From an uncultured Desulfatitalea sp. (GTDB lineage: Bacteria; Desulfobacterota; Desulfobacteria; Desulfobacterales; Desulfosarcinaceae), in contig CALMNL010000009.1 of assembly GCA_937868765.1 (NCBI GenBank), positions 1 to 64,000 of the forward strand: a DNA stretch of 64,000 nucleotides, read 5' to 3'. The notes under the pieces are model-generated. The model was not told the origin of the DNA and searched no databases. It saw only the letters and a list, made by a program, of their open reading frames with translations. This document shows positions 1 to 64,000 of the stretch, piece by piece (positions within the stretch are counted from its first letter, which is position 1; each line of letters starts with the position of its first letter). The translations under genes and the position numbers were made by a program.

Positions 1-54
1 CCCGAAAGCATCAAGAACGACCACTCCGTGCGCAAGGAGTGGCTGGAAGTTTAA
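1..54 (+). CDS. 3' end of an unidentified gene (partial)
   Basis: The first 54 bases read as one frame ending in TAA and give 17 residues (PESIKNDHSVRKEWLEV). The frame ends directly at a perfect hairpin, which is what a true gene end looks like. The fragment is too short to assign a family. Confidence 0.6.
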   Translation, partial: PESIKNDHSVRKEWLEV

Positions 55-93
55 AAGCCGTTTCGAATCCCGGGTCAGGATTCGAAACGGCTT
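55..93. terminator. Bidirectional intrinsic terminator
   Basis: A perfect 16-bp inverted repeat (55-70 and 78-93) with a 7-nt loop lies between the converging partial gene and the chemoreceptor gene. The A-run at 53-56 becomes a short U-run for minus-strand transcripts. The plus-strand side has no T tract, so it may work better for the chemoreceptor. Confidence 0.75.
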
Positions 94-120
94 CCATGAC
101 GTCCGCAACCGCGCGGGGGG

Positions 121-2253
121 TCACGCCGCCGCGCGCACCTTGAACATGCCTACCAGGCGGTCGAGTTCTTCGGCCAGGGCCGACAACTCCTTCGAATTCA
201 TATTCACCTGGGAACTGCTCTGGGAAAGGTCGTTGGTCGAGTGGTTCACCATGTCGATCTGTTTGGCGATGTCCCCCGAGACCTGGGAGCTTCTGGCCAC
301 ATGGGCATTGACCCCGCTGATTCCCTGGGCGGCCTGGGAGACGTTGTCCGCGATGTTCTGGGTCGTGGCCGACTGCTCCTCCACGGCGGAAGCGATGACC
401 ACTACGTGTTCGTTGATATCCTTGACCACCCCGGTGATCTTGGCGATCTGGGCCACCGTGCCGCTGGTCGACCGCTGAATCCCATCCACCCGCTGTTTGA
501 TCTCCTGGGTCGCTTCGGCGGTCTGGCGTGCCAGCTCCTTGATCTCGTTGGCCACTACGGCAAAGCCCTTGCCGGCATCACCGGCCCGGGCCGCTTCGAT
601 GGTGGCGTTCAAGGCCAGCAGATTGACCTGTTCGGAGATTTCGGTGATGGTTTCGATGACCTTGCCGATCTCCTGGGCCGATCCGCCCAGCTCATCCACC
701 TGGGATGAGGCCGTCTCGGCCTGGTTGACCGCATCGCCGGTGATCACCCGCGCCTTGGAGGCACTCTGGGTGATTTCGTTGATGGTGCTCGACATCTCTT
801 CGGCCGCCGAAGCCACCATGTTGACGTTCACCGAAGCCTGCTCCATGGTGGCGGCGATGGAGGTCATGTTTTCGCTGAGCTGGGTGGACGATTCCGAGAC
901 GCTCAACGTCTCCTGGGCCGCCTTTTCGGCACCGTCGGCCAGGGCGTCGGCAATGCCGGCCAGGTGAAGGGAAGCCTCTTTGAGTTTGATGGAGTTGCCT
1001 TTGACCTCGGCGACGGTGGCCTCCAGTCGGTCGAGGAACAGGTTGAACCACCGGCCGAGCTGTCCGAGCTCATCCTCCGAGTGGACCTTCAGCCGCTGGG
1101 TCAGGTCGGCCTCGCCCTCGGCGATATCTTTGAGGCGTACGACCATATCGGTCACCGGTCGCACGATGGCCCGGGACTGCAGCCAGGTCAGGGGCGCGGC
1201 CAGCAGCATGCAGCCCAGGCCGACGACACAGAGCACCATGATCATCTGGCGATTGTTGGCCTTGGCCACGGCATCCGGCTGCAGCAGCGCCACAGCGCCG
1301 CTGTACCCGGCCGCATTGTAAAGCGGCAGCACACACTGAAAATATCCCTGACCCGCGACATCCACGGTGCCGAACACGCCCCGAACATTTTCCAGGGAGG
1401 CTTGCTCTGTGGTGAGGCCTTTCAACTCTGCGGTATCCAGGGTTTGGTAGGTCGCTATCTCGCCGGCCGACTGGGTCTCTTTTGAGAAAACCACTACGCT
1501 CATGCCGGTGATCCGATGGATCCAGGCGCTGAACGAGCCATCCAGGTCGGATTGGAGCAATACCGAACCGACCTGCTTCGGTTCCACTTTTTTGGTGGCG
1601 CTGTTGAAGGTTTCAGTGGTCACGGGGATCGCGACCTTCAAAGCGAGCTGCTGGCCGATGGTCTCAAAGCCCACCGACTCCTTCGAAACGGAAGCACCCG
1701 CCCCGGCGTTGTCCGTCCAACGGTTCTCCGAAGCCGGGACCACCTGGAACTGACTCTCCGTGGTGTTCTGCCCGCGGGGGACGAGGCTGTGGTGCAGATT
1801 CCCGTTTTCGAGAAAGCCCACCCGATACCCCTCCTGGCCCTCCACGACCGCAAAGGCCAGCAGCTTGCCCTCGCCGTCGTGCAGCGTGATGCGGGTCAAC
1901 TTCTGGCCGGCCGCGGTGCGGAAGGCGCCGTCGATCAGTTCGTTGAAAGCATCCTGGGTCACGCCCGACGAATAGGAGACGGTGGCATTCTCGATGAGAT
2001 AGTTCAGATTTTCCCCCACCCGATTGTTGACGATCATCTGACGCCCGGCACTCAGGACCGCGGCTTGTTTTTCCATCAGGGTGTGCCGCAACGTGGCCGT
2101 GGAGTTGCTCATGGCCTCCTGAATCAGAGACCGGTTCTGGCGCTGGATGATCATGGACACCGCCACCGTCGAAATGATGCTGACCATCACCAGCATGATC
2201 AGGGTATTGGCGGTGATCTTGGTTCCCAATTGACGTTTGGATAAGATGCTCAT
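121..2253 (-). CDS. Methyl-accepting chemotaxis protein
   Basis: A 710-residue transmembrane chemoreceptor that senses a periplasmic ligand and controls CheA. One membrane segment lies at about residues 15-35, followed by a periplasmic sensor of about 300 residues (length suits a dCache-type domain). A second segment lies near 335-357, then HAMP. The long cytoplasmic helical hairpin carries the highly conserved tip [18 protein letters not shown]. The C-terminus (FKVRAAA) lacks a CheR-tethering pentapeptide. The ATG at 2251-2253 is preceded on the minus strand by AAGGGA. The gene stands alone and diverges from the TetR gene. The ligand cannot be told from sequence. Confidence 0.95.
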
Positions 2254-2432
2254 GGTTTTCCCTTGGAATTCATTTAAATAATAAATTTCAGGGCCGGGAC
2301 CCCGCTAAAGCATTTATCGGTTGATGCGCAAAAAATATTTAGATTTATTTCATGTAGTGATTTCAGAAAATTATCTGAATGGAATTCATGCCGAAGGGGG
2401 CGCACTGATGGCGGGCGGGCCGTAAATATTGT

Positions 2433-2461
2433 TTGACAAAGAATGTGTGAGTAAGTATTAC
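2433..2461 (+). promoter_or_regulatory. Sigma70-type promoter of the TetR/acyl-CoA synthetase operon
   Basis: A perfect TTGACA (2433-2438), a 17-bp spacer and TATTAC (2456-2461). It would start transcripts near 2468, downstream of the first possible ATG of the TetR frame (2429), so the start at 2492 is the usable one. Confidence 0.65.
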
Positions 2462-2465
2462 TCAC
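2447..2465. promoter_or_regulatory. Palindromic operator, probable TetR autoregulatory site
   Basis: GTGAGTAA-GTA-TTACTCAC is a perfect palindrome with 8-bp arms. It overlaps the -10 element, 27 bp before the TetR start codon. Size and placement are typical of TetR-family operators, so binding would block the operon's own promoter. Confidence 0.7.
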
Positions 2466-2491
2466 CAAAACTTTGGAGCCTCCCGCCACCG

Positions 2492-3085
2492 ATGAAACAC
2501 AAGGGCAACACCAATCCCCCGGGCCGCCAGAAGATCATCGAGGCCCTCACGCGCCTGATGTGGACAAAAGAGTTCCACGCGGTCACCACCGCCGAAATCG
2601 CAGAGCTGGCCGGGGTCACCGAGGGGCTGATCTACAAATATTTCAAAAGCAAAAAAGAGCTGCTGCACCAGGTGCTCAACGAGCTTTTCACCCGCTTCAA
2701 CCAGACGGTTTTCGAACGCGTCGCCCACAAGGCATCGGCCATCGAAAAGCTGGAGATCGTCATCCATTCCAGCCTCGAATATTATGCCGCCAACCGGGTC
2801 TTCGCCCGCATTCTGCTGCTGGAGGTGCGCAACTCGCCCGATTATTTCAGTTCCGAAGCCTATACCCGCGTCCGGGCCTATGCCGCCAAGATCCTGGAGA
2901 TCATCCAGAATGGCATCCACAAAGGGGAGCTCAGGCCGGACATCGACCCTTTGATATTCAGGAAAATCATTCTGGGGACCATGGAACACGCCTGCCTGGG
3001 GGAGATCATCTTCACCCGGGAACTCGATGCCCTGGCCGTCACCAGACACATTTCAACCATCTTATTCAACGGTGCCAAAGCATGA
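2492..3085 (+). CDS. TetR/AcrR family transcriptional regulator
   Basis: A 197-residue repressor. The N-terminal helix-turn-helix contains TTAEIAELAGVTEGLIYKYF followed by KSKKELLHQ, the classic TetR recognition region. The rest is an all-helical ligand-binding domain. I chose the ATG at 2492 because the promoter and operator lie between it and the upstream in-frame ATG at 2429, and GGAG stands 12 nt before it. Its stop overlaps the start of the acyl-CoA synthetase gene (ATGA), so the two are translationally coupled. An acyl-CoA or fatty acid is a reasonable guess for the inducer, by context only. Confidence 0.9.
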   Translation: MKHKGNTNPPGRQKIIEALTRLMWTKEFHAVTTAEIAELAGVTEGLIYKYFKSKKELLHQVLNELFTRFNQTVFERVAHKASAIEKLEIVIHSSLEYYAANRVFARILLLEVRNSPDYFSSEAYTRVRAYAAKILEIIQNGIHKGELRPDIDPLIFRKIILGTMEHACLGEIIFTRELDALAVTRHISTILFNGAKA

Positions 3086-5280
3086 ACAACCAAATCAATG
3101 TCCAGAGCCTCATCGACGCCAGCCTCGCCGGCGGCGCCAACGTCATTTGTGAAGACGACGCCAAAGCCATCCTGGGAGGCTGCGGCGTTCCCACCGTCCA
3201 CGAGGTGCGCACCCCCGATGCCCAGGCCGCCGCACGGGCGGCCGGCCAGATCGGCTTTCCGGTGGTGCTCAAGGCCGTCGGCAGCCAGATCCTGCACAAG
3301 ACCGAGGCCGGACTGGTGGCCGTGGGGTTGAAAAGCGAAGCCGAGGTCATCGCCACGGCCGAGCGCATGCAGGCAAGCAGCCCCTATCCCATCGACGCCT
3401 TCCTGGTGCAGCCCAAAATCCTGGGGCAGCGGGAGTTTGTGGCCGGCCTGTTCCGGGACCCCCTCTTCGGACCGGTGGTGATGTTCGGCCTGGGCGGCAT
3501 CTTTACCGAGGCGCTCGGTGACGCGGTGTTCAAGGTGGCGCCCCTGATGAGCGCCGACATCGACGCCATGTTCGCCGAGATCCGCTCCCAGAAGCTGCTG
3601 GGCGCTTTCCGGGGCGAAGCCGCCGTGGATAGAGAGGCGTTGCAGCGGATTCTAAAGGGCCTCTCGGACCTGGCCATGCAGTTCCCCCAGATCAAGGAGA
3701 TCGACATCAACCCCGTCATCGTGCAGCCCGACGGCCGGCCGGTGGCCGTGGACGCCCTGATCGTCACGGGCCAGCCCGCAGCCGCGCCGGTCAAACGCGA
3801 CGAAGTCAACCGCGCCACCCTGCGCTCCTGCTACTATCCCGAATCGCTGGTTTTCATCGGTGCCTCGGGCACCATCTCCAAGTGGGGCCACATGATCCCC
3901 ACCAACCTGCTCAACCGCAACTTCAAGGGAAAGGTCTACCTGGTCAATCCCAAGGGCGGGCAGGTCATCGGCCGCCACGCCTATCGCTCGGTCACCGAAA
4001 TTCCCGACGAGGCCATCGACCTGGCCGTGGTGATGATCCCGGCGGCCAAGGTCATGGCCCAGATCCCCCTGCTGCGGCAGAAGAAGGTCAAGGCCATGCT
4101 GCTGATCTCCTCCGGTTTCCGGGAGACCGGCCCAGAAGGCCGCCAATTGGAAGATGAAGTGGTGGCCGCGGCCCGTGAGGCCGGCATCCTGATCTTCGGG
4201 CCCAACACCATGGGCATCTGCAACCCGCACATCGATTTCTTCTGCTGCGGCGTGCATGTCTACCCGCGGCCCGGTTCGACCTCGCTGGTCTCCCAGTCGG
4301 GCAACATGGGCACCCAGTTGCTGGCCTTCGCCGAACAGCAGGACATCGGCATCCGCGCCTTCTCCGGCTCGGGCAACGAAGCCATGGTGACCCTGGAAGA
4401 CTACATGGAAGCCTTCGAAGCCGACGAGTTGACCCGCACCGTGGTGCTCTACATCGAAAGCGTCAAGGACGGCGCCCGCTTCTTCGAGAGCGCCCGCCGC
4501 GTATCGAAGCAAAAGCCGGTGGTGGTGCTCAAGGGCGGGCGGACCTCCGAAGGCGGCCAGGCCGCCTCCAGCCACACCGGCGCCCTGGCCTCGGATTTCC
4601 GCATCTTCGAAGCCGCCTGCCGCCAGGCCGGCATCATCCAGGTCAAGCAGCCCATCGAAATGCTCGACCTCTCCGCCGTCTTCTCTTCGCTGCCCCTGCC
4701 CAAGGGCAACCGCGTAGCCATCATGACCCTGGGCGGCGGCTGGGGCGTGGTGACCACCGACCTGTGCGTGGAAAACGGCCTGGTGCTGCCCCCGCTTTCG
4801 CAAGATATCATCCAACGGCTCGACCGGATGCTGCCCGACTACTGGAGCCGCGGCAACCCCGCCGACATCGTGGGCGAGCACGACCCCAACATCCCCCGCA
4901 CCGCCATGGAGGCCCTCATGCAGTGGGACGGCTGCGACGCCGTGCTTCACCTGGGGATTCACGGCCGCCGCATCCTGGCCGCCAAGATGCTCAAATCCAT
5001 CGCCAACACCGACCCGTCCTACCAGCACGAAGACCTCGACCAGCTCAAGGCCGCAGCCGTGCAGATCGAAATGCAGTACATAAAGCACGTGGTCCAGCTC
5101 ACCGAGAAGTACAAAAAACCCGTGCTGGGCGTCAGCCTGCTGACCGACGAAGCCTCCAAGACCCTCTACCGGATCGACGGCTGCCGCTACAAAGGGGTCT
5201 TCTTCCCCTCCCCCGAGCGGGCCGTCAAGGCCCTGGCCGGCATGTGCCGTTACCGGAAGTGGGTGGAGGCCAATAGATAG
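3082..5280 (+). CDS. Acyl-CoA synthetase (ADP-forming), fused beta-alpha type
   Basis: A 732-residue NDP-forming acetate/acyl-CoA ligase that interconverts acyl-CoA + ADP + Pi and acid + CoA + ATP. In fermenters and sulfate reducers it gives substrate-level ATP. An ATP-grasp beta domain comes first (about 10-225, with GFPVVLKAVGSQILHKTEAG). A CoA-binding Rossmann domain follows (about 245-340, FIGASGTISKWGHMIPTNLL), then two succinyl-CoA-ligase-like domains. The SSHTGALASD motif carries the candidate phospho-histidine. The start overlaps the TetR stop, and the stop lies 3 bp from that of the convergent enoyl-CoA hydratase gene. The acyl substrate is unknown; the neighbours suggest a C4 or longer acid. 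Confidence 0.9.
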   Translation: MNNQINVQSLIDASLAGGANVICEDDAKAILGGCGVPTVHEVRTPDAQAAARAAGQIGFPVVLKAVGSQILHKTEAGLVAVGLKSEAEVIATAERMQASSPYPIDAFLVQPKILGQREFVAGLFRDPLFGPVVMFGLGGIFTEALGDAVFKVAPLMSADIDAMFAEIRSQKLLGAFRGEAAVDREALQRILKGLSDLAMQFPQIKEIDINPVIVQPDGRPVAVDALIVTGQPAAAPVKRDEVNRATLRSCYYPESLVFIGASGTISKWGHMIPTNLLNRNFKGKVYLVNPKGGQVIGRHAYRSVTEIPDEAIDLAVVMIPAAKVMAQIPLLRQKKVKAMLLISSGFRETGPEGRQLEDEVVAAAREAGILIFGPNTMGICNPHIDFFCCGVHVYPRPGSTSLVSQSGNMGTQLLAFAEQQDIGIRAFSGSGNEAMVTLEDYMEAFEADELTRTVVLYIESVKDGARFFESARRVSKQKPVVVLKGGRTSEGGQAASSHTGALASDFRIFEAACRQAGIIQVKQPIEMLDLSAVFSSLPLPKGNRVAIMTLGGGWGVVTTDLCVENGLVLPPLSQDIIQRLDRMLPDYWSRGNPADIVGEHDPNIPRTAMEALMQWDGCDAVLHLGIHGRRILAAKMLKSIANTDPSYQHEDLDQLKAAAVQIEMQYIKHVVQLTEKYKKPVLGVSLLTDEASKTLYRIDGCRYKGVFFPSPERAVKALAGMCRYRKWVEANR

Positions 5281-5283
5281 CGT

Positions 5284-6066
5284 CTATTTCTTCTTCTTGC
5301 TGAGTTCTTCCATCGTCCGCAGCACGGCATCGTAGTGCGCCTGGGTCTGGGTGGCGCTCTGAAAGACCAGGGCTTCGTATTCGAGTACCTGCTCGATAGT
5401 GGAGTGGCCGCCGTGGCGCAGCAGCTTCTTGGCTTCGCGGACGGCGCCGGCGGGCATTTGAGCGATCTGGGCAGCCAGGGCTTCGGCTTCGGCCAGCAGG
5501 GCTTCGGGGGCCACGACTTTATTGACCAGGCCGATCTCCAACGCCTCCTGCGCATCGATCATCCGGGCGGTGAAGACCAGTTCGGCGGCCTTGGCGTGGC
5601 CGATGAGGCGCGGCAGGAAATAGGAGCTGCCGAACTCGGGGGTGACGCCCACCCGGGCGAAGGCGAAGCTGATCCTGGCCTGGCTGGAGGCGATGCGGAT
5701 GTCGCAGTTGAGCGGCACGGTGGCGCCGAAGCCCACGGCCGGGCCGTTGATGGCGGCGATGATCGGCTTGGGGAAGCCGATGAAGGCCCGGGGCAGTTCC
5801 ACCCTGGCGGCGTTGGCGCTCTGGCCGCTTTCGCGGTAGGCTTCGAAGCGGCGTTTGAACATGGAAAGGTCGGCGCCGGCGCTGAAGGCGCGGCCCTTGC
5901 CGCTGAGGATCAATACCCGGAGATCGTCGTCCGTGGCCGCCGCGGCCAGGCAGTGCAGCAGTTCCTGGCTCATCTCCTCGCTCAAGGCGTTGAGCACCTG
6001 GGGCCGGTTCAGGAAGAGCAGGCCGATGTGGTTGCGCTTTTCCACGGCGATGGTGGTGTAAGTCAT
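5284..6066 (-). CDS. Enoyl-CoA hydratase/isomerase family protein
   Basis: A 260-residue crotonase-fold enzyme. The oxyanion-hole segments AFSAGADLSMF and GPAVGFGATVPLNCDIRIAS are visible. The region around GVTPEFGSSYFLPRLIG carries the hydratase/isomerase active-site acid position, although the usual E-x-x-x-G context is altered, so isomerase or hydratase cannot be decided. I chose the ATG at 6066 because AGGAAGG precedes it; a longer reading would begin inside the inverted-repeat element. It is convergent with the acyl-CoA synthetase gene and divergent from the 4-hydroxybutyryl-CoA dehydratase gene, so a role in C4 acyl-CoA breakdown is likely. Confidence 0.9.
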   Translation of the reverse strand: MTYTTIAVEKRNHIGLLFLNRPQVLNALSEEMSQELLHCLAAAATDDDLRVLILSGKGRAFSAGADLSMFKRRFEAYRESGQSANAARVELPRAFIGFPKPIIAAINGPAVGFGATVPLNCDIRIASSQARISFAFARVGVTPEFGSSYFLPRLIGHAKAAELVFTARMIDAQEALEIGLVNKVVAPEALLAEAEALAAQIAQMPAGAVREAKKLLRHGGHSTIEQVLEYEALVFQSATQTQAHYDAVLRTMEELSKKKK

Positions 6067-6085
6067 GATACCTTCCTTCCTTTTT

Positions 6086-6233
6086 GTACAAGCCATCTCA
6101 AAATAATCTTTTGGCCCAAACTCTTTGTTGGAGGCGGATGTCAAATCCTCGAAATATTTTTATATGTCTCCGGTTTAACATCCGCCTCCGCCGCGATTCT
6201 GAGCCAAAATCTTTATTTTGAGATGGCTTGTAC
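6086..6233. repeat. 148-bp imperfect palindromic element
   Basis: Arms of about 56 bp face each other. The outer 21 bp (GTACAAGCCATCTCAAAATAA at the left, its reverse complement at the right) match exactly, and so do the inner GGAGGCGGATGT arms; the middle of each arm is imperfect. No gene fits inside. It could be a small foldback/MITE-like element or a large transcript hairpin in this divergent intergenic region. Confidence 0.75.
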
Positions 6234-6390
6234 TGATAAGATTTCGAGAGGCATGCTACCAAATCGGGACGGCCAATGCCAGGGGTTCCTGCGTGGCTTG
6301 ACAGGCTGCTTGATTTCCCCCTATAGTGAGGCCCTGACCTCATCGCCCGCGATAACTCATCGAATTCCATATAGAAAGGTATTGAACGCC

Positions 6391-7833
6391 ATGATGACGC
6401 CCCAGCAATACGAAGAGAGCCTGCGCAAGCTGAACCTGGAAGTGTACATGTTCGGCAAGCGAGTGGAAAATGTGGTGGACGATCCCATCATCCGACCGTC
6501 CATGAACGCCGTGGCCAAGACCTACGAGATGGCCCTGCGGCCCGAATACGAAGATATCATGACCGCCACCTCCCACATCACGGGCAAGCGCATCAACCGC
6601 TTCACCCACATCCATCAGAACGTGGACGACCTGGTCAAGAAGAGCAAGATGGGCCGCCTCATGGGCCGCGCCACGGGCTGCTGCTTCCAGCGCTGCGTGG
6701 GCATGGACGCCCTCAACGCCCTGTCCATCGTCACCTACGACATCGACAAAACCAAGGGCACCGATTACAACCAGCGTTTCCTCAAATACCTGGCCTTCGT
6801 CCAGGAGCACGACCTGGTGTGCGACGGCGCCATGACCGATCCCAAGGGCAATCGCAGCCTTCCGCCCCACCAGCAGGCCGACCCCGATCTCTTCCTGCAC
6901 GTGGTGGAAGAACGCAAGGACGGCATCGTGGTCAGAGGCGCCAAGGCCCACCAGACCGGCGCGGTGAACTCCCACGAGATCATCGTGATGCCCACCATCG
7001 CCATGCGCGCCGAAGACCAGGACTACGCCGTGAGCTTCGCCCTGCCCAGCGACGCCAAGGGGATCGTCTACGTCATGGGCCGCCAGTCGTGCGACACGCG
7101 CAAGCTGGAGGCCGGCCAGCTGGACCGCGGCAATCCCTTCTTCGGCGGCCACGAGGCCCTGGTGGTCTTCGACAATGTCTTCGTCCCCTGGCAGCGGATC
7201 TTCATGTACAAGGAGTACGAGTTCGCCGGCAGTCTGGTGGAGAACTTCGCCTCCTACCACCGCCAGAGCTACGCGTGCAAGGTGGGCGTGGGCGATGTGC
7301 TCATCGGCGCGGCCCAGACGGCCGCCGAGTACAACGGCGCCGAGCGGGCCTCCCACGTGAAAGATAAGATCATCGAAATGAACCATCTCAACGAAACCCT
7401 CTACTGCGGGTGCATCTCCTGCGCCAGCGAGGGCCACCAGGAGCCCAGCGGAACGTATGTGGTGGACAAGCTGCTGGCCAACGTGCACAAGCAGAACGTG
7501 ACGCGCTTCCCCTACGAGATCGCGCGCCTGGCCCAGGACATCGCCGGCGGCCTGATGGTGACCATGCCGGCCGAAGAGGATTTCAAGTCGCCCGCCACGG
7601 GAAAGTGGCTGGACAAATACTACGCCGGCAACTGCGACGTACCCACATTGAACCGTATGCGCATCCTGCGGCTCATCGAGAACCTGACCCTGGGCACGGC
7701 GGCCGTGGGCTACCTGACCGAATCGATGCACGGGGCCGGTTCCCCCCAGGCCCAGCGCATCATGATCGCCCGGCTGGCCAACATGGCGGAGAAGAAGAAG
7801 GCCGCCAAGAAGCTTTCGGGCATCGATGAGTAG
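6391..7833 (+). CDS. 4-hydroxybutyryl-CoA dehydratase / vinylacetyl-CoA isomerase family
   Basis: A 480-residue member of the FAD and [4Fe-4S] family that turns 4-hydroxybutyryl-CoA into crotonyl-CoA. The HpaB-like N-terminal and C-terminal halves are both present. The cluster ligands are recognisable: a C-x3-C pair in GCCFQRCVG and a His and Cys in SYHRQSYACK. These Fe-S ligands are absent from the flavin monooxygenases of the same superfamily and favour the dehydratase. The start ATG ATG at 6391 follows AGAAAGG. It heads a chain of closely spaced genes and diverges from an enoyl-CoA hydratase. Crotonyl-CoA or a related C4/C5 metabolite is the likely hub; the exact substrate is inferred. Confidence 0.88.
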   Translation: MMTPQQYEESLRKLNLEVYMFGKRVENVVDDPIIRPSMNAVAKTYEMALRPEYEDIMTATSHITGKRINRFTHIHQNVDDLVKKSKMGRLMGRATGCCFQRCVGMDALNALSIVTYDIDKTKGTDYNQRFLKYLAFVQEHDLVCDGAMTDPKGNRSLPPHQQADPDLFLHVVEERKDGIVVRGAKAHQTGAVNSHEIIVMPTIAMRAEDQDYAVSFALPSDAKGIVYVMGRQSCDTRKLEAGQLDRGNPFFGGHEALVVFDNVFVPWQRIFMYKEYEFAGSLVENFASYHRQSYACKVGVGDVLIGAAQTAAEYNGAERASHVKDKIIEMNHLNETLYCGCISCASEGHQEPSGTYVVDKLLANVHKQNVTRFPYEIARLAQDIAGGLMVTMPAEEDFKSPATGKWLDKYYAGNCDVPTLNRMRILRLIENLTLGTAAVGYLTESMHGAGSPQAQRIMIARLANMAEKKKAAKKLSGIDE

Positions 7834-8131
7834 AAAGCCCGCTGCGGTGACCGTCGGGTTGAAGTACTGCGGCGGGTGCAAACCCAATTACGACCGGGTG
7901 GCGCTGGTGGAAGATCTCCAGCGCCGCCTGGATGGGCAGGCGGTCTGGGTGCGAGCCGACGATCCGGCCGCCGAACTGATCCTGGCGGTGCACGGCTGCC
8001 TGACCGCCTGCGCCGATCTGGCGCCTTGCCAGGCGCAACCGATCTTCGCGATCAGCGGCCCGGAAGGGGCCGAGATCTTTGTGCGTCATATCCAATCCCT
8101 GAAGCGGCCGAAGTTCGCCGCACCCCCTTGA
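7826..8131 (+). CDS. Small cysteine-containing protein (CGGC motif), unknown function
   Basis: A 101-residue protein overlapping the end of the dehydratase gene by 8 bp, so probably translationally coupled. It has an N-terminal YCGGCKPNYDRV motif and later HGCLTACADLAPC, five cysteines in all. The pattern (beta strand, CxxC-like turn, helix, second Cys cluster) resembles small thioredoxin-fold or metal-binding proteins. I do not recognise a named family with certainty. Position suggests a redox or metal-delivery role for the neighbouring Fe-S flavoenzyme. Confidence 0.7.
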   Translation: MSRKPAAVTVGLKYCGGCKPNYDRVALVEDLQRRLDGQAVWVRADDPAAELILAVHGCLTACADLAPCQAQPIFAISGPEGAEIFVRHIQSLKRPKFAAPP

Positions 8132-8143
8132 AAGGAGCCGGGC

Positions 8144-8557
8144 ATGAAGCTTTCCAGAGAAGAGATCCTGACAGCATTAAAGCGGTGGAACGAGGCCTGG
8201 GGACGCTACGACCTGGAGGGTGTCCTGGCCCTCATGGCCCCCGACGTGGTTTTCGAGAACTGGACCGGCGGCAAGGCCGTGGGGCTGGAGGCCTTGCGCA
8301 AAGCGTGGCAGCCCTGGTTCGCCCAGCGCGATTTCCGCTTCATCGAAGAAGAGATGTTCGTGGACGAGGTGGATCAGAAGGTGCTCTTCCGCTGGCATCT
8401 GGAGTGGCCTTGCCCCGACAAAGCCCATGCCGGCCAGCAGGAGCGGCGCCACGGGGTGGATGTGATCCACTTGAAGGACGGCAAGATCATCAACAAATTG
8501 ACCTTCAGCAAAACCACCCTTACGATCGGTGGTCAGCGCTGCCCCCTGCACCTGTGA
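8144..8557 (+). CDS. SnoaL-like/NTF2-like domain protein
   Basis: A 137-residue protein with the cone-shaped NTF2 fold signature: an N-terminal helix with a W-x-x-YDLEGVLALMAPDVVFENW pattern, a glycine turn, then alternating beta strands ending in HLKDGKIINK. Family members are small-molecule hydrolases or isomerases or mere binding domains, so no reaction can be named. GGAG 9 nt before the ATG supports the start. It lies between the CGGC-motif protein and a probable selenoprotein. Confidence 0.8.
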   Translation: MKLSREEILTALKRWNEAWGRYDLEGVLALMAPDVVFENWTGGKAVGLEALRKAWQPWFAQRDFRFIEEEMFVDEVDQKVLFRWHLEWPCPDKAHAGQQERRHGVDVIHLKDGKIINKLTFSKTTLTIGGQRCPLHL

Positions 8558-8576
8558 AGAGGAGCCCGGAACACCT

Positions 8577-9020
8577 GTGGAAAAAATTCTGACGCGAAGC
8601 GGTGAACTGTTCGATTCCGGTTTTCGGTGAGCGGAAAGCGTGCTGCTGGCCGTGAGCGAAAGCAAAAATATTCGATCCGATCTCATCCCGCGCATCGCCA
8701 CCGGCTTTTGCGGCGGGATTGCCCGTACCAGCAATATCTGCGGCGCGGTCAGCGGTGCCGTGATGGCCCTCAATATTTTTTACGGCCGGAACGATCCCGG
8801 AATGTTGCCCGAGAAAAGCTATGCCAAGGTCCGTGAACTGTTGGCACTGTTCGAGGCCCAATTCGGCACCGTCAACTGCCGCGATCTGACCGGCTGCGAC
8901 TTGAGCACGCCGGAAGGCCGGAACGCCTTCAAAGCCAACAACACCATCGCGCGGTGCAGGCACTTGAGCCAGGAGGCCGCTCGCATGGCCGCGCAAATCA
9001 TTGCGGAGACGGAAGCATGA
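8577..9020 (+). CDS. C_GCAxxG_C_C family protein, probable selenoprotein (UGA at 8628-8630)
   Basis: A conventional reading gives only the part from 8640. Upstream, the same frame is open back to GTG 8577, broken by one TGA at 8628-8630. Read through, the product has 147 residues: [16 protein letters not shown], then the TGA residue (18), then [30 protein letters not shown] and further cysteines. In this family the N-terminus reads about as GFNCAQAVLLAF, so the TGA sits exactly at the first conserved Cys. Selenocysteine is the simplest reading; a Cys-to-stop mutation (TGC or TGT to TGA) or a sequencing error is the alternative. Its stop overlaps the next start (ATGA). Biochemical function of the family is not established; redox is likely. 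Confidence 0.75.
8641..8658 (+). promoter_or_regulatory. Candidate bacterial SECIS hairpin after UGA 8628-8630
   Basis: Ten bases after the UGA codon a short stem can be drawn: U11-G28, G12-C27, C13-G26, U14-A25, bulged G24, G15-U23, C16-G22 (numbered from the base after UGA), with loop UGGCC. The loop begins 16 nt after UGA, at the lower end of the range known for bacterial SECIS elements. The stem includes wobbles and a bulge, so it is weaker than the one in the HdrBC-like gene. Confidence 0.4.
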
Positions 9021-9508
9021 AAGAAGCCATCCCAACGGCGGAGCGCTCGGCGCTGTTGCACTGCCGCGGCGTACGCGGCGCCACCACCGTTCTGGAAAAC
9101 AGCCGCGAGGCCATTCTGGAGGCCACCCGCGAGCTGTTGTTCGTCATCATGCGGGCCAACCAGATGGCCCCGGAGGAGGTGGCCAGCGTCTTTTTCACCA
9201 CCACCGTGGATTTGAACGCCACCTATCCGGCCCTGGCAGCGCGGCAGCTGGGCTGGTACGACGCGGCCCTGATGTGCGGCCACGAAATGCAGGTGCCCGA
9301 CGGCATGCCGCGCTGCATCCGCGTCTTGATCCACTGGAACACGACCCGCGGCATGAAGGAGATTGTGCATGTCTATCTGCGCGAGGCCAAGTCCTTGCGG
9401 CCCGACCGCAAGAGCCTGCCCGAAATCCCCCTGGAAGAGATCGAGGCGGCGGCCAAGAATATCGATTTCAACGCGTTGGCCTATAATCCCGACGGCGATG
9501 AAAAATAA
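9017..9508 (+). CDS. aroH: Chorismate mutase, AroH type
   Basis: A 163-residue protein matching the trimeric AroH fold: [13 protein letters not shown] near the N-terminus (active-site Arg), [19 protein letters not shown] in the middle (the Glu and Arg that contact chorismate) and [13 protein letters not shown] near the end. It would convert chorismate to prephenate for Phe/Tyr synthesis. It is about 35 residues longer than the Bacillus subtilis enzyme, with extra residues at both ends. Its ATG overlaps the upstream stop, so it is coupled to the putative selenoprotein, an unexpected partner. Confidence 0.9.
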
Positions 9509-9617
9509 TCGTGCGGATTGACGCAAGAAATTGGAATGCCAAGGTGTTTTTGCCTTTGGAAACGAAGATCGATGGTTCCCTTTGGTGATACGAACCCCTT
9601 GAAAGAAGGAGAACGCG

Positions 9618-10157
9618 ATGGACAAGAAAGCCAAAAACGAGAAACGGAACAAAGTGATCGAGGTGTTGAACCAGGCCCGGGCCATGGAGCTGCACGCCAT
9701 CAGCCAGTACATGAACCAGCATTACAACCTGGATGACATGGATTACGGCGAGCTGGCCGCCAAAGTCAAACTGATCGCCATCGACGAGATGCGCCACGCC
9801 GAGGCCTTCGCCGAGCGCATCAAGGAGCTGGGCGGTGAACCGACCAGCGAACCGGCGGCCAAGACCAAGAAAGGGCAGAAGGTGGATGCCATCTTTCCCT
9901 TCGACGCCGATCTGGAAGACAACACCATGGAGGTCTACAACGGATTTCTACTGGTGTGCCGCGACAACGGCGACAGCACCAGCATGAAGCTCTTCGAGAC
10001 GATCATCGACGAAGAGCAGATCCATTTCAACTACTTCGACAACATCGGCAGCCACATCAAGGAGCTGGGCGCCGTCTACCTGGCCCAGATCGCCGGCACC
10101 CCCGCGACCACCGGCCCGGCTTCCAAGGGCTTCGTCTCCGGCCCGGCCGGCGCATAA
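9618..10157 (+). CDS. bfr: Bacterioferritin / ferritin-like iron storage protein
   Basis: A 179-residue four-helix protein. Diiron ligands are visible in ARAMELHAISQYMNQHY (Glu), DEMRHAE (Glu, His) and ETIIDEEQIHFNYFDNI (Glu, Glu, His). The Met in DEMRHAE is where bacterioferritin binds haem. AGAAGGAG 7 nt before the ATG is a strong ribosome site. The C-terminus has a small Gly/Pro/Ala-rich tail. It stores iron or detoxifies O2/peroxide, fitting the oxygen-respiration genes nearby. Confidence 0.92.
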   Translation: MDKKAKNEKRNKVIEVLNQARAMELHAISQYMNQHYNLDDMDYGELAAKVKLIAIDEMRHAEAFAERIKELGGEPTSEPAAKTKKGQKVDAIFPFDADLEDNTMEVYNGFLLVCRDNGDSTSMKLFETIIDEEQIHFNYFDNIGSHIKELGAVYLAQIAGTPATTGPASKGFVSGPAGA

Positions 10158-10225
10158 CCCGCCAGCGGCTCGCAGCCTTCATGGGCGCCGCTGCCCGTGC
10201 GGCGGCGCCTTGGGGCATCCCTTCC

Positions 10226-10254
10226 TTGACAAAAACAGGGGCGAATTTTATGGT
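10226..10254 (+). promoter_or_regulatory. Sigma70-type promoter before the inositol-phosphate synthase gene
   Basis: TTGACA (10226-10231), a 17-bp spacer and TATGGT (10249-10254). A GC-rich hairpin (GGCGCCGC arms, about 10188-10213) just upstream may end bacterioferritin transcripts. Confidence 0.55.
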
Positions 10255-10348
10255 AGCCCATTCTCTGGCCGTAGCGACGTGCCGCTGAATTCCAGCGTGG
10301 GCCGCGATCGGCATAACCCCTATATATAATGATGAAAAGCAAGCCACC

Positions 10349-11506
10349 ATGCCTTCGGAACCCACTGTCTCGCCCTCTGTGCTGATGTTGATTGCCGGCG
10401 CCAAGGGCGCCATCGGCACCACCGTGGCCCTGGCCGCGGCCCAAATGACCAAAGATCCCGAGCCCATACTCTCCGGTCTGACCACCGCCCAGCGCTTCCC
10501 CGAACTCGGCGATTCCTCGCAGATCGCCGTGGCCGGATGGGACACGCTGCCGATTCCCGTCGAGGAGGCCGTTCGCCGGCACGGGGTGGTGCCCGAAGCG
10601 CAATGGCGGGACCATGCGTCGCACCTCTCCCGCATCGAGATCCGGCCGGCGCCGCCGGAGAAAGCGCCCCTGGCCGCGCAGGTGGAGGCCCTTCAGGGCG
10701 ACATGCGCCAGTTTATGGCCCGCTATCCCTCGGCGCGACCGGTTCTGGTCAATCTTCTGCCGGCGGCCTGGGATATCGCCCAACTGCATCGCCTGGAGAC
10801 GCTGGATGCCATGCTGCAGACAACGGCCTTCCTTCCCGATCTGGCCTATGTCCTGGCGGCGGTGTTGTGCGATATCCCCGTGGTGAATTTCACCCCCAAC
10901 ACCGTGGAGTTTCCGGTGGTGTGCCGGGAAGCCCGACGCCGCGGCGTGCCCCTGGCCGGACGGGACGGCAAGACCGGCCAGACCTACTTCAAGGTGGTGC
11001 TGGCCTCGGCCCTCAAGGCCCGCTCTCTGTATGTCGACGGCTGGTACAGCCTGAACATCCTGGGCAACGCCGATGGTCGCAACCTGATGGACCCGGACCG
11101 GGCCAGCGGCAAGCTGCACAACAAGACCCAACTGCTGGACGAGATCCTGGGATACAAGGTGGGCGCCGCTTATGGCGAGAGCAGCCACAAGGTGCACATC
11201 GATTACTATCCGCCCCGGGGAGATGCCAAGGAAGCCTGGGATGTCATAGACTTTAAGGGCATTTTCGGATTGCCCATGAGTCTGCGCCTCAACCTGCAGG
11301 GCCGGGACAGCATCCTGGCCGCGCCCATGGCCATCGATCTGGCCCGCTGGGTGGCGGCCCTGAAACTGGCCGGCATCGGCGGACCGATCCCCGAACTGGG
11401 GTTTTACTTCAAGAAGGCCGTGGGCGATGGTCCGCCCCTGACCTTTCAGGAACAGTTGGCCGCCCTCGAACATCTGGCGCGAAGGATCTCCGCTGAAAGG
11501 AAGTGA
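10349..11506 (+). CDS. Inositol-3-phosphate synthase (MIPS) family protein
   Basis: A 385-residue protein of the NAD-dependent MIPS family, which converts glucose-6-phosphate to inositol phosphate. The N-terminal Rossmann part has LIAGAKGAIGTTVALAAA. The catalytic part has FTPNTVEF, GRDGKTGQTYFKVVLASALK and NILGNADGRNLMDP, the counterparts of the family's SGQT and N-x-x-GNxDG motifs. No good Shine-Dalgarno precedes ATG 10349. It is followed after 1 bp by a TIM-barrel isomerase, so the two likely share a pathway to an inositol-containing lipid or solute. Divergent family members exist, so the product is likely rather than certain. Confidence 0.85.
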   Translation: MPSEPTVSPSVLMLIAGAKGAIGTTVALAAAQMTKDPEPILSGLTTAQRFPELGDSSQIAVAGWDTLPIPVEEAVRRHGVVPEAQWRDHASHLSRIEIRPAPPEKAPLAAQVEALQGDMRQFMARYPSARPVLVNLLPAAWDIAQLHRLETLDAMLQTTAFLPDLAYVLAAVLCDIPVVNFTPNTVEFPVVCREARRRGVPLAGRDGKTGQTYFKVVLASALKARSLYVDGWYSLNILGNADGRNLMDPDRASGKLHNKTQLLDEILGYKVGAAYGESSHKVHIDYYPPRGDAKEAWDVIDFKGIFGLPMSLRLNLQGRDSILAAPMAIDLARWVAALKLAGIGGPIPELGFYFKKAVGDGPPLTFQEQLAALEHLARRISAERK

Positions 11507-11507
11507 T

Positions 11508-12353
11508 ATGGTTTTCGGTTACAGCACCAATGCGTTCACCAAATTTGCCTTGCTCGACACTTTTGATAAAATCGCGGCTCTGGGGTTCAAGGGAGTGGAG
11601 ATCATGTGCGACCAGCCGCATCTCTACCCGCCCGAATACGGCGCCGAGCGCCTGGCCGAAGTCAAGGCGCGTCTTTCCGCCAACCAGCTCAAGCCCACCA
11701 ATCTCAACAGCTTCACGCTTTTCGCCGTGGGCGACACCTATCTGCCGTCGTGGATCGAGCCGGAAGCCGATCGCCGCCGCATCCGGGTGGAGCACACCCT
11801 GGCCTGCCTGGAGATCGCGGCCAGCCTGGGGTGCGCCAACATCTCCGTGCCTCCGGGGGGACCACTGGAAAAGGGCATGACCCGCAAGGAGGCCCTGGCT
11901 TTCTTTCACAGGGGGCTGGACCAGGTGATCCCCAGGGCCGCAGAGCTGGGCGTGCAGCTGCTCATCGAGCCCGAGCCCCATCTGCTCATGGAACGCACCG
12001 CCGAGATCAAACCCTTCGTGCGCGAAATCCGCTGCGACGCCGTGGGGGTCAACTTCGACATCGGCCACTTCTTCTGTGCCGGCGAGGATCCGGCCGCGGC
12101 CATGGAAGAACTGTTTCCCTGGATCGGCCACGTGCACATCGAAGATATCGCCGCCGACCGCAGCCACAACCACCTCATCGCCGGCCTGGGCGCCATCGAC
12201 TATGTTCCCGTCTTCACCGCCATGCGCCGCCTGGGGTACCAGCGCGACATCAGCCTGGAGCTCTACCCCTATGTGGATCGGCCGGAAGCGGCCGGAGCGC
12301 AGAGCCTGGCGCATCTGGCGCCGTTGATGCGCGAGGCCGGGTTGCCCGTCTGA
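11508..12353 (+). CDS. Sugar phosphate isomerase/epimerase (xylose isomerase-like TIM barrel)
   Basis: A 281-residue AP-endonuclease-2-type TIM barrel. Metal-ligand segments typical of the family can be seen: LLIEPEPH (Glu), NFDIGHFFCAG (Asp, His), GHVHIEDIA (His, Glu) and a late LELYPY (Glu). It starts 1 bp after the synthase stop with AAGGAAG as ribosome site. Substrate unknown; an inositol or sugar derivative is suggested by the neighbour. Confidence 0.85.
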   Translation: MVFGYSTNAFTKFALLDTFDKIAALGFKGVEIMCDQPHLYPPEYGAERLAEVKARLSANQLKPTNLNSFTLFAVGDTYLPSWIEPEADRRRIRVEHTLACLEIAASLGCANISVPPGGPLEKGMTRKEALAFFHRGLDQVIPRAAELGVQLLIEPEPHLLMERTAEIKPFVREIRCDAVGVNFDIGHFFCAGEDPAAAMEELFPWIGHVHIEDIAADRSHNHLIAGLGAIDYVPVFTAMRRLGYQRDISLELYPYVDRPEAAGAQSLAHLAPLMREAGLPV

Positions 12354-12625
12354 CCGGGGCCTGGCCCGGTAGACACCCTTCCAAGGAGGGATTGCTGTCG
12401 GAATGAATTCGATTCAATAGTTTAATGATTCACGATTGACAACCCGACAACCCGTCTGTTAGCTAAGTACAAGTTGCTATAACTAATCTCAATTTACTGA
12501 GCATTCAATCCAGCGCGCCGTATTATTTCCGGATTCCTTCGCTCTTCCTGCTGATAATGGATCGAGCATAGCGCGCATTTTCAGACTGCTCTGCACGTGG
12601 CGGAGCAGATCGACGGGCTCGGTGC

Positions 12626-15571
12626 ATGGATCGCAGAACTTTCCTAAAGGCAGCCGGCATGGGCAGCGTTGCTTTTGCCGCCGGCTGCAACGCCCACCCT
12701 GAAAGACATCTCTACACCCTGGTGCGGGCGCCGGAGGATATGGTCACCGGCGAACCCACCTGGTATGCCACCACCTGCCGCGAATGCCCGGCCGGATGCG
12801 GAGTGATAGCCAAAAACCGCGAAGGCCGGGTGATCAAACTCGAGGGCAATCCGCTGCATCCCGTGAATCGGGGCAAGCTGTGCGCCCGCGGCCAGGCCGC
12901 CTTGCAGGGGGTGTATCATCCGGACCGGCTGCTGGTGCCCCGCCTCAAAGTCGAAGGCCGCTGGAAAGAGATTCCTTTCGACCAGGCCGCCGACCTGATT
13001 CACCGGCGGGCGGCCCTGGCCGGCAGCAGGGGGGAGGGGCGCGTAGCCCTGGTCAGCGAGGTGGTGGGAGAAAGTCTATTGGCCCGGTTCAGTGACACGC
13101 TGCGCCCCTGGCGCGCGCTGCCGCCCGTGATCTTCGAACCGCTGGCCTACGAAGGGCTGAAATCCGCCTGGGCCCAGACTGTCGGCCAGCCCGTGCTGCC
13201 CGGTTATCGCCTGGAGCAGGCGGATTTCATTCTCGGCTTCGGCGCCGATTTCCTGGAGACGTGGCTCTCGCCGGTGGAGTATGGCCGCCGGTTCAAGGCC
13301 ATGCACGCCCTGGCGGATGGCCGCAAAGGGTGTTTTGTCCATGTGGGCCCCTATCAATCCCTGACAGCGGCCAATGCCGACCTGTGGCGGATGTGCCGGC
13401 CCGGCGGCGAAGCGGTGGTGGCCCTGGGCTTGATCCAGGGGTTGCTGAACCGCGGCGCGGGCCAGGCGCTGCCGGTGCCCTTTCGGGCAGCCCTCAACGA
13501 TGTGTCGGCTCGCTACCGGCCGGCTGAAGTAGCCCGTCAGGCTGACGTGTCAGAGGAGGATTTTCAGGGACTGCTCCATCGCCTGCAGGCAGCCAAGAGA
13601 CCACTGGTGCTGCCCACGGCCGCGGCCGGGCAGGGCAATGCTTCGGCGACGGCCGACCTGGCCACGGTGCTGCTCAACGTGTTGCTCGACCCCACCCTCG
13701 CGCGGCTGGATTTCTCAAAGCGCCACCGGGTGGAGATCGCCCACTCCCGGTCCGAAGTACAGGCCTTCTGGCAGCAGCTGGCCAAGGGCCCGTTGGAAGT
13801 GCTGCTGCTCAATCACGTCAACCCGCTTTACAGTCTGCCTGCCGACGGCGCCATGGCCGAGGCCATGGCTCGCAAGGATCTGTTCAAAGTGGCCTTCACG
13901 CGCAGTCTGGACGAGACCGCGGCGGCGGCCGACTTGATCGTTCCGGTAGCGCACCCCCTGGAAAGTTGGGACGTTTACGAAAGCAAATCAGGCCTGCCGG
14001 CCACTTTGCAGCCGGTGCTGGGCCAGATCGACGCGGCGCCGGGCATCGGCGATTTTTTCGGCGCCCTGGGCGAAGTCCCGTCCGGGCAACCGGCGGGCGA
14101 TTACCGGGCCTATCTCCAACGGCGCCTGGCCGCCCGGTATGGTCTCGGCTCCGAATACGACTGGCTGCGGACGATCCAGGACGGCGGCCGCTTCGAGTCC
14201 GGGGAATCGAGCGTCGCGCCCCCGCTGCGCCTCGACGGCGCGCCGGTCAAGGCCCTGGCCGACCTGCTGGCGCAATCCCGGAGTGCAACGCAACGCAAGG
14301 CGGTTCTGCAGGTGAGCGCTTCCCTGCGTTTTTACGATGGCCGCAATGCTGATCATCCGTGGCTGGCCGAGCTGCCCGATGCGATTACCCAGGTGGCCTG
14401 GCAGACAGTGGCCATGGTCCATCCGGATACGATGGCGGCCAACGGATGGCATGACGGGCAGCCGATGTCGGTGGCCACGGCCCGCGGTCAGGTGGCGGTG
14501 CCGGCGTATGGCTATCCGGGCCTGCATCCCGAACTGCTGGTGATCCCCATGGGCCAGGGCCACACCTGCATGGGGCGTTATGCCCGGCAGCAGGGCATCA
14601 ATCCGATTGTTCTATTGGAGGCCGCCGTCGACGCCCGCACCGGGCAGCCGGACTATACGGCAGAGATCACCGGCCTGGCCTCCGCCGGCAACCCCGTGGC
14701 CCTGGCCAGCGTATCGGGCAGCCGCAGCCAGCACCATCGCCGCATCGCCCTGGAGACGACCCTGGGCACGCCGGTCGCTGCAAAGCAGGAAGGGCTGACC
14801 ATCAACGACTTTCCCCTCACCCTGCCGCTGCCCGAAGGGTACGCGCCCCAACGCGACATTTATCCGCCCCACGACCATGTCCAGTACCGCTGGGGCATGG
14901 CCGTAGACTTGGACCGCTGCATCGGCTGCGAGGCCTGCGTGGCCGGCTGTTATGCCGAAAACAACGTGGGCGTGGTGGGTGAAAAGCAGATCGTGAAGGG
15001 CCGGGAGATGGCCTGGATCCGCATCGAGCGCTACCAGCACCCGGAAGACCCGGCGCGGTTGATCTTCCTGCCGATGCTCTGCCAGCACTGCGACAACGCG
15101 CCTTGCGAATCGGTCTGCCCGGTGTATGCGCCACACCACTCCAAGGAGGGACTCAACAACCAGGTCTACAACCGCTGCATCGGGACGCGCTTCTGCGCCC
15201 AGAACTGCCCTTACAAAGTCCGGCGGTTCAACTGGTTCGACTGGCAGTGGCCTGCGCCGCTGAACATGCAGCTCAATCCCGATGTCACCGTGCGTAGCAA
15301 GGGTGTGATGGAAAAATGTTCCTTCTGCGTCCAGCGCATCAAGGCGGCCCACAACCGGGCCAAGAACGAGCAGCGCACCATCCGGGACGGCGAGGTGACC
15401 CCGGCCTGCGTTCAGACCTGTCCCACCGACGCGCTGATCTTCGGCAACCTGATGGATCCGGAGAGTGTCGTTCGTAAGAAGATCGACGATCCGCGGGCCT
15501 ACCAGGTGCTGGGGTATCTGAATACCAAGCCGGCGGTGATCTATTTGAAGAAGGTGGTGCAGCAAGCTTAG
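12626..15571 (+). CDS. actB: Alternative complex III subunit ActB (molybdopterin-oxidoreductase-like + ferredoxin fusion)
   Basis: A 981-residue exported Fe-S protein. The N-terminus has a Tat motif (RRTFLKAAG) and a lipobox-like AAGC. Then comes a molybdopterin-oxidoreductase-like part with a C-x2-C-x3-C...C cluster (CRECPAGC, KLCARG). From about residue 760 there is a ferredoxin part with four Cys groups (CIGCEACVAGC, CQHCDNAPCESVCP, CIGTRFCAQNCP, CSFC...CVQTCP). This matches ActB of alternative complex III, a quinol:cytochrome c/oxidase electron carrier that usually lacks molybdenum. The 272-bp leader holds TTGACA at 12436 and TATAAC at 12478, neither with a good partner element. It heads a ten-gene same-strand cluster. 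Confidence 0.9.
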   Translation: MDRRTFLKAAGMGSVAFAAGCNAHPERHLYTLVRAPEDMVTGEPTWYATTCRECPAGCGVIAKNREGRVIKLEGNPLHPVNRGKLCARGQAALQGVYHPDRLLVPRLKVEGRWKEIPFDQAADLIHRRAALAGSRGEGRVALVSEVVGESLLARFSDTLRPWRALPPVIFEPLAYEGLKSAWAQTVGQPVLPGYRLEQADFILGFGADFLETWLSPVEYGRRFKAMHALADGRKGCFVHVGPYQSLTAANADLWRMCRPGGEAVVALGLIQGLLNRGAGQALPVPFRAALNDVSARYRPAEVARQADVSEEDFQGLLHRLQAAKRPLVLPTAAAGQGNASATADLATVLLNVLLDPTLARLDFSKRHRVEIAHSRSEVQAFWQQLAKGPLEVLLLNHVNPLYSLPADGAMAEAMARKDLFKVAFTRSLDETAAAADLIVPVAHPLESWDVYESKSGLPATLQPVLGQIDAAPGIGDFFGALGEVPSGQPAGDYRAYLQRRLAARYGLGSEYDWLRTIQDGGRFESGESSVAPPLRLDGAPVKALADLLAQSRSATQRKAVLQVSASLRFYDGRNADHPWLAELPDAITQVAWQTVAMVHPDTMAANGWHDGQPMSVATARGQVAVPAYGYPGLHPELLVIPMGQGHTCMGRYARQQGINPIVLLEAAVDARTGQPDYTAEITGLASAGNPVALASVSGSRSQHHRRIALETTLGTPVAAKQEGLTINDFPLTLPLPEGYAPQRDIYPPHDHVQYRWGMAVDLDRCIGCEACVAGCYAENNVGVVGEKQIVKGREMAWIRIERYQHPEDPARLIFLPMLCQHCDNAPCESVCPVYAPHHSKEGLNNQVYNRCIGTRFCAQNCPYKVRRFNWFDWQWPAPLNMQLNPDVTVRSKGVMEKCSFCVQRIKAAHNRAKNEQRTIRDGEVTPACVQTCPTDALIFGNLMDPESVVRKKIDDPRAYQVLGYLNTKPAVIYLKKVVQQA

Positions 15572-15664
15572 GCTGAGAACCGGAAAAGAAGATGGGACGT
15601 GTGGATTGCGACCGACGTGACAGTCGTCGCGCCTAACAGTCAAGAATCAAGGGAAGCAAAACGT

Positions 15665-16987
15665 ATGAGCGAAACAGCGCTGACCTATCAAATGGTGGAC
15701 GATACGGTTCTCGACACGCTGCGTCCGCCGGAAAAAACTTACTGGGTCACGGTGGCGCTGCTCTTTGTCGGCATCCTGTTGGGCGCCGGCTGCTGGCTCT
15801 ACCAGATCCTCACCGGTATCGGCGTGGGCGGTCAGAACAACCCCGTGCACTGGGGCACCTACCTGATCAACTTCGTGTTCTGGGTCGGTATCGCCCACTC
15901 CGGGACCTTGATCTCGGCCATTCTGCACTTGTTCCGGGCCGGCTGGCGCAACCCCATCGCCCGAGCCGCCGAGACCATGACCGTCTTCGCCGTCTGCACC
16001 GCCGGACTCTATCCCTTCATCCACCTGGGGCGGGTGTGGATGGTCTTTTACATGCTGCCGCTGCCCAACCAGCGCACGCTGTGGCCCAACTTCACCTCAC
16101 CGCTGATGTTCGACGTGGTGGCTATCAGCACCTACCTGACGGTCAGTTCGCTCTTCTGGTTCACCGGCATGCTGCCCGACCTGGCCATCATCCGCGACCG
16201 GGCCCAGGGGTTGCGACGCAAGATCTTCGCCGTGCTCTCCCTGGGCTGGACCGGCGAGTACGAGCAGTGGCGCCACTACGCCCGGGGCTACCTCTTCTTC
16301 GCGGCCCTGGCCACTCCGTTGGTGATCTCGGTGCACAGCGTGGTTTCGTGGGACTTCGCCCTGGGCGTGGTGCCCGGCTGGCACACCACGATCTTTGCGC
16401 CTTATTTCGTGGCCGGTGCCATCCACTCGGGGCTGGCCATGGTGATCACGCTGATGATCCCCCTGCGAAAGATCTTCCATTACGAGAAGATTATCACGAT
16501 CGGGGTGCTCGAGATGGTGGCCAAGACCATCGTCTTCACCGGCCTGATCGTGGGTTTCGCTTACGGGACCGAAGTATTCATCGCCTGGTACAGCCACAAT
16601 ATCGTGGAGATGGAGACTTTCCGCTGGCGCGCCCTGGGCGACTATGCTCTGGAGTACTGGATCATGGTGACTTGCAACACCGTCATCCCGCTGCTTTTCC
16701 TGTTCAAGCCCGTGCGCACCAGTCTGAAGTGGCTTTTCGTGATCTCCATCTTCGTCAACATCGGCATGTGGTACGAGCGTTTCGTGATCATCATCGGTTC
16801 CGTGGCCCACGATTTCATCCCCTATGCCTGGGGGTTGTACCGGCCCACCATCGTGGAGTTCGGCATCATGCTCGGCAGTTTCTGCCTCTTTTTCTTCCTC
16901 TTCGTGCTCTTCGTCAAGCATTTGCCGTCGGTCTCCATGACCGAAATCAAGGAAGCCTTGCCGGCGGGAGGTGGCCATGGCGACTGA
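15665..16987 (+). CDS. actC: Alternative complex III subunit ActC (NrfD/PsrC-like quinol-binding membrane protein)
   Basis: A 440-residue integral membrane protein with about ten hydrophobic segments and the NrfD-family feel of GTYLINFVFWVGIAHSGTLI. It would oxidise membrane quinol and pass electrons to the ActB Fe-S clusters. The ATG at 15665 follows GGGAAG; a GTG at 15599 in the same frame would add an unlikely soluble stretch. It overlaps ActD by 11 bp. Confidence 0.92.
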   Translation: MSETALTYQMVDDTVLDTLRPPEKTYWVTVALLFVGILLGAGCWLYQILTGIGVGGQNNPVHWGTYLINFVFWVGIAHSGTLISAILHLFRAGWRNPIARAAETMTVFAVCTAGLYPFIHLGRVWMVFYMLPLPNQRTLWPNFTSPLMFDVVAISTYLTVSSLFWFTGMLPDLAIIRDRAQGLRRKIFAVLSLGWTGEYEQWRHYARGYLFFAALATPLVISVHSVVSWDFALGVVPGWHTTIFAPYFVAGAIHSGLAMVITLMIPLRKIFHYEKIITIGVLEMVAKTIVFTGLIVGFAYGTEVFIAWYSHNIVEMETFRWRALGDYALEYWIMVTCNTVIPLLFLFKPVRTSLKWLFVISIFVNIGMWYERFVIIIGSVAHDFIPYAWGLYRPTIVEFGIMLGSFCLFFFLFVLFVKHLPSVSMTEIKEALPAGGGHGD

Positions 16988-17498
16988 ACCGACTCGCCTC
17001 ATGGGGCTTTTCGACAAGGAAGAACAGGCCGTTTCGGCCATTCGCAGCCTGCGCGACGATGGCTTCACCCTGGAACGGGTCCATGGCCCCATTCCCAGCC
17101 ATCTCATCGCCGATGCCCTGGCGCTGCCCAAGAGCCGGGTGGGGTGGTTCACCCTGGCCGGCGGCATCACCGGCTTCCTCGCCGGTTTCTTGCTGGCGAT
17201 CTTCACGGCCACCCGCTGGCACCTGATCGTCAGCGGCAAGCCGGTGGTGGCCCTGGTGCCATTCGTGATCGTGGGTTTCGAATTTACCATCCTCTTCGCC
17301 GTGTTCGGTAATGTGCTGGGGCTGATCTCCCAGGCGCGTCTGCCGCGCTTCGGGCCGATCGCGCCCTACGACCCGCGTCTCACAGGTCACAAGTTCGGCG
17401 TGCTGGCCAGCTGCAATGCCGCGCGCCAGAAAGACCTGCATCACTTTTTTGAAGGCAAGGGCGCGCAAATCATAGCGGACGAAGGGGGACAGTCATGA
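16977..17498 (+). CDS. actD: Alternative complex III subunit ActD (DUF3341)
   Basis: A 173-residue protein with the ActD layout: an N-terminal soluble part (LMGLFDKEEQAVSAIRSLRDDGF) and two membrane helices around residues 55-75 and 90-115. The ATG at 16977 follows GGGAGG; GTG 16971 in the same frame is an alternative. It overlaps ActC at its start and ActF at its end (ATGA). Confidence 0.9.
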   Translation: MATEPTRLMGLFDKEEQAVSAIRSLRDDGFTLERVHGPIPSHLIADALALPKSRVGWFTLAGGITGFLAGFLLAIFTATRWHLIVSGKPVVALVPFVIVGFEFTILFAVFGNVLGLISQARLPRFGPIAPYDPRLTGHKFGVLASCNAARQKDLHHFFEGKGAQIIADEGGQS

Positions 17499-18712
17499 GC
17501 AAGCCCCGCAACCGGACCGCGCCGGCCAGAGTCTCCACCGCCATGTTGGCAGGTGCGCTCTTGATTACCGCCGGGGCGGCGACATTTGTCGTCCAGGTGG
17601 TCGTCGGCGATGCCGACCGGGCCTGGCAGGCCTACCTGATCAGCTTTCTGCTCTTTTCGGCCATGGCCCACGGCGCCCTGCTTTTCTCCACCCTCATGCA
17701 TGCCGTACGGGCGCGCTGGAGCGGACCCCTGACTGATCTGGCCGAGGCCTTCAGCGCCTTTTTCCCGGTATCGCTGCTTCTCTTCCTGGGACTGTTCCTG
17801 GGCAGGACCCATCTCTTCCCATGGATCGGGCACGACCTGCATGGCAAGGAGGCCTGGCTCAACCTGCCGTTCCTTTTCACCCGGGATGCCATCGGGCTGC
17901 TGCTGCTCTACGGGCTGGGGCTTGCCTATCTCTACCACGCCCTGTGGTTCAAACTCAGCACCCGGGGACCCGAAGGCCCCCTGGGCCGCTGGCTCCTGCG
18001 GCGCTGGCAGCGCCGGCCACCGGATGCGGAGCGTTACGGTCGTCGCCGGACAGTCTTCAGCTTGCTGTACATGCTGGCCTTCGCCCTGGTGTTGTCGCTG
18101 CTGGGCTACGACCTGGTGATGGGCATGGACCCCCACTGGTATTCGACGCTCTTCGGGGCCTACTCTTTCGTCAAGGCGATTTATGTAGGGTTCGGCGGTC
18201 TCATCATTTTGGCGGCCATACTCCAGTTGCGCGGAAGCCAGGGGTATGCCATCGCCGAATCCCAGTTTCATGACATCGGCAAGCTGTTCTTCGCCTTCGG
18301 CCTGGTATGGGCCGACTTCTTCTACGCCCAGTTCGTGGTGATCTGGTACGGCAACATCCCCGAAGAAACTGCCTATGTCATCGAACGCACCATGACCGCG
18401 CCCTGGAACCGACTGGCCTGGACGGTCTTCATCGTTTGCTTCGCCGCGCCCTTCCTGATCCTGCTCAACAAGAAGATCAAGACCGTACCGGCCGCCATGG
18501 TGGTCGTCTGCGGTGCCGTGATCACAGGCATGTGGCTGGAGCACTATTTGCTGCTGGCGCCGGTTTACTACCAGACGCCCAAGAGCCTGCCACTGAGCTG
18601 GATCGACGGACTCATCGCCCTGGGCTTCCTGGGATTGCTGATGACGACCCTGACGATCTACCTGAAACAGTTTCCCGAGGTGCTGCGCACCCGCGTGGAG
18701 GAGCGCCACTGA
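17495..18712 (+). CDS. actF: Alternative complex III subunit ActF (quinol-binding membrane subunit 2)
   Basis: A 405-residue polytopic membrane protein, about ten helices, the second NrfD-like subunit of alternative complex III. The periplasmic MGMDPHWYSTLFGAY and WYGNIPEET stretches resemble ActF homologues. It overlaps ActD by 4 bp and its TGA shares bases with the next ATG (TGATG), so translation is coupled across the set. Confidence 0.9.
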   Translation: MSKPRNRTAPARVSTAMLAGALLITAGAATFVVQVVVGDADRAWQAYLISFLLFSAMAHGALLFSTLMHAVRARWSGPLTDLAEAFSAFFPVSLLLFLGLFLGRTHLFPWIGHDLHGKEAWLNLPFLFTRDAIGLLLLYGLGLAYLYHALWFKLSTRGPEGPLGRWLLRRWQRRPPDAERYGRRRTVFSLLYMLAFALVLSLLGYDLVMGMDPHWYSTLFGAYSFVKAIYVGFGGLIILAAILQLRGSQGYAIAESQFHDIGKLFFAFGLVWADFFYAQFVVIWYGNIPEETAYVIERTMTAPWNRLAWTVFIVCFAAPFLILLNKKIKTVPAAMVVVCGAVITGMWLEHYLLLAPVYYQTPKSLPLSWIDGLIALGFLGLLMTTLTIYLKQFPEVLRTRVEERH

Positions 18713-19341
18713 TGGAAATCCTCATCACCACCTTTTCCCTGCTGACCCTGGTAACCGCCATCGTGTTGATCGGCACCCGGGGCCGTCCCGGCCGGCTCTT
18801 CAGCCAGGCGGCCGAGAGTCTGCGCCATATGTGGGACAACCGCGGTCCCATCTTCTGGTTGGCGACCTGCGTGGTGCTCGTACTCGGCTTTCTCTTCTTC
18901 TTTTACGCGTCGCCGGCCACCCGGGTGGGCGCGGCCCAGCCGATACCTTTCAGCCACCAGTTGCACGCTGGCGTCAAGGCCATCGATTGCCGCTTCTGCC
19001 ACCCCTATGTGGCCCGTTCCATCGAGCCGGGGCTGCCGCCGGTGGAAAAATGCCTTTACTGCCACAACTACATCATCGCCAATCATCCGGAAATTCGCAA
19101 AGAACACAAATACTTCGACACCAACACGCCGACCCCCTGGATCAAGGTGTTCTACGTTCCCGAGCATGTGATGTTCAATCACCAGCGTCACATCCGCAAG
19201 GAGATCGCTTGTGAATCCTGCCATGGCGATGTCAGACGGATGGATCGGCTCAAAGGCAAGCGCTTCAAGATGGGTTTTTGTCTCGAATGCCATCGGAAGA
19301 AACAGGTGAATCTGGATTGCTGGCTGGCGTGTCATAATTAA
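18712..19341 (+). CDS. actA: Pentaheme cytochrome c, ActA-like
   Basis: A 209-residue membrane-anchored multihaem cytochrome. Two N-terminal hydrophobic segments (about 1-20, 45-65) precede five haem motifs: CRFCH, CLYCH, CESCH, CLECH and a final CWLACH with three residues between the cysteines. Five haems agree with ActA of alternative complex III, and several free His can serve as sixth ligands. The CX3CH motif is unusual and may need attention from the haem lyase. The gene lies after ActF rather than before ActB, unlike the usual order. Confidence 0.85.
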   Translation: MEILITTFSLLTLVTAIVLIGTRGRPGRLFSQAAESLRHMWDNRGPIFWLATCVVLVLGFLFFFYASPATRVGAAQPIPFSHQLHAGVKAIDCRFCHPYVARSIEPGLPPVEKCLYCHNYIIANHPEIRKEHKYFDTNTPTPWIKVFYVPEHVMFNHQRHIRKEIACESCHGDVRRMDRLKGKRFKMGFCLECHRKKQVNLDCWLACHN

Positions 19342-19345
19342 ACGG

Positions 19346-19462
19346 GTGTTAGGTTTCACGTTTTAAGTTTTAGGTGAAGGATGGGGGCGATTTTAGATTG
19401 GTTTAAAGGGATACAAATGACGGCGTGCTTTAACGTAAAACCTAACACCTGAAACTTAAAAC
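19346..19462. repeat. Paired inverted repeats related to a dispersed intergenic repeat
   Basis: GTGTTAGGTTT (19346-19356) is matched by its reverse complement at 19438-19448, and GTTTTAAGTTTTAGGTG (19360-19376) by its reverse complement with one mismatch at 19446-19462. A copy of the same A/T-rich motif occurs at 53581-53607. It splits the respiratory cluster and may act as a transcript hairpin or be a relic of a small mobile repeat. Confidence 0.7.
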
Positions 19463-19492
19463 CCATTTTTGTACTTGCAGGAGAATATCCGC

Positions 19493-20863
19493 TTGATAGC
19501 CGATACGAAAGAAATATTCGAAAATTACGCCACCGCCAAGGCCTTTTGCCTGACCTCGGCATTCTGGATGATGGTGGCAACCTTTTACGGTCTGCTTGGC
19601 GCCACCGAGCTCATCGCTCCGGACCTGACAGCCAACATCGGCGGGATCGTGTTCGGCCGGGTGCGGCCCACCCACATCAACCTGGTGCTATTCGGCTTCG
19701 TGACGCCGGGTTTGCTGGGCTCGGCCTTTTACTTTATCCCGCGGCTGCTGGGTACGCCTTTATACAGCGAACGGCTGGGCGTGGCTACCGCCCTGGCCTG
19801 GAACGCGGCTCTGGTGGCCCTGGTGGCGACCCTGGCCATGGGCATGACCCAGGGCAGGGAGTATGCCGAGCTGATCTGGCCGATCGACCTCGCCGTGGTG
19901 GCCGTCTTTGCCCTGGCCTTTTTCAACTTCACCATGACTGTGGCGCGGCGCAGGGAGAAGATTCTGTATGTCTCAGTCTGGTATGTGCTGGCCGCCTGTA
20001 TCCTCACGGCCTGCACCTATGCTCTGGGCAACGTGATCTGGCGGCCCAACACCGGAGCGCTGGTGGGCATCCCCGATGCCATCCTGCTGTGGTTTTACGG
20101 CCACAACATATTCGGCCTGCTGCTTACCCCGCTATCGGCCGGCGTGGCTTACTACGTCATTCCCCGTGCCACGCGGGCGCCGCTTTACAGCCACACCCTG
20201 TCCCTGCTCGGGTTCTGGTCCCTGATCGTGGTCTACACCCACGTCGGCACGCACCACCTGCTGCAGGTGCCGGTGCCCACCTGGCTCAAGGTGGTAGCCA
20301 TTGTCGACAGCGTGGCCATGGTGATCCCGGTGATGGCCTTCCTCATCAACATCTGGTACACGGCCAAGGGCAAGCTGGGCGAAATCCATGCCGACGTGGG
20401 CGCCAAGTTCGTCTTCACCGGTACCATCATGTACTTTTTCGTCAGCATCCAGGGATCGTTCATGGCGTTGCCCGACGTTCAGCGCGTCACCCACTTCAAC
20501 AACTGGGTGGTGGCCCACGCCCACATCGGCGTGCTGGGCTTCGCGGGCATGATCGCCCTGGGCGGGATCTACTACACCATCCCCAAGCTGACCGGCCGGC
20601 CGCTCTTCAGCCGCTTTCTGGCCGACTTCCAGTACTGGATGGTGCTCATCGGCATGGTGGGTTTCACCATCGTGCTGACCATCGCCGGCCTGATTCAGGG
20701 CAACGCCTGGCTCAACGGTGAAACCGTCTACCGTGTGTTGCCGGAAATCCATGTTTATTATGTGACCCGGGCCGGCCTGGGACTGTTGATCTTCACTTCG
20801 GCCCTGCTGGGTTTTTACAATGTGACAAGATCCTTGCTGGCCAAGCGCGGAGCGATGCCATGA
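19493..20863 (+). CDS. ccoN: cbb3-type cytochrome c oxidase subunit I
   Basis: A 456-residue, twelve-helix haem-copper oxidase core that reduces O2 to water and pumps protons. Ligands visible: RPTHINL (low-spin haem b His), LWFYGHNIF (CuB His), THVGTHHLLQ (two CuB His) and NWVVAHAHIGVLGF (haem His pair). I chose TTG 19493 because AGGAG lies 9 nt upstream; TTG 19469 is in frame but lacks a ribosome site. Its stop overlaps the next start (ATGA). Confidence 0.9.
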   Translation: MIADTKEIFENYATAKAFCLTSAFWMMVATFYGLLGATELIAPDLTANIGGIVFGRVRPTHINLVLFGFVTPGLLGSAFYFIPRLLGTPLYSERLGVATALAWNAALVALVATLAMGMTQGREYAELIWPIDLAVVAVFALAFFNFTMTVARRREKILYVSVWYVLAACILTACTYALGNVIWRPNTGALVGIPDAILLWFYGHNIFGLLLTPLSAGVAYYVIPRATRAPLYSHTLSLLGFWSLIVVYTHVGTHHLLQVPVPTWLKVVAIVDSVAMVIPVMAFLINIWYTAKGKLGEIHADVGAKFVFTGTIMYFFVSIQGSFMALPDVQRVTHFNNWVVAHAHIGVLGFAGMIALGGIYYTIPKLTGRPLFSRFLADFQYWMVLIGMVGFTIVLTIAGLIQGNAWLNGETVYRVLPEIHVYYVTRAGLGLLIFTSALLGFYNVTRSLLAKRGAMP

Positions 20864-21795
20864 AGATGACCCCCCTTGCCGTGATCGTCGGCAGCGTGCT
20901 GATACTGGCGACCATCGTGTTCGTCGTAGTGATCCTGCCCTACGCCGATACGAGCAAGACCGTGCCGTCGGGCATCTTCCGTCAACGCACGTCAGAGGAA
21001 GCCGCCGGCCGTGCAACCTATATCGCCAACGGCTGTGTTTACTGCCACAGCCAATCGGTGCGCACCATCGACTGGGGCCTGGGCGCCGAGCGCATCGCCC
21101 AGGCAGGCGACTACGTGGCCGACCACCCCATCTTGCTCGGTTCCCAGCGTACCGGCCCGGATCTTTCCCAGGACGGCGGCGAGCATCCCGACGACTGGCA
21201 CCTGGCCCATTTCATCAATCCTCGTTACACCCGGCCGCTTTCGCTTATGCCGCCTTTCGAATTTCTGGGGCAGGAGAGGCTGGCGCCCCTGATCCGTTAT
21301 GTTCAGAGCCTGGGGCTCAAGGATGCCGACAAGCGCATGGCGCGCCAGCACTTCTGGAAGGCCGAGGCGGTGAAGGCTTACGAGGCCGGGCCGGATGCCA
21401 ACGTGGCCTGGCTCAATGCCCATATTCCCCAGGGGTGGCGCGCCATACCCAATCCCTATCCCACCAGTGAGGCCGGCCTGGCCCGGGGCCACAAGATCTA
21501 CCAGGATTTCTGCCTGGGCTGCCACGGTCCGGTGGGTGACGGCATGGGGCCCGCCCAACCATGGATCTACCCGCCGCCGCTCAACTTCACCATCTTGAAG
21601 AACCGGGAAATCAGCGGCGGCATTCTCTACTACCAGATCATGAACGGCATCACGGGCACGGCCATGCCCTATTTCAAAAGGGATCTGGAGTCGGAGAAGA
21701 TCTGGGACGTGGGCGATTATGTGGCGGTTTACTTCATCAACGAGAGCGATGCGAACTCCGAGCCGCGCGGCATCGATGCGGCGTACGAGCCGTAG
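20860..21795 (+). CDS. ccoO: cbb3 oxidase dihaem cytochrome c subunit (CcoO-like fused to a CcoP-like haem domain)
   Basis: A 311-residue protein with an N-terminal membrane anchor and two cytochrome c motifs: GCVYCHSQSVR (the hallmark of CcoO) and DFCLGCHGPVGDGMG near residue 215 (class I cytochrome, like CcoP). Likely Met ligands are in LMPPFEFLG and GTAMPYFKRDL. It delivers electrons to CcoN. The fusion means one protein covers the jobs normally split between CcoO and CcoP. Confidence 0.88.
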   Translation: MKMTPLAVIVGSVLILATIVFVVVILPYADTSKTVPSGIFRQRTSEEAAGRATYIANGCVYCHSQSVRTIDWGLGAERIAQAGDYVADHPILLGSQRTGPDLSQDGGEHPDDWHLAHFINPRYTRPLSLMPPFEFLGQERLAPLIRYVQSLGLKDADKRMARQHFWKAEAVKAYEAGPDANVAWLNAHIPQGWRAIPNPYPTSEAGLARGHKIYQDFCLGCHGPVGDGMGPAQPWIYPPPLNFTILKNREISGGILYYQIMNGITGTAMPYFKRDLESEKIWDVGDYVAVYFINESDANSEPRGIDAAYEP

Positions 21796-21810
21796 AAAGT
21801 AGAGGTGTCC

Positions 21811-22071
21811 ATGTACTTCCCATACTTTATCGCCTATATCGCCATAGGTCTGGCTATCTCCCTGGCGCTATTTTTCTGGGCCCTGAAAAACGGTCAGTTC
21901 CAGGATCAGCAGCGGGCGCGCTTTCTGCCCCTGCGCGACGACGGCGGCGTGCAGCCGGCCCGGGTGTCGCGCTGGGGACGGTTGCAGATGCTGGCATTAT
22001 TTGCCTTGGTGAGCATCGGTCTGGCCGCCAGCGCCGCATCTTTGCTGTACGCGGCGTATCTCAGGGGGTAG
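21811..22071 (+). CDS. Small membrane protein, CcoS/CcoQ-like
   Basis: An 86-residue protein with two membrane helices (about 3-22 and 55-80). The FFWALKNGQFQDQQRARFLPL stretch resembles CcoS, an assembly factor of cbb3 oxidases whose hallmark is a W-A-x-K/R-x-G-Q-F sequence. ATG 21811 follows AGAGG; GTG 21805 is a possible alternative. It lies 15 bp after the dihaem subunit gene. Confidence 0.7.
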   Translation: MYFPYFIAYIAIGLAISLALFFWALKNGQFQDQQRARFLPLRDDGGVQPARVSRWGRLQMLALFALVSIGLAASAASLLYAAYLRG

Positions 22072-22113
22072 CAGACCGAATAGTGAAGGCCGAAGGTGGA
22101 AGGGAGGCCGCAG

Positions 22114-22389
22114 ATGAGATTTTATGAACTGCTCAATTTCCAGCATGTCATGGGCTACCTCTTTGGAGGTTGGATCTTCATGGTCGTGTTCGGGTTGGGG
22201 CTGGCCTACGGGCACTTTCGGAGCAAAGACGCCGATCAGCGCATGAACACGATCACGGGCCGGTACGCTGACGGCATAGAGGAGCGGAACGCACCATATC
22301 CCCTGGTGATGATTCTGATCATCGCCGGTGCGGTGACCTGGGGCTTTTTCTATATTTTGATGCACGGTCTGCTGGGGGTGAAAATTTAA
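22114..22389 (+). CDS. Small membrane protein of the oxidase cluster, CcoP N-terminal-domain-like
   Basis: A 91-residue protein with two membrane segments (about 12-32 and 66-88). The second, APYPLVMILIIAGAVTWGFF, resembles the membrane anchor found at the start of some CcoP/FixP subunits, but there is no haem motif here. GGGAGG lies 6 nt before the ATG. Probably a structural oxidase subunit; assignment is by resemblance and position. Confidence 0.65.
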   Translation: MRFYELLNFQHVMGYLFGGWIFMVVFGLGLAYGHFRSKDADQRMNTITGRYADGIEERNAPYPLVMILIIAGAVTWGFFYILMHGLLGVKI

Positions 22390-22390
22390 T

Positions 22391-22618
22391 ATGGAATCCA
22401 TTGCGCACAACGATTCGGTGGCGCGGACATGGTTGTGGATCGCCATCGCGCTCGGCATTATTCTGTTCAAGGGTATTTTTGCCTTTTTGGCAGTGTCCGA
22501 CCTAGGGCAGCCTACCTGGAGTTTTCGACCGGTCCAGGATGTCCCGGCTTCGTCGCCGTATGCAGTCTATCCGCATCTGCCATATTCACAACATATCCGG
22601 GGCGCCAAGGGAGAGTAA
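22391..22618 (+). CDS. Small single-pass membrane protein in the respiratory cluster
   Basis: A 75-residue protein with one hydrophobic segment (about 14-36) and a Pro/Tyr-rich tail. It fits tightly between the preceding gene (1 bp gap) and the cytochrome c gene (1 bp gap), which argues that it is real. I do not recognise a family. Confidence 0.7.
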   Translation: MESIAHNDSVARTWLWIAIALGIILFKGIFAFLAVSDLGQPTWSFRPVQDVPASSPYAVYPHLPYSQHIRGAKGE

Positions 22619-22619
22619 T

Positions 22620-23138
22620 ATGATCCGGATTATTTGCGTGGTCCTCATCGCATCTTTCATCGGGCTGGTCGTATTCTCCGCTGTCACGCTCTACGACGAG
22701 ACGCTCCAGGTCGGCCGCATGTGGGAGACACCGGCGATACGGCCCTACGAAGCGCCCCTGCCGGTCATGGCCACCACCCTGGTGCCCTTTTCCGACGGCG
22801 AACTGTTCTATAGAACCGCCGATCCCGATACGCTGACGGCGCCTTTCGACCTGGCCGAGGCCCAGGTCGTCGCCCAGGGGCGGCAGGCCTATCGCTACTA
22901 CTGCATCCAATGCCATGGTGTGAACTTCGACGGGTACGGCACCGTGGGCCAGAGTTTTGCGCCCCCGCCCGGCGACCTGCGATCGACGCGGGTCCAGAAT
23001 CTGCGGGTGGGAAGAATATTCCACGAGATCAGCTACGGCATCCCCAACGGCCGCCAGCCGGCGCTGGCCAGCACCATTGCCGTGGACGAACGCTGGCAGG
23101 TTGTCGCTTTTATCCGGTCGCTGGGGGTGCGCCCCTGA
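22620..23138 (+). CDS. actE: Membrane-anchored monohaem cytochrome c, ActE-like
   Basis: A 172-residue protein with an N-terminal membrane anchor (about 2-24) and one class I haem motif, YYCIQCHGVNFDGYG, at about residue 97. The usual C-terminal helix VAFIRSLG is present. A single-haem cytochrome is the expected ActE partner of alternative complex III, which carries electrons onward to the oxidase. It closes the cluster. Confidence 0.82.
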   Translation: MIRIICVVLIASFIGLVVFSAVTLYDETLQVGRMWETPAIRPYEAPLPVMATTLVPFSDGELFYRTADPDTLTAPFDLAEAQVVAQGRQAYRYYCIQCHGVNFDGYGTVGQSFAPPPGDLRSTRVQNLRVGRIFHEISYGIPNGRQPALASTIAVDERWQVVAFIRSLGVRP

Positions 23139-23151
23139 CCGCAAGCTTTGT

Positions 23152-23475
23152 TCACAGCAAGGCAAACAGGTTCTTGACGACGATCTCTTCGATGCCCTGG
23201 GCCAGGCGCTGGGCGCTGGCCTTGGCTTTGACCTTCAACCGGATGTTTTCAAGCTGGGTAAGTACTTCCATTTTTTTCACCAGCAGCTTGTAGCCTTTCA
23301 CGGTCAGATCCCCGCCGGCCAGCATCACTGTCCAGCGCTCCAGATTTTCGGCCTGCAGGCGCACGAAATCCGACTGGTCTTTTTTGGCGGTCGCAATGAG
23401 CTCTTTGAGCTCTTCCTTGGCCAGCCGGCCGCCGGCATCCACGATGTCATCGATGAATTGGGTGAATTTGCTCAT
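23152..23475 (-). CDS. Conserved-looking helical protein of unknown function
   Basis: A 107-residue, highly charged and helical protein without cysteines, signal peptide or membrane segment (begins MSKFTQFIDDIVDAGGRLAKEE). TAGGAGGCGACG just before the ATG is a strong ribosome site. It is 9 bp downstream of a lipoprotein gene and convergent with the cytochrome gene. I do not recognise the family. Confidence 0.75.
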   Translation of the reverse strand: MSKFTQFIDDIVDAGGRLAKEELKELIATAKKDQSDFVRLQAENLERWTVMLAGGDLTVKGYKLLVKKMEVLTQLENIRLKVKAKASAQRLAQGIEEIVVKNLFALL

Positions 23476-23484
23476 CGTCGCCTC

Positions 23485-23964
23485 CTATCGCTTATCTTTG
23501 TTCTTCTCGTTTTCCGTGGCGATGGCAATGTCGAAGGCCTGCCCGAGCACCCCGGCCGCCTCCTGGAAATAACGCTTGCCGAGGGTTCCCGGCCCGTTGT
23601 CGCGATAGGTCTGAACATCTTCATTGAAAAGGTTCATGATGATATCGAGTTGTTTGACGGTGTCGCTGTTGGGATCGCCCTTGCCGCGTTCATATTCGTA
23701 GGCCCTTTTCAGATTGCGGCTGACGGCGGCGATCTGCGTCTGGTTTTCCTTCAGCCTGGTGGTGTCGAAGGTTCCCACCAGCAGGGTGGTGTCTACCTTC
23801 AAATCGACCAGGTTCGCATAGGTCGTGGCATCGTAATAAGAGACCGGCACGCCGGCGCATGCGGCGAGCAGCAACCACAGCGCCAGCCAACTCGCGAGCA
23901 GGGCACTGCGGTGCGCTGCGCCAGGTCTGCCTGGGACAGTTGCGGCATCGATCCAGGGCATCAT
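23485..23964 (-). CDS. Putative lipoprotein
   Basis: A 159-residue exported protein. After a longish charged start comes a hydrophobic stretch and a lipobox (LLLAACAG), so Cys at about 36 would be lipidated. The mature part is helical and charged. I chose ATG 23964 (of two adjacent ATGs) because GAGGAGG lies just upstream. The long pre-sequence before the hydrophobic core is unusual, and an internal start cannot be excluded. Paired with the small helical protein downstream. Confidence 0.75.
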   Translation of the reverse strand: MMPWIDAATVPGRPGAAHRSALLASWLALWLLLAACAGVPVSYYDATTYANLVDLKVDTTLLVGTFDTTRLKENQTQIAAVSRNLKRAYEYERGKGDPNSDTVKQLDIIMNLFNEDVQTYRDNGPGTLGKRYFQEAAGVLGQAFDIAIATENEKNKDKR

Positions 23965-24113
23965 TTCGAACCTCCTCTGGTTAAGGTTTCGCAAGGTGCC
24001 GCACCGGACGCTTCGTTCCGGAGCGATGGCATTGGATGGATGGCAGTGAGGGCGTGGTACTTCCTATCCTTTCCTTTAGCGGGCGTACCAGCAGGTGTCA
24101 ACGCGAGAGAAGG

Positions 24114-25121
24114 CTACACGATCAAAAAGCGCTTGGACTCCTGGGGCGTGATGGGCAGCACGGTGAGGGCCTTGGCGCCGCCGCCGGTCTCTACCTGCAC
24201 TGCGGTGGGTTCTTCCCTGGGGGCTTTGCTGTATCCGGCGCAGATGGAGGCCGCCAGAAAGAGCAGGGCGTCCGAACCGCTGCCGGGCATGAGCACCAGG
24301 GGGCCCGGGTGGTTGCGCAGCTTGAAGAGTGCGTCCCGGGCCCGATCGTAAAAGCGGACGATACTATCGTTCTCCTGTTCGTTGCGGCCGATGATGATCT
24401 TGGTGCCGTCGGCAAGCCGCATGTGGCGGCCGTATTGCAGCAGGTGCAGCGCATTGGGGGTCATGGCATCCCCATGATCCATCAATTCTTTCAGGCGTCG
24501 GGAAAAGCCCGGATCGGTGAGCAGGCAGCCGCCGGCCGGGCTGGGATAGGATGTGATGCCGAACTCGGCGGCCAGGGCCATCTGGGGTTTGCGCGAACGG
24601 CCGCTGAGGTCGAGCAGGCGGCCGCGGTCCACCAGCCCCTCTCGTTCCATGGGCGTTTCGGGCAGGCGCCGGGCGCTCAAGGGGCGCAGGATCCTGCCAT
24701 CGAAACCGGAATGCTTCTCCACATACCGCAGGGAAGGGGCGGTCTGGGACATGGGACGCTGGCCGAGGACTTCACCGCTGAAGAGAAAATCGAAGCCGTG
24801 GGCCTGCATGAAAAGGCCAGCCTTGTGGAACATCAGGCTGTGACAATCCATGCAGGGATTCATGTTTTTGCCGAAACCGGCCGGCGGCGCTTTGAGCATG
24901 AGGAGGTAGTCGGCGGTGATATCCTGGACGTGCAGGGGAATGCCGGTCTGGGCGGCGGCCTGGCGCGCCTTTTCGGCCGAGAAGAAGGGGGTTTCGAAAC
25001 TGATCCACTCCACGTGGATCTCCTGGCGGCGCAGCACCAGCGCCGAGAGCATGCTGTCCAGGCCGCCGGAGCAGAGGCCCAGGGCGCGGACGGTTCTGGT
25101 TGTGGCATTCGAGGTGATCAT
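24114..25121 (-). CDS. PP-loop ATP pyrophosphatase with C-terminal NFACT-R-like domain (thiouridine-synthase-like)
   Basis: A 335-residue protein. The N-terminal PP-loop LCSGGLDSMLSALVL binds ATP and would adenylate a substrate, as in ThiI/MnmA tRNA thiolation enzymes. NPCMDCHSLMF supplies a C-x2-C pair and a later PSPAGGCLLTD another Cys. The C-terminal third resembles the NFACT-R (DUF814) RNA-binding domain. These features suggest tRNA sulfur modification, but the exact base is unknown. ATG 25121 follows AAGGGG. Confidence 0.8.
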   Translation of the reverse strand: MITSNATTRTVRALGLCSGGLDSMLSALVLRRQEIHVEWISFETPFFSAEKARQAAAQTGIPLHVQDITADYLLMLKAPPAGFGKNMNPCMDCHSLMFHKAGLFMQAHGFDFLFSGEVLGQRPMSQTAPSLRYVEKHSGFDGRILRPLSARRLPETPMEREGLVDRGRLLDLSGRSRKPQMALAAEFGITSYPSPAGGCLLTDPGFSRRLKELMDHGDAMTPNALHLLQYGRHMRLADGTKIIIGRNEQENDSIVRFYDRARDALFKLRNHPGPLVLMPGSGSDALLFLAASICAGYSKAPREEPTAVQVETGGGAKALTVLPITPQESKRFLIV

Positions 25122-25299
25122 TGCGTTCCCCTTGCAATTATCAGGCGCATGAAAAAAACGCATAGTAAAGAATGGCCGGTCCGCCTGTCAAGCGGTCGTT
25201 GGGTCGCCATGTTTACATCCGCCCGGAATCATGTTATCGCTGGGCCGCTCTGACCAGAGCCGCTTGTATCCAAATCAGCCATGACAGGGATGATCGCTT

Positions 25300-26967
25300 A
25301 TGACGACCGAACGCGAATCCATAGAATTTGATGTCCTTATCGTCGGCGGCGGGCCGGCGGGCCTGGCCTGCGCCATTCGCCTGAAGCAATTGGCCCGGGA
25401 AAAGGGTCAGGAGCTGGAGGTGGCGCTCATTGAAAAGGGCGCCGAAATCGGCGCCCATGCGGTGAGCGGCGCGGTGCTCAAACCCGGTGCCTTGACCGAG
25501 CTGATTCCCGACCACATGGCCAAGGGATGCCCGGTGGAAGCCTCGGTGCGGGGGGATGCGTTTTACTACCTGACCGCCGGCAAGGCCCTGGCCATGCCCT
25601 TGGCGCCCAAATATATGCACAATGCAGGCTGCTACATCATCAGCCTGTCGCGCTTCAGTAAATGGATGGGACAGATCGCCGAGGAGATGGGCATCAATCT
25701 CTTCCCCGGTTTTGCCGGGCAGGAGCTTCTGTACGCCGAGGACGGCCGCACGGTGATCGGCGTGCGCACCGGCGACAAAGGCCTGGACAAGCAGGGGCAG
25801 CCCAAATCCAATTTCGAACCGGGCATCGACCTGCTGGCCAAGGTGACGGTGCTGGCCGAAGGCGCCCGGGGCAGCCTGGTCAAAGCCATGGCCGATCGGC
25901 TGGGGTTATACGCGGGCCGCCTGCCGGCGGTATATGAAACCGGCATCAAGGAGGTCATCCAGCTGCCCGAGGGGGGCAATTACTTCGCCCTGCGGCCCTA
26001 CAACGACATCCATCTGATGGGCTATCCCCTTGGCATGGGCACGCCGGGCGGCGGGTTCATTTATGAAATGGCCGAGAACCGCATCGCCATCGGTTACCTG
26101 ACGGCCCTGTGCTACGACGACCCCGCGGTCGATCCCTACGACCTGTTCATGCGCTTCAAGCGTCATCCCTTCGTGGCCGATATCATCAAGGGCGGCAAGG
26201 TGATCGAGCAGGGCGCCCGCACGGTGGCCGTGGGCGGCTTGTACAGCATACCCCGGCTGGCCCTGGACGGCGCGGTCATCGTGGGCGGTGACGCCCAGAT
26301 CCACAACACCCCGGCCCTCAAGGGCATCCACCTGGGCATGAAGTCGGGCATGCTGGCGGCCGAGGCCATCGCCGCGGCCCTGGCCCGCGAGGACAGTTCG
26401 GCGGCCGGCCTGGCGGCCTATCCCCAAATGCTCAAGGAGAGTTGGATCCAGGCCGAATTGTGGGAAGGGCGCAACACCGCCCAGGCCCTGGCCAAGAAGG
26501 GGATCCTCAAGTTCATCCACCTGGGCGCCCAGTATGTCAGCGGAGGTCGCGGCGTGACAGATCCCATGCCCATGGAGGCGGACGCCGATACGCTCAGGCC
26601 GCTGGCGCCGGGGGCGGACCTGGCCGAAGCCAAAACTCAGTACGACGGTGAACTTTACGTGGACAAGCTCACCGGCGTATACCTGTCCAAGACCATGCAC
26701 CGGGAGGATCAGCCGTCACACCTGATTATCCCCGACCCCAACATCTGCAGCGACCGGTGCTATCCCAAATTCCGTTCCCCCTGCACGCGTTTCTGCCCGG
26801 GCAATGTGTATGAGCTGGAACTGGACAAAACCAGCGGCAAGGCCCACATCAAGCTGAACCCGTCCAACTGTTTTCACTGCAAGACCTGCGACATCAAGGA
26901 CCCGTTCGGCAACATCACCTGGACCTGTCCCGAGGGCGGTGAAGGGCCGGGCTACACCCTGGTCTAA
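25300..26967 (+). CDS. Electron transfer flavoprotein:quinone oxidoreductase (ETF-QO)
   Basis: A 555-residue membrane-associated flavoprotein that passes electrons from ETF (fed by acyl-CoA dehydrogenases) to the quinone pool. The FAD motif LIVGGGPAGLACAIRL is at the N-terminus and the FAD-closing GDAQIHNTPALKGIHLGMKS near residue 330. The C-terminal [4Fe-4S] ferredoxin domain has CFHCKTCDIKDP and WTCPEGG. Length is the usual 550-560. It links the acyl-CoA genes at 3-8 kb to the quinol-oxidising complex at 12-23 kb. Confidence 0.95.
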   Translation: MTTERESIEFDVLIVGGGPAGLACAIRLKQLAREKGQELEVALIEKGAEIGAHAVSGAVLKPGALTELIPDHMAKGCPVEASVRGDAFYYLTAGKALAMPLAPKYMHNAGCYIISLSRFSKWMGQIAEEMGINLFPGFAGQELLYAEDGRTVIGVRTGDKGLDKQGQPKSNFEPGIDLLAKVTVLAEGARGSLVKAMADRLGLYAGRLPAVYETGIKEVIQLPEGGNYFALRPYNDIHLMGYPLGMGTPGGGFIYEMAENRIAIGYLTALCYDDPAVDPYDLFMRFKRHPFVADIIKGGKVIEQGARTVAVGGLYSIPRLALDGAVIVGGDAQIHNTPALKGIHLGMKSGMLAAEAIAAALAREDSSAAGLAAYPQMLKESWIQAELWEGRNTAQALAKKGILKFIHLGAQYVSGGRGVTDPMPMEADADTLRPLAPGADLAEAKTQYDGELYVDKLTGVYLSKTMHREDQPSHLIIPDPNICSDRCYPKFRSPCTRFCPGNVYELELDKTSGKAHIKLNPSNCFHCKTCDIKDPFGNITWTCPEGGEGPGYTLV

Positions 26968-27204
26968 ACCCGTCGCCACCCACCGAGAGGTGCGACAGAG
27001 TGTGTCAAGGCATGTTATCAGCCTGTAAAAAAGGGTGACGATTTTATGGCTGCGCTGCAGAGCGCTCTGGTCCGCCCGGAACTAGAAACACAGACCCCAG
27101 GCCCGTCTGGCGATGGCCGGGACAGTGGCATTGCTCTTGCTTGTTTTCAGGGTGCAATCGCCGTGGAGAGACAAGGCTCTGAAGAAATCGAAGGAGGAAA
27201 AGCC

Positions 27205-27495
27205 ATGGCCAAGGCACCAGCCAAGGAGAAGAAAGTCAAACGGATCGAGTTTACGCTGGATGCACCCAACGCCCAAACGGTTTTGCTGGTGGGAACCTTC
27301 AACGACTGGTCGCTCACCAAGCACCCCATGAAAAAGGATGCCCAGGGTCGTTGGAAAAAGACGGTGATGCTCGCTCCCGGCACCCACGAGTACAAATTCG
27401 TGGTGGACGGCAACTGGCTCGAAGACCCGCAAAACGAGCGCCGGATTCTAAACACTTTCGGCAGCGCCAACAGCATCGTCCAGGTGCGCAAGTAA
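27205..27495 (+). CDS. CBM48/AMPK-beta-like glycogen-binding domain protein
   Basis: A 96-residue single-domain protein. Features of the domain: VLLVGTFNDWS, a Trp in GRWKKTVML, and the closing HEYKFVVDGNWLEDP. It would bind alpha-glucan or serve as a protein-protein module. AAGGAGG 8 nt before ATG 27205 fixes the start; the longer open frame upstream has no ribosome site. Confidence 0.88.
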   Translation: MAKAPAKEKKVKRIEFTLDAPNAQTVLLVGTFNDWSLTKHPMKKDAQGRWKKTVMLAPGTHEYKFVVDGNWLEDPQNERRILNTFGSANSIVQVRK

Positions 27496-27501
27496 GCCGG
27501 A

Positions 27502-29199
27502 TTATAACCGTCCCTTCCTGATGATCGCCACCAGCAGCCAGACACCCATGAACCCGGCGGCCAGGAATCCGCTCAGGCCGATGAGCGAGATGCCGAAGAC
27601 GATGGGCGGTATCTTGGAGATGACGATGATGGCCGAGCCGATGAGCAGGGCCCCGATCACGATGGAAAAGGAGATGCGGTTGCTGATCTGATCATGGGTG
27701 ACCAGCATCTTGTCCAGGTCCTTCATCACTAGCGTGAACGACATCTTCTTCTGGCGCAACGCGGCGCTGATCTCCAGCATATCCTTGGGAAAATTGGTGA
27801 AAAAATCGTAGGATTGCTCGACCACGCGGGACATGTCCTCCAGCAGGCGGGTAGGGGCCAGCCGGGCGGCTTTCACGGCGCGTACGAAGGGCGTGGCCGC
27901 CTGAATCATATCGAATTCCGGATGGAGATGCCGGGCGATGCCTTCGACCTGGGAGAGCGCCTTGAGCATCAGGAAGATGTCCGGCGGAATGCGCATGCGG
28001 TTCTTGGTGGCGATCTCCAGCAGATGCTGCATCAGGCGGGCCAGTTCGATCTCCTTCAGGGGCCGGTACAGATGGCGGCCCACAAAGTCGGCCACATCCT
28101 TTTCCAGTGCGATGCGGTTCGGTTCCTCGTCCCATTCGGTCAGCTTGAGCAGCACTTCGGCCGTGCGCGGCTCGTCGCGCCGGATCACGCTTTCCAGAAG
28201 CGATACGAACACTTCCCGCGTCGTGCGGTCCACCGCGCCCATCATGCCGAAATCGATGAGGCAGATGACATCTCCGGGCAGCACGAAGATGTTGCCCGGA
28301 TGGGGATCGGCGTGGAAAAAGCCGAAGGTGAAGATCTGCTTGAAAAGGATATCGGCGCCCCGTTCGGTGATGCGTTCCAGGTCGTACCCGGCCGCCGTGA
28401 GTCGTTCGACATCCGAGACTTTTATGCCGTCCACGTACTCGATGGTCAGGATGCGCCGGGTGGCCTGCTCGCGGTACACCTTGGGCACGTAAACGCCCGC
28501 GTCGTCCAGAAACTGTGAGGCGACGCGCTCCATGCTGGCCGCCTCGATGGTGTAGTCCATCTCTTTTTCGATGGTGCGGGCGAACTCCTCCACGATTTTC
28601 ACCGGCCGGTGGAAGGAGAGCTCCTCGATGTGCCGTTCGGCCAGGGTGGCCAGGTGCAGCATGATCTCCAGGTCCACCTCCACGATCTTTTCGATGCCCG
28701 GCCGCTGGACCTTGATCACCACCTCGTCACCGCTGTGCAGCCGGGCCCGGTGCACCTGTCCGATGGAGGCCGAGGCCAACGGGTCGGGATCGATCGAGGC
28801 GAAGGCCAGTTCGGGGGGGCGGCGCAGTTCATTTTCGATGGTCTTGCGGAACTCTTGGAAATCGAAGGGCGGCACATCGTCCTGGAGCTTGGCGAATTCG
28901 TTGACGAACTCCACCGGCACCAGGTCCGGGCGGGTGGAGAGCACCTGGCCCAGTTTGATGTAGGTCGGCCCCAGTTCCTCCAGGGCCATGCGCACGCGCT
29001 CGGCCCGGGTGAGCCGCTCCAGGCGGTCGCGCCGCTTGCGCGAGATCATCTGCAGGCCGATCTCGATGTATTGTTCGATCTTGAGGGTTTCGATCAGGTC
29101 GCCGAAGCCGTATTTGAATAGCACCGCCAGGATCTGGCGGTAGCGGTTCAGGTGGCGGTAGGTGCGTCCGAAGACGCCGATTTTGCGAATGCTGATCAT
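27502..29199 (-). CDS. ABC1/UbiB family atypical kinase
   Basis: A 565-residue member of the ADCK/UbiB family, needed for quinone synthesis or lipid homeostasis. Motifs: KLGQVLSTRPDLVP (family-specific KxGQ), SIGQVHRARL (Ala-rich loop), and the catalytic-metal region HADPHPGNIFVL...CLIDFGMMG. Two C-terminal membrane helices (about 500-545) anchor it. Start ATG 29199. The phasin-like gene lies just upstream on the same strand. Confidence 0.92.
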   Translation of the reverse strand: MISIRKIGVFGRTYRHLNRYRQILAVLFKYGFGDLIETLKIEQYIEIGLQMISRKRRDRLERLTRAERVRMALEELGPTYIKLGQVLSTRPDLVPVEFVNEFAKLQDDVPPFDFQEFRKTIENELRRPPELAFASIDPDPLASASIGQVHRARLHSGDEVVIKVQRPGIEKIVEVDLEIMLHLATLAERHIEELSFHRPVKIVEEFARTIEKEMDYTIEAASMERVASQFLDDAGVYVPKVYREQATRRILTIEYVDGIKVSDVERLTAAGYDLERITERGADILFKQIFTFGFFHADPHPGNIFVLPGDVICLIDFGMMGAVDRTTREVFVSLLESVIRRDEPRTAEVLLKLTEWDEEPNRIALEKDVADFVGRHLYRPLKEIELARLMQHLLEIATKNRMRIPPDIFLMLKALSQVEGIARHLHPEFDMIQAATPFVRAVKAARLAPTRLLEDMSRVVEQSYDFFTNFPKDMLEISAALRQKKMSFTLVMKDLDKMLVTHDQISNRISFSIVIGALLIGSAIIVISKIPPIVFGISLIGLSGFLAAGFMGVWLLVAIIRKGRL

Positions 29200-29233
29200 G
29201 ACGCTCCGGCCGGCAAAGCTTCCTGTTTCAGCC

Positions 29234-29548
29234 CTATTCGCTCTTGGGGGTGAGCGTGTTGACGATGCTTTTCAGCTCGCGGATCTCCTTCTTGAGCTCC
29301 TTGAGCTCATCGGTGGTGACGATCTTGGTCTTTTTCAAGAAATCTTTGACTGCGTCCTCCACCCGCTTTTCCAGTTTCTCCTGGGTTTCGTCGTAGCGTT
29401 TTTGCACATCGTCGAGGAATTTACGGCCCTCGGTTTCGGACATCTCTCCTTTTTTCTGGAGCTCTTTAACCAGGTCTTCCACTTCGTCCTTGGTCTTGAG
29501 CACCAGGCCGATCCCGGTCAGCACGCTTTTTTTGACCAAATCCAGCAT
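29234..29548 (-). CDS. Phasin-like coiled-coil protein
   Basis: A 104-residue helical protein: a short hydrophobic start (LVKKSVLTGIGLVLKTKDEV) followed by heptad-like charged helices. The shape fits the phasin superfamily/PhaF-type proteins that coat polyhydroxyalkanoate granules, or a small stress coiled-coil. It lies 34 bp before the UbiB-like gene on the same strand. GGGGG 6 nt before the ATG. Confidence 0.78.
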   Translation of the reverse strand: MLDLVKKSVLTGIGLVLKTKDEVEDLVKELQKKGEMSETEGRKFLDDVQKRYDETQEKLEKRVEDAVKDFLKKTKIVTTDELKELKKEIRELKSIVNTLTPKSE

Positions 29549-29889
29549 AAGCCCCCCTCTTTGGAAAAATGGTATGTTGTTGATAAGTTACCTCTTAGGT
29601 AGCATTAAAAGCGGCAAGTGGAAAGGGCAAAGATGCGAAGCGCCTCCGGCGATCCGCCCCAGCCGGCTCGGACTGGCGGAGATGTTCGCCGCCGGATTCG
29701 TACCGACACCGAAGCGGCGCCGGTCCGCAGCTGAAAAAGGCGCTTGACTGTAGGCTGCAAGTTACCTACCTTGGCTCTAATCGGCCAACGGGGGAACGAG
29801 AACCAGACACCAGCGAAGGGGCGTTGCCCTCGACGGGGGCCTCCCGTGGTCGGACATATCTCATGGAATCGGAAAAGGATCGAATCGAC
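29549..29889. other. Intergenic region between divergent phasin-like and CooC genes
   Basis: No gene is convincing here. TTGACT at 29744-29749 with TACCTT 17 bp later (29767-29772) is a possible promoter for the cooC operon. No clear hairpin or repeat was seen. Confidence 0.5.
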
Positions 29890-30639
29890 ATGACATTTAC
29901 GATTGCACTGGCGGGAAAAGGCGGCACCGGCAAGACCACCACGGCCGGCTTGCTGATCAAATATCTGGTGGCCAAAGGCAAAACCCCCATTCTGGCGGTG
30001 GATGCGGACGCCAACGCCAATCTCAACGAAGTACTGGGCCTGGAAGTGAAAGATACCCTCGGCCAGGCCCGGGAGGATATGAAAAAGGGGCAGGTACCGT
30101 CGGGCATGACCAAGGACGTGTTCATGTCCATGCGCCTGGAGGAGGCCGTGGCCGAGGAAGAGGGCTTCGACCTGATCGTCATGGGCCAGCCCGAGGGCTC
30201 CGGCTGCTACTGCGCCGCCAACAGCCTGCTCACCAACCTTCTGGATCGTTTGGTCGGCAACTACAATTACGTCGTCATGGACAACGAGGCCGGCATGGAG
30301 CACATCAGCCGCCTGACTACAAATAATGTGGATGTTCTGCTCATCGTCACCGACACCTCCCGCCGCGGTTTGCAGGCCGGCCTGCGGATCCACAAGTTGG
30401 CCCAGGAGTTGAACATCGGCGTGAAGAAGAGCTATCTGGTCATCAATCGGGCCAAAGCCGATCCGGATGCCGAAGTATTGAAGCTTATCAACCAGGACGG
30501 TCTTCAGCTGGCCGGCATCATCCCCGACGACGAAACGGTCTATCGTTTCGATCTCAACGGCCGGCCCACCATCGAGATTGATGCGGAAAACCCAGCGGTG
30601 AAGGCGGCCTTCGCCATCTTCGACAAAATTCTGGCCTGA
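29890..30639 (+). CDS. cooC: CooC family nickel-insertion ATPase for CO dehydrogenase
   Basis: A 249-residue ParA/MinD-type ATPase. Deviant Walker A LAGKGGTGKTTTAGLL; the CooC-specific CxC motif is in QPEGSGCYCAAN and binds Ni/Zn between two monomers. It matures the Ni-Fe-S C cluster of CO dehydrogenase/acetyl-CoA synthase, so the organism should run the Wood-Ljungdahl pathway, in line with MetF-Hdr at 44-51 kb. I chose ATG 29890 (AAAGGA upstream); ATG 29863 in frame is an alternative. No CODH gene lies in the window. Confidence 0.92.
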   Translation: MTFTIALAGKGGTGKTTTAGLLIKYLVAKGKTPILAVDADANANLNEVLGLEVKDTLGQAREDMKKGQVPSGMTKDVFMSMRLEEAVAEEEGFDLIVMGQPEGSGCYCAANSLLTNLLDRLVGNYNYVVMDNEAGMEHISRLTTNNVDVLLIVTDTSRRGLQAGLRIHKLAQELNIGVKKSYLVINRAKADPDAEVLKLINQDGLQLAGIIPDDETVYRFDLNGRPTIEIDAENPAVKAAFAIFDKILA

Positions 30640-30685
30640 AGCGGCCGCCGCCGAAACAGCAGCTCCACCCTAAAGGGAGCACGCA

Positions 30686-31639
30686 ATGAAAAGAACCGGC
30701 TTTCTTTACGATCCAAGGTACCTGTTGCACGATACCGGGCCCTATCATCCCGAACGGGCCGAGCGCCTGGAAGCCATCCATAAGGGCCTCCAGGAGGCCG
30801 GCCTGCTGGGACAGCTGACCCGGATCCCTTCGCGCATGGTGGACATGAAATGGGTCGAAACCATCCATGCCCCGGAGTATATCCGCCGATTCGAAGAGCT
30901 GTGCCTGGGCGGCCGCCGCACCCTGGATTGCGAAGACAACCAGATGTGCCGCGACACCTATGAAATCGCCCAGCTGGCCGCCGGCGGGGTTCTGGAAGCG
31001 GCGCGCATGATCATGAGCGGCGAGATCGACAACGCCTTTTGCGCCGTGCGTCCGCCGGGCCACCATGCCGAGCGCGGTGAAGCCATGGGATTCTGCTATT
31101 TCAACAATGTGGCCATCGCCGCACGCTACCTGCAGACGGCCTACCAGATCGAGCGGGTGGGCATCATCGATTTCGACGTGCACCACGGCAACGGGACCCA
31201 GCATATTTTCGAACAGGACCCCACGGTTTTTTACTACTCCATTCATCAGCACCCCTCGTTCGCCTATCCGGGCACCGGACGCGAGTTCGAAATGGGGTCA
31301 GGGCAGGGGTATGGCTTCACCAAGAACTCGCCCGTGCTTCCGGGCAGCAGCGACGACGAGTACCAGCGGCTGATCGAAAAAGATCTGCTGCCGGCCTTCA
31401 AAGCCTTCGTGCCCCAGGTGATCATCGTGTCGGCGGGATTCGATGCTCACAAGGACGACGATATGGCCGACATGCGCGTGACCACTGAGGGTTTTGCCTG
31501 GATCATGCGCACCATCATGATGATGGGCGAGCAGTACGCTGACGGCCGGGTGCTCTCCGTCCTGGAAGGCGGGTACGCCCTGGACCGGCTGCCCGAACTG
31601 GCGGCCGGACATGTTCGAATTTTGTTGGATTCTAAGTAG
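30686..31639 (+). CDS. Histone deacetylase family protein, AcuC-like
   Basis: A 317-residue zinc deacetylase of the arginase/HDAC fold. Active-site features: PPGHHAERGEAMGFCYFNN (tandem His) and IIDFDVHHGNGTQ (Asp and His zinc ligands). It would remove acetyl groups from proteins or polyamines. AAAGGGAG precedes the ATG. It is followed by an AcuB-like CBS protein, and a Sir2 gene lies 2.5 kb on; in Bacillus, AcuB, AcuC and a sirtuin relate to acetyl-CoA synthetase control. Confidence 0.9.
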   Translation: MKRTGFLYDPRYLLHDTGPYHPERAERLEAIHKGLQEAGLLGQLTRIPSRMVDMKWVETIHAPEYIRRFEELCLGGRRTLDCEDNQMCRDTYEIAQLAAGGVLEAARMIMSGEIDNAFCAVRPPGHHAERGEAMGFCYFNNVAIAARYLQTAYQIERVGIIDFDVHHGNGTQHIFEQDPTVFYYSIHQHPSFAYPGTGREFEMGSGQGYGFTKNSPVLPGSSDDEYQRLIEKDLLPAFKAFVPQVIIVSAGFDAHKDDDMADMRVTTEGFAWIMRTIMMMGEQYADGRVLSVLEGGYALDRLPELAAGHVRILLDSK

Positions 31640-31681
31640 GCGAGCCCCCGCGCAAAGCGGAGGGAAAAAGGAGAAGAGAAG

Positions 31682-32359
31682 ATGTTTGTCAGCCAATCCA
31701 TGACGCGCAAAGTCATCACCGTCTCCAAGGAAACGCCCCTGCTGGAGGCCCAGGCCCTGATGGCCAATTCGAACATCCGGCACCTGCCCGTGGTGGCCGC
31801 CGACAACCGCCTGGAGGGCATCATCACCGACCGCGACATCCGCAGCGCGCTGCCCTACGATATGGCCAGAGGGCGCGCGCCCGAGGAGGAACGCCGGAAG
31901 TACGCCCACTTGACGGTGGCCGAGTTCATGACCACCGCCCCGGCCACCGTCACCGTATTCGACACACTGCAGGATGCCCTGCTGCTGATCCAGGAAAAGC
32001 GCGTGGGCGCCTTTCCGGTGATCGATGCGGACGGCAAGCTCAAAGGCATCATTTCGGTGCGCGACCTGCTGCGGGCCTTCATCAACGTGCTGGGCATCGG
32101 CGAACCCGGCACGCTGCTGTGCATCCTGGTGGAGAACAAGGTCGGCCAGCTCAAACGCATCGTGGACGCCATCACCGAGGAGCGGATCTCCTTCGGCAGC
32201 GTGCTGGTGGCCCGCTACTGGGAGAAGGACAAGCGCGCCGTCTTCCCCTATCTGCTGACCAACAACGTGATCCGCATCAAGAAGAAGCTCCAGGATATGG
32301 GCTTTACCCTGCTCGATCCCATGCAGTGGTACCTGGATCAGCTGCCCAAGAGCGAGTGA
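31682..32359 (+). CDS. CBS-domain pair plus ACT-like domain, AcuB-like
   Basis: A 225-residue protein: CBS1 (about 7-60, MTRKVITVSKETPLLEAQ), CBS2 (about 78-135, MTTAPATVTVFDTLQDAL), then a C-terminal ACT-like segment (GTLLCILVENKVGQLKRIV). This is the AcuB domain order. CBS pairs sense adenine nucleotides, ACT small metabolites. AAAAGGAG 12 nt before the ATG. Probably senses energy charge for the deacetylase set. Confidence 0.88.
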   Translation: MFVSQSMTRKVITVSKETPLLEAQALMANSNIRHLPVVAADNRLEGIITDRDIRSALPYDMARGRAPEEERRKYAHLTVAEFMTTAPATVTVFDTLQDALLLIQEKRVGAFPVIDADGKLKGIISVRDLLRAFINVLGIGEPGTLLCILVENKVGQLKRIVDAITEERISFGSVLVARYWEKDKRAVFPYLLTNNVIRIKKKLQDMGFTLLDPMQWYLDQLPKSE

Positions 32360-32372
32360 CGCCCTTTTGCCC

Positions 32373-33239
32373 ATGTCCGCCCGCATTGCATACCGCCCGC
32401 CTTACGAAGCGCTCTGGATCTACTACTTCAAGGGGCGCGTCGACGGCGATCCCCTGCGGGGCGTAGAAGAATTCATCGGCAACTGGGAAGAAGAGGAAGA
32501 CTCCTTTCTCTTCTTCGCCCAGCCGGCCGACGCCCGCATCCAGACGCTGCTCGCCCAACAGCCCCACCTGCGGCTGCAGGATCGCTACCAGATGAGTTAC
32601 GAGCAGTGGCAGGGCGGGGTCATGGCACCGATTCTGGCCGGACGGCTGCGCGTGGTGCCGCCCTGGCATCCCGAGGCTGCGACCCCCGGCGGAAACGATA
32701 TCCTGCTCGACCCCGGGGTGGTCTTCGGCACCGGCACCCATCCCACCACCTATGACTGTCTGACCGCCATTCAACAGGCCTTCGGTGAAGCGCCGGTGGC
32801 CAAGGTGCTGGATCTGGGCACCGGCACCGGGCTGCTGGCCCTGGCGGCCGCCCGCCTGGGGGCCCGGCGCGTGCTGGCTGTGGACCTGAACCGCCTGGCG
32901 GTCCAGACCGCCCAACGCAACGTGCGCATCAACCAAATGCAGCACCAGGTCCTCGTGGCGCAGGGCAACGCTATAAATTTCATAGACTTACCCAATGATC
33001 TTGTGGTATCGAATATCCATTATGACGTGATGCGGCACCTGGTATCGGCCGAAGGATTCAGCCATCAGCACCGGTTCGTCCTGTCGGGGCTGCTGCGTTC
33101 CCAGGCGCGGGATATCGAATACCAGCTGCGGCGGCAACCGGTGGCGATCGTGCGCCGCTGGGAACATGAACAGACGTGGTTCACTTATTACGGGCGGAGC
33201 ACGCGTTCGCGCGGCACCGATCCACGAGGGGACGCATGA
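32373..33239 (+). CDS. PrmA-like (ribosomal protein L11 methyltransferase-type) SAM methyltransferase
   Basis: A 288-residue protein. LLDPGVVFGTGTHPTT is the PrmA signature, and VLDLGTGTGLLALAAARLGA with VLAVDLN is the SAM-binding motif. The second catalytic element VVSNIHYD replaces the common NI-x-A/NPPY form. The first 100 residues form a variable recognition part. The target (L11 or another protein) is not certain. ATG 32373 lacks a strong ribosome site. Its stop overlaps the MBL gene (ATGA). Confidence 0.85.
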   Translation: MSARIAYRPPYEALWIYYFKGRVDGDPLRGVEEFIGNWEEEEDSFLFFAQPADARIQTLLAQQPHLRLQDRYQMSYEQWQGGVMAPILAGRLRVVPPWHPEAATPGGNDILLDPGVVFGTGTHPTTYDCLTAIQQAFGEAPVAKVLDLGTGTGLLALAAARLGARRVLAVDLNRLAVQTAQRNVRINQMQHQVLVAQGNAINFIDLPNDLVVSNIHYDVMRHLVSAEGFSHQHRFVLSGLLRSQARDIEYQLRRQPVAIVRRWEHEQTWFTYYGRSTRSRGTDPRGDA

Positions 33240-34075
33240 TAATACGCTGCTGGGGGTCGCGGGGCTCCATACCGGTGTCGGGCAGTGAGTACATCAAGTA
33301 TGGCGGCGACACCACGTGCCTGGAGATCCGAACCCGCAGCGACGACATCATCATCGTCGACGCCGGCACCGGCATCCGCCGCCTGGGCAACAAGCTGATC
33401 AAGGAAGGCCGCTACAAATACAACTTCCTGCTGACCCACGCCCACTGGGATCATCTCATGGGCTTTCCCTTCTTCAAGCCTTTGTTTCTGGAACACCCCG
33501 AAATCCGCATGCTCCGAGGGCCGTTCCACAAGAAGCATATGGAAGCCATGTTCTCCAAGGTGATGGCGCCGCCCAACTTTCCCGTGCGCTATTCCGACCT
33601 GAAAGCCAAGATCGCTTATCAGGAGGGCAACCGCGGCCGCTTCGAAATCGGCTCGGTGACCGTGGTGCCCATCCAGATCAGCCACCCCAACACGGGCAAC
33701 GGCTATAAATTCATCGAAGACGGCAAGAGTTTCGTCTTTCTGACCGACAACGAGCTCGGCTTCGTGCACCCCGGCGGCCTGGCCGCCAGGGAATACCTTG
33801 AATTCTGCCAGGGGGCCGATCTGCTGCTGCACGATGCCGAGTATACGCCCCAGGAGTACAAGCTGCTCATCGAATGGGGCCACAGCTCTTACATGGACGT
33901 GCTGGAGATGGCCTCCCGGGCCGGTGTCAAGCGACTGGGGCTGTTCCACCTGAACCAGGAGCGCACCGACAAGGAGGTGGACGAGATGGTCGACGCCTGC
34001 CACCGGATCATCGCCGATCGCAAGATCGGGATGGAATGCTTCGCGGTGAGTTCGGATATGACGTTCGAAGTATAG
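33236..34075 (+). CDS. MBL-fold metallohydrolase
   Basis: A 279-residue metallo-beta-lactamase-fold protein. Metal ligands: LLTHAHWDHLMGFPFF (H-x-H-x-D-H), a later ISHPNTGN His, FLTDNELG Asp and HSSYMDVLEMA His. The N-terminal GSRGSIPVSG and GGDTTCLE are typical of the phosphodiesterase/RNase Z-like branch. Substrate unknown. Start at ATG 33236, sharing bases with the upstream stop. Confidence 0.87.
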   Translation: MIIRCWGSRGSIPVSGSEYIKYGGDTTCLEIRTRSDDIIIVDAGTGIRRLGNKLIKEGRYKYNFLLTHAHWDHLMGFPFFKPLFLEHPEIRMLRGPFHKKHMEAMFSKVMAPPNFPVRYSDLKAKIAYQEGNRGRFEIGSVTVVPIQISHPNTGNGYKFIEDGKSFVFLTDNELGFVHPGGLAAREYLEFCQGADLLLHDAEYTPQEYKLLIEWGHSSYMDVLEMASRAGVKRLGLFHLNQERTDKEVDEMVDACHRIIADRKIGMECFAVSSDMTFEV

Positions 34076-34102
34076 ATTTAGAAAGGCCAGGAGCACTGCT
34101 CC

Positions 34103-34858
34103 ATGACGAACTTATCTGCCCTGATCGATCGCGCCGCGAACGCCTGCGTCCAGGCCAAAAGAGGAGTGGCTTTGACCGGCGCCGGCATCTCCGTGGAAAG
34201 CGGCATCCCCCCGTTTCGCGGCAAGGGCGGCCTCTGGGAGAAGATCGATCCCATGAAGTACGCGCACATCGACGCCCTGGAGGCCGATCCGGAAGAGGTG
34301 TGGCGGGTGCTCTTCGCGGGCATCGGTGAGGTTCTGACCCATGCGGTGCCCAACGCCGGACATATTGGGCTGCGCCGCCTGGAAGAGATGGGGTTGCTGC
34401 AAACCGTCATCACCCAGAATGTGGATGGCCTGCACCAGAAAGCCGGCAGCAGCGACGTGATCGAGTTTCACGGCAGCCATGCCGTCCTGCGCTGCATGCG
34501 CTGCCCGCAGCGCTACGACTGGCAGGCGGTTCCCCTGGAGAAAATCCCTCCGGTCTGCACTTGCGGCGCTTACCTGCGGCCCGACGTGATCATGTTCGGC
34601 GAACCCATCGACATGGGACTGCTGCAGCGTTCCCAGATGCTGGCCGCCCAGTGCGACCTGATGCTGGTGGTGGGCACCTCGGCCACCGTACAGCCGGCCG
34701 CCTACCTGCCGGTGATCGCCAAGCGCAATGGTGCCTGCATCATCGAAATCAATCCCGAGCCCACCGAATTGACCCATCACATCAGCGACATCAGTCTGCT
34801 GGGGCCGGCCGGCCAGGTGATGGATGAACTGGTGGCCCGGGTGGGCAAGCTCAGATGA
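34103..34858 (+). CDS. Sir2 family NAD-dependent protein deacylase
   Basis: A 251-residue sirtuin. ALTGAGISVESGIPPFRG binds NAD, TQNVDGLHQKAGS and IEFHGSH give the catalytic His, and CMRC...CTCG is the zinc-ribbon. VVGTSATVQPAA and IEINPEP complete the fold. It would deacetylate lysines, probably with the AcuC-like protein of the same operon. Confidence 0.93.
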   Translation: MTNLSALIDRAANACVQAKRGVALTGAGISVESGIPPFRGKGGLWEKIDPMKYAHIDALEADPEEVWRVLFAGIGEVLTHAVPNAGHIGLRRLEEMGLLQTVITQNVDGLHQKAGSSDVIEFHGSHAVLRCMRCPQRYDWQAVPLEKIPPVCTCGAYLRPDVIMFGEPIDMGLLQRSQMLAAQCDLMLVVGTSATVQPAAYLPVIAKRNGACIIEINPEPTELTHHISDISLLGPAGQVMDELVARVGKLR

Positions 34859-34873
34859 AAGCCGTACCCCGCC

Positions 34874-36430
34874 ATGAGTGATTTTTCGGTTCCGCCCGGC
34901 CCCGGATTGGTCCACCGCCCGACCTTGACGCCCCCTTCGCTCCAGGACAACTCCGCAGATGGCGACCGGCTCTGCAGCGCCCTGCGCCGCGATCTGGGCG
35001 TCGAACAGATTCATGTTTCGCTGGCCCTTCGCCGGCGACTGCCCGCCTTGCTGCGGGACGCCGCCTATGCCGTGCGGTGTGTGATCTTCCAGGAAAAAAG
35101 CTGTGCCGTGCTGGTGCACGCCGCGGCGGCCGACGCCCATGAAGGGCTGTACGGGTTGGCCGTGGACCTGGGCACCACCCGGGTGGTGTTGCGCCTGGTG
35201 GATCTGGAAAACCGGACGGTGCTGGCCGAAGACGGCTTCGACAATCCCCAGGTGGAAATCGGCCCGGACGTGCTGGCCCGCATTCACCACACCGATCAGC
35301 CCGGCGGATTGGCGCGGCTGCAACGGCTCATCGTGGACGGGCTCAACCGCAACGCCGCGGCCCTGGCCCGTGCCTGCGGTGTCGATGCGCAGGATATCCA
35401 CCTGGTCACCGTGGCGGGCAATACGGCCATGAGCCACCTGCTGGCCGGCCTGCCGTCCGGATGGATCATCCGCGAGCCGTACATCCCGGCCGCCAACCGC
35501 TTCGGGCTGATGCCGGCCGCCGAACTGGGGTTGGCGCTGGCGCCCCTGGCCCAGGTGTTGATTTTTCCCAATGTGGGCAGTTACTTCGGCGGCGACCTGA
35601 TCGCCGGCATTCTGCACTCCGGCCTGCACCGCCGGGAGGAGACCGCCATCCTGGTGGATGTGGGCACCAATGCCGAGGTGGTGGTGGGCAACCGCGAGTG
35701 GCTCATGGCCTGCGCCGGCGCCGCCGGGCCGGCCCTGGAGGGCGGCATGAGCCGCATGGGCACCACGGCCGGCCCCGGCGTCATCGACCGGGTGCGCATC
35801 GATCCGCGCACCCGTCATATAGACATCCATACCATCGAGGATCTGCCCCCCCGGGGCATCTGCGGCTCGGGCGTCATCGATCTCGCCGCCCAGCTCTTCC
35901 TGGCCGGCATGATCGACATCCGGGGCAAGCTGCGGCCGGACATTTGCGGCCCGCGCCTTTTTCTGCGCGACGGACTGGCCCATCTCATCATCGTGCCGGG
36001 CGAGGCATCTGCCGGCGGCCAGCCCCTTTGCATCAGCCAGGCCGACCTGGACAGCCTGATCCGCTCCAAGGCGGCCATGTACACCATTCTGGAAACCATC
36101 ACCGCCACGGTGGGCCTGGCCCTGGACAGCCTGCCTGCTTTCTGGGTGGCCGGCACCTTCGGACAGTTCATCGATCCGGTCTCGGCCATCACCATCGGCA
36201 TGCTCCCCGACCTGCCCCTTTCGCGCTTTGCCACCCTGGGCAACACCTCCCTGGGCGGCGCCACCCTGGCGCTGGTCTGCCGCAGCGCGCCCGCCGAAAT
36301 CGACCAGATCCGTGACGCCGTCACCTACCTGGAACTCAACGTCAACCAGGAGTTCATGAACCGTTTTTCCGCCGCCAAATTCATCCCGCATACCGATCCC
36401 GACCGGTTTCCGTCCGTACCGATCCCCTGA
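34874..36430 (+). CDS. RACo-like ASKHA-domain protein (DUF4445) lacking the ferredoxin domain
   Basis: A 518-residue protein related to reductive activators of corrinoid proteins. GLYGLAVDLGTTRVVLRLVD, VTVAGNTAMSHLLAG, ILVDVGTNAEVVVG and FGQFIDPVSAITIGMLP are the ASKHA ATPase motifs. Full RACo proteins begin with a [2Fe-2S] domain (C-x5-C-x2-C...C). None is seen here: the first 90 residues have only scattered cysteines. Electrons would thus have to come from another protein, or its role has changed. It follows the Sir2 gene by 15 bp and ends the cooC operon. Confidence 0.85.
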   Translation: MSDFSVPPGPGLVHRPTLTPPSLQDNSADGDRLCSALRRDLGVEQIHVSLALRRRLPALLRDAAYAVRCVIFQEKSCAVLVHAAAADAHEGLYGLAVDLGTTRVVLRLVDLENRTVLAEDGFDNPQVEIGPDVLARIHHTDQPGGLARLQRLIVDGLNRNAAALARACGVDAQDIHLVTVAGNTAMSHLLAGLPSGWIIREPYIPAANRFGLMPAAELGLALAPLAQVLIFPNVGSYFGGDLIAGILHSGLHRREETAILVDVGTNAEVVVGNREWLMACAGAAGPALEGGMSRMGTTAGPGVIDRVRIDPRTRHIDIHTIEDLPPRGICGSGVIDLAAQLFLAGMIDIRGKLRPDICGPRLFLRDGLAHLIIVPGEASAGGQPLCISQADLDSLIRSKAAMYTILETITATVGLALDSLPAFWVAGTFGQFIDPVSAITIGMLPDLPLSRFATLGNTSLGGATLALVCRSAPAEIDQIRDAVTYLELNVNQEFMNRFSAAKFIPHTDPDRFPSVPIP

Positions 36431-36549
36431 ATCCCAAATCCCTGCGATCCCTCAAGTATTCGCCCATATGACCGATATGATAGACGCGGCGGCTGGCGCG
36501 CGACGAGTAAAGGCAAGGCGCCGCGGAAAGGAATGGATCGGCGGGGACC

Positions 36550-37968
36550 ATGTTATCGGCACCTCAACATAGCGCCGGCGGAACCCAGGGCCGGGTGGTC
36601 TGTTTCGCGCTGGACCCGGAGTTCAGAGAGCTGGCGGCCGGGGCCACCGTTCCGGTGCAGACCCTGGAGAGCTATCCGGACGGCGGCGTGCCGGACCCGG
36701 CGACGGCGATTTGCTTTCTCGTCGCCACCCACGACGTGGCCAAGGCCCTGGAGCTGGTCCGACGGTTGCGCGCCGCAACGGCCGAGGGACTGAAGCCCAT
36801 TTACCTGGCGGCACCCCTTGGCGCCCTGGTGGAACAGCTTTGTGACGGTGTCCTGGCCACCGTGCACGCGGCCTGGGACCAGGCCCGGCCTGCGGCCCGC
36901 TTGCTGTCCGAACTGGACCCGGCCGGCCTTTCGGCCGGCGGCAACGACGCTTACCGCCTGCTGGGCTTTCTCTATGCCCGGCCGGATTTCGTGCTGGCCC
37001 CCAGCGGCTCCTGGCAATCGGAAAAGATCTATGCCTACCCTGCGGCCGAAGCGTTGCTGGAAAAGGCCGACGACACCATCGCCACCCTGGCCCAGCGCAA
37101 GTTGCTGGCGCCGGCCCAACTGGTGGACCGGCTGCGCCACTGCCCCAAATGCGACGGTGCCCATCTGAACTTCATCGATATCTGTCCCAACTGCGCGGGC
37201 ATCGATATCGCCCAGAAACCCTTTCTGCACTGCTTCACCTGCGGCCACGTGGGGCCCGAGGCGCGTTTCTTTTCCCAGGAGAAACTGGTCTGCCCCCAGT
37301 GCGCCACAGCATTGCGCCACATCGGCGCCGACTACGACCGGCCGCTGGAAAATTTCCAGTGCAACGGCTGCGGCCATGTGTTCGTCGACCCCCAGGTGAC
37401 GGCCCGCTGCCTGCACTGCGGCCAGACGAGCGCGCCCGACACCCTCATCGCCCGTCCGGTGCACGCCTACCGGCTCACCGACCACGGCCGCCAGAGCGCC
37501 CGCGCCGGCGATGTGGAAGATGTCTTTTCCCTGCTGGACAGCCTCAACAACGTGTCGCGGGCCTACTTCGAATCGATCCTGGACTGGCTGCTCTCCCTTT
37601 GCCGGCGCCACAAGGACGAGCAGTTCAGCCTGGTGGCGGTGCGTATCGCCAATATCGTCGAGCTCACCGACCGCATCGGGCGCTACCAGGTGCGCGCCCT
37701 GATGGATGAATTCGTGCGCCGGGTGCGCGAGCTGATCCGCACCACCGACCTGACCACCCGCACCAGTCAGCATACCCTCTGGCTGCTGCTGCCCAAGACC
37801 CACGCGGCCGGTCAGCAGACGGTGCGCGAGCGCATCCTGGGGTTGCGCGCGGACGACCAGGCCGGGCTGCGCCTGGTCACGGCCGGTTTTCACGCGCCGT
37901 CCCAGATGATCGCCGGCGAAAAGGCCCGTCTGCTGCTGGCCCGGCTGGAAGGAGAGATCGGCGAATGA
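36550..37968 (+). CDS. TackOD1 zinc-ribbon plus degenerate GGDEF-like protein
   Basis: A 472-residue cytoplasmic protein. A receiver-like N-terminal part (1-150) is followed by six CxxC pairs (C198/201, 212/215, 228/231, 248/251, 271/274, 287/290), including HLNFIDICPNC and LHCFTCGH, the layout of the TackOD1 output domain. The C-terminal 150 residues resemble a GGDEF fold without the GGDEF signature, so it is probably a sensor rather than a cyclase. It overlaps the glycosyltransferase start (ATGA). I infer that it controls the polysaccharide synthase encoded next. Confidence 0.75.
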   Translation: MLSAPQHSAGGTQGRVVCFALDPEFRELAAGATVPVQTLESYPDGGVPDPATAICFLVATHDVAKALELVRRLRAATAEGLKPIYLAAPLGALVEQLCDGVLATVHAAWDQARPAARLLSELDPAGLSAGGNDAYRLLGFLYARPDFVLAPSGSWQSEKIYAYPAAEALLEKADDTIATLAQRKLLAPAQLVDRLRHCPKCDGAHLNFIDICPNCAGIDIAQKPFLHCFTCGHVGPEARFFSQEKLVCPQCATALRHIGADYDRPLENFQCNGCGHVFVDPQVTARCLHCGQTSAPDTLIARPVHAYRLTDHGRQSARAGDVEDVFSLLDSLNNVSRAYFESILDWLLSLCRRHKDEQFSLVAVRIANIVELTDRIGRYQVRALMDEFVRRVRELIRTTDLTTRTSQHTLWLLLPKTHAAGQQTVRERILGLRADDQAGLRLVTAGFHAPSQMIAGEKARLLLARLEGEIGE

Positions 37969-39302
37969 GCGATCTTCTGGCCGAAATCTTCCACACCCTG
38001 ACGCTGCTGCTGCTCAGTCCTTTCAACAACGGCATGATGAACTTCGCCCTGAAGTTCATCCCCTTCGTGCTCTTCTTCGAATTGCCGGTGTACATCTTCA
38101 TCATGCTGGGCATCGTGCGCTACTACCTGCGCAAGAACGAGGCGCTGCCCGGCCAGGCGCCTTACTTCCCCAAGGTGTCGTGCCTGATCACCTGCTATTC
38201 GGAAGGCGAGGACGTGTCCGTCACCATCCGCACCCTGGCCGAACAGCTCTATCCGGGCGTGATCGAAATTATGCCCATCGTGGACGGCGCGGTGAAGAAC
38301 GCCCTCACCTATGAGGCCGCCCTCAGGCAGGCCGAAACCGTCGCCCGGCGGCCCAACCGTATCCTGCGGGTCGTTCCCAAGTGGCAGCGCGGCGGCCGGG
38401 TCTCCTCGCTCAATGCCGGGCTGAGCCTGGCCACCGGCGAGATCGTCATGTCCCTGGACGGCGACACTTCCTTCGACAACACCATGGTCCAGGCCGCCGT
38501 GGCCCGGTTCCGGGACCCCAACGTGGTCGGGGTGGCCGGCAGCCTGCGCGTGCGCAACGCTTTCAAGAATCTGGTGACCCGCTTCCAGGCCCTGGAATAC
38601 CTGCTCTCCATTCATGCCAGCAAGACCGGCCTGAGCGAATTCAACGTGGTCAACAACATCTCCGGCGCCTTCGGCATCTTCCGCAAGAGCTTCCTTACAA
38701 AGATCGGCGGCTGGGACGCCGGCACGGCCGAAGACCTGGACATCACCCTGCGCATTAAAAATTACTTCGGCCGCCACCCCGAGCTCAAGATCGTCTTCGA
38801 ACCGGGGGCCATGGGCCATACCGACGGCCCCGAGACCTGGCGCGGACTTTACAACCAGCGGCTGCGCTGGGACGGCGACCTGTATTACCTCTATATCCGC
38901 AAGCATGCCCTGAGTTTCGCCCCGCGCATGCTGGGCTGGAAGAACTTCATGATGCAGCTGTGGACCGGGATTTTCTTCCAGCTGGTGATGCCGTTCATCA
39001 TCATCGTCTACAGCATGACGGTCTTCGCTTTCTATTCGCCGGGGTTCGTCATCGCGGTCTGGTTGCTGGTCTACCTGGTCTATCTGGTGATCTCGGCGCT
39101 TTTCTACCTGCTCTACATCACCATGCTCTCCGAGCGGGTGAAGGAAGACCTTCGCCTGGCGTGGCTGTTGCCGATCGTGCCGCTGCAAACCTTCGGCATG
39201 CGGGTCTGGAACGGTCTGGCCACGTTGAAGGAGATGGTGCTCAAAGCCCACCTGGACTCGTCCATGGCGCCCTGGTGGGTGCTGCGGCGCACCAAATTTT
39301 AA
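37965..39302 (+). CDS. Family 2 glycosyltransferase, processive polysaccharide synthase
   Basis: A 445-residue membrane GT2. One N-terminal helix (about 25-50), then the catalytic domain with MSLDGDTSFDN (DxD), AGTAEDLDITLRI (catalytic Asp) and NQRLRWDGD (the QxxRW-type processivity motif), and three or four C-terminal helices. It would build and translocate a beta-linked polymer (cellulose-, hyaluronan- or poly-GlcNAc-like) across the inner membrane. No PilZ domain is present. Confidence 0.9.
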   Translation: MSDLLAEIFHTLTLLLLSPFNNGMMNFALKFIPFVLFFELPVYIFIMLGIVRYYLRKNEALPGQAPYFPKVSCLITCYSEGEDVSVTIRTLAEQLYPGVIEIMPIVDGAVKNALTYEAALRQAETVARRPNRILRVVPKWQRGGRVSSLNAGLSLATGEIVMSLDGDTSFDNTMVQAAVARFRDPNVVGVAGSLRVRNAFKNLVTRFQALEYLLSIHASKTGLSEFNVVNNISGAFGIFRKSFLTKIGGWDAGTAEDLDITLRIKNYFGRHPELKIVFEPGAMGHTDGPETWRGLYNQRLRWDGDLYYLYIRKHALSFAPRMLGWKNFMMQLWTGIFFQLVMPFIIIVYSMTVFAFYSPGFVIAVWLLVYLVYLVISALFYLLYITMLSERVKEDLRLAWLLPIVPLQTFGMRVWNGLATLKEMVLKAHLDSSMAPWWVLRRTKF

Positions 39303-39312
39303 TAAAACGGTC

Positions 39313-41424
39313 ATGGGCCGTCGGAAACCGGATATGCAAGGCGTTATCGACAAATTCAAGCGGGTGGGGATGGGGGTGCTGGCGCTCGCCGTGCTGTGCT
39401 GGGGCCCGCCGGTCCCGGCCGCCCGGGCGGAGCCGCCGCTGCGGTCCCTGTCCGAATTCGAAACCCGCGTGCACAACTCGCCCGAAGTGCTGGCGGCCCT
39501 GGCGGCGTTGGATGAAAGCCTCGGCCGGCTGGACCTGGCCCAGGCCGAAGGCGGGTGGCGGGTCTTCGGCGGCGCCGGTGCCGGCCAATTCCGGGAGCAG
39601 TCCGACATCGAAACCATGCGCACGTACGAGCGCGTCGACCTGAGGGCGGGCCTGAAGTATCCGCTTTTCGGAAGCAGACACCGCGCAGCAGAATCGATCC
39701 TCAAAATGCAGGCGCTCAGCGAAGAGAAGGCCTACGAACAATCCCTGGTCGGCCGCGACAGCCTGCTCTCGCTGCGGCTGCACTACATCAATTACTGGGC
39801 CGCCCAGGAGAAGCGGCATCTGGCCGAACTCTTCCTGCGAGACGAAGCGCCCATGGACCAGGTATTGAGCCAGCGCACGACCGCCGGCCATCTGCTGGAG
39901 GGCGACCGGCGCGAATATCTCTCGGTCTACGCCCTGGTGCGCCGCCATCTGGCCCAGTCCCAGGCGCTCCAGCAGCGGGCCCTGGGGGTCCTGACCCTCA
40001 TGACCGGCGAACCGGTGCCGCCCTTCCAGGCCCTCTTTCCGGAAATGGCGCGGCCCTGCCTGGATCGCGACGCTCTGATCAAGACCGTGCAGGCCAGCCA
40101 TCCCCTCCTGCTGCAGCGGCAGCAGGCGGTGGCGGAACAGCGCCAACTGGCCGAGCTGGCCCAGAAGAGCCAGGTCAACGGTCAGCTGGCACTCTACTCC
40201 AACCTATCCTCGGAAACCGACGCGCCAGAGCCGGGCTACGGTGTGGGCGTGGATTTCTCGTTCGACTTCCCGCTGCGCTCCCGCCAGGCCGGTTCGGCCC
40301 GGCGCCAGGCCGCCCAGGCAGCCCTGGAACAGAGCCGCCGGCAGTTGGAAATCGCCCAGGCCCAGCTCTCGATGGATGCCCGCCAGAGCCTCGACGATTA
40401 CCGCACGGCCGAGAAGAATTACGCTTTCGCCGTCCAGCGCCTGGCAGCCGCCCGGGAACAGTTGCGCGAAAAGCTGCTGCGGTCGGCCTACCTGCCGGGG
40501 GACGGACTGGAACAGGCCCAGCAGTCGCGCCTGAACGAATACCAGGCGGCCGTCGACCTGGTGGAGGCCTGGGTGCAGCGTCTGCAGGCCCAGGCGCGGC
40601 TCCTGCACCTGGCGCCGGCCGAGGCCTGGGCTGCGGCTCAGACCACGGCCGCACCACCCGGTTGCACCGTGTATGTCTGGCACAGCGCCGAGCTGCTGGC
40701 GCGCTTTGCCCAGCCCACGACCCTGCTGGCCGATTTGCGGCGCCGGCGGGTCAAGCGGCTGCTGCTTTCCTTCGATGCCGGGCAGATCGAAGCCCTGGCC
40801 GGACCGGAATACCGGCACAGGTGGGCAGGCTTCCTGGCATATTTGAAGCAGCAGGGCATGCAGGTCGAACTGCTGCTGGGAGAACCCCTCTGGATTCTGG
40901 ACGCCCATCGGCCGCGTTTGCTGGCCCTCATCCGTGATCTCTCGGACCTGCCCTTTGCTGCCATCCACCTGGATCTGGAGCCGGACCAGCTTCCGGTTCA
41001 TGCCGAGGGCAGGGAAGATCTGGGCCCGGCGCTCCTTGCGACCGTGCGCGCCGTAAAATCCGAAAGCCCGCTGCCGCTGGGCCTGAGCGTTCACCCGCGC
41101 TATCTCGACCCCCGGCGGCCGGATGGCGGCTGGGGGCCGCGCCTGGCGGCCATGGGCGTCAAGGAGGTCGTACTGATGATTTACGTGGCCGATCCCCGGC
41201 GGGCGGCCGGCATCGCCGGTCCGATTTTAAGGGCTCTTCCCGGGTTGCAGTTTTCCGTCGCCCAGAGCCTGGAGCCGGTGCTCAGTGCGGCCGAGAGCCA
41301 CGCCGGCCTGGAATGCGACCAGTTGGCGGCGCGCCTGACAGCGTTGCGCAGCCTGTTGCCCGAGGCCAATTTTAAAGGGATCGTGCTCCAATCCTGGAAA
41401 GCGTATGAGGGGTTGTGTCCATGA
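39313..41424 (+). CDS. TolC-like outer-membrane efflux protein fused to a C-terminal TIM-barrel-like domain
   Basis: A 703-residue exported protein. Signal peptide about 17-38 (ALAVLCWGPPVPAARA). Residues 45-440 show the repeated helical pattern of outer-membrane efflux proteins (YERVDLRAGLKYPLFG, then long coiled helices). From about 450 a second domain begins with CTVYVWHSAELLARF and shows alternating strands and helices (RLLLSFDAGQIEAL, FAAIHLDLEPDQL, LGLSVHPRYLD, EVVLMIYVADP) like a glycosidase or amylase-type barrel; the HLDLEPDQ stretch could hold acidic catalytic residues. This joins an export channel to a polymer-acting domain in one gene. Confidence 0.78.
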   Translation: MGRRKPDMQGVIDKFKRVGMGVLALAVLCWGPPVPAARAEPPLRSLSEFETRVHNSPEVLAALAALDESLGRLDLAQAEGGWRVFGGAGAGQFREQSDIETMRTYERVDLRAGLKYPLFGSRHRAAESILKMQALSEEKAYEQSLVGRDSLLSLRLHYINYWAAQEKRHLAELFLRDEAPMDQVLSQRTTAGHLLEGDRREYLSVYALVRRHLAQSQALQQRALGVLTLMTGEPVPPFQALFPEMARPCLDRDALIKTVQASHPLLLQRQQAVAEQRQLAELAQKSQVNGQLALYSNLSSETDAPEPGYGVGVDFSFDFPLRSRQAGSARRQAAQAALEQSRRQLEIAQAQLSMDARQSLDDYRTAEKNYAFAVQRLAAAREQLREKLLRSAYLPGDGLEQAQQSRLNEYQAAVDLVEAWVQRLQAQARLLHLAPAEAWAAAQTTAAPPGCTVYVWHSAELLARFAQPTTLLADLRRRRVKRLLLSFDAGQIEALAGPEYRHRWAGFLAYLKQQGMQVELLLGEPLWILDAHRPRLLALIRDLSDLPFAAIHLDLEPDQLPVHAEGREDLGPALLATVRAVKSESPLPLGLSVHPRYLDPRRPDGGWGPRLAAMGVKEVVLMIYVADPRRAAGIAGPILRALPGLQFSVAQSLEPVLSAAESHAGLECDQLAARLTALRSLLPEANFKGIVLQSWKAYEGLCP

Positions 41425-42482
41425 AGATCGACTTTCAAAAAAAGGACCGCGACCCCACCGTGGTCCAGGGCATGAAGGTGGCCTACGCGCCGGCCAAGCG
41501 GGTGGCCGCCCAGTGGCGCTGGTACATCGTGCTGCTGTGCGTCTCCAGCCCCCTGATCTACTTTCTGATCAAATTGCTGCTGGCCTGGTGGATCGTTTCG
41601 GCCCAAGGCTTTATCTCCCTGGCGCGCATCGACGTCAACAGCAATGCCAACGGGGTCATCGAAAAACTGCAGGTGCACACCGGCCAACAGGTGACGGCCG
41701 GCCAGACCCTGGCGCAACTCTACAACGCCGAACTGGAAAGCCAGATGGCCCTGCGCAAGGCCGAATACACGGCCCTGCAGACCGGGACCGGCGCGGCGGC
41801 CGATGATCCGCAATTGCGCCTGGCGCGCCAAAGAGTGCGCCTGGCGGAAGAGAATCTTACTATCGGCAAGGCATTTTTCAAAGACGTCGGTTTTCTCCAA
41901 GGCCAGGGGGCCGCCACCGTGGCCGACCTGAACCTGGCCCGGGAACGGTACAACCGCGCCCAGGTGGAGTATGACCAGGCCCGCTACGAACTGGATCGCC
42001 TGCGCGCCCCCGGATCCCGGCCCGCCGCAGATACCGACAACGGGGCGGCCCTCCTGCGCATCCAGGCCCAGATCAAGGCCCTCGACGGTGAACAGTCTCG
42101 CCTGGCCCAGACGGCCCCCATCTCCGGGCGGGTGCTGGACGTCTTCGTGGTCGAAGGCGCCTTTGTCTCGCCCGGGACCCCCTTGCTGCTCCTGGGCGCC
42201 GCCGACAAGCCCTACGTGGTGGCCTATCTGCCCACCCAGTATGCTCGCTACGGCCGCAAGGGCCAACGCGCGACGGTGCGCCTGGCCGACGGCACCCGCC
42301 TGCCAGGCGTGGTGCGCCAGGACGCCACCCTCACCAAGCGCCTCCCGGCGGACCTCAGTTCGCCCATCGGTTCCCGGGATATCATGCTGCTGGTGGAGTT
42401 GGACCTCATCGCCCCCCTGCCGGAAATCCAGTGGGTCGACGGGTTGCCGGTGTCGGTGCGGTTTGCTTTCCGGTTGTTTTGA
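41421..42482 (+). CDS. HlyD-family membrane fusion protein
   Basis: A 353-residue periplasmic adaptor. One membrane helix (about 35-60) is followed by the biotinyl-lipoyl half GVIEKLQVHTGQQVTAGQTL, a coiled-coil hairpin (about 100-210), the second lipoyl half SGRVLDVFVVEGAFVSPGTPL and a beta domain. It would bridge the GT2 synthase and the TolC-like protein. The ATG at 41421 overlaps the upstream stop; GTG 41415 is an in-frame alternative. Last gene of the export operon. Confidence 0.88.
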   Translation: MKIDFQKKDRDPTVVQGMKVAYAPAKRVAAQWRWYIVLLCVSSPLIYFLIKLLLAWWIVSAQGFISLARIDVNSNANGVIEKLQVHTGQQVTAGQTLAQLYNAELESQMALRKAEYTALQTGTGAAADDPQLRLARQRVRLAEENLTIGKAFFKDVGFLQGQGAATVADLNLARERYNRAQVEYDQARYELDRLRAPGSRPAADTDNGAALLRIQAQIKALDGEQSRLAQTAPISGRVLDVFVVEGAFVSPGTPLLLLGAADKPYVVAYLPTQYARYGRKGQRATVRLADGTRLPGVVRQDATLTKRLPADLSSPIGSRDIMLLVELDLIAPLPEIQWVDGLPVSVRFAFRLF

Positions 42483-42803
42483 GCGGCGCGCGCTGGCGTG
42501 TTCGAAACGTCGCAATTGCATTGCTGAATTCCGCAGCACTCTCATTTGGCCCTTGACTTGACGCCGGGGCCTTGTTACTGGCCTCCGTCGATGACCGGGC
42601 CAACGGCCATTTCACAACGGTTTTCTTCTGAAAGCGGTCCGACCCCTCCGGCATGCCGCGGCCCATCGCATTCTAAGGCTTCACGAAACCACATGAACGT
42701 GTAAAACGCGTTCCAAAGGCAGTCGCGCCGGCGGCCGGTTTATACTGTCGCTTGTCGGGCGCGGCGAGGAGGGAAGAGCCATGGCCCAAACCATGTTCGC
42801 CAG
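42483..42803. other. Intergenic region with an 8-codon leader frame
   Basis: No larger gene is convincing. TATACT at 42741-42746 may be a -10 element without a good -35. The end of the region holds a strong ribosome site and a short open frame at 42781 (listed separately). Confidence 0.5.
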
Positions 42804-42807
42804 ATGA
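42781..42807 (+). CDS. Possible leader peptide (8 residues, MAQTMFAR)
   Basis: GGAGGGAAGAGCC directly precedes ATG 42781, a much better ribosome site than the one for the next gene. The frame runs eight codons and its TGA overlaps ATG 42804 (ATGA), so it would feed ribosomes to the membrane-protein gene by coupling. A frameshift at this point in a longer gene is the alternative. Confidence 0.4.
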   Translation: MAQTMFAR

Positions 42808-43388
42808 TCGGTTTTCTGAAGTCCCATCCCAAGTTTCCAATCTTGATGGCCGACATACGGGATCTTCCCGCACACCTTGTAACTGGACCGGCCCGCAGGA
42901 TCGCCGCCACGGGTGTAAGCATAACGCCTCAGATCGCCCGCCAGTTTCGGCGGCAGTTCTGGCTGGCCCTCAGCGACTGGCCCTCGAGCCGCTACATGAA
43001 CACCATCGCCTCCCAGCTCAATGGTCGGGTCAGCCTGGCAAGAACGGTCGGCCGGGCCGCAACCTGGTACGTCCCAGCGGCCATAGGACTCTATAACCTG
43101 GCCAATGCCGCCCCAGAGCTGCGCATGCGCACGTTTTTTGAGGAGGGGTTCGGGGTGGTCGGTGGGGCCTTGGGGACGTATGCTGGCACATTTGCCGGTA
43201 TAGGCATTGCTACAGTTTTTTGTCTGGGCCCCTTGGGGCTGTTTGGGGCTGTTTTTGTTTGCGCAAGTGCACTCGGAATTGGTCTTGGCGAGGGTGGTAA
43301 CGTTTTTGGCGGAAAAGCTTATGACATCGGCGATTCATTTCAGAATCAGATTTTTCACTCCGTAGATGAACTAATCGGTGCGTTTTGA
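42804..43388 (+). CDS. Glycine-zipper membrane protein of unknown function
   Basis: A 194-residue protein. The N-terminal 110 residues are amphipathic and basic; residues about 113-165 are hydrophobic and very glycine-rich (VVGGALGTYAGTFAGIGIA, LGIGLGEGGNVFGG), the glycine-zipper pattern found in pore-forming or membrane-inserting proteins. A 1-bp overlap couples it to another membrane protein. The arrangement recalls effector/immunity or holin-like pairs, but I have no family match. Confidence 0.65.
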   Translation: MIGFLKSHPKFPILMADIRDLPAHLVTGPARRIAATGVSITPQIARQFRRQFWLALSDWPSSRYMNTIASQLNGRVSLARTVGRAATWYVPAAIGLYNLANAAPELRMRTFFEEGFGVVGGALGTYAGTFAGIGIATVFCLGPLGLFGAVFVCASALGIGLGEGGNVFGGKAYDIGDSFQNQIFHSVDELIGAF

Positions 43389-43807
43389 TGAATGGTTATT
43401 TAACACTACTCATTAACTTGTTCGCAGTCAGCGCATGCTTCTGGATGGTTTTTGGCCTTATAAACATCCTGCTGGTCAAATCGTTCATCGTCAAACGCTA
43501 TGAGCAGGAAACGCATCTGCTTAATACCAGTTTTTTCAAGAACCATGCGACTTTCACTCACTATCTGCCAGGATTTCTTTCATCAGCCATATATACCGGG
43601 CATTTGCTTATGTGTCTGTGGGGTTGGCGGATGTTTGGTCGCAAGAAGGCGTTCGAAGATATTGATCACCCTGAAATGATTACGAACCATTTTTCGTCAA
43701 GAGAAATAGCACAGATAAAGAGGCATGCCATTGCCATTATAATAGTATTGCTTCATTTTCTTGCGTTCTCGATTTTTATGCAGATCTGGCCCGAAAGATT
43801 TCGTTGA
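43388..43807 (+). CDS. Small polytopic membrane protein, partner of the glycine-zipper protein
   Basis: A 139-residue protein with membrane segments at about 6-30, 58-80 and 112-132 and a charged loop. Start ATG 43388 overlaps the preceding TGA. Its DNA is more AT-rich than the surrounding chromosome, which suggests later arrival. Function unknown; immunity to or partner of the upstream protein is a guess from the overlap. Confidence 0.65.
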   Translation: MNGYLTLLINLFAVSACFWMVFGLINILLVKSFIVKRYEQETHLLNTSFFKNHATFTHYLPGFLSSAIYTGHLLMCLWGWRMFGRKKAFEDIDHPEMITNHFSSREIAQIKRHAIAIIIVLLHFLAFSIFMQIWPERFR

Positions 43808-43817
43808 TGAAGTAGAC

Positions 43818-43849
43818 AACAGGGGGCGGGTGAACACCCGCCCCCTGTT
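43818..43849. terminator. Bidirectional intrinsic terminator
   Basis: A perfect 15-bp inverted repeat (43818-43832 and 43835-43849, AACAGGGGGCGGGTG), followed on the plus strand by CATTTTC. It lies between the converging membrane-protein gene and the HdrA-like gene. Confidence 0.8.
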
Positions 43850-43854
43850 CATTT

Positions 43855-46800
43855 TCAGGCCCGCGCAAAGAGCGCCGCGGTTTTGGCGATGAGCTGTTCG
43901 TCGGTGAAGTGTTTGAGGCTGATGGCCTTGCCGGGGCATTCGGAGACGCAGGTGCCGCAGCCGTGGCACTGGGCCGGGTCGATGACGGCGTGGGAATGCT
44001 CGCGCACTTCGGGGATGCCGTAGGGGCAGGCGCGCACGCAGGTAAGGCAGGCGGCACAGCGGGCGCTGTCCACCACGGCCACGACGCCGCCCACCAGCAG
44101 GGCCTCCTTGGAGAGCAGGGTCATGGCCCGGGCCGCGGCGGCCTTGGCCTGGGCGATGCTCTCCTCCATGGGTTTGGGATAGTGGGCCAGACCGGCCAGG
44201 AAGATGCCTTCGGAAGCGAAGTCCACCGGCCGCAGCTTGGCGTGGGCCTCGACCAGGAAGCCGTCGTCGTTGACCGGCACCTTGAACAGCTCGAAGAGAC
44301 GGTGGTTGTCGGTGGCCACGATGCCGGCGGCCAGGACCAGCAGGTCGGGCTTGATGCGGATGGGCCGCCGCAGCACGTGGTCGGTGACGGTGAGCAGCAG
44401 TTGGTCTTTGTCGCCGATGGCCGCGCTGGGCGGGTTGTCCAGTTCGTAACGGATGAAGATCACCCCTTTGGAACGGGCCTCCTGGTAGAGCTGCTCGCGG
44501 AAGCCGTAGGAGCGGATATCGCGGTAGATGATGAAGACCTTCATCTCCGGTTTTTGGGCCTTGAGTGCCAGGGCCCCCTTGAGGCTGTGGGTGCAGCAGG
44601 TCTTGCTGCAGTAGGGCCGGTCGTTGTTGCGCGAGCCCACGCACTGGATGAAGACGGCGCAGTCGGCCTTGGTGATGCGCTCGTCCTTGCGCACGAAGGC
44701 ATCGTCCATTTCCAGGTGGGTCATGACGTTGGGGTGTTTGCCGTAGAGGAATTCGGTGGGCTTGTGCTCCTTGGCCCCCACGGCCAGGATGGTGACGCCG
44801 TGGGCGATGGTCTGGTCGCGGCCGTTGCCGTCGGAGATGACGCTGGTCACGTTGCCCAGCGAACCGTGGGTGGCGGTCACTTCGCTGTTGAGGTGCAGCC
44901 GGATGCGCGGATGGCCCTGCACCCGTTCCACCAGATTTTTGAGATAGGCCTGAAGATCATCCCCCTGCCAGGTGCTGCGCAGGTGACGGGCATTGCCGCC
45001 CAGGCGGCTGTCGCGTTCCACCAGGTGGACCTCGCAGCCTTGTTCGGCTACGCCCAGGGCCGCCTCCATGCCGGCCACGCCGCCGCCCACCACCAGGGCC
45101 GCCTTGGTGATCGGCACCTGGACATGATAGAGCGGTTCGATGAAGGCCGCCTTGGCCACGGCCATGCGCACCAGGTCCTTGGCCTTGGCCGTGGCTTTGT
45201 CGGGGTTGTTCATGTGCACCCAGGTGTTCTGGTCGCGGATGTTGGCCATTTCGAAGAGGTACTTGTTCAGGCCCGCCTCGCGGATGGTCTCCTGGAAGAG
45301 CGGCTCGTGGGTGCGCGGCGAGCAGGAGGCCACCACCACGCGGTTGATCTGTTTCTCTTTGATCACCTCCTTGATGTGCACCTGGCTGTCCTGGGAGCAG
45401 GTGAACAGATTGTCTTCCACATGCACCACGTGGGGCAGGGTGCGGGCATACTCGCGCACGGCCGGCACGTCGGCCACGCCGCCGATGTTGATGCCGCAGT
45501 TGCAGACGAAGACCCCCACCCGCGGCGGTTGCCCGGAGACATCGGTTTCGGGCGGCAGCTCCTTGGTCTGGGTCAGGGTCCAGCGCGCGGCGGCCAGGCG
45601 CTCGCCGGCGCAGGCCGCGGCGGCCGAAGCCTCCATGACCGAATGGGGGATGTCCTTGGGTTCCTGGAAGGCGCCGCAGACGTAAATGCCCTCCCGGGAG
45701 GTTTGCACCGGGGCCGTGCCGTGGGTTTCGGCAAAGCCGTAGCCGTTGAGGGTAACACCCAGGCGGGTCGCCAGGGCCACGGCCTGGGGATCGGCGGCGA
45801 GGCCCACCGAGAGCACGACCAGGTCGAAGATCTCTTCGGCCGTGCGGCCGGTCTCGGTGGCGAAGACGATGCGCAGGCGATCCTCCTTGGCCGGATAGAC
45901 CGAGTGGATGCGCGAGCGCACGAAACGCACGCCGTGGTCGTCTTCGGCGCGCAGGTTGTACTTGTCGAAGTCTTTGCCGAAGGTGCGCATGTCCATGTAG
46001 AAGATGGTGGCGTCCAGGGGCTCGGCGCTGTGCTCCTTGGCGATGACCGCCTGCTTGTTGGCGTACATGCAGCACACCGACGAGCAGTAGCCGTTGTCGC
46101 AGTGGTTGATGTCCCGGGAACCGACGCACTGCAGCCAGGCGATGCGCTTGGGCTCCTGGTGGTCCGACGGCCGCACCAGGTGGCCGGCATAGGGGCCCGA
46201 GGCCGAGAGCATGCGCTCGAACTCCAGGCTGGTGACCACATTGGGATGCTTGGCGTAGTTGTAGGTCTCATAAAGAGTGGGGTCGAAAGGCTTGAAACCG
46301 GGCGCCAGGATCACGGCGCCGACCTTTACTTCCCGGCTGTGGGCGCACTGGGCATGGTCCACCGCGCCGGCCAGGCAGGCCTTGACGCACTGGTAGCACT
46401 CGGAGCAGACGCCGCAGGCCAGGCAGCGTCCGGCCTCGGCCTCGGCATCTTCGGCCGAATAGCCGGTCTGCACTTCGGCGAAATCTTTCACCCGTTCGGC
46501 CGCCGGCCGGTGGGGCATGGCGGTGCGCGGTTTCAGGGGCTCGCCCTCGATGGGCACGTCGCCGACGGCATCCCAGTGCTGGGCGCGATCCTCGTAGATG
46601 TCGACGCCCTGGATCAGGCGCCGGATGGAGATGGCCGCCTCCTTGCCCGCCGCGATGGCTTCCACCACCGTGGCCGGGCCGCTGACCGCGTCGCCGCCGG
46701 CGAAGATATCCGGGTCGCTGGTCTGCAGGCTGACCGGGTCTACATTCATGGTGCCCCAATCGCTCAGGGTGCAGGCGCACTCGTCGGTGAGACAGGCCCA

Positions 46801-48288
46801 GTCGCTCTCCTGGCCGATGGCCGGTATGACTGCATCCACCGGGATTTCGAACTGCGAGCCGGCCACCGGTTCGGGCCGGCGCCGGCCGCTTTTGTCCGGT
46901 TCGCCCAGCTGCATGCGCACGCACTGGATGGCCGTGACCCGTCCGTTTTCGGCAATGACCCGTACCGGGTTGGTCAGGGTCATGATTTCGATGCCTTCGT
47001 CCCGGCACTCGGCGATCTCATCTTTGCTGGCCGGCATTTCGGCTTCGCCCCGGCGGTAGATGATGAAGGGTTTGGCCGCGCCGTGGCGCAGGGCCGTGCG
47101 CACGGCATCCATGGCCACGTTGCCGCCGCCGATGACCGCCACCCGGTCGCCCAGGGGGATCTTCTCGCCCAGGTTGGCCCGGCGCAGGTAATCCATGCCG
47201 GGGAAGACGCCTGTGTACTCCTCGCCTTCGATGCCCAGGGATTTGCACTCCTGGGCGCCGATGCCCATGAAGAAGGCCTTGTAGCCCTCTTTGCGCAACT
47301 GGCCGATGGTGATGCCGCTCTTGCCGATGGTCACGCCGGTCTTGAATTCCACCCCCAGGTCGCGGATGGTCTGGATTTCGGCCGCCACGATCTCGCGCGG
47401 CAGGCGGTACTCGGGAATGCCCAGCACCAGCATGCCACCCAGCACGTCATGCTGTTCGAAGACGGTGACCGCGTAGCCTTCGATGGCCAGGAAATAGGCG
47501 CAGGTCAGGCCGGCCGGACCGGAGCCGATGATCGCCACTTTCTGGCCGTTGGCGGGCTTCTTCTCGGGAACATACCGCTTGGTGTTCTGCAGATCCCAAT
47601 CGGCCAGCTGGCGATGCAGGTATTGAATCCCCAGAGGCGCATCGACCTTCTGGCGGGTGCAGGCGGTCTCGCAGGGATGGTGGCACACCCGGCCGCAGAC
47701 GCCGGGGAAGGGGTGCTCTGACTTGAACAGGGCCAAAGCCTCTTCGTACTTGCCCTGGTTCATCAGGGCGATCCAGCCCTGCACGCTCACGTGGGCCGGG
47801 CAGGTTGCCTTGCAGGGCGCCGTGCCGCGCTTTTCGATGGCATAGGCCCCGGGCATGGCCTGGGGATAGAGTTTGTAGGCCGCCTTGCGGGCGCGCAGCC
47901 CCTCGTCGAAACGGTTGGGGGTTTCGATGGGGCACACCTTGGCGCACTCGCCGCAGGCCGTGCACTTGTCCATGTGAATGAAACGGGGCTTTTCCAGCAG
48001 GCGCACCGTGAAATCGCCGGGGTCGCCGCTGATCTCCTCCACTTCGGTCATGGGCAGCAGCTCGATGTTCAGGTGGCGTCCGGCCTCCACCAGCTTGGGC
48101 GAAATGATGCACATGGAGCAGTCGTTGGTGGGAAAGGTCTTGTCCAGTTGGGCCATCTTGCCGCCGATGGCCGACCCGCTTTCCACCATGTAGACTTTGA
48201 AGCCCGATTCGGCCAGGTCCAGGGAGGCTTGAATGCCGGCGATGCCGCCGCCGACCACCAAAACCGCGCCGGTCGTATTGTGTTTCAT
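43855..48288 (-). CDS. HdrA-GltD-HdrA fusion (electron-bifurcating-type flavoprotein)
   Basis: A 1477-residue multidomain Fe-S flavoprotein. An HdrA-type FAD domain begins at residue 8 (VLVVGGGIAGIQASLDLAES) with CTACGECAKVCP near 110. A glutamate-synthase-small-subunit-like NAD(P)H oxidoreductase is inserted at about 155-590 (CGRVCHHPCETACTR, IIGSGPAGLTCAYFLA, IGGGNVAMDAVRTALR). A ferredoxin segment CLACGVCSECYQCVKAC and the rest of HdrA follow (CVGSRD, GYCSSVCC). A second complete HdrA starts near 965 (VFVCNCGINIGG, VVGGGVAGMEAALGVAE, CVGSRNNDRPYCSKTCC) and ends with two ferredoxin clusters (CAACLTCVRACP, CHGCGTCVSECP). Partnered with the HdrBC-like selenoprotein and MetF upstream, it should couple NAD(P)H, ferredoxin and methylene-THF chemistry. 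Confidence 0.9.
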   Translation of the reverse strand: MKHNTTGAVLVVGGGIAGIQASLDLAESGFKVYMVESGSAIGGKMAQLDKTFPTNDCSMCIISPKLVEAGRHLNIELLPMTEVEEISGDPGDFTVRLLEKPRFIHMDKCTACGECAKVCPIETPNRFDEGLRARKAAYKLYPQAMPGAYAIEKRGTAPCKATCPAHVSVQGWIALMNQGKYEEALALFKSEHPFPGVCGRVCHHPCETACTRQKVDAPLGIQYLHRQLADWDLQNTKRYVPEKKPANGQKVAIIGSGPAGLTCAYFLAIEGYAVTVFEQHDVLGGMLVLGIPEYRLPREIVAAEIQTIRDLGVEFKTGVTIGKSGITIGQLRKEGYKAFFMGIGAQECKSLGIEGEEYTGVFPGMDYLRRANLGEKIPLGDRVAVIGGGNVAMDAVRTALRHGAAKPFIIYRRGEAEMPASKDEIAECRDEGIEIMTLTNPVRVIAENGRVTAIQCVRMQLGEPDKSGRRRPEPVAGSQFEIPVDAVIPAIGQESDWACLTDECACTLSDWGTMNVDPVSLQTSDPDIFAGGDAVSGPATVVEAIAAGKEAAISIRRLIQGVDIYEDRAQHWDAVGDVPIEGEPLKPRTAMPHRPAAERVKDFAEVQTGYSAEDAEAEAGRCLACGVCSECYQCVKACLAGAVDHAQCAHSREVKVGAVILAPGFKPFDPTLYETYNYAKHPNVVTSLEFERMLSASGPYAGHLVRPSDHQEPKRIAWLQCVGSRDINHCDNGYCSSVCCMYANKQAVIAKEHSAEPLDATIFYMDMRTFGKDFDKYNLRAEDDHGVRFVRSRIHSVYPAKEDRLRIVFATETGRTAEEIFDLVVLSVGLAADPQAVALATRLGVTLNGYGFAETHGTAPVQTSREGIYVCGAFQEPKDIPHSVMEASAAAACAGERLAAARWTLTQTKELPPETDVSGQPPRVGVFVCNCGINIGGVADVPAVREYARTLPHVVHVEDNLFTCSQDSQVHIKEVIKEKQINRVVVASCSPRTHEPLFQETIREAGLNKYLFEMANIRDQNTWVHMNNPDKATAKAKDLVRMAVAKAAFIEPLYHVQVPITKAALVVGGGVAGMEAALGVAEQGCEVHLVERDSRLGGNARHLRSTWQGDDLQAYLKNLVERVQGHPRIRLHLNSEVTATHGSLGNVTSVISDGNGRDQTIAHGVTILAVGAKEHKPTEFLYGKHPNVMTHLEMDDAFVRKDERITKADCAVFIQCVGSRNNDRPYCSKTCCTHSLKGALALKAQKPEMKVFIIYRDIRSYGFREQLYQEARSKGVIFIRYELDNPPSAAIGDKDQLLLTVTDHVLRRPIRIKPDLLVLAAGIVATDNHRLFELFKVPVNDDGFLVEAHAKLRPVDFASEGIFLAGLAHYPKPMEESIAQAKAAAARAMTLLSKEALLVGGVVAVVDSARCAACLTCVRACPYGIPEVREHSHAVIDPAQCHGCGTCVSECPGKAISLKHFTDEQLIAKTAALFARA

Positions 48289-48306
48289 CGTACTTCCTCC
48301 TTAGGT

Positions 48307-49593
48307 CTAGAGACCGAAATCTTTCAGATCATCTCCCAGATACTTTCTTTCGTTCTCTCCCAGCACGCCCAGTGCCAGACACATAAAGGTCCAGATATGG
48401 GCCACGTGATACTTGCCGCCGTAGTGGTGGCCGATATCTTCGATCTGGCTGTGGCAGTTGTGGCAGGGGGCCAGCACATATTGGGCGCCGGTCTCCATGA
48501 TCTGGTCGAACTTGACCTTGCCGTAGGCCCGGCGCTGTTCGGTGTAGCCGGCCTGCAGGGCGCCGCCGCCGCCGCCGCAGCAGTAGTTGTTGATGCCGCT
48601 GGGCACCATGTCGATGAAATTCTCTTCGCCCACGATGGTCTTGACCACGAAGCGCAGGTCGTCGGCCATCTCCTGGCGCCAGGTTTTGCGCACCAGGTTG
48701 CACGGGTCCTGCACCGTGAATTTGATCTTCAAATCCTTGTTCCAGTCGCTGTTGACCTTGAGCCGGCCCTCCCGGATCCACTGGGCATAGAGGGTGATCA
48801 GATTGGTGAATTGAAACTTGTGGGGGATCTTGAACTTTTTCAATCCTTCCAGGATTGCAAAGAAGGAGTGCCCTCACTCCGTATTGACCACCAGCGGACA
48901 TTTGAGCGTGTTGTCGATGTGGCTGACGAACTCCTCCAGAATGTAGCGCCAGCCTTCGTCGTCGGCCAGAAAGAGGCAGTAGTTCTCCCCGGCCCACATG
49001 ACCGACGGATAGGTCCAGTCGGCTTTCACCGTATGCAGTATCTTCCACAGCGGGCCCAGCTCTTCGGGCTCGGTGACCGGCTCACGGGAGTTCTGGTTGA
49101 CGGCCATGTAGGCGCCCTTGCGGTCCACCGTGACCAGCAGATCCTCGAACTGGGGCTGGCTCTCGCGGATTTCTTCGGCCACGTCTTCCACGGTCCAGAT
49201 GAAATCGTCGGTGGGCACACCCATGGCGTTGCCGGCCCGGATGTGCTGGTCGCACGAGCCGCGGATGCCTTTGGGGCGTTTGTCGCGGGGCCAGCTGTTG
49301 CGCATGTTGTAGACCAGCTTGGGGATGTCCACCTTCATGGGGCAGGCGTTGACGCAGCGGGTGCACATGGTGCAGACCCAGGCCCAGGGCGTCTTGAGCA
49401 CTTCTTCATCCATGCCCAGCACCAGCATGCGCACCAGTTTGCGCGGGTCCATGTCGAAAAGTTCCGAAGCCGGGCAGCCGGCCGTGCAGGTGCCGCAGGT
49501 CAGGCAAAGATCGAAGTTGGCGGTGGGAACCTTTTCCTTGACGCTCTCCTTGAAATCGGGCGTCATCTCGTTGAGTTCGATGGGCAGGGACAT
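48307..49593 (-). CDS. HdrC-HdrB-like iron-sulfur selenoprotein (UGA at 48874-48876)
   Basis: A 428-residue product if TGA at 48874-48876 is read as residue 240. Part one has two ferredoxin motifs (CLTCGTCTAGCP, CTMCTRCVNACP) and ends CPLVVNTE. The frame then continues after TGA as GHSFFAILEGLKKFKIPHKF and ends with a full CCG domain (DPCN, NNYCCGGGGG, APCHNCH). Homologues have E-C-G-H at this point, so the TGA replaces a conserved Cys. A strong hairpin follows. Two separate genes are unlikely: neither half is complete, and no ribosome site starts the second. ATG 49593 follows AAAGGAGG. It would pass electrons between HdrA and MetF. Selenocysteine is my reading; a nonsense mutation is the alternative. 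Confidence 0.85.
48837..48861 (-). promoter_or_regulatory. Bacterial SECIS-like hairpin after UGA 48874-48876
   Basis: On the minus strand, CAATCC-TGGAA-GGATTG forms a perfect 6-bp stem with a 5-nt loop (48841-48857). It is extended by UUU/AAA after one G-A mismatch. The loop starts 22 nt after UGA and has G in its first two bases, as known bacterial SECIS elements do. It is inside the coding frame and followed by coding sequence, so it is not a terminator. Confidence 0.75.
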
Positions 49594-49711
49594 GGCGAAT
49601 CCTCCTTTGGCTGAAAAGAATATTTCGGCTGTCTGGCGGAGGAGCGGTTGGAACCTGCGGGAGCGGCTGATATCTACAGTATGACAGCCGGCGGAAATGG
49701 CGCTCCGGCGG

Positions 49712-49736
49712 GGGGCGACGGTCAGGGCGTCGCCCC
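49712..49736 (-). promoter_or_regulatory. GC-rich hairpin between MetF and HdrBC-like genes
   Basis: GGGGCGAC (49712-49719) pairs with GTCGCCCC (49729-49736) around a 9-nt loop, in the 176-bp gap downstream of metF. No U-tract follows on the minus strand, so an mRNA processing or stability hairpin seems likelier than a strong terminator. Confidence 0.4.
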
Positions 49737-49769
49737 GCGCGCCGGGGTAAAACGGTGTCAGCAGGAGCC

Positions 49770-50648
49770 TCAGCGCAAATTGGCGGCGTCCAGGTACGGC
49801 TGCAGCTTGTCTTCTCCACCCAGGGTGATGATGTGCAGGCCGCTGCAAATCTCTTTCAGACCCCGGGCGAGGTCGCCGAACAGCTCGATGCTGGCCTTAT
49901 GCTTGTCCGGCGCGTTGTCCAGCTTCTGGATCACCCATTCGGGCACCAGGCCGGGCTTGAAGTGGCGGTTGATGAAGCGTGCCATGGCCGCGTTGCGCAG
50001 CAGCAGCACTTCGGCGATCACCGGCACATCCAGCGTCTTGATCTGGCGCATGAACTTGTCGAACTGCTCCAGGTCGAAGATGGGGGTGGTCAGGAAGTAG
50101 CCGGCGCCCATGAGTTTGAGGGTCTCCATGCCTTCCATGCCCTGCTTGGGAACCTTCTTGCCCCAGGGAGACTCGATGCCCGAGCCGAGGATGAAGTCGA
50201 TGGGTTCCGGCAGCTTTTCGCCGTCGATGGCCCGGCCGTCGCGGATATGCTCCAGCACCGAGGCGAGCTTGCCCGCGTCCACATGGAAGAACATCTGCTC
50301 CTGCACGCTGTCGCCGGTGATGCGATAGTCTTCGGTGAAGACCAGCAGGTTTTCGATGCCCGATTGATGCGCCAGGGTCAGGTCTTTTTGCAGCTGGATG
50401 CGGTTCTTGTCGCGGGTGGTGGTCTGGTAGATGGCGTTGAAGCGGCTGCGCTGCAGCAGTTCGCAGGTATGGATGCTGTCGCCCACGACCCCTTCCAGAT
50501 CCACGTCGCTCACCGTTACCCCGTCCACACGCCCCCGGATGCGTTTCAGACGGTCGACCAGTTGCTCCGGCGAATCATCCCCCAGAGGTGTCTGCACCTC
50601 GGAGGTGACCACGAATTTTCTTTTGCCCAGAGCGTCTTTGAGTTTCAT
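49770..50648 (-). CDS. metF: Methylenetetrahydrofolate reductase family protein
   Basis: A 292-residue TIM-barrel protein of the MetF family, which interconverts methylene- and methyl-THF. Family features include VVTSEVQTPLGDDSPEQL near the start (active-site Glu region), VDGVTVSDVD, IYQTTTRDKNRIQLQKDL and GAGYFLTTPIFDLEQFDKFM. AAAGGAGG precedes ATG 50648. No MetV-type Cys-rich partner is seen. Neighbouring HdrBC-like and HdrA-like genes match the MetF-Hdr arrangement known from acetogens; in a sulfate reducer it could run in the oxidative direction. Confidence 0.9.
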   Translation of the reverse strand: MKLKDALGKRKFVVTSEVQTPLGDDSPEQLVDRLKRIRGRVDGVTVSDVDLEGVVGDSIHTCELLQRSRFNAIYQTTTRDKNRIQLQKDLTLAHQSGIENLLVFTEDYRITGDSVQEQMFFHVDAGKLASVLEHIRDGRAIDGEKLPEPIDFILGSGIESPWGKKVPKQGMEGMETLKLMGAGYFLTTPIFDLEQFDKFMRQIKTLDVPVIAEVLLLRNAAMARFINRHFKPGLVPEWVIQKLDNAPDKHKASIELFGDLARGLKEICSGLHIITLGGEDKLQPYLDAANLR

Positions 50649-50677
50649 GGCGTGCCTCCTTTCGTTGCTCCGCGGCT

Positions 50678-51250
50678 TCAACTGATTCCCAGAAGCCGGG
50701 CGACCTCCTCTTTGAGTTGGGGTAAGGGCAGCGGCTTGGAAAAGCACATATCCGCGCCATGGGATTTCATCTCCTTGAACTTGTCGTCGTCCAGGTAGGC
50801 CGACAGTACGATGATCTTGGTGTTCTTGGTGTCGGGGTTGGACTTGATCTTGCGGCACACTTCGTTGCCTTTGATGTCGGGCATCATGATGTCCAGGATC
50901 AGCAGGTCGGGTTTGAAGTGGTTCACCTGCAGCCCGGCTTCGAAACCATCGGCGGCGGAGATCACTTCGTAGTCGTACTCGTCTTCCTCCAAAGCCTGCA
51001 CGATGGTTTCCACGATGATGGGATCGTCGTCCACCACCAGAATGCGCTTGTGGGCCCGCTCCGGCTCTTCGTTGGGGATGGGGATTCCCTGGCGCTTCAT
51101 GAAGAATTCGAGATCTTCGCGTTTGATGCGCCGGTGGCCGCCCACGGTTTTGTAGGCCTTGATATGACCGGCCTCGATCCAGTTGATGATCGATTTGGAG
51201 GAGACCTTGCACAATTGGCTGGCTTTGTAGACCGTCAAAGTGTCTTCCAT
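50678..51250 (-). CDS. Response regulator with N-terminal MerR/excisionase-type HTH
   Basis: A 190-residue protein. The HTH (KASQLCKVSSKSIINWIEAG, then KTVGGHRRIKREDLEFF) is the helix-turn-helix-wing of MerR/excisionase proteins, here placed before, not after, the receiver. The receiver (about 68-186) has RILVVDDDP (acid pocket), LLILDIMMP (phospho-Asp), VLSAY and KPLPL (Lys). Located directly upstream of metF (29 bp) on the same strand, it likely regulates this operon. The PAS kinase upstream is the obvious partner. Confidence 0.9.
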   Translation of the reverse strand: MEDTLTVYKASQLCKVSSKSIINWIEAGHIKAYKTVGGHRRIKREDLEFFMKRQGIPIPNEEPERAHKRILVVDDDPIIVETIVQALEEDEYDYEVISAADGFEAGLQVNHFKPDLLILDIMMPDIKGNEVCRKIKSNPDTKNTKIIVLSAYLDDDKFKEMKSHGADMCFSKPLPLPQLKEEVARLLGIS

Positions 51251-51282
51251 CTGAGCACCCCCTTTTTTGCTTGTCTGGCTAA

Positions 51283-51311
51283 TCTGTAGTCAGGAACTTC
51301 ACCATTGTCAA
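51283..51311 (-). promoter_or_regulatory. Sigma70-type promoter of the regulator-metF-hdr genes
   Basis: On the minus strand a perfect TTGACA (51311-51306), a 17-bp spacer and TACAGA (51288-51283), followed by an AT-rich leader and AAGGGGG before the ATG at 51250. Upstream DNA (about 51312-51420) is strikingly AT-rich and could be an UP element or binding region. Confidence 0.5.
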
Positions 51312-51564
51312 CAGAAAAAAACATAAAATTGATAATAACTGAAGCTTAAACGGCATAAAAAGTTCGCTTAATATATAATTTTCGGATTTTATAGTTATTC
51401 CGCTGGACGTTTGTTTTTCCGCCACCGTTTAAATGAGAGATCGGGGGTCAATCGAGTTCAAAGAGGGTGGCAGGGGGCAAATGGTCGGACGATGGGTGCG
51501 GGGCGTCTGGGGGCGACAGGGGCGACCGGTGGCCGCCCCTGTCGAAAGGCCTTTCTGGGGAGGG
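51312..51564. other. Intergenic region between kinase and regulator genes
   Basis: No gene is convincing. The lower half is AT-rich promoter-like DNA. GACAGGGGCG (51515-51524) pairs with CGCCCCTGTC (51534-51543), a 10-bp stem that may slow transcription after the kinase gene, though it has no U-tract. Confidence 0.5.
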
Positions 51565-53400
51565 TCATTCCGGCCGCGGCTCGGTGATCACCGGCAGGAT
51601 GATCTTGAAGGTGGTGCCCTCGCCCCAGTTGCTTTCCACCTGGATGTCGCCGCCGTGGTCCTTGATGAAGCCGTAGCACACCGACAAGCCTAGGCCGACG
51701 CCTCGGCCGCTGTCGGTCTTGGTGGTGAAGAAGGTGTCGAAGATGTGATCCAGATGCTCCGGCTTGATGCCCGTGCCGGTATCGGTGATCTCCACGCGCA
51801 CATGGCCGCCGTTGCCGGAAGTGGAGACTTTCAGCAAGCCGCCGTTGGGCATGGCGTCCTTGGCATTGGAGACCATGTTGAGAAACACCTGGCGCAGCTG
51901 GTTCTTGCTGGCCAGCACGGGTTTCAGGCCGGGAGCGAAATCCAGCTGGATCTTGATGTCCACCTCGCGCAGCTGCTTTTCGTGCAGCAGCATGATTTCG
52001 TCCACGATGGTGTTGATGTCCACCGGCCTGCGCTCCTCCTGATCCGGCTTGGAGAAGGAGAGCATCTTGCGCAGCATGTCGGCCAGGCGCATGGTCTCGG
52101 ACAGGGACATCTCCAGCAGCCGGCGGCGCTTGTTGTCGGGCTTGATCTCGGTTTTCATCAGCTCCAGGGTGTTCATGATGCCGTAGAGCGGATTGTTTAG
52201 CTCGTGGGCCAGTTGCGACGTGAGCCGTCCCATGGCGGCCAGTTTTTCGGATTGCAGCAGCTGCTCCTGGGTGCGGCGCAGCTTGCGCTCCATCTCCAGC
52301 CGTTCGCCCAGATCGACGAAAAAACCCACCGAGGCCTTCTCTTTTCCGTTCTCGTCATAGATGATGCTGGCCGACAGGGTGCCTTCCACCGGTTGGCCGC
52401 CCTTGTGCATGAAGGTGATGGGATAGGCGCGCAGCTTGCCGGCGCCGCCGTATTCGGGGCTGCGCATCATGCGCATGACCTCGTAGGCCATGGTGCCGTC
52501 GTAGATGCGGCGCACATCCTGCCCCATGAGCTCTTCGGCGCGGTACCCCATGGTATCTTCCACGCCCTTGTTGCACATGATGACCTTGCCTTCCATGTCG
52601 GCGCCGATGATGGCATTGGGCGAGCTTTGGATGACGTTGTTCAGGAAATCGTGGGCCGCGCGCAGTTTCAGCTCCATCTGGGTGATCTTGGTCTGGTCGA
52701 CGCAGATGCCTTCATAGCCGACCACCTGGCCGGCGTGGTCCCGCAGGGTGTAGGAGGTGAGCAGCACCGGCAGGGTGCTGCCGTCCTTGCGTTTGAAGTT
52801 CACGGCATAGTTGACCACCTGGCCGTGGTCTTCGATCATCTGCTGGAAGGCGATGCGGTCTTCGGGCCGCACGTAGAGGTCCTTCTGCAGCGAGATCTTC
52901 AGGGTCTCCTCCTTGCTGGCATATCCGAGCATACGGATCATGGTCTGGTTGGCGTTGAGAAAGCGGCCCTCCTTGGTGCTGGTGTAAACGCCGGCGGCCA
53001 CGTTCTCGAAGAGGCGGCGGTAGTCCTGTTCGCTGGCGCGCAGTTTGAGTTCCTGGTCCTTGCGCTGGGTGATGTCGCGGTAGATGTTGAGCTTGGAGAC
53101 GCTGCCGTCCAGGTTCTTGATGGGCACTTCGATGATCCGGTAGGTCTTGTCCTGGCGCGGGATATAGATCTCGGACTGGACGCTTTGGCCGTGCTCGAAC
53201 ACCTCCTTGGCCTGGCACCAGGGGCACATCACCTCGCTGTCGTTGACCACCTCGTAGCACTTTTTGCCGACGCCCGGCCCGAACTGGTGCAGCATGGCGT
53301 TGTTCATGAACTCCACGGTGTGGTCGCTGCGGGTGATATAGATGCCGTCCTCCATGGCATTGAGGATCTCGACCAGACTGAGTGCTTTGTCGCATTCCAT
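51565..53400 (-). CDS. PAS-domain sensor histidine kinase
   Basis: A 611-residue soluble kinase with no membrane segment. Three PAS domains (about 5-110, 125-240, 255-370); the first holds VMCPWCQAKEVF, a CxxC pair that could sense redox state or bind metal. HisKA: AAMGRLTSQLAHELNNPLYG (phospho-His). HATPase: QVFLNMVSNAKDA (N box), DTGTGIKPEHLDHIFDTFFT (G1/F) and GLGLSVCYGF (G2). ATG 53400 has AGAGG upstream; ATG 53463 would add 21 residues without a ribosome site. It probably phosphorylates the HTH-receiver protein encoded next. Confidence 0.9.
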   Translation of the reverse strand: MECDKALSLVEILNAMEDGIYITRSDHTVEFMNNAMLHQFGPGVGKKCYEVVNDSEVMCPWCQAKEVFEHGQSVQSEIYIPRQDKTYRIIEVPIKNLDGSVSKLNIYRDITQRKDQELKLRASEQDYRRLFENVAAGVYTSTKEGRFLNANQTMIRMLGYASKEETLKISLQKDLYVRPEDRIAFQQMIEDHGQVVNYAVNFKRKDGSTLPVLLTSYTLRDHAGQVVGYEGICVDQTKITQMELKLRAAHDFLNNVIQSSPNAIIGADMEGKVIMCNKGVEDTMGYRAEELMGQDVRRIYDGTMAYEVMRMMRSPEYGGAGKLRAYPITFMHKGGQPVEGTLSASIIYDENGKEKASVGFFVDLGERLEMERKLRRTQEQLLQSEKLAAMGRLTSQLAHELNNPLYGIMNTLELMKTEIKPDNKRRRLLEMSLSETMRLADMLRKMLSFSKPDQEERRPVDINTIVDEIMLLHEKQLREVDIKIQLDFAPGLKPVLASKNQLRQVFLNMVSNAKDAMPNGGLLKVSTSGNGGHVRVEITDTGTGIKPEHLDHIFDTFFTTKTDSGRGVGLGLSVCYGFIKDHGGDIQVESNWGEGTTFKIILPVITEPRPE

Positions 53401-53719
53401 AAAAGCCTCTTGAAAAAGGATGGTTTGAATTCGTAGGGAGGGAGCCGCCTGCTGATTATCCATAGGAGCAAAGCGGTGAAAGTGTCAAGCGCCGAGCCGG
53501 AAGCGGGGCGTCACGGCGGTTGCATGGGTTAAGATTGCTATTCCTTGGGGGGAACGCGTCGGAGCGCTTGAGGTCGGATTTAGGTTTCAAGTTTTAGCTT
53601 TTAGGTGTGGTATTCTGTCTATTCAAGCCTCGAAGGGCTGCAAGGCCCGTGACGCCCACCCGTGGTAATATTAAGGCTTGCACCCCCTCAGGCTTTTTGA
53701 TAGGTAGGGCACTTTCTAT
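53401..53719. other. Intergenic region before tRNA-His
   Basis: No gene seen. It holds a copy of the dispersed repeat at 53581-53607. TTGCAC at 53678 followed by TAGGTA at 53701 is a weak tRNA promoter candidate. Confidence 0.5.
53581..53607. repeat. Copy of dispersed AT-rich intergenic repeat
   Basis: TAGGTTTCAAGTTTTAGCTT followed by TTAGGTG closely matches the motif at 19350-19376 and the inverted one at 19438-19462. No terminal duplications are visible. Confidence 0.55.
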
Positions 53720-53796
53720 GGTGGGTGTAGCTCAGTTGGCAGAGCACCAGGTTGTGGCCCTGGGTGTCGTGGGTTCAAGCCCCATCACTCACCCCA
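53720..53796 (+). tRNA. tRNA-His (GTG)
   Basis: A full cloverleaf: acceptor GTGGGTG/CACTCAC, D stem GCTC/GAGC, anticodon stem CCAGG/CCTGG with loop TTGTGGC (anticodon GTG), T stem GTGGG/CCCAT with loop TTCAAGC. The extra G(-1) at 53720 pairs with C73, the identity mark of tRNA-His. CCA is encoded (53794-53796). Confidence 0.95.
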
Positions 53797-53848
53797 TCGA
53801 TAACAAGGACCATTGTCGGATCAACGCCGCAATGGTCTTATCGTTTGT

Positions 53849-53922
53849 GCGCCCGTAGCTCAGCTGGATAGAGCACCGGACTTCGAATCCGTAGGTCGCC
53901 CGTTCGAATCGGGCCGGGCGTA
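53849..53922 (+). tRNA. tRNA-Arg (TCG), 3' part supplied by the integrated island
   Basis: Cloverleaf: acceptor GCGCCCG/CGGGCGT, D stem GCTC/GAGC, anticodon stem CCGGA/TCCGT with loop CTTCGAA (anticodon TCG), T stem GCCCG/CGGGC. From 53881 on, the sequence is the left copy of the 41-bp att repeat. Position 73 is A and no CCA follows, whereas the original end at 63806-63809 has G73-CCA. Function is probably retained, but now needs CCA-adding enzyme. Confidence 0.93.
53881..53921 (+). repeat. Left attachment site (attL), 41-bp direct repeat
   Basis: Begins CTTCGAATCCGTAGGTCGCC and is identical over 41 bp to 63765-63805. The base before each copy (A versus T) and after it (A versus G) differs, which fixes the repeat length. 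Confidence 0.93.
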
Positions 53923-53941
53923 CTCATAAAATCAAGGGGTT

Positions 53942-54015
53942 ACACCCGTTTAAATATTGGGTGTCTTGCAGGGTGTCAACTGTTTCCGGGGGGTGTCAAC
54001 TCGCCGGTGTCAACT
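53942..54015. promoter_or_regulatory. Clustered GGTGTCAACT repeats, probable integrase arm sites
   Basis: GGTGTCAACT occurs three times in direct orientation (53972-53981, 53992-54001, 54006-54015), with a partial copy at 53960 (GGTGTC) and an inverted ACACCC at 53942-53947. Placement just inside attL is where tyrosine integrases have arm-type sites. Confidence 0.55.
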
Positions 54016-54081
54016 GGCCCCCTGCATGGGCGCCCCTTTTTGTTTTTATCCCGCCAATGCCCATCGCTTCTCCGATGCCCC

Positions 54082-54600
54082 CTATGCCTGCAAAGCCATA
54101 GGCTCCGCTTGACCCTCGCTGTCCGGCACGTGTGGATAGTATCGACCGTGCACGATGTTGTTTATCATCGACTGACACACGCCGAACATCCTTGCAATGA
54201 TAAGCTGCTGTTCACCTGCCAAGTGCAGGCTTCGAATCTTCCGCACGTTTTCATCCGTCAACTTGCGCTTGTACAACCCCAGTTTGACGGCGTGGTTTAT
54301 GTTCTCTTTCATCGTGCACCATTCCAGGTTTTCAACCCGGTTGTCGGCTTTATCGCCGTTGATGTGGTTCACTTCCGGCTTGTTTTCAGGGTTTGGAATG
54401 AACGCCTCTGCGACAAGCCTATGAATGCGCTTTTGGTTCCGCACACCGCTAGCGGAAAGATTAACCGTCAGATATCCCTTAGAATTTTTAATGGGTGTCA
54501 GTCTTTTTATTCTTTTTCCCTTGATGCTGATAATGCGCCCATCCCGGGTAACGAGATAGCGGCTTTCATAATCAATAACCTTGCGGATAAAGCTGTTCAT
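54082..54600 (-). CDS. HNH homing endonuclease (NUMOD4-HNH type)
   Basis: A 172-residue protein. The N-terminus (YLVTRDGRIISIKGKRIKRL) is NUMOD4-like; the core has QKRIHRLVAEAFIPNPENK followed by VNHINGDKADNRVENLEW, the HNH nuclease of phage homing enzymes. The C-terminal KLTDENVRKIRSLHLAGEQQ segment is a DNA-binding HTH. Its 5' end lies head-to-head with the integrase gene. Confidence 0.9.
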   Translation of the reverse strand: MNSFIRKVIDYESRYLVTRDGRIISIKGKRIKRLTPIKNSKGYLTVNLSASGVRNQKRIHRLVAEAFIPNPENKPEVNHINGDKADNRVENLEWCTMKENINHAVKLGLYKRKLTDENVRKIRSLHLAGEQQLIIARMFGVCQSMINNIVHGRYYPHVPDSEGQAEPMALQA

Positions 54601-54718
54601 TTTAGAGATGCTTCCTTTCTATTTCCTGTGTTTTCGACAAAGCGAAATTGCTTGCGCGATGGACCCACGGATAATCAATCCGGCGATCCCTTTTCCGCTG
54701 GTGTGCGCGGGGTGCTGC

Positions 54719-55921
54719 ATGGCGATCAGTAAATGGTGCCGGAAGTGTAAGCGGGGGTTTAAGCTACAGGCCCGAAAGTGCGGCCAGTGTGGTGAGTCAC
54801 TGCAAAGGGCACCCTATCGGGTTCGGTGGAAAGACCGGTCTGGCAAGTGGCTTTCTCAGTTGGTGCCGGATTTAAAGGGGGCAAAGCAAATTGAACAAGG
54901 TTTTAAGGCCGGTGGTTTGCGTGCCAGGGGAGAAACGGAGGGTGTAGCCGCCAACAACCAGGCCGCCCCGGGCATAACCCATAGACCCCAGCAACCGTCG
55001 GGCGAAGGCATCCGCGTGAACGATGCTTGGCGCCATTACATCCAATGGGCGCAGGTCAACAAATCATCCTGGCGCGATGACATCCGGCGCTATGAACGCC
55101 ACCTGAAGCCGGACCTTGGCAACCGCCCCATGGGTGAAATCAAAGCCTGGGAAATCCAAGGCATCATGACCAGGCTGCAAGGCACTATCACCAGGCTGGG
55201 CAACTCCTACAAACCCGCCACAGTTCGCCAGGTGCTCATGCTGATAAAGCGCCTGTTCAATTGGTCCCTGGAACAGGAACTCTATGAAGGCGTGAACCCT
55301 GCCGCCAGGGTCAAGCTGAAGCCATTCGACAATCGGCAGACCAGGGCATTGAAGCCCGAACAACTTTCCCGGCTGCTGAAATACCTGGACACCTGGGGCA
55401 ATGAACGCGCCGGGCTTGTCATCCGCTTTGCGCTCTATTCTGGAAAACGCCGGGGGGAAATTCTTTCACTGACCTGGAACAATGTTGACCTTGAAAAGGG
55501 CATGGTGACCTTCATTGCCGCCAACACCAAGAACAACCGGACCCAAATATTGCCGGTGAACCAGGAGTGCCTGAAGATTCTTTACCGGTGCCTGGAGATA
55601 AAGACTTGTTGCCTGGTGTTTCCCGGCGACACTGCCAAGCGCTACACCGGTTTTGACAACATATGGAAACGGCTGCGGGTGCGCCTGGGCATCGAATGCC
55701 GCTTCCATGATCTACGCCACACCTTCGCAACTTATCTGGCCTCATCGGGCAAAGTGGACATCTACACCCTTCAGAAGCTTTTAGGGCACCAAGACATCAC
55801 CATGACCCAGCGTTATGCGCACCTTTTTAACCATGCGTTGAAGCGGGGCGTAGATGTTGCGGATAGCCTGTTTAACCAGTTCAAGGAAGGCCGGGGTGAT
55901 GACATCCCCACTCAAACATAA
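54719..55921 (+). CDS. Tyrosine integrase with N-terminal zinc ribbon
   Basis: A 400-residue integrase. Two CxxC pairs (CRKC, CGQC) in the first 30 residues form a zinc-ribbon. The core-binding domain spans about 105-200 and the catalytic domain about 215-385, with Arg in LYSGKRRGEILSL, HDLRHTFATYLASSG (HxxR), LLGHQDI and the nucleophile Tyr in MTQRYAHL. ATG 54719 follows GGGGTG; ATG 54659 in frame is possible. Position next to attL says it integrates the island into tRNA-Arg. Confidence 0.9.
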   Translation: MAISKWCRKCKRGFKLQARKCGQCGESLQRAPYRVRWKDRSGKWLSQLVPDLKGAKQIEQGFKAGGLRARGETEGVAANNQAAPGITHRPQQPSGEGIRVNDAWRHYIQWAQVNKSSWRDDIRRYERHLKPDLGNRPMGEIKAWEIQGIMTRLQGTITRLGNSYKPATVRQVLMLIKRLFNWSLEQELYEGVNPAARVKLKPFDNRQTRALKPEQLSRLLKYLDTWGNERAGLVIRFALYSGKRRGEILSLTWNNVDLEKGMVTFIAANTKNNRTQILPVNQECLKILYRCLEIKTCCLVFPGDTAKRYTGFDNIWKRLRVRLGIECRFHDLRHTFATYLASSGKVDIYTLQKLLGHQDITMTQRYAHLFNHALKRGVDVADSLFNQFKEGRGDDIPTQT

Positions 55922-55961
55922 ACCGGAAATTGACAAGGCCATAGCGCCGGGAAGGGAAAGA

Positions 55962-56354
55962 ATGGAAAAATCGTTATTCAGAACATGCATGGTTGTATTT
56001 CTCCTTGTGGTTGCACTGGTGAGCTGCACTTCATCCAATTACATGGTGGGCACCGATCAAAGCTACATGAGTCTTGAGGACCAGCGGAAAGCCCTTCAGG
56101 CCGTTGAAGTACATGCTGCCCTGCCCGAAAACTGCACTATCATGGGCGAAGTGGATGCTGCCCGGTGCCACCGAAGATTTACTCAGAAAAGCCCCACCCC
56201 CGACCTTGTGGTCATTGACATGCAGGTCGCGGCCTACGCTCGGGGTGCCGATGGGATTTGTGATGTAACAGTTACCCAGCGGTCGGCCCTGCTGGAAGAC
56301 TGCTGGTATATGCTCGATGGTCGGGCAACCATGTTCAAGCGGAACAAGCCATAA
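55962..56354 (+). CDS. Island-borne lipoprotein of unknown function
   Basis: A 130-residue protein with a signal peptide and lipobox (VVALVSCTSS, Cys at about 23). The mature part has four further cysteines in CTIMGEVDAARCHRR and GICDVTV...EDCW. GGGAAGGGA precedes ATG 55962. No family recognised; it may alter the host surface, e.g. superinfection exclusion (a guess). Confidence 0.75.
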   Translation: MEKSLFRTCMVVFLLVVALVSCTSSNYMVGTDQSYMSLEDQRKALQAVEVHAALPENCTIMGEVDAARCHRRFTQKSPTPDLVVIDMQVAAYARGADGICDVTVTQRSALLEDCWYMLDGRATMFKRNKP

Positions 56355-56390
56355 CCCGCCACTAATTGAACGCCGAAAGGAGCACAGACA

Positions 56391-56726
56391 ATGCAAGCGA
56401 ATCTGAAAGTAGCACCGGAAGCAGCGATGGAATATCTTCAGGGTATGGTCAAGACTTGTGATAACTGCGAATGGAGCGGCATTTCTAAATGCGCGCCTAA
56501 TGGGGATGGAAGCACCGGAAGGCTTGGCAATGGTTCCACATGCAGAGAAAGAAACTTGTGGACACCGGATGGGGGCTTGCTGGTCGATAACTATTTGGGG
56601 GTGGACACTGCCCTTGAATTGATTTGCCACAAGGCAGCCCGCCCCGATCTGCTGCCAATGCTACGGGCCGCACTATCGGAAATGCAGGCCGAAGCCGGTC
56701 TAAAGGATTGCACCGGCAATTCATAG
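56391..56726 (+). CDS. Small island protein with Cys motifs, unknown
   Basis: A 111-residue protein with CDNCEW and further cysteines (SKCAPNG, STCRER, LICHKA, KDCTG). The Cys spacing might bind zinc. GAAAGGAG precedes the ATG. No family recognised. Confidence 0.65.
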   Translation: MQANLKVAPEAAMEYLQGMVKTCDNCEWSGISKCAPNGDGSTGRLGNGSTCRERNLWTPDGGLLVDNYLGVDTALELICHKAARPDLLPMLRAALSEMQAEAGLKDCTGNS

Positions 56727-56810
56727 GGCGTATGGGTTGGGCAGCCTATGGCCCCTACTGGTGAGCACCAAGGCAAGCACCGGGGGCCATTCGCATTCAA
56801 GGGGGTTGCT

Positions 56811-56981
56811 ATGCTGGAAATAATTGCACGCTACAAGGACACCGGAAAAGAACTTGGACGCATGAAGTTTGATTTCATCTCCCAGGATGACCCCAACTTC
56901 CAAGCGATCATCAAGGACTTTGAAGACCATGGGTACACGGTTGAAGTGCTGGTGGTTGATGACACCGGCACGATAAATTAA
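56811..56981 (+). CDS. Very small island protein, unknown
   Basis: A 56-residue protein (begins MLEIIARYKDTGKELGRMKF). GGGGG lies 6 nt before ATG 56811; a longer frame from 56748 has a less protein-like start. No family recognised. Confidence 0.5.
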   Translation: MLEIIARYKDTGKELGRMKFDFISQDDPNFQAIIKDFEDHGYTVEVLVVDDTGTIN

Positions 56982-57817
56982 AGTGAGCCCAAGCATTTTC
57001 CGAAATCTCCTGTTGGCGTAATGCAATCTGAAACGAAATGAAGCCAACGCAATGACCAGCACCATACCAGCACCAAGATAGAATAGGTATGAGCACGGCG
57101 CCCTTGGTATTGTCCTGGTAGCTGCATTGGTTTCGTTTTTGGGAACTCCACCAATGGGTGGTGTGGGGTGCTGCTGGTAATATATAGATGGAGCAGGGGC
57201 ACACTTCGCCTTCGCAAAAGCCATTACGGCTTCGCCTTCATGGCAGTTGCTCAGGTTGGAAAAGAAGATCGTAGGACTTGATATTCATGGGCTGCATAAG
57301 TGGCTCACCAGCTTGGCTACAGCAAGCAACTTCCGGTGCATGGTTTGTTACGCTTCGCCTTGGGGCTACGCTCCACCAAAAGGTAATTGCTTGGTGCTTG
57401 AACAGGTAATGACGTTGGCTTCACCAACAGGTAAACCTGGGCATATAATCCCCCGCCTTCCCCCTGAGGGTGTTCTATTCTTGGAGCGCAGCGGAAAGAT
57501 TAGAACGCCCGATAGAAGGGGGTGGGGTTGACCCAGGAATTACCCATGGGCTCTCCCAGCATTAAACCGATATTTCCATGGGCAAACCGGGGGCGATACT
57601 TGGGCGCTACCTATTATTTTCTTTCTTATACAGATGGGCGCCATAACTCGCGTAATTATTATGAAAAAATAATATTTCTGTGCACCCCCTGCACATAAGG
57701 CCCTGGTAGCGGGTTTGCGGGGCATTAGGCTTGCAATCGCTTACCAGTAAAGGGTCCCAGTGGAGTCACCCCCTGCTTAATTCCCAAGGCTGACCCCACC
57801 GGTTCCTTATGGTTTCT
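56982..57817. other. 836-bp non-coding region of the island
   Basis: No convincing gene on either strand. GCTTCGCCT recurs (57230-57360 area) among short GC-rich inverted repeats, and a structured hairpin region lies at 57450-57527. The right end is downstream of the ATPase gene. Confidence 0.5.
57450..57527. ncRNA. Candidate structured RNA
   Basis: GGGTGTTCTATTC (57468-57480) pairs with GATTAGAACGCCC (57498-57510) with two non-Watson-Crick positions around a 17-nt loop. Flanking C-rich (57450-57465) and G-rich (57516-57527) arms can extend it. Could be a small RNA, a terminator-like structure or an origin hairpin; no family recognised. Confidence 0.35.
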
Positions 57818-59092
57818 CTAATCCGGCACAACACCAGGATTCAACCAGCCTTCCAAGAGCTGCCGCATGCGCCGGGATGGTATGAACAAGTCAACAGGCT
57901 GCATCTTGCGTAACCGGCTACGGAACAGCCATTGAATCAGCGACGATAACGCATAGGCATCCTTATCAACCTGCACACCCGTTGCTTGAAAGAAGTTGCA
58001 AATCTCCGGTGCTGGGAACTTGTTCACACAGTAAGCAAGGGCCGACTTGTGCCGGTGGCTATTTACCGCCCTGGCATTATGCGCCAGGTGGCAGGACGAA
58101 AAACCGTTGAGTGCCCGATGGCCCGTTATCCCCGCCCGGTGAGGATTGAAACAAGTCCACAAGGCGGCCTTTCCTTTCGCGCCAACTGAAAGAAAGAAAT
58201 TGCGAATGTTTCTCCCGACCATTTCAAGGACTGCTTTGCCCTGCTTGTTGAACCAGTTATAGGAAAGCCCCCTGGGATCATCTCCAACCCTGTTGAGTTT
58301 GCCTAAGTAGATATTGACGAGTTTCTGAACAGATGCTCGGAAGGCAAAATCATCGCTGGGTTCCGGGTTGTGCAAAACATACCTTCCCCCGGTGCTATCC
58401 AGGCTGACCGCAAAGTACTCGTAATGGAGCCGATGAAGATCATAGTAATATTTCTGAATCTGACCATGGAACATATAGGTAAGGTTCCAGACCTCATCGA
58501 ATGCTTCCAGAACGTCAACCGGGAATAGCCATAGCAGAACATTCTCATTCACAAGAATAAGCCTATTCAGTGCGGCCAACCTGATTACGTCTTGGAGTCT
58601 ACCGGTATAGTCCACACCTTCCGGCGCCCTGAGTGTCTGCCCATCATCCGAAATCGCCAATAGACCCTTATCAAGCAGCATTTCAATATCTTTTCGGCTA
58701 ACCGTGTCATAATGGGTAATGACATCCATGACCTCATCAAGGATCAGCGTGTAACCGCCCAACCGGACCAGTTCAACGGCGTCTTGGTCAACATCCTGAA
58801 ACAGCTTATGGGTGGTGACTATATTTCGACCGTTCGCCAAGTGCTCTTTCAGGGATGCCCGCTTGTTATGTCTCCCGGCTTTTCTATCCGGCATCGGCTC
58901 AACAAAGTTACACCGGGGGCAATCCTTTCTTATTCTGGTGACTTCATCCAAAAACGGCGTGACGAACATGAACGGGCCTTCGCCCGCATTCATCATCTGG
59001 ATAGCCCAGGAAGTCTTTCCGGCGCCGCAAGGGGCATCAATGACTTTAATGGGTTTGGCCGGTCGATCAGTCGGGATCATTTCAAAAGCCAT
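57818..59092 (-). CDS. P-loop ATPase/helicase-like protein of the island
   Basis: A 424-residue protein. Walker A in IDAPCGAGKTSWAI, motif-Ia-like PFMFVTPFLDEVTRI, NIVTTHKLF and Walker B TLILDEVMDVI resemble the first RecA domain of SF2 helicases. The second RecA domain is not clear, so it may be an unusual helicase or replication initiator. It overlaps the upstream HTH gene by 1 bp (TAATG) and is probably a replication module of the element. Confidence 0.75.
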   Translation of the reverse strand: MAFEMIPTDRPAKPIKVIDAPCGAGKTSWAIQMMNAGEGPFMFVTPFLDEVTRIRKDCPRCNFVEPMPDRKAGRHNKRASLKEHLANGRNIVTTHKLFQDVDQDAVELVRLGGYTLILDEVMDVITHYDTVSRKDIEMLLDKGLLAISDDGQTLRAPEGVDYTGRLQDVIRLAALNRLILVNENVLLWLFPVDVLEAFDEVWNLTYMFHGQIQKYYYDLHRLHYEYFAVSLDSTGGRYVLHNPEPSDDFAFRASVQKLVNIYLGKLNRVGDDPRGLSYNWFNKQGKAVLEMVGRNIRNFFLSVGAKGKAALWTCFNPHRAGITGHRALNGFSSCHLAHNARAVNSHRHKSALAYCVNKFPAPEICNFFQATGVQVDKDAYALSSLIQWLFRSRLRKMQPVDLFIPSRRMRQLLEGWLNPGVVPD

Positions 59093-59430
59093 TACTCGAC
59101 CCCCTCAACGTCTTCGGCCCGCCAACTGATTGTTACCCCTTTGCCGTCGGTGATAAACAGGTTGGCCGGTTCAACGTTTGGCCATTGCTTGCCGTTTACG
59201 ATGTTTCTAATCTGCTGGGCTTTAACAGCCTTAAACATCTCGGCTATGACGCTGGATGGGATTCCAAGCCTTGCCAAGCCTTTGATGACTGCAACCTGGT
59301 TGGCGGTAAGCTTCATTCGGTTTTCCCAAAAGCGGTTTGCTGCGCCAGCTCTGCGCTTCTGTCGTTTCCGTTCAAGTTGCCCGACATAAGCCACATCATT
59401 TTCTTGCGATACGCTGTTACTGATACTCAT
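59092..59430 (-). CDS. Small HTH-containing island protein
   Basis: A 112-residue protein. TANQVAVIKGLARLGIPSSV followed by IAEMFKAVKAQQIRNIVNG looks like a helix-turn-helix of the kind also seen at the end of HNH homing proteins. AAAGGGAGAAATGACTT precedes its ATG. It is co-transcribed with the ATPase, likely as its regulator or DNA-binding helper. Confidence 0.7.
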   Translation of the reverse strand: MSISNSVSQENDVAYVGQLERKRQKRRAGAANRFWENRMKLTANQVAVIKGLARLGIPSSVIAEMFKAVKAQQIRNIVNGKQWPNVEPANLFITDGKGVTISWRAEDVEGVE

Positions 59431-59819
59431 AAGTCATTTCTCCCTTTGTGTGACAAAATGGAACATAACCGTCTTTATATTCTAATAGGTGTACCCATTG
59501 GGAAGCCCCGAGTGAGTGCACACCGCTGATGGGAAGCTGGTTGTTTAGTGTGGTGTTGCCAGGGAAGGCCCTATGGATTGCCCCATGGTTACCAAGAAAA
59601 AAGACAGATATGCCCCCCGCGTAGGGAAGCTCCTGTGGAGGTAAAGCCGTTTACTTTTCGGCCCCCAGCCCCCTGCCAAGCCACGCTAACGCCTGGCAGG
59701 GATTGTTATGTTCAGGGTAAGTATTTGAAGTTACGGTGGTTTAATGAGCTATGTGCTTAACACTAATTTAAGGCGGCTTTTAGACACATAGCTTTAAACG
59801 GCCGTTAACAGTAAACGAC
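59431..59819. other. 389-bp non-coding region of the island
   Basis: No gene supported. A few short inverted repeats (for example GCCTGGCAGGG near 59691) are present; promoters for the minus-strand HTH-ATPase genes should be here but no consensus stands out. Confidence 0.45.
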
Positions 59820-60260
59820 TTAGGAGATTTTCTGCTGAAGGCGCTTTTCATAAGCTTCCAATTCTTCCTGGGACAGACTCATAGCAAGTTCCATAATTTC
59901 CTTATCCGACATTGTTGGTGCAATATGCAGATAGCCGCCATATTTTCGTATGCTGGGCAGCACGTCATGGGTAACCCAGCGCTTAAAAGCTTCTGCTTCA
60001 GGTTTTCGCGAATGCAGAATTAGAGAATAAAGGCCGGGTTCGTTGATAAGCAGCATGTTTTTCCCGGCTGGCAAACCAAGATCGGTTCTAAGCACATAGC
60101 GCTTTTCGTCGTCATCCAAGTACCTTACGGAATCTCGGGCCGTTAAACCCAGCACATCGCAAACTTCTTTTGCCACCAACCAGGGGTTGCCTTGTTCATC
60201 TATAATAGTGGTGACTGTATTGGCGTTAAACTGAAAGGGCATGATTTGTTTCTGTTCCAT
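59820..60260 (-). CDS. BRO-N domain antirepressor-like protein
   Basis: A 146-residue phage-type protein. The BRO-N fold is recognisable: ITTIIDEQG-like start, GNPWLVAKEVCDVLGLTARD, INEPGLYSLILHSRKPEAEA and FKRWVTHDVLPSIRKYGGY. The C-terminus is a short helix. Such proteins antagonise prophage repressors. ATG 60260 is preceded by AAAGGAG. Confidence 0.9.
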   Translation of the reverse strand: MEQKQIMPFQFNANTVTTIIDEQGNPWLVAKEVCDVLGLTARDSVRYLDDDEKRYVLRTDLGLPAGKNMLLINEPGLYSLILHSRKPEAEAFKRWVTHDVLPSIRKYGGYLHIAPTMSDKEIMELAMSLSQEELEAYEKRLQQKIS

Positions 60261-60860
60261 TTGTGCGTACTCCTTTAGGTGGGTGTGTGGTAGGTGCTGA
60301 AAACAGGACAAGCCCGAGGTTTCCCCAGAGCCTGCCAAGAGCGCACCATGTTCTAATAGGACGACTGATTACCCGAAAGGCAGGTGACGCGCGATATTTC
60401 ATCGGTTGTTTAGGTTTCGAACTTGTCAGCGATGAGCGGCTTTGTCCGGTGATAGTTCACTACGGGGCAGGCTTCAGCATGATAATTTCAAATTGGGCGC
60501 TGTCATTCTTATCGCCCCATTTCGTTACAGTCATTTTTGAGCTTTATTTTCAATCGTTTGAAAGTGTCTGGCGCGAATTTGTTTACCCCATTTCAGCATA
60601 AATTTATTTGGTCTCAAACCAAGGGGTTTCATAGAGCACCTAAATTCTTGAAGTTATTCCCCAAGTTTTGTCCCAGCTCATCTTGTTAACTTTCACACAT
60701 TTGTTAACGAGTGCATAAAAACTCATTTCGCTGTAATTACATAACTATAGCTACACTTTCCAGGTTCGATTGAAAAATATCGCTAGACATCTGGTTATGT
60801 CCCATGCTAGTTTTCAGGAAATCTTAACGAGTTCCGAAAAACGAAAGGGGCACACCGGAT
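60261..60860. other. 600-bp AT-rich control region
   Basis: No gene supported. GTTAAC occurs at 60685-60690 and 60703-60708, and TTAACGAGT is repeated at 60704-60712 and 60824-60832. CATAAC (60740) and GTTATG (60794) face each other. It serves divergent genes and might hold recombination or replication sites for the neighbouring small recombinase. Confidence 0.5.
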
Positions 60861-61454
60861 ATGGAAAAGGGACAGAACATCAACCACCCCAGCACAGGTG
60901 ACATGATTAAGGTTGAACCTATTCGTGAGCTGAAAGATATCAAAGCCATCAAGCGCATGCTCAAGGACAAACCGCGTGATTATTGCCTGTTCATTCTGGG
61001 TATCAACACCAACCTTCGGGCATCGGACCTGCTCAGGATAACGGCGGGGATGGTCAGGGGTTTGAAGCCCGGCGAGGAAATCGAATTGCGCGAAAAGAAA
61101 ACGGGCAAGACTCGTCGTATCAATTTGAACCGGTCCTGCACCGAAGCCATTGGCCAGCTCTTGGCAAGTCGGGAATACCAGGACAAGGACACCTTATTTA
61201 AAGGGCAGCGCGGCGCCCTGACGGTTCCCAGCATCAACCGCCTGGTGAAACAATGGGCCGGTGCAATCAACCTTCGGGGCAACTATGGAGCCCACACCCT
61301 GCGCAAGACCTTCGGCTATCACCAGCGGGTTACCTTCGGCGTTGCCCTGCCGGAATTGATGGTTGTGTTCAACCACTCATCCCAAAGGGAAACCTTGAAC
61401 TATTTGTGCGTGCAGGCAGAGGAAATCAAGAGCATCTACGAGAACGAACTGTAA
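60861..61454 (+). CDS. Small tyrosine recombinase (catalytic domain only)
   Basis: A 197-residue protein without the usual core-binding domain. Active-site residues: NTNLRASDLLRI (Arg), GKTRRINLNRS (Lys region), GAHTLRKTFGYHQR (HxxR), FNHSSQRETLNYL (His, Tyr). GAAAGGGG precedes the ATG. Similar short recombinases resolve multimers or invert DNA. Independent of the integrase at 54.7 kb. Confidence 0.85.
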   Translation: MEKGQNINHPSTGDMIKVEPIRELKDIKAIKRMLKDKPRDYCLFILGINTNLRASDLLRITAGMVRGLKPGEEIELREKKTGKTRRINLNRSCTEAIGQLLASREYQDKDTLFKGQRGALTVPSINRLVKQWAGAINLRGNYGAHTLRKTFGYHQRVTFGVALPELMVVFNHSSQRETLNYLCVQAEEIKSIYENEL

Positions 61455-61819
61455 GCCGAATGGCTTTGACCTGGCTGGGCAATTGATAATGTGGTCGTTT
61501 CGGCGCCGGGCCTATGGGGGGAAACTGGAGTGCCTTTTGAGTCGGATACCCCTGCACAAAAATCTATCAATTTCTGAATCCTGGTTTAGCTTTTATTTGG
61601 TTTATGATATCAAATAATCGTGTCGCATTTCAGTGCCGGGGTAAAATTGGGGTGTTCTTTTTTTTCTCATAAATAACAATGAATTGTGTTTCTTCGGGCC
61701 ATATCAACATTGGAATTGAAGCAACCCGCTGCATTTTTCAGCCGAAAGCACAAAGCTTTCAGTTCAAGTGGTTTGCAAAAATGCCAATAATACTTAACAA
61801 TAGTTACTGATGGTTTTAA
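61455..61819. other. 365-bp AT-rich intergenic region before the unknown cassette
   Basis: No gene supported. TATTTG and CAAATA face each other around 61595-61617. The base composition falls sharply here and stays low through the next three genes, marking a separate acquisition. Confidence 0.5.
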
Positions 61820-62455
61820 ATGACTGAAATAAAAAAAGATCTCTGGAACACCGTTGTGGCTGGCAGATGGAACCCGGCCATTTTAACTCCAAAAGGGATT
61901 TCGAAACTTCTCTTTAAAAAGCAGGATGATTCACCATTTGAAGTAATGGTCCCTTTAGACGCTATGGGACCGCCTAAAGTACGTATAGACGGTTTACTAG
62001 TCGCTGCGAACTTTGATCGATTAGTAATAGATTGCGTAAAAAGCGATTGGGATTCTTTCGAAAGTTCAAGATCTTATTGCCAAAAAGCAATCTGTGAATT
62101 GCCAAAGACTCCTTTATCAGCAACGGGGTACAATATTCGATATGAAATCAAGGAACCGCCGCTGGGCTTCCTAGATCTCCTAAATTTACCTCTGGATACT
62201 TCAATATCTGATCAGAGGTTGGATATTAAAAAGAAAGAGACTCGAAGATCAATTGCGTGGAAAGACGGTTTTATCAACTTACACATAGTAAAGATAGACT
62301 CTGAAACTTATAGCATATTACTTAACTTTGACCGAAAATCGGATGACACAGAGAATCTTTTACAGTGGTTGGGTATTCCGATAGATGAAATAAAACATAT
62401 AACAAAAACAATAATGTGTTCAGTTCTTAAAGCATGTAATGAAAGTGAGGTATAA
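61820..62455 (+). CDS. Unknown protein 1 of AT-rich terminal cassette
   Basis: A 211-residue soluble protein, no signal peptide or membrane segment (begins MTEIKKDLWNTVVAGRWNPA). Mixed alpha/beta composition, no nuclease or NTPase motif recognised. It is separated by 2 bp from the next gene, so it is the first gene of a three-gene operon in AT-rich DNA unlike the host. Confidence 0.75.
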   Translation: MTEIKKDLWNTVVAGRWNPAILTPKGISKLLFKKQDDSPFEVMVPLDAMGPPKVRIDGLLVAANFDRLVIDCVKSDWDSFESSRSYCQKAICELPKTPLSATGYNIRYEIKEPPLGFLDLLNLPLDTSISDQRLDIKKKETRRSIAWKDGFINLHIVKIDSETYSILLNFDRKSDDTENLLQWLGIPIDEIKHITKTIMCSVLKACNESEV

Positions 62456-62457
62456 TT

Positions 62458-62679
62458 ATGAGTGGTACATGCGGAACCAATAAGAATGAAACATATACTG
62501 GGGAATCAAGAGCTGACTACTTTCCTGCAAGAACTGAAAAGGTGACAATCCCTGATAAGACATATCAATATTCAATAAAGGTCCAGACGGCCCCAACAAG
62601 CCGTACCAGTGGTGAAGTAAGGATACGTATTGCCTCGCGAGAAATGCCCGAACCTAAACGAATAACTTCAACAAAATAA
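62458..62679 (+). CDS. Unknown small protein 2 of AT-rich terminal cassette
   Basis: A 73-residue basic protein (begins MSGTCGTNKNETYTGESRAD), probably largely beta or disordered, with one Cys. Tight spacing on both sides (2 and 12 bp) supports it. Could be an antitoxin or linker subunit; no family recognised. Confidence 0.65.
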   Translation: MSGTCGTNKNETYTGESRADYFPARTEKVTIPDKTYQYSIKVQTAPTSRTSGEVRIRIASREMPEPKRITSTK

Positions 62680-62691
62680 TGCAAAGTAATT

Positions 62692-63630
62692 ATGCATTGG
62701 ACCTACGAGAAGCCTGAAGAAATTTCTGAACTCCAGCAGGGCGACATATTAGAGCCGTCAGAAGCGTTGTTGAATTTATTCAATGAGGTACACCCATACT
62801 TTACACAACCCAAGTATCGTGGTTTCCTCATTTTGACTCAAACTTGCGATCTCCTAAGGAGAGAACGAGCCGGACAGAAATCCTGTAGTGCAACGCATGT
62901 ATGCTTATCTGTGATAAGGTCTGTTCAAGACATTATAAGTCAATCTCTTTCAAGTCGTTTTGGATATTTAGCCCCAGGTATATATGCAAGTCATTCCAAA
63001 AAGGCTGTCGAAAATTTGGTTGAACGCCTCGTAAATCAGAACGAAAACGCATTAGGCTTGTTTTATTTACACCGCGATATTGATTCCGGCATTTCGGTAC
63101 ATTCCGTTGCGTTATTGCGAGTTGCGATCTCTGTGAAAGCAGCCGATCATTTTAATACTCTTCTAAAGGCGCGCGTTGGAAGGCTGTCAAAAGAATTTCA
63201 GCCAAAGCTTGGTTGGATGGTAGGAAATTTGTATTCAAGGGTTGGAGTAACGGATTGGAAAGAAAAGTCAGAAATCGAAAAGCAAAATATTGAAGAGGAT
63301 ATTATAAAAGAGATCCTATCATTCACAAGAAGTGAGCCTATTTGGTTAGACCGAAGTCTTTATTCTAAGATTTTGAAAAAGACGCCCGATTTCAATACAT
63401 TGCCAGAGAGCTCGCAGGAAGAAATAATTCGTTCTTCACTACCACCACCGCCGAAAGAAAAAGCTATTGAAATAATAGCTCAAATTGTAAAGACTGTTGT
63501 CCCTAAAATTAAAGACGAAGATATTGAAAAAATAAAAAGTCGCCTTGCTAACAATGATCAATTTGAAGCGCAAATGCGAAAATTCGGCGCAAATAGTAGT
63601 ATACATGATTCAGCTGACCATGTACTTTGA
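62692..63630 (+). CDS. Unknown protein 3 of AT-rich terminal cassette
   Basis: A 312-residue soluble protein. The N-terminal QQGDILEPSEALLNLF and YRGFLILTQTCDLLRRERAG (a TQxCDL motif, seen in accessory-region proteins of unknown role) suggest a conserved catalytic or sensing part; the C-terminal third is a charged helix. No ATPase or known nuclease motif is visible. It is the last gene before attR. Host-defence or element-maintenance roles are possible but not shown. Confidence 0.75.
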   Translation: MHWTYEKPEEISELQQGDILEPSEALLNLFNEVHPYFTQPKYRGFLILTQTCDLLRRERAGQKSCSATHVCLSVIRSVQDIISQSLSSRFGYLAPGIYASHSKKAVENLVERLVNQNENALGLFYLHRDIDSGISVHSVALLRVAISVKAADHFNTLLKARVGRLSKEFQPKLGWMVGNLYSRVGVTDWKEKSEIEKQNIEEDIIKEILSFTRSEPIWLDRSLYSKILKKTPDFNTLPESSQEEIIRSSLPPPPKEKAIEIIAQIVKTVVPKIKDEDIEKIKSRLANNDQFEAQMRKFGANSSIHDSADHVL

Positions 63631-63764
63631 GCTCTTTCTTAAATAGGTGTATTAGAATTAAAATAATTACAGAAAATTCTCGATTGCGTTTTGCGCTAAT
63701 TTCTCCAAGATGGCTTTCTCAACAACCATGGAAATTATTCTAAACATCTGTTTTAATTATGAAT

Positions 63765-63805
63765 CTTCGAATCCGTAGGTCGCCCGTTCGAATCGGGCCG
63801 GGCGT
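63765..63805 (+). repeat. Right attachment site (attR), 41-bp direct repeat
   Basis: Identical to 53881-53921. It is the original 3' half of tRNA-Arg, followed by G and CCA, but has no 5' half, so it cannot make a tRNA. Confidence 0.93.
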
Positions 63806-63816
63806 GCCAATATTTT

Positions 63817-63847
63817 AAGGGAATCAACTCAACTTGTTGATTCCCTT
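63817..63847 (+). terminator. Intrinsic terminator, originally of the tRNA-Arg transcript
   Basis: AAGGGAATCAAC (63817-63828), a 7-nt loop and GTTGATTCCCTT (63836-63847) form a perfect 12-bp stem followed by CGTTTTATTG. It lies 8 nt after the orphan CCA, so the insertion has moved it 9.9 kb away from its tRNA gene. Confidence 0.85.
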
Positions 63848-63938
63848 CGTTTTATTGTATAACGCGCGGATGGTTCGGGGGCTCTTTCCCCAAAAAAAAG
63901 CGCGCGGGCGGCTTCTCGGCAAAAGGGGCTCAGCGTCC

Positions 63939-64000
63939 TTATCGGTGGCGCTCCCAGATTAGCTCCCCGTTTCTGAAAACCTGTCTGATCCGATGAAGGG
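63939..64000 (-). CDS. Possible 3' end of an unidentified gene (partial)
   Basis: The minus strand reads HRIRQVFRNGELIWERHR and stop (TAA at 63941-63939), a protein-like C-terminus. The frame is open to the window edge. Too short to identify, and chance cannot be excluded. Confidence 0.35.
   Translation of the reverse strand, partial: LHRIRQVFRNGELIWERHR

Follow-up and report, generated by a model that had tools for sequence, protein, structure and literature searches.

A TackOD1-GT2-HlyD-TolC operon as a probable exopolysaccharide machine of undescribed type

Introduction

In synthase-dependent exopolysaccharide systems, an exporter made of a TPR scaffold and a beta-barrel porin is usual, if not universal, and the Pel system combines a different synthase with export via PelB/PelC. 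Partial precedents for a family-2 glycosyltransferase (GT2) working with an HlyD-like protein are known from two systems. BgsBA, the mixed-linkage beta-glucan synthase of Sinorhizobium and Rhizobium, is described as a two-gene operon in which an HlyD-like protein stands beside a GT2 synthase that is activated by c-di-GMP binding to the C-terminus of BgsA itself (PMC5567048, PMC9495663). The XcsAB-TolC model for cyanobacterial cellulose combines XcsA, a cellulose synthase carrying a PilZ domain, with an HlyD adaptor, TolC and a separate endoglucanase, XcsC, and c-di-GMP input is expected; the tolC gene lies outside the operon, the genes are scattered in T. vulcanus and the model is not validated (PMC12430437). 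Control by c-di-GMP is also known from PelD, an operon-encoded membrane GAF-GGDEF protein whose degenerate GGDEF receptor has an RxxD I-site (PMC8461298), and from the NfrAB (NGR) surface glycan system, in which an MshEN receptor is fused to the GT2 NfrB and NfrA is a TPR/beta-barrel porin (PMC8669472, PMC8669469).

The TackOD1 domain is described, where PMC5847659 names it, as an archaeal response-regulator output domain with CXXC zinc ribbons and obscure function, which occurs in forms such as REC-wHTH-TackOD1 and also at type IV pilus loci; no link to glycosyltransferases is drawn at these places. PMC5847659 was the only literature found on the domain, and few subscription papers were covered, so this absence is weak.

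Here, we analyse a four-gene operon within a 64,000-nucleotide stretch of DNA (the window) from an uncultured Desulfatitalea sp., which probably codes for a synthase-dependent exopolysaccharide machine of undescribed type with HlyD-TolC export and c-di-GMP control. No description of the four-gene set was found in the literature on systems combining GT2, HlyD, TolC and GGDEF proteins, again with few subscription papers covered and correspondingly little weight, and the set appears not to have been described before. An initial sequence-only reading had stated that no standard polymer pathway is known to have this set, which appears to hold for the complete set but needs to be qualified by the partial precedents of BgsBA (PMC9495663) and XcsAB-TolC (PMC12430437).

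Results

All four genes are located on the plus strand. P0001 (36550..37968) codes for a regulator consisting of a receiver-like N-terminus, a TackOD1 zinc-ribbon region with 12 cysteines and a degenerate GGDEF domain, as judged from Pfam and AlphaFold. It is followed by P0002 (37965..39302), coding for a processive GT2 without PilZ (an inner-membrane polymer synthase), P0003 (39313..41424), coding for a TolC-type outer-membrane factor with a fused GH18-like TIM barrel, and P0004 (41421..42482), coding for an HlyD-family periplasmic adaptor. The probable start of P0004 is the ATG at 41421, which forms an ATGA overlap with the TolC stop, with a GTG at 41415 as the alternative; a second ATGA overlap joins P0001 and P0002, and the genes are tightly coupled. 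Promoter and terminator scans of the operon stayed near chance level. The four overlapping or closely spaced reading frames at 36550-42482 had been interpreted from the letters alone as a 12-Cys TackOD1 protein with a degenerate GGDEF end, a processive GT2 without PilZ, a TolC-like channel with an extra domain and, as the fourth gene, an HlyD adaptor, and the profile matches, motifs and models given below bear out each of these assignments.

The TackOD1 domain of P0001 (residues 133-309; 36946..37476) is a member of PF18551, with 219.9 bits against a Pfam cut-off of 32, and shares both the domain and the CXXC zinc ribbons with the archaeal proteins (PMC5847659). Its 12 cysteines (positions 198, 201, 212, 215, 228, 231, 248, 251, 271, 274, 287 and 290) are near-invariant and kept in 53-54 homologues. 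In the AlphaFold model (pLDDT 90.7), the N-terminus superposes on the receiver domains of PleD and WspR, while the C-terminal domain (residues 326-472; 37525..37965) finds its best structural matches among diguanylate cyclases (Z 15.7, rmsd 2.9, 139 residues). Although this domain matches PF00990 with 32.8 bits (cut-off 23.8), the GGDEF motif itself is absent, and it is missing at the aligned active-site columns in all homologues; the protein of locus L024 matches a loose [AS]G[DE]EF pattern, yet away from these columns.

The predicted c-di-GMP inhibitory site (I-site), R397-T-T-D400 (37738..37749), is aligned with the RKSD I-site of DgcR (6zxm), and the RxxD motif is kept in 46 of 53 homologues and missing in seven. 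R428 (37831..37833), which is located 28 residues past the Asp of this motif and which we take to be the position of PleD R390, belongs to a column occupied by Arg in 30 and Lys in 14 of the 53 homologues (R/K in 44 of the 46 RxxD proteins). P0001 therefore shows the features by which a degenerate GGDEF receptor is recognised, namely a GGDEF fold lacking the catalytic GG[DE]EF motif, an RxxD motif and a basic secondary residue. Because the active site is lost but the RxxD...R/K triad is mostly kept, we predict that the domain serves as a c-di-GMP receptor of the PleD/PelD I-site type. The ligand is probably made in the host, whose genome contains 13 further GGDEF matches. In some alphaproteobacterial versions, a receiver domain replaces the GGDEF domain, which identifies TackOD1 as the constant part.

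The synthase P0002 matches GT2 families only in Pfam, with no PilZ, and carries the motifs of a processive inner-membrane GT2 (D at 107, DGD at 165, TAED at 254 (254-258) and QRLRW at 298). Its best NCBIfam match is PgaC_IcaA (TIGR03937) with 143.8 bits, below the cut-off of 422.3, and among PDB entries it matched HAS1 only weakly. In a tree with BcsA standing in for XcsA and without a hyaluronan synthase, the 42 GT2s of such systems form their own group apart from eight other GT2s including PgaC/IcaA, NodC, BcsA/BgsA and NfrB, the placement of the long-branched NfrB and NodC being unsure. The comparison with cellulose and poly-GlcNAc synthases, proposed earlier, thus left P0002 in a group of its own and not in a family with known unrelated partners. 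Several known systems were rejected as identities of the operon: Bcs cellulose, as P0002 groups apart from BcsA/BgsA and neither PilZ nor BcsB is present; Pel, as the synthase matches GT2 families and the exporter OEP/HlyD instead of the Pel synthase and PelB/PelC; and PNAG (Pga/Ica), given the score of P0002 and an operon without PgaA, PgaB deacetylase and PgaD.

On the export side, P0003 matches the OEP/TolC family PF02321 with 52.8 bits (cut-off 22), and P0004 contains one N-terminal membrane helix, matches PF16576/PF13437 in Pfam and scores against RND, EmrA and T1SS adaptors in NCBIfam. Type I secretion and tripartite efflux combine HlyD and TolC with an ABC, RND or MFS inner-membrane transporter, but Pfam detected no such gene among those of the operon; judging from the sequence, the GT2 takes the transporter's place. 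Instead of the usual TPR scaffold and beta-barrel porin, the operon has OEP/TolC, and no TPR family match was obtained.

The C-terminal domain of P0003 (about 250 residues; 40666..41421) has no Pfam match and is modelled by AlphaFold as a (beta/alpha)8 barrel (pLDDT 93.4). Its fold resembles GH18, PgaB-C and Cwp19 (Z 16-17), with other GH families tying. The barrel contains an HLDLEP motif with D554 and E556 (40966-40983), LMIY at residue 621 and W695, and an alignment of homologues shows W, D, E, M and Y as invariant residues. Compared to the GH18 signature used (DxxDxDxE at strand 4 and MxY at strand 6), P0003 has HLDLE and LMIY; PF00704 (GH18) matches 3 of 24 relatives of the barrel (best 3.3e-7), but not P0003. 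On the basis of the model, we describe the domain as a TIM barrel of GH18-like fold that carries a DxE motif. The fusion to TolC recurs among relatives, and the barrel is a separate gene elsewhere. It appears not to be essential, because none was detected in six genomes with a three-gene TackOD1-GT2-HlyD form (Vibrio type), a set without a positive control.

Using the TackOD1 protein as query, we found 52 assessable loci from many phyla, all of which have a GT2 adjoining the TackOD1 gene, while HlyD is part of 46 of them, in various phyla and gene orders. In a sample of 297 genomes from the phylum, the queries with GT2 and TIM barrel match the same eight, which belong to six genera and are all TackOD1-positive (hypergeometric 3e-14 for TIM barrel and TackOD1 in the 297 genomes, kinship ignored), and the system GT2 was found only together with TackOD1. 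The adjacency of GT2 and TackOD1 and the co-occurrence of GT2 and TIM barrel are above chance. Since two genomes of one genus (G175 and G228) carry a TackOD1-GGDEF gene beside a CYTH gene without the system GT2, proteins of the TackOD1-GGDEF type are not confined to the machine. Relatives and a plasmid of Aeromonas caviae keep the four-gene order, other loci show the rotated order TolC-HlyD-TackOD1-GT2, and Methylocystis has a five-gene form with TolC and TIM barrel unfused. Three- or four-gene forms occur in Vibrio, Aliivibrio fischeri, Photobacterium, relatives of Legionella and Desulfovibrio, and on the Aeromonas caviae plasmid. The sequence-only reading had been staked on the genes being conserved together elsewhere, and this is widely the case.

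These patterns bear on two alternatives. The GT2 might make a short or lipid-linked glycan or modify a surface molecule, with HlyD and TolC forming a pump for efflux or type I secretion that is unrelated to the GT2 and happens to be encoded in the same operon. This would suit the typical affiliation of HlyD and TolC and the adaptor scores of P0004, but the missing transporter gene, the steady presence of HlyD at TackOD1-GT2 loci and a membrane GT2 with QxxRW nearest to PgaC/IcaA, as typical of processive synthases, make it quite improbable. Secondly, the TackOD1 protein might mainly regulate transcription of the operon without touching the GT2, as its receiver-like N-terminus and the description of TackOD1 as a response-regulator output domain, including REC-wHTH-TackOD1 in archaea (PMC5847659), could suggest. 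We regard this as unlikely, considering the close spacing of the TackOD1 and GT2 genes across lineages, which recalls operon-encoded exopolysaccharide regulators such as PelD, and the restriction of the system GT2 to TackOD1-positive genomes in the phylum sample.

Genes joined to the operon elsewhere disagree on the polymer, which could not be named from them: galE occurs in L045 and L073, a gene for a TviB-like dehydrogenase in L065, an epimerase family gene in L113, and a GH16 gene adjoining HlyD in L033. This last neighbour would fit a beta-glucan more readily than a polymer of aminosugars. As a narrower form of the exopolysaccharide reading, the operon might be distantly derived from the PNAG system and make poly-GlcNAc or poly-GalNAc. 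The DxE/Tyr pattern of the barrel hints at a 2-acetamido sugar as substrate, and the GH18- and PgaB-C-like fold, the PgaC_IcaA score and the galE and UDP-HexNAc dehydrogenase-like neighbours point the same way. Nevertheless, we consider this proposal doubtful, as the GT2 groups apart from PgaC/IcaA and scores well short of the family cut-off, profile comparison did not support a kinship of the barrel with PgaB, deacetylase, PgaA and PgaD are missing from the operon, and the GH16 neighbour argues against it.

Discussion

The operon differs from each of the closest systems in a distinct way. With BgsBA it shares an HlyD-like protein beside a GT2 and (as predicted) activation by c-di-GMP, but BgsBA has no TackOD1, TolC or TIM barrel, its GT2 is itself the c-di-GMP-binding protein, and BgsA groups with BcsA in our tree, not with P0002. 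By gene content only, it agrees with XcsAB-TolC in providing an HlyD adaptor and TolC for a GT2 synthase, yet P0002 has neither PilZ nor membership in the cellulose synthase family, the glycosidase-like barrel is fused to TolC, and the cyanobacterial model contains no TackOD1. The PNAG system PgaABCD offers the closest named GT2 family and a periplasmic TIM-barrel glycosidase domain, but its GT2 belongs to another group and the TPR/beta-barrel porin PgaA has no counterpart in the operon. A c-di-GMP-controlled GT2 for a surface glycan, as predicted here, is also found in NfrAB, which differs in receptor and porin. The earlier statement that the operon is not BcsA/PilZ or Pel/Psl-like is consistent with the lack of PilZ and the separation from BcsA, but does not extend to the regulator, which shares the degenerate GGDEF domain with intact I-site of PelD (PMC8461298) while lacking its membrane GAF-GGDEF architecture and adding TackOD1.

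We infer an exopolysaccharide as the product of the operon. The GT2 would polymerise a nucleotide sugar and thread the chain across the inner membrane, being switched on by the TackOD1 zinc-ribbon module after the cytoplasmic TackOD1-GGDEF protein has bound c-di-GMP via its kept I-site. HlyD would join the GT2 to the TolC channel, and the polymer would leave by this tripartite route and not through a TPR/beta-barrel porin such as BcsC, PgaA or AlgE. The putative hydrolase, the GH18-like barrel fused to TolC, may act in the periplasm or at the outer membrane to trim, measure or clear the polymer, comparable to PgaB-C, BcsZ and PslG elsewhere. We give even chances to a more general proposal, in which TackOD1 is a dedicated output module for a private GT2 group, fed with c-di-GMP or phosphorelay signals by a degenerate GGDEF domain with I-site or a true receiver, and the HlyD-TolC conduit has a built-in glycosidase.

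The operon suggests a job for TackOD1, a widespread domain of obscure role, and thereby a testable function. With GT2, HlyD and TolC in one operon, it also offers a setting to test polysaccharide exit through TolC, which is likewise at issue for cyanobacterial cellulose. Given the spread of the machine from Vibrio to an Aeromonas caviae plasmid, a surface polymer that has so far gone unrecognised may be common among tractable species. If TackOD1 is indeed the output module, the operon would represent a new class among the systems by which bacteria secrete polysaccharides, found across many phyla and also on a mobilizable plasmid.

Operon Structure and Conservation

The four genes of the operon code for a regulator with a TackOD1 (PF18551) and a degenerate GGDEF domain (36550-37968), a family-2 glycosyltransferase (GT2; 37965-39302), a TolC fusion protein (39313-41424) and an HlyD-type adaptor (41421-42482), all on the plus strand and exactly at the positions assigned in the sequence-only reading. 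Their tight spacing was likewise confirmed: the GT2 gene starts within the last four bases of the regulator gene (37965), ten bases separate the GT2 stop from the TolC start, and the probable HlyD start at 41421 shares an ATGA with the TolC stop. The regulator gene is present as a single copy in the 5.36 Mb genome, and the closest named relatives of this genome are Desulfobacterales/Deltaproteobacteria MAGs. The operon is preceded by a gene for a RACo-like corrinoid-protein activator (34874-36430) and followed by two short ORFs without Pfam matches and a gene for a 1477-aa HdrA-like flavin/iron-sulfur protein on the minus strand (43855-48288); neither flanking gene suggests a polymer pathway.

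When the regulator alignment was run against 84,980 species genomes, 54 loci emerged, of which 52 were assessable (one ran off a contig end, one was doubtful). The proposed gene association recurred widely, with GT2 adjoining TackOD1 in all 52, HlyD present in 46 and TolC with an additional barrel domain in 20. TackOD1-GT2 pairs occurred in taxa including Thermodesulfobacteriota, Vibrionaceae, Legionellales, Alteromonadales, Synergistota, Bacteroidota, Nitrospirota, Fibrobacterota, Lentisphaerota and Cyanobacteriota. Because this count is conditional on TackOD1, we also queried TackOD1 (over cut-off), GT2 (E <= 1e-35) and the barrel (E < 1e-20) separately, each across one set of 297 genomes from the phylum. 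They were found in 10, 8 and 8 genomes, respectively, the GT2 and barrel genomes being identical and all included in the ten with TackOD1. The hypergeometric p value of 3e-14 (8/8 within 10 of 297) overstates the weight of this result because the eight genomes span only six genera, so the real weight is smaller, yet still large. The remaining two of the ten, from one genus (G175 and G228), contain TackOD1-GGDEF, but no GT2 of the system type; there, the gene adjoins a CYTH gene (L111:6332-7861 in G228; L114:6468-7913 in G175, CYTH identified by Pfam in the latter), which is another use of the regulator.

The 29 kb plasmid pKAM329_3 of Aeromonas caviae, classed as mobilizable, carries a complete four-gene operon, which is evidence of horizontal spread; its genes are annotated there simply as diguanylate cyclase, glycosyltransferase, TolC family protein and HlyD. 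A contig labelled as the archaeon Methanomethylovorans (JAHFZE010000063.1) carries an operon with TolC and HlyD close to that of a Synergistaceae locus and is probably mis-binned. At another locus (L023), the operon is directly followed by genes for an Alg44-like PilZ-HlyD fusion (6630-8129) and a large membrane protein (8114-10735), apparently a second exopolysaccharide operon.

Properties of the Encoded Proteins

The twelve-cysteine TackOD1 and degenerate GGDEF domains recognized in the regulator were borne out by Pfam matches (219.9 and 32.8 bits), and the cysteines are near-invariant in 53-54 homologues. In the AlphaFold model (pLDDT 90.7), residues 326-472 adopt a GGDEF fold (Z 15.7, rmsd 2.9, 139 residues). 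The same structure comparison superimposed the N-terminus on the PleD and WspR receiver domains, but the probable phospho-acceptor site lacks conservation (aa 62, with D in 23/53 homologues). None of the homologues retains the GGDEF motif at the aligned active site (e.g., TSQHT instead). The RxxD motif of a predicted c-di-GMP inhibitory site (R397-T-T-D400; 37738..37749, plus strand) is present in 46/53 homologues, 44 of which also carry R/K 28 residues further on, where PleD has another I-site residue (R390). In a profile alignment, RTTD lies opposite RKSD of DgcR with bound c-di-GMP (6zxm). The same arrangement of a dead GGDEF domain with a live I-site is known from PelD and BcsE (PMC8461298). 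The host genome contains 13 further GGDEF matches. In Roseibium and a Hyphomicrobiales MAG, TackOD1 follows a true receiver domain without a Pfam-recognised GGDEF, and GT2 and HlyD genes come next; therefore, the input domain varies, while TackOD1 plus GT2 is the constant part. The annotation of an Alisedimentitalea plasmid (L073:7938-9223) divides TackOD1 and the GGDEF remnant between two genes; GT2, HlyD and galE come next.

The GT2 contains the motifs DGD, TAED and QRLRW and, as initially read, shows no Pfam match to PilZ. Its top NCBIfam model was PgaC_IcaA with 143.8 bits, far under the cut-off of 422.3. Maximum-likelihood analysis of 50 rows gave a tree (midpoint root for drawing only) in which a single change sufficed for the 42 system GT2s (support 95/79; 96% of bootstrap trees) and these were separate from a small sample of PgaC, IcaA, NodC, BcsA, BgsA and NfrB references and from the genome's own paralogue. 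The nearest GT2 paralogue in the genome (C11:235500-240500) is part of a fusion protein of >1000 aa, whose long N-terminal part is perhaps a hydrolase and deacetylase. The Enterovibrio GT2 (L041:9998-11324) is split into three frames in the assembly, either by sequencing error or as a broken gene.

The extra domain noticed in the TolC-like channel comprises about 250 aa after the OEP region and had no match in a Pfam search. AlphaFold predicted a (beta/alpha)8 barrel (pLDDT 93.4), whose top VIA-align matches were Cwp19, GH18 chitinases and the C-terminal domain of PgaB (Z 16-17), with other glycosidases tying. A W near strand 1 is invariant, as are the D and E of HLDLEP, where strand 4 ends, and the M and Y of LMIY, where strand 6 ends; the latter two sites correspond to the positions of the catalytic Glu and Tyr in GH18. 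PF00704 matched 3/24 barrel relatives (best 3.3e-7). Because the barrel is encoded by a separate gene in Methylocystis (TackOD1-GT2-HlyD-barrel-TolC), in Methylococcales and in one cyanobacterium, it evidently belongs to the set rather than being an accident of the TolC fusion.

Proposed Function

Since no ABC, RND or MFS partner is encoded within the operon, the GT2 would be the sole inner-membrane motor. In the simplest reading, TackOD1-GGDEF would pass a c-di-GMP signal to the GT2, which would push the polymer into the HlyD-TolC conduit, while the barrel may trim or clear the chain. The DxE plus Tyr of the barrel would suit N-acetylated sugars. Neighbouring genes elsewhere are compatible with aminosugars or galactose (galE at two loci that are unrelated, and at another a gene for a TviB-like UDP-HexNAc dehydrogenase), but a GH16 gene is added at one locus from Legionellales.

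The initial view that no standard pathway has this gene set is supported, although partial precedents exist. BgsB-BgsA also combines HlyD and GT2 under c-di-GMP control (PMC9495663), and XcsAB-TolC has been proposed for cyanobacteria, although a 2025 review considers it unvalidated and its TolC is not encoded in the same operon (PMC12430437). Unlike the operon described here, both lack TackOD1, which is named in one of the papers searched and described there as of obscure function (PMC5847659), the dead-GGDEF receptor and the TolC-glycosidase fusion. Therefore, the operon would represent a new form of synthase-dependent exopolysaccharide secretion, and there is a fair chance that TackOD1-GT2 merits a class of its own.
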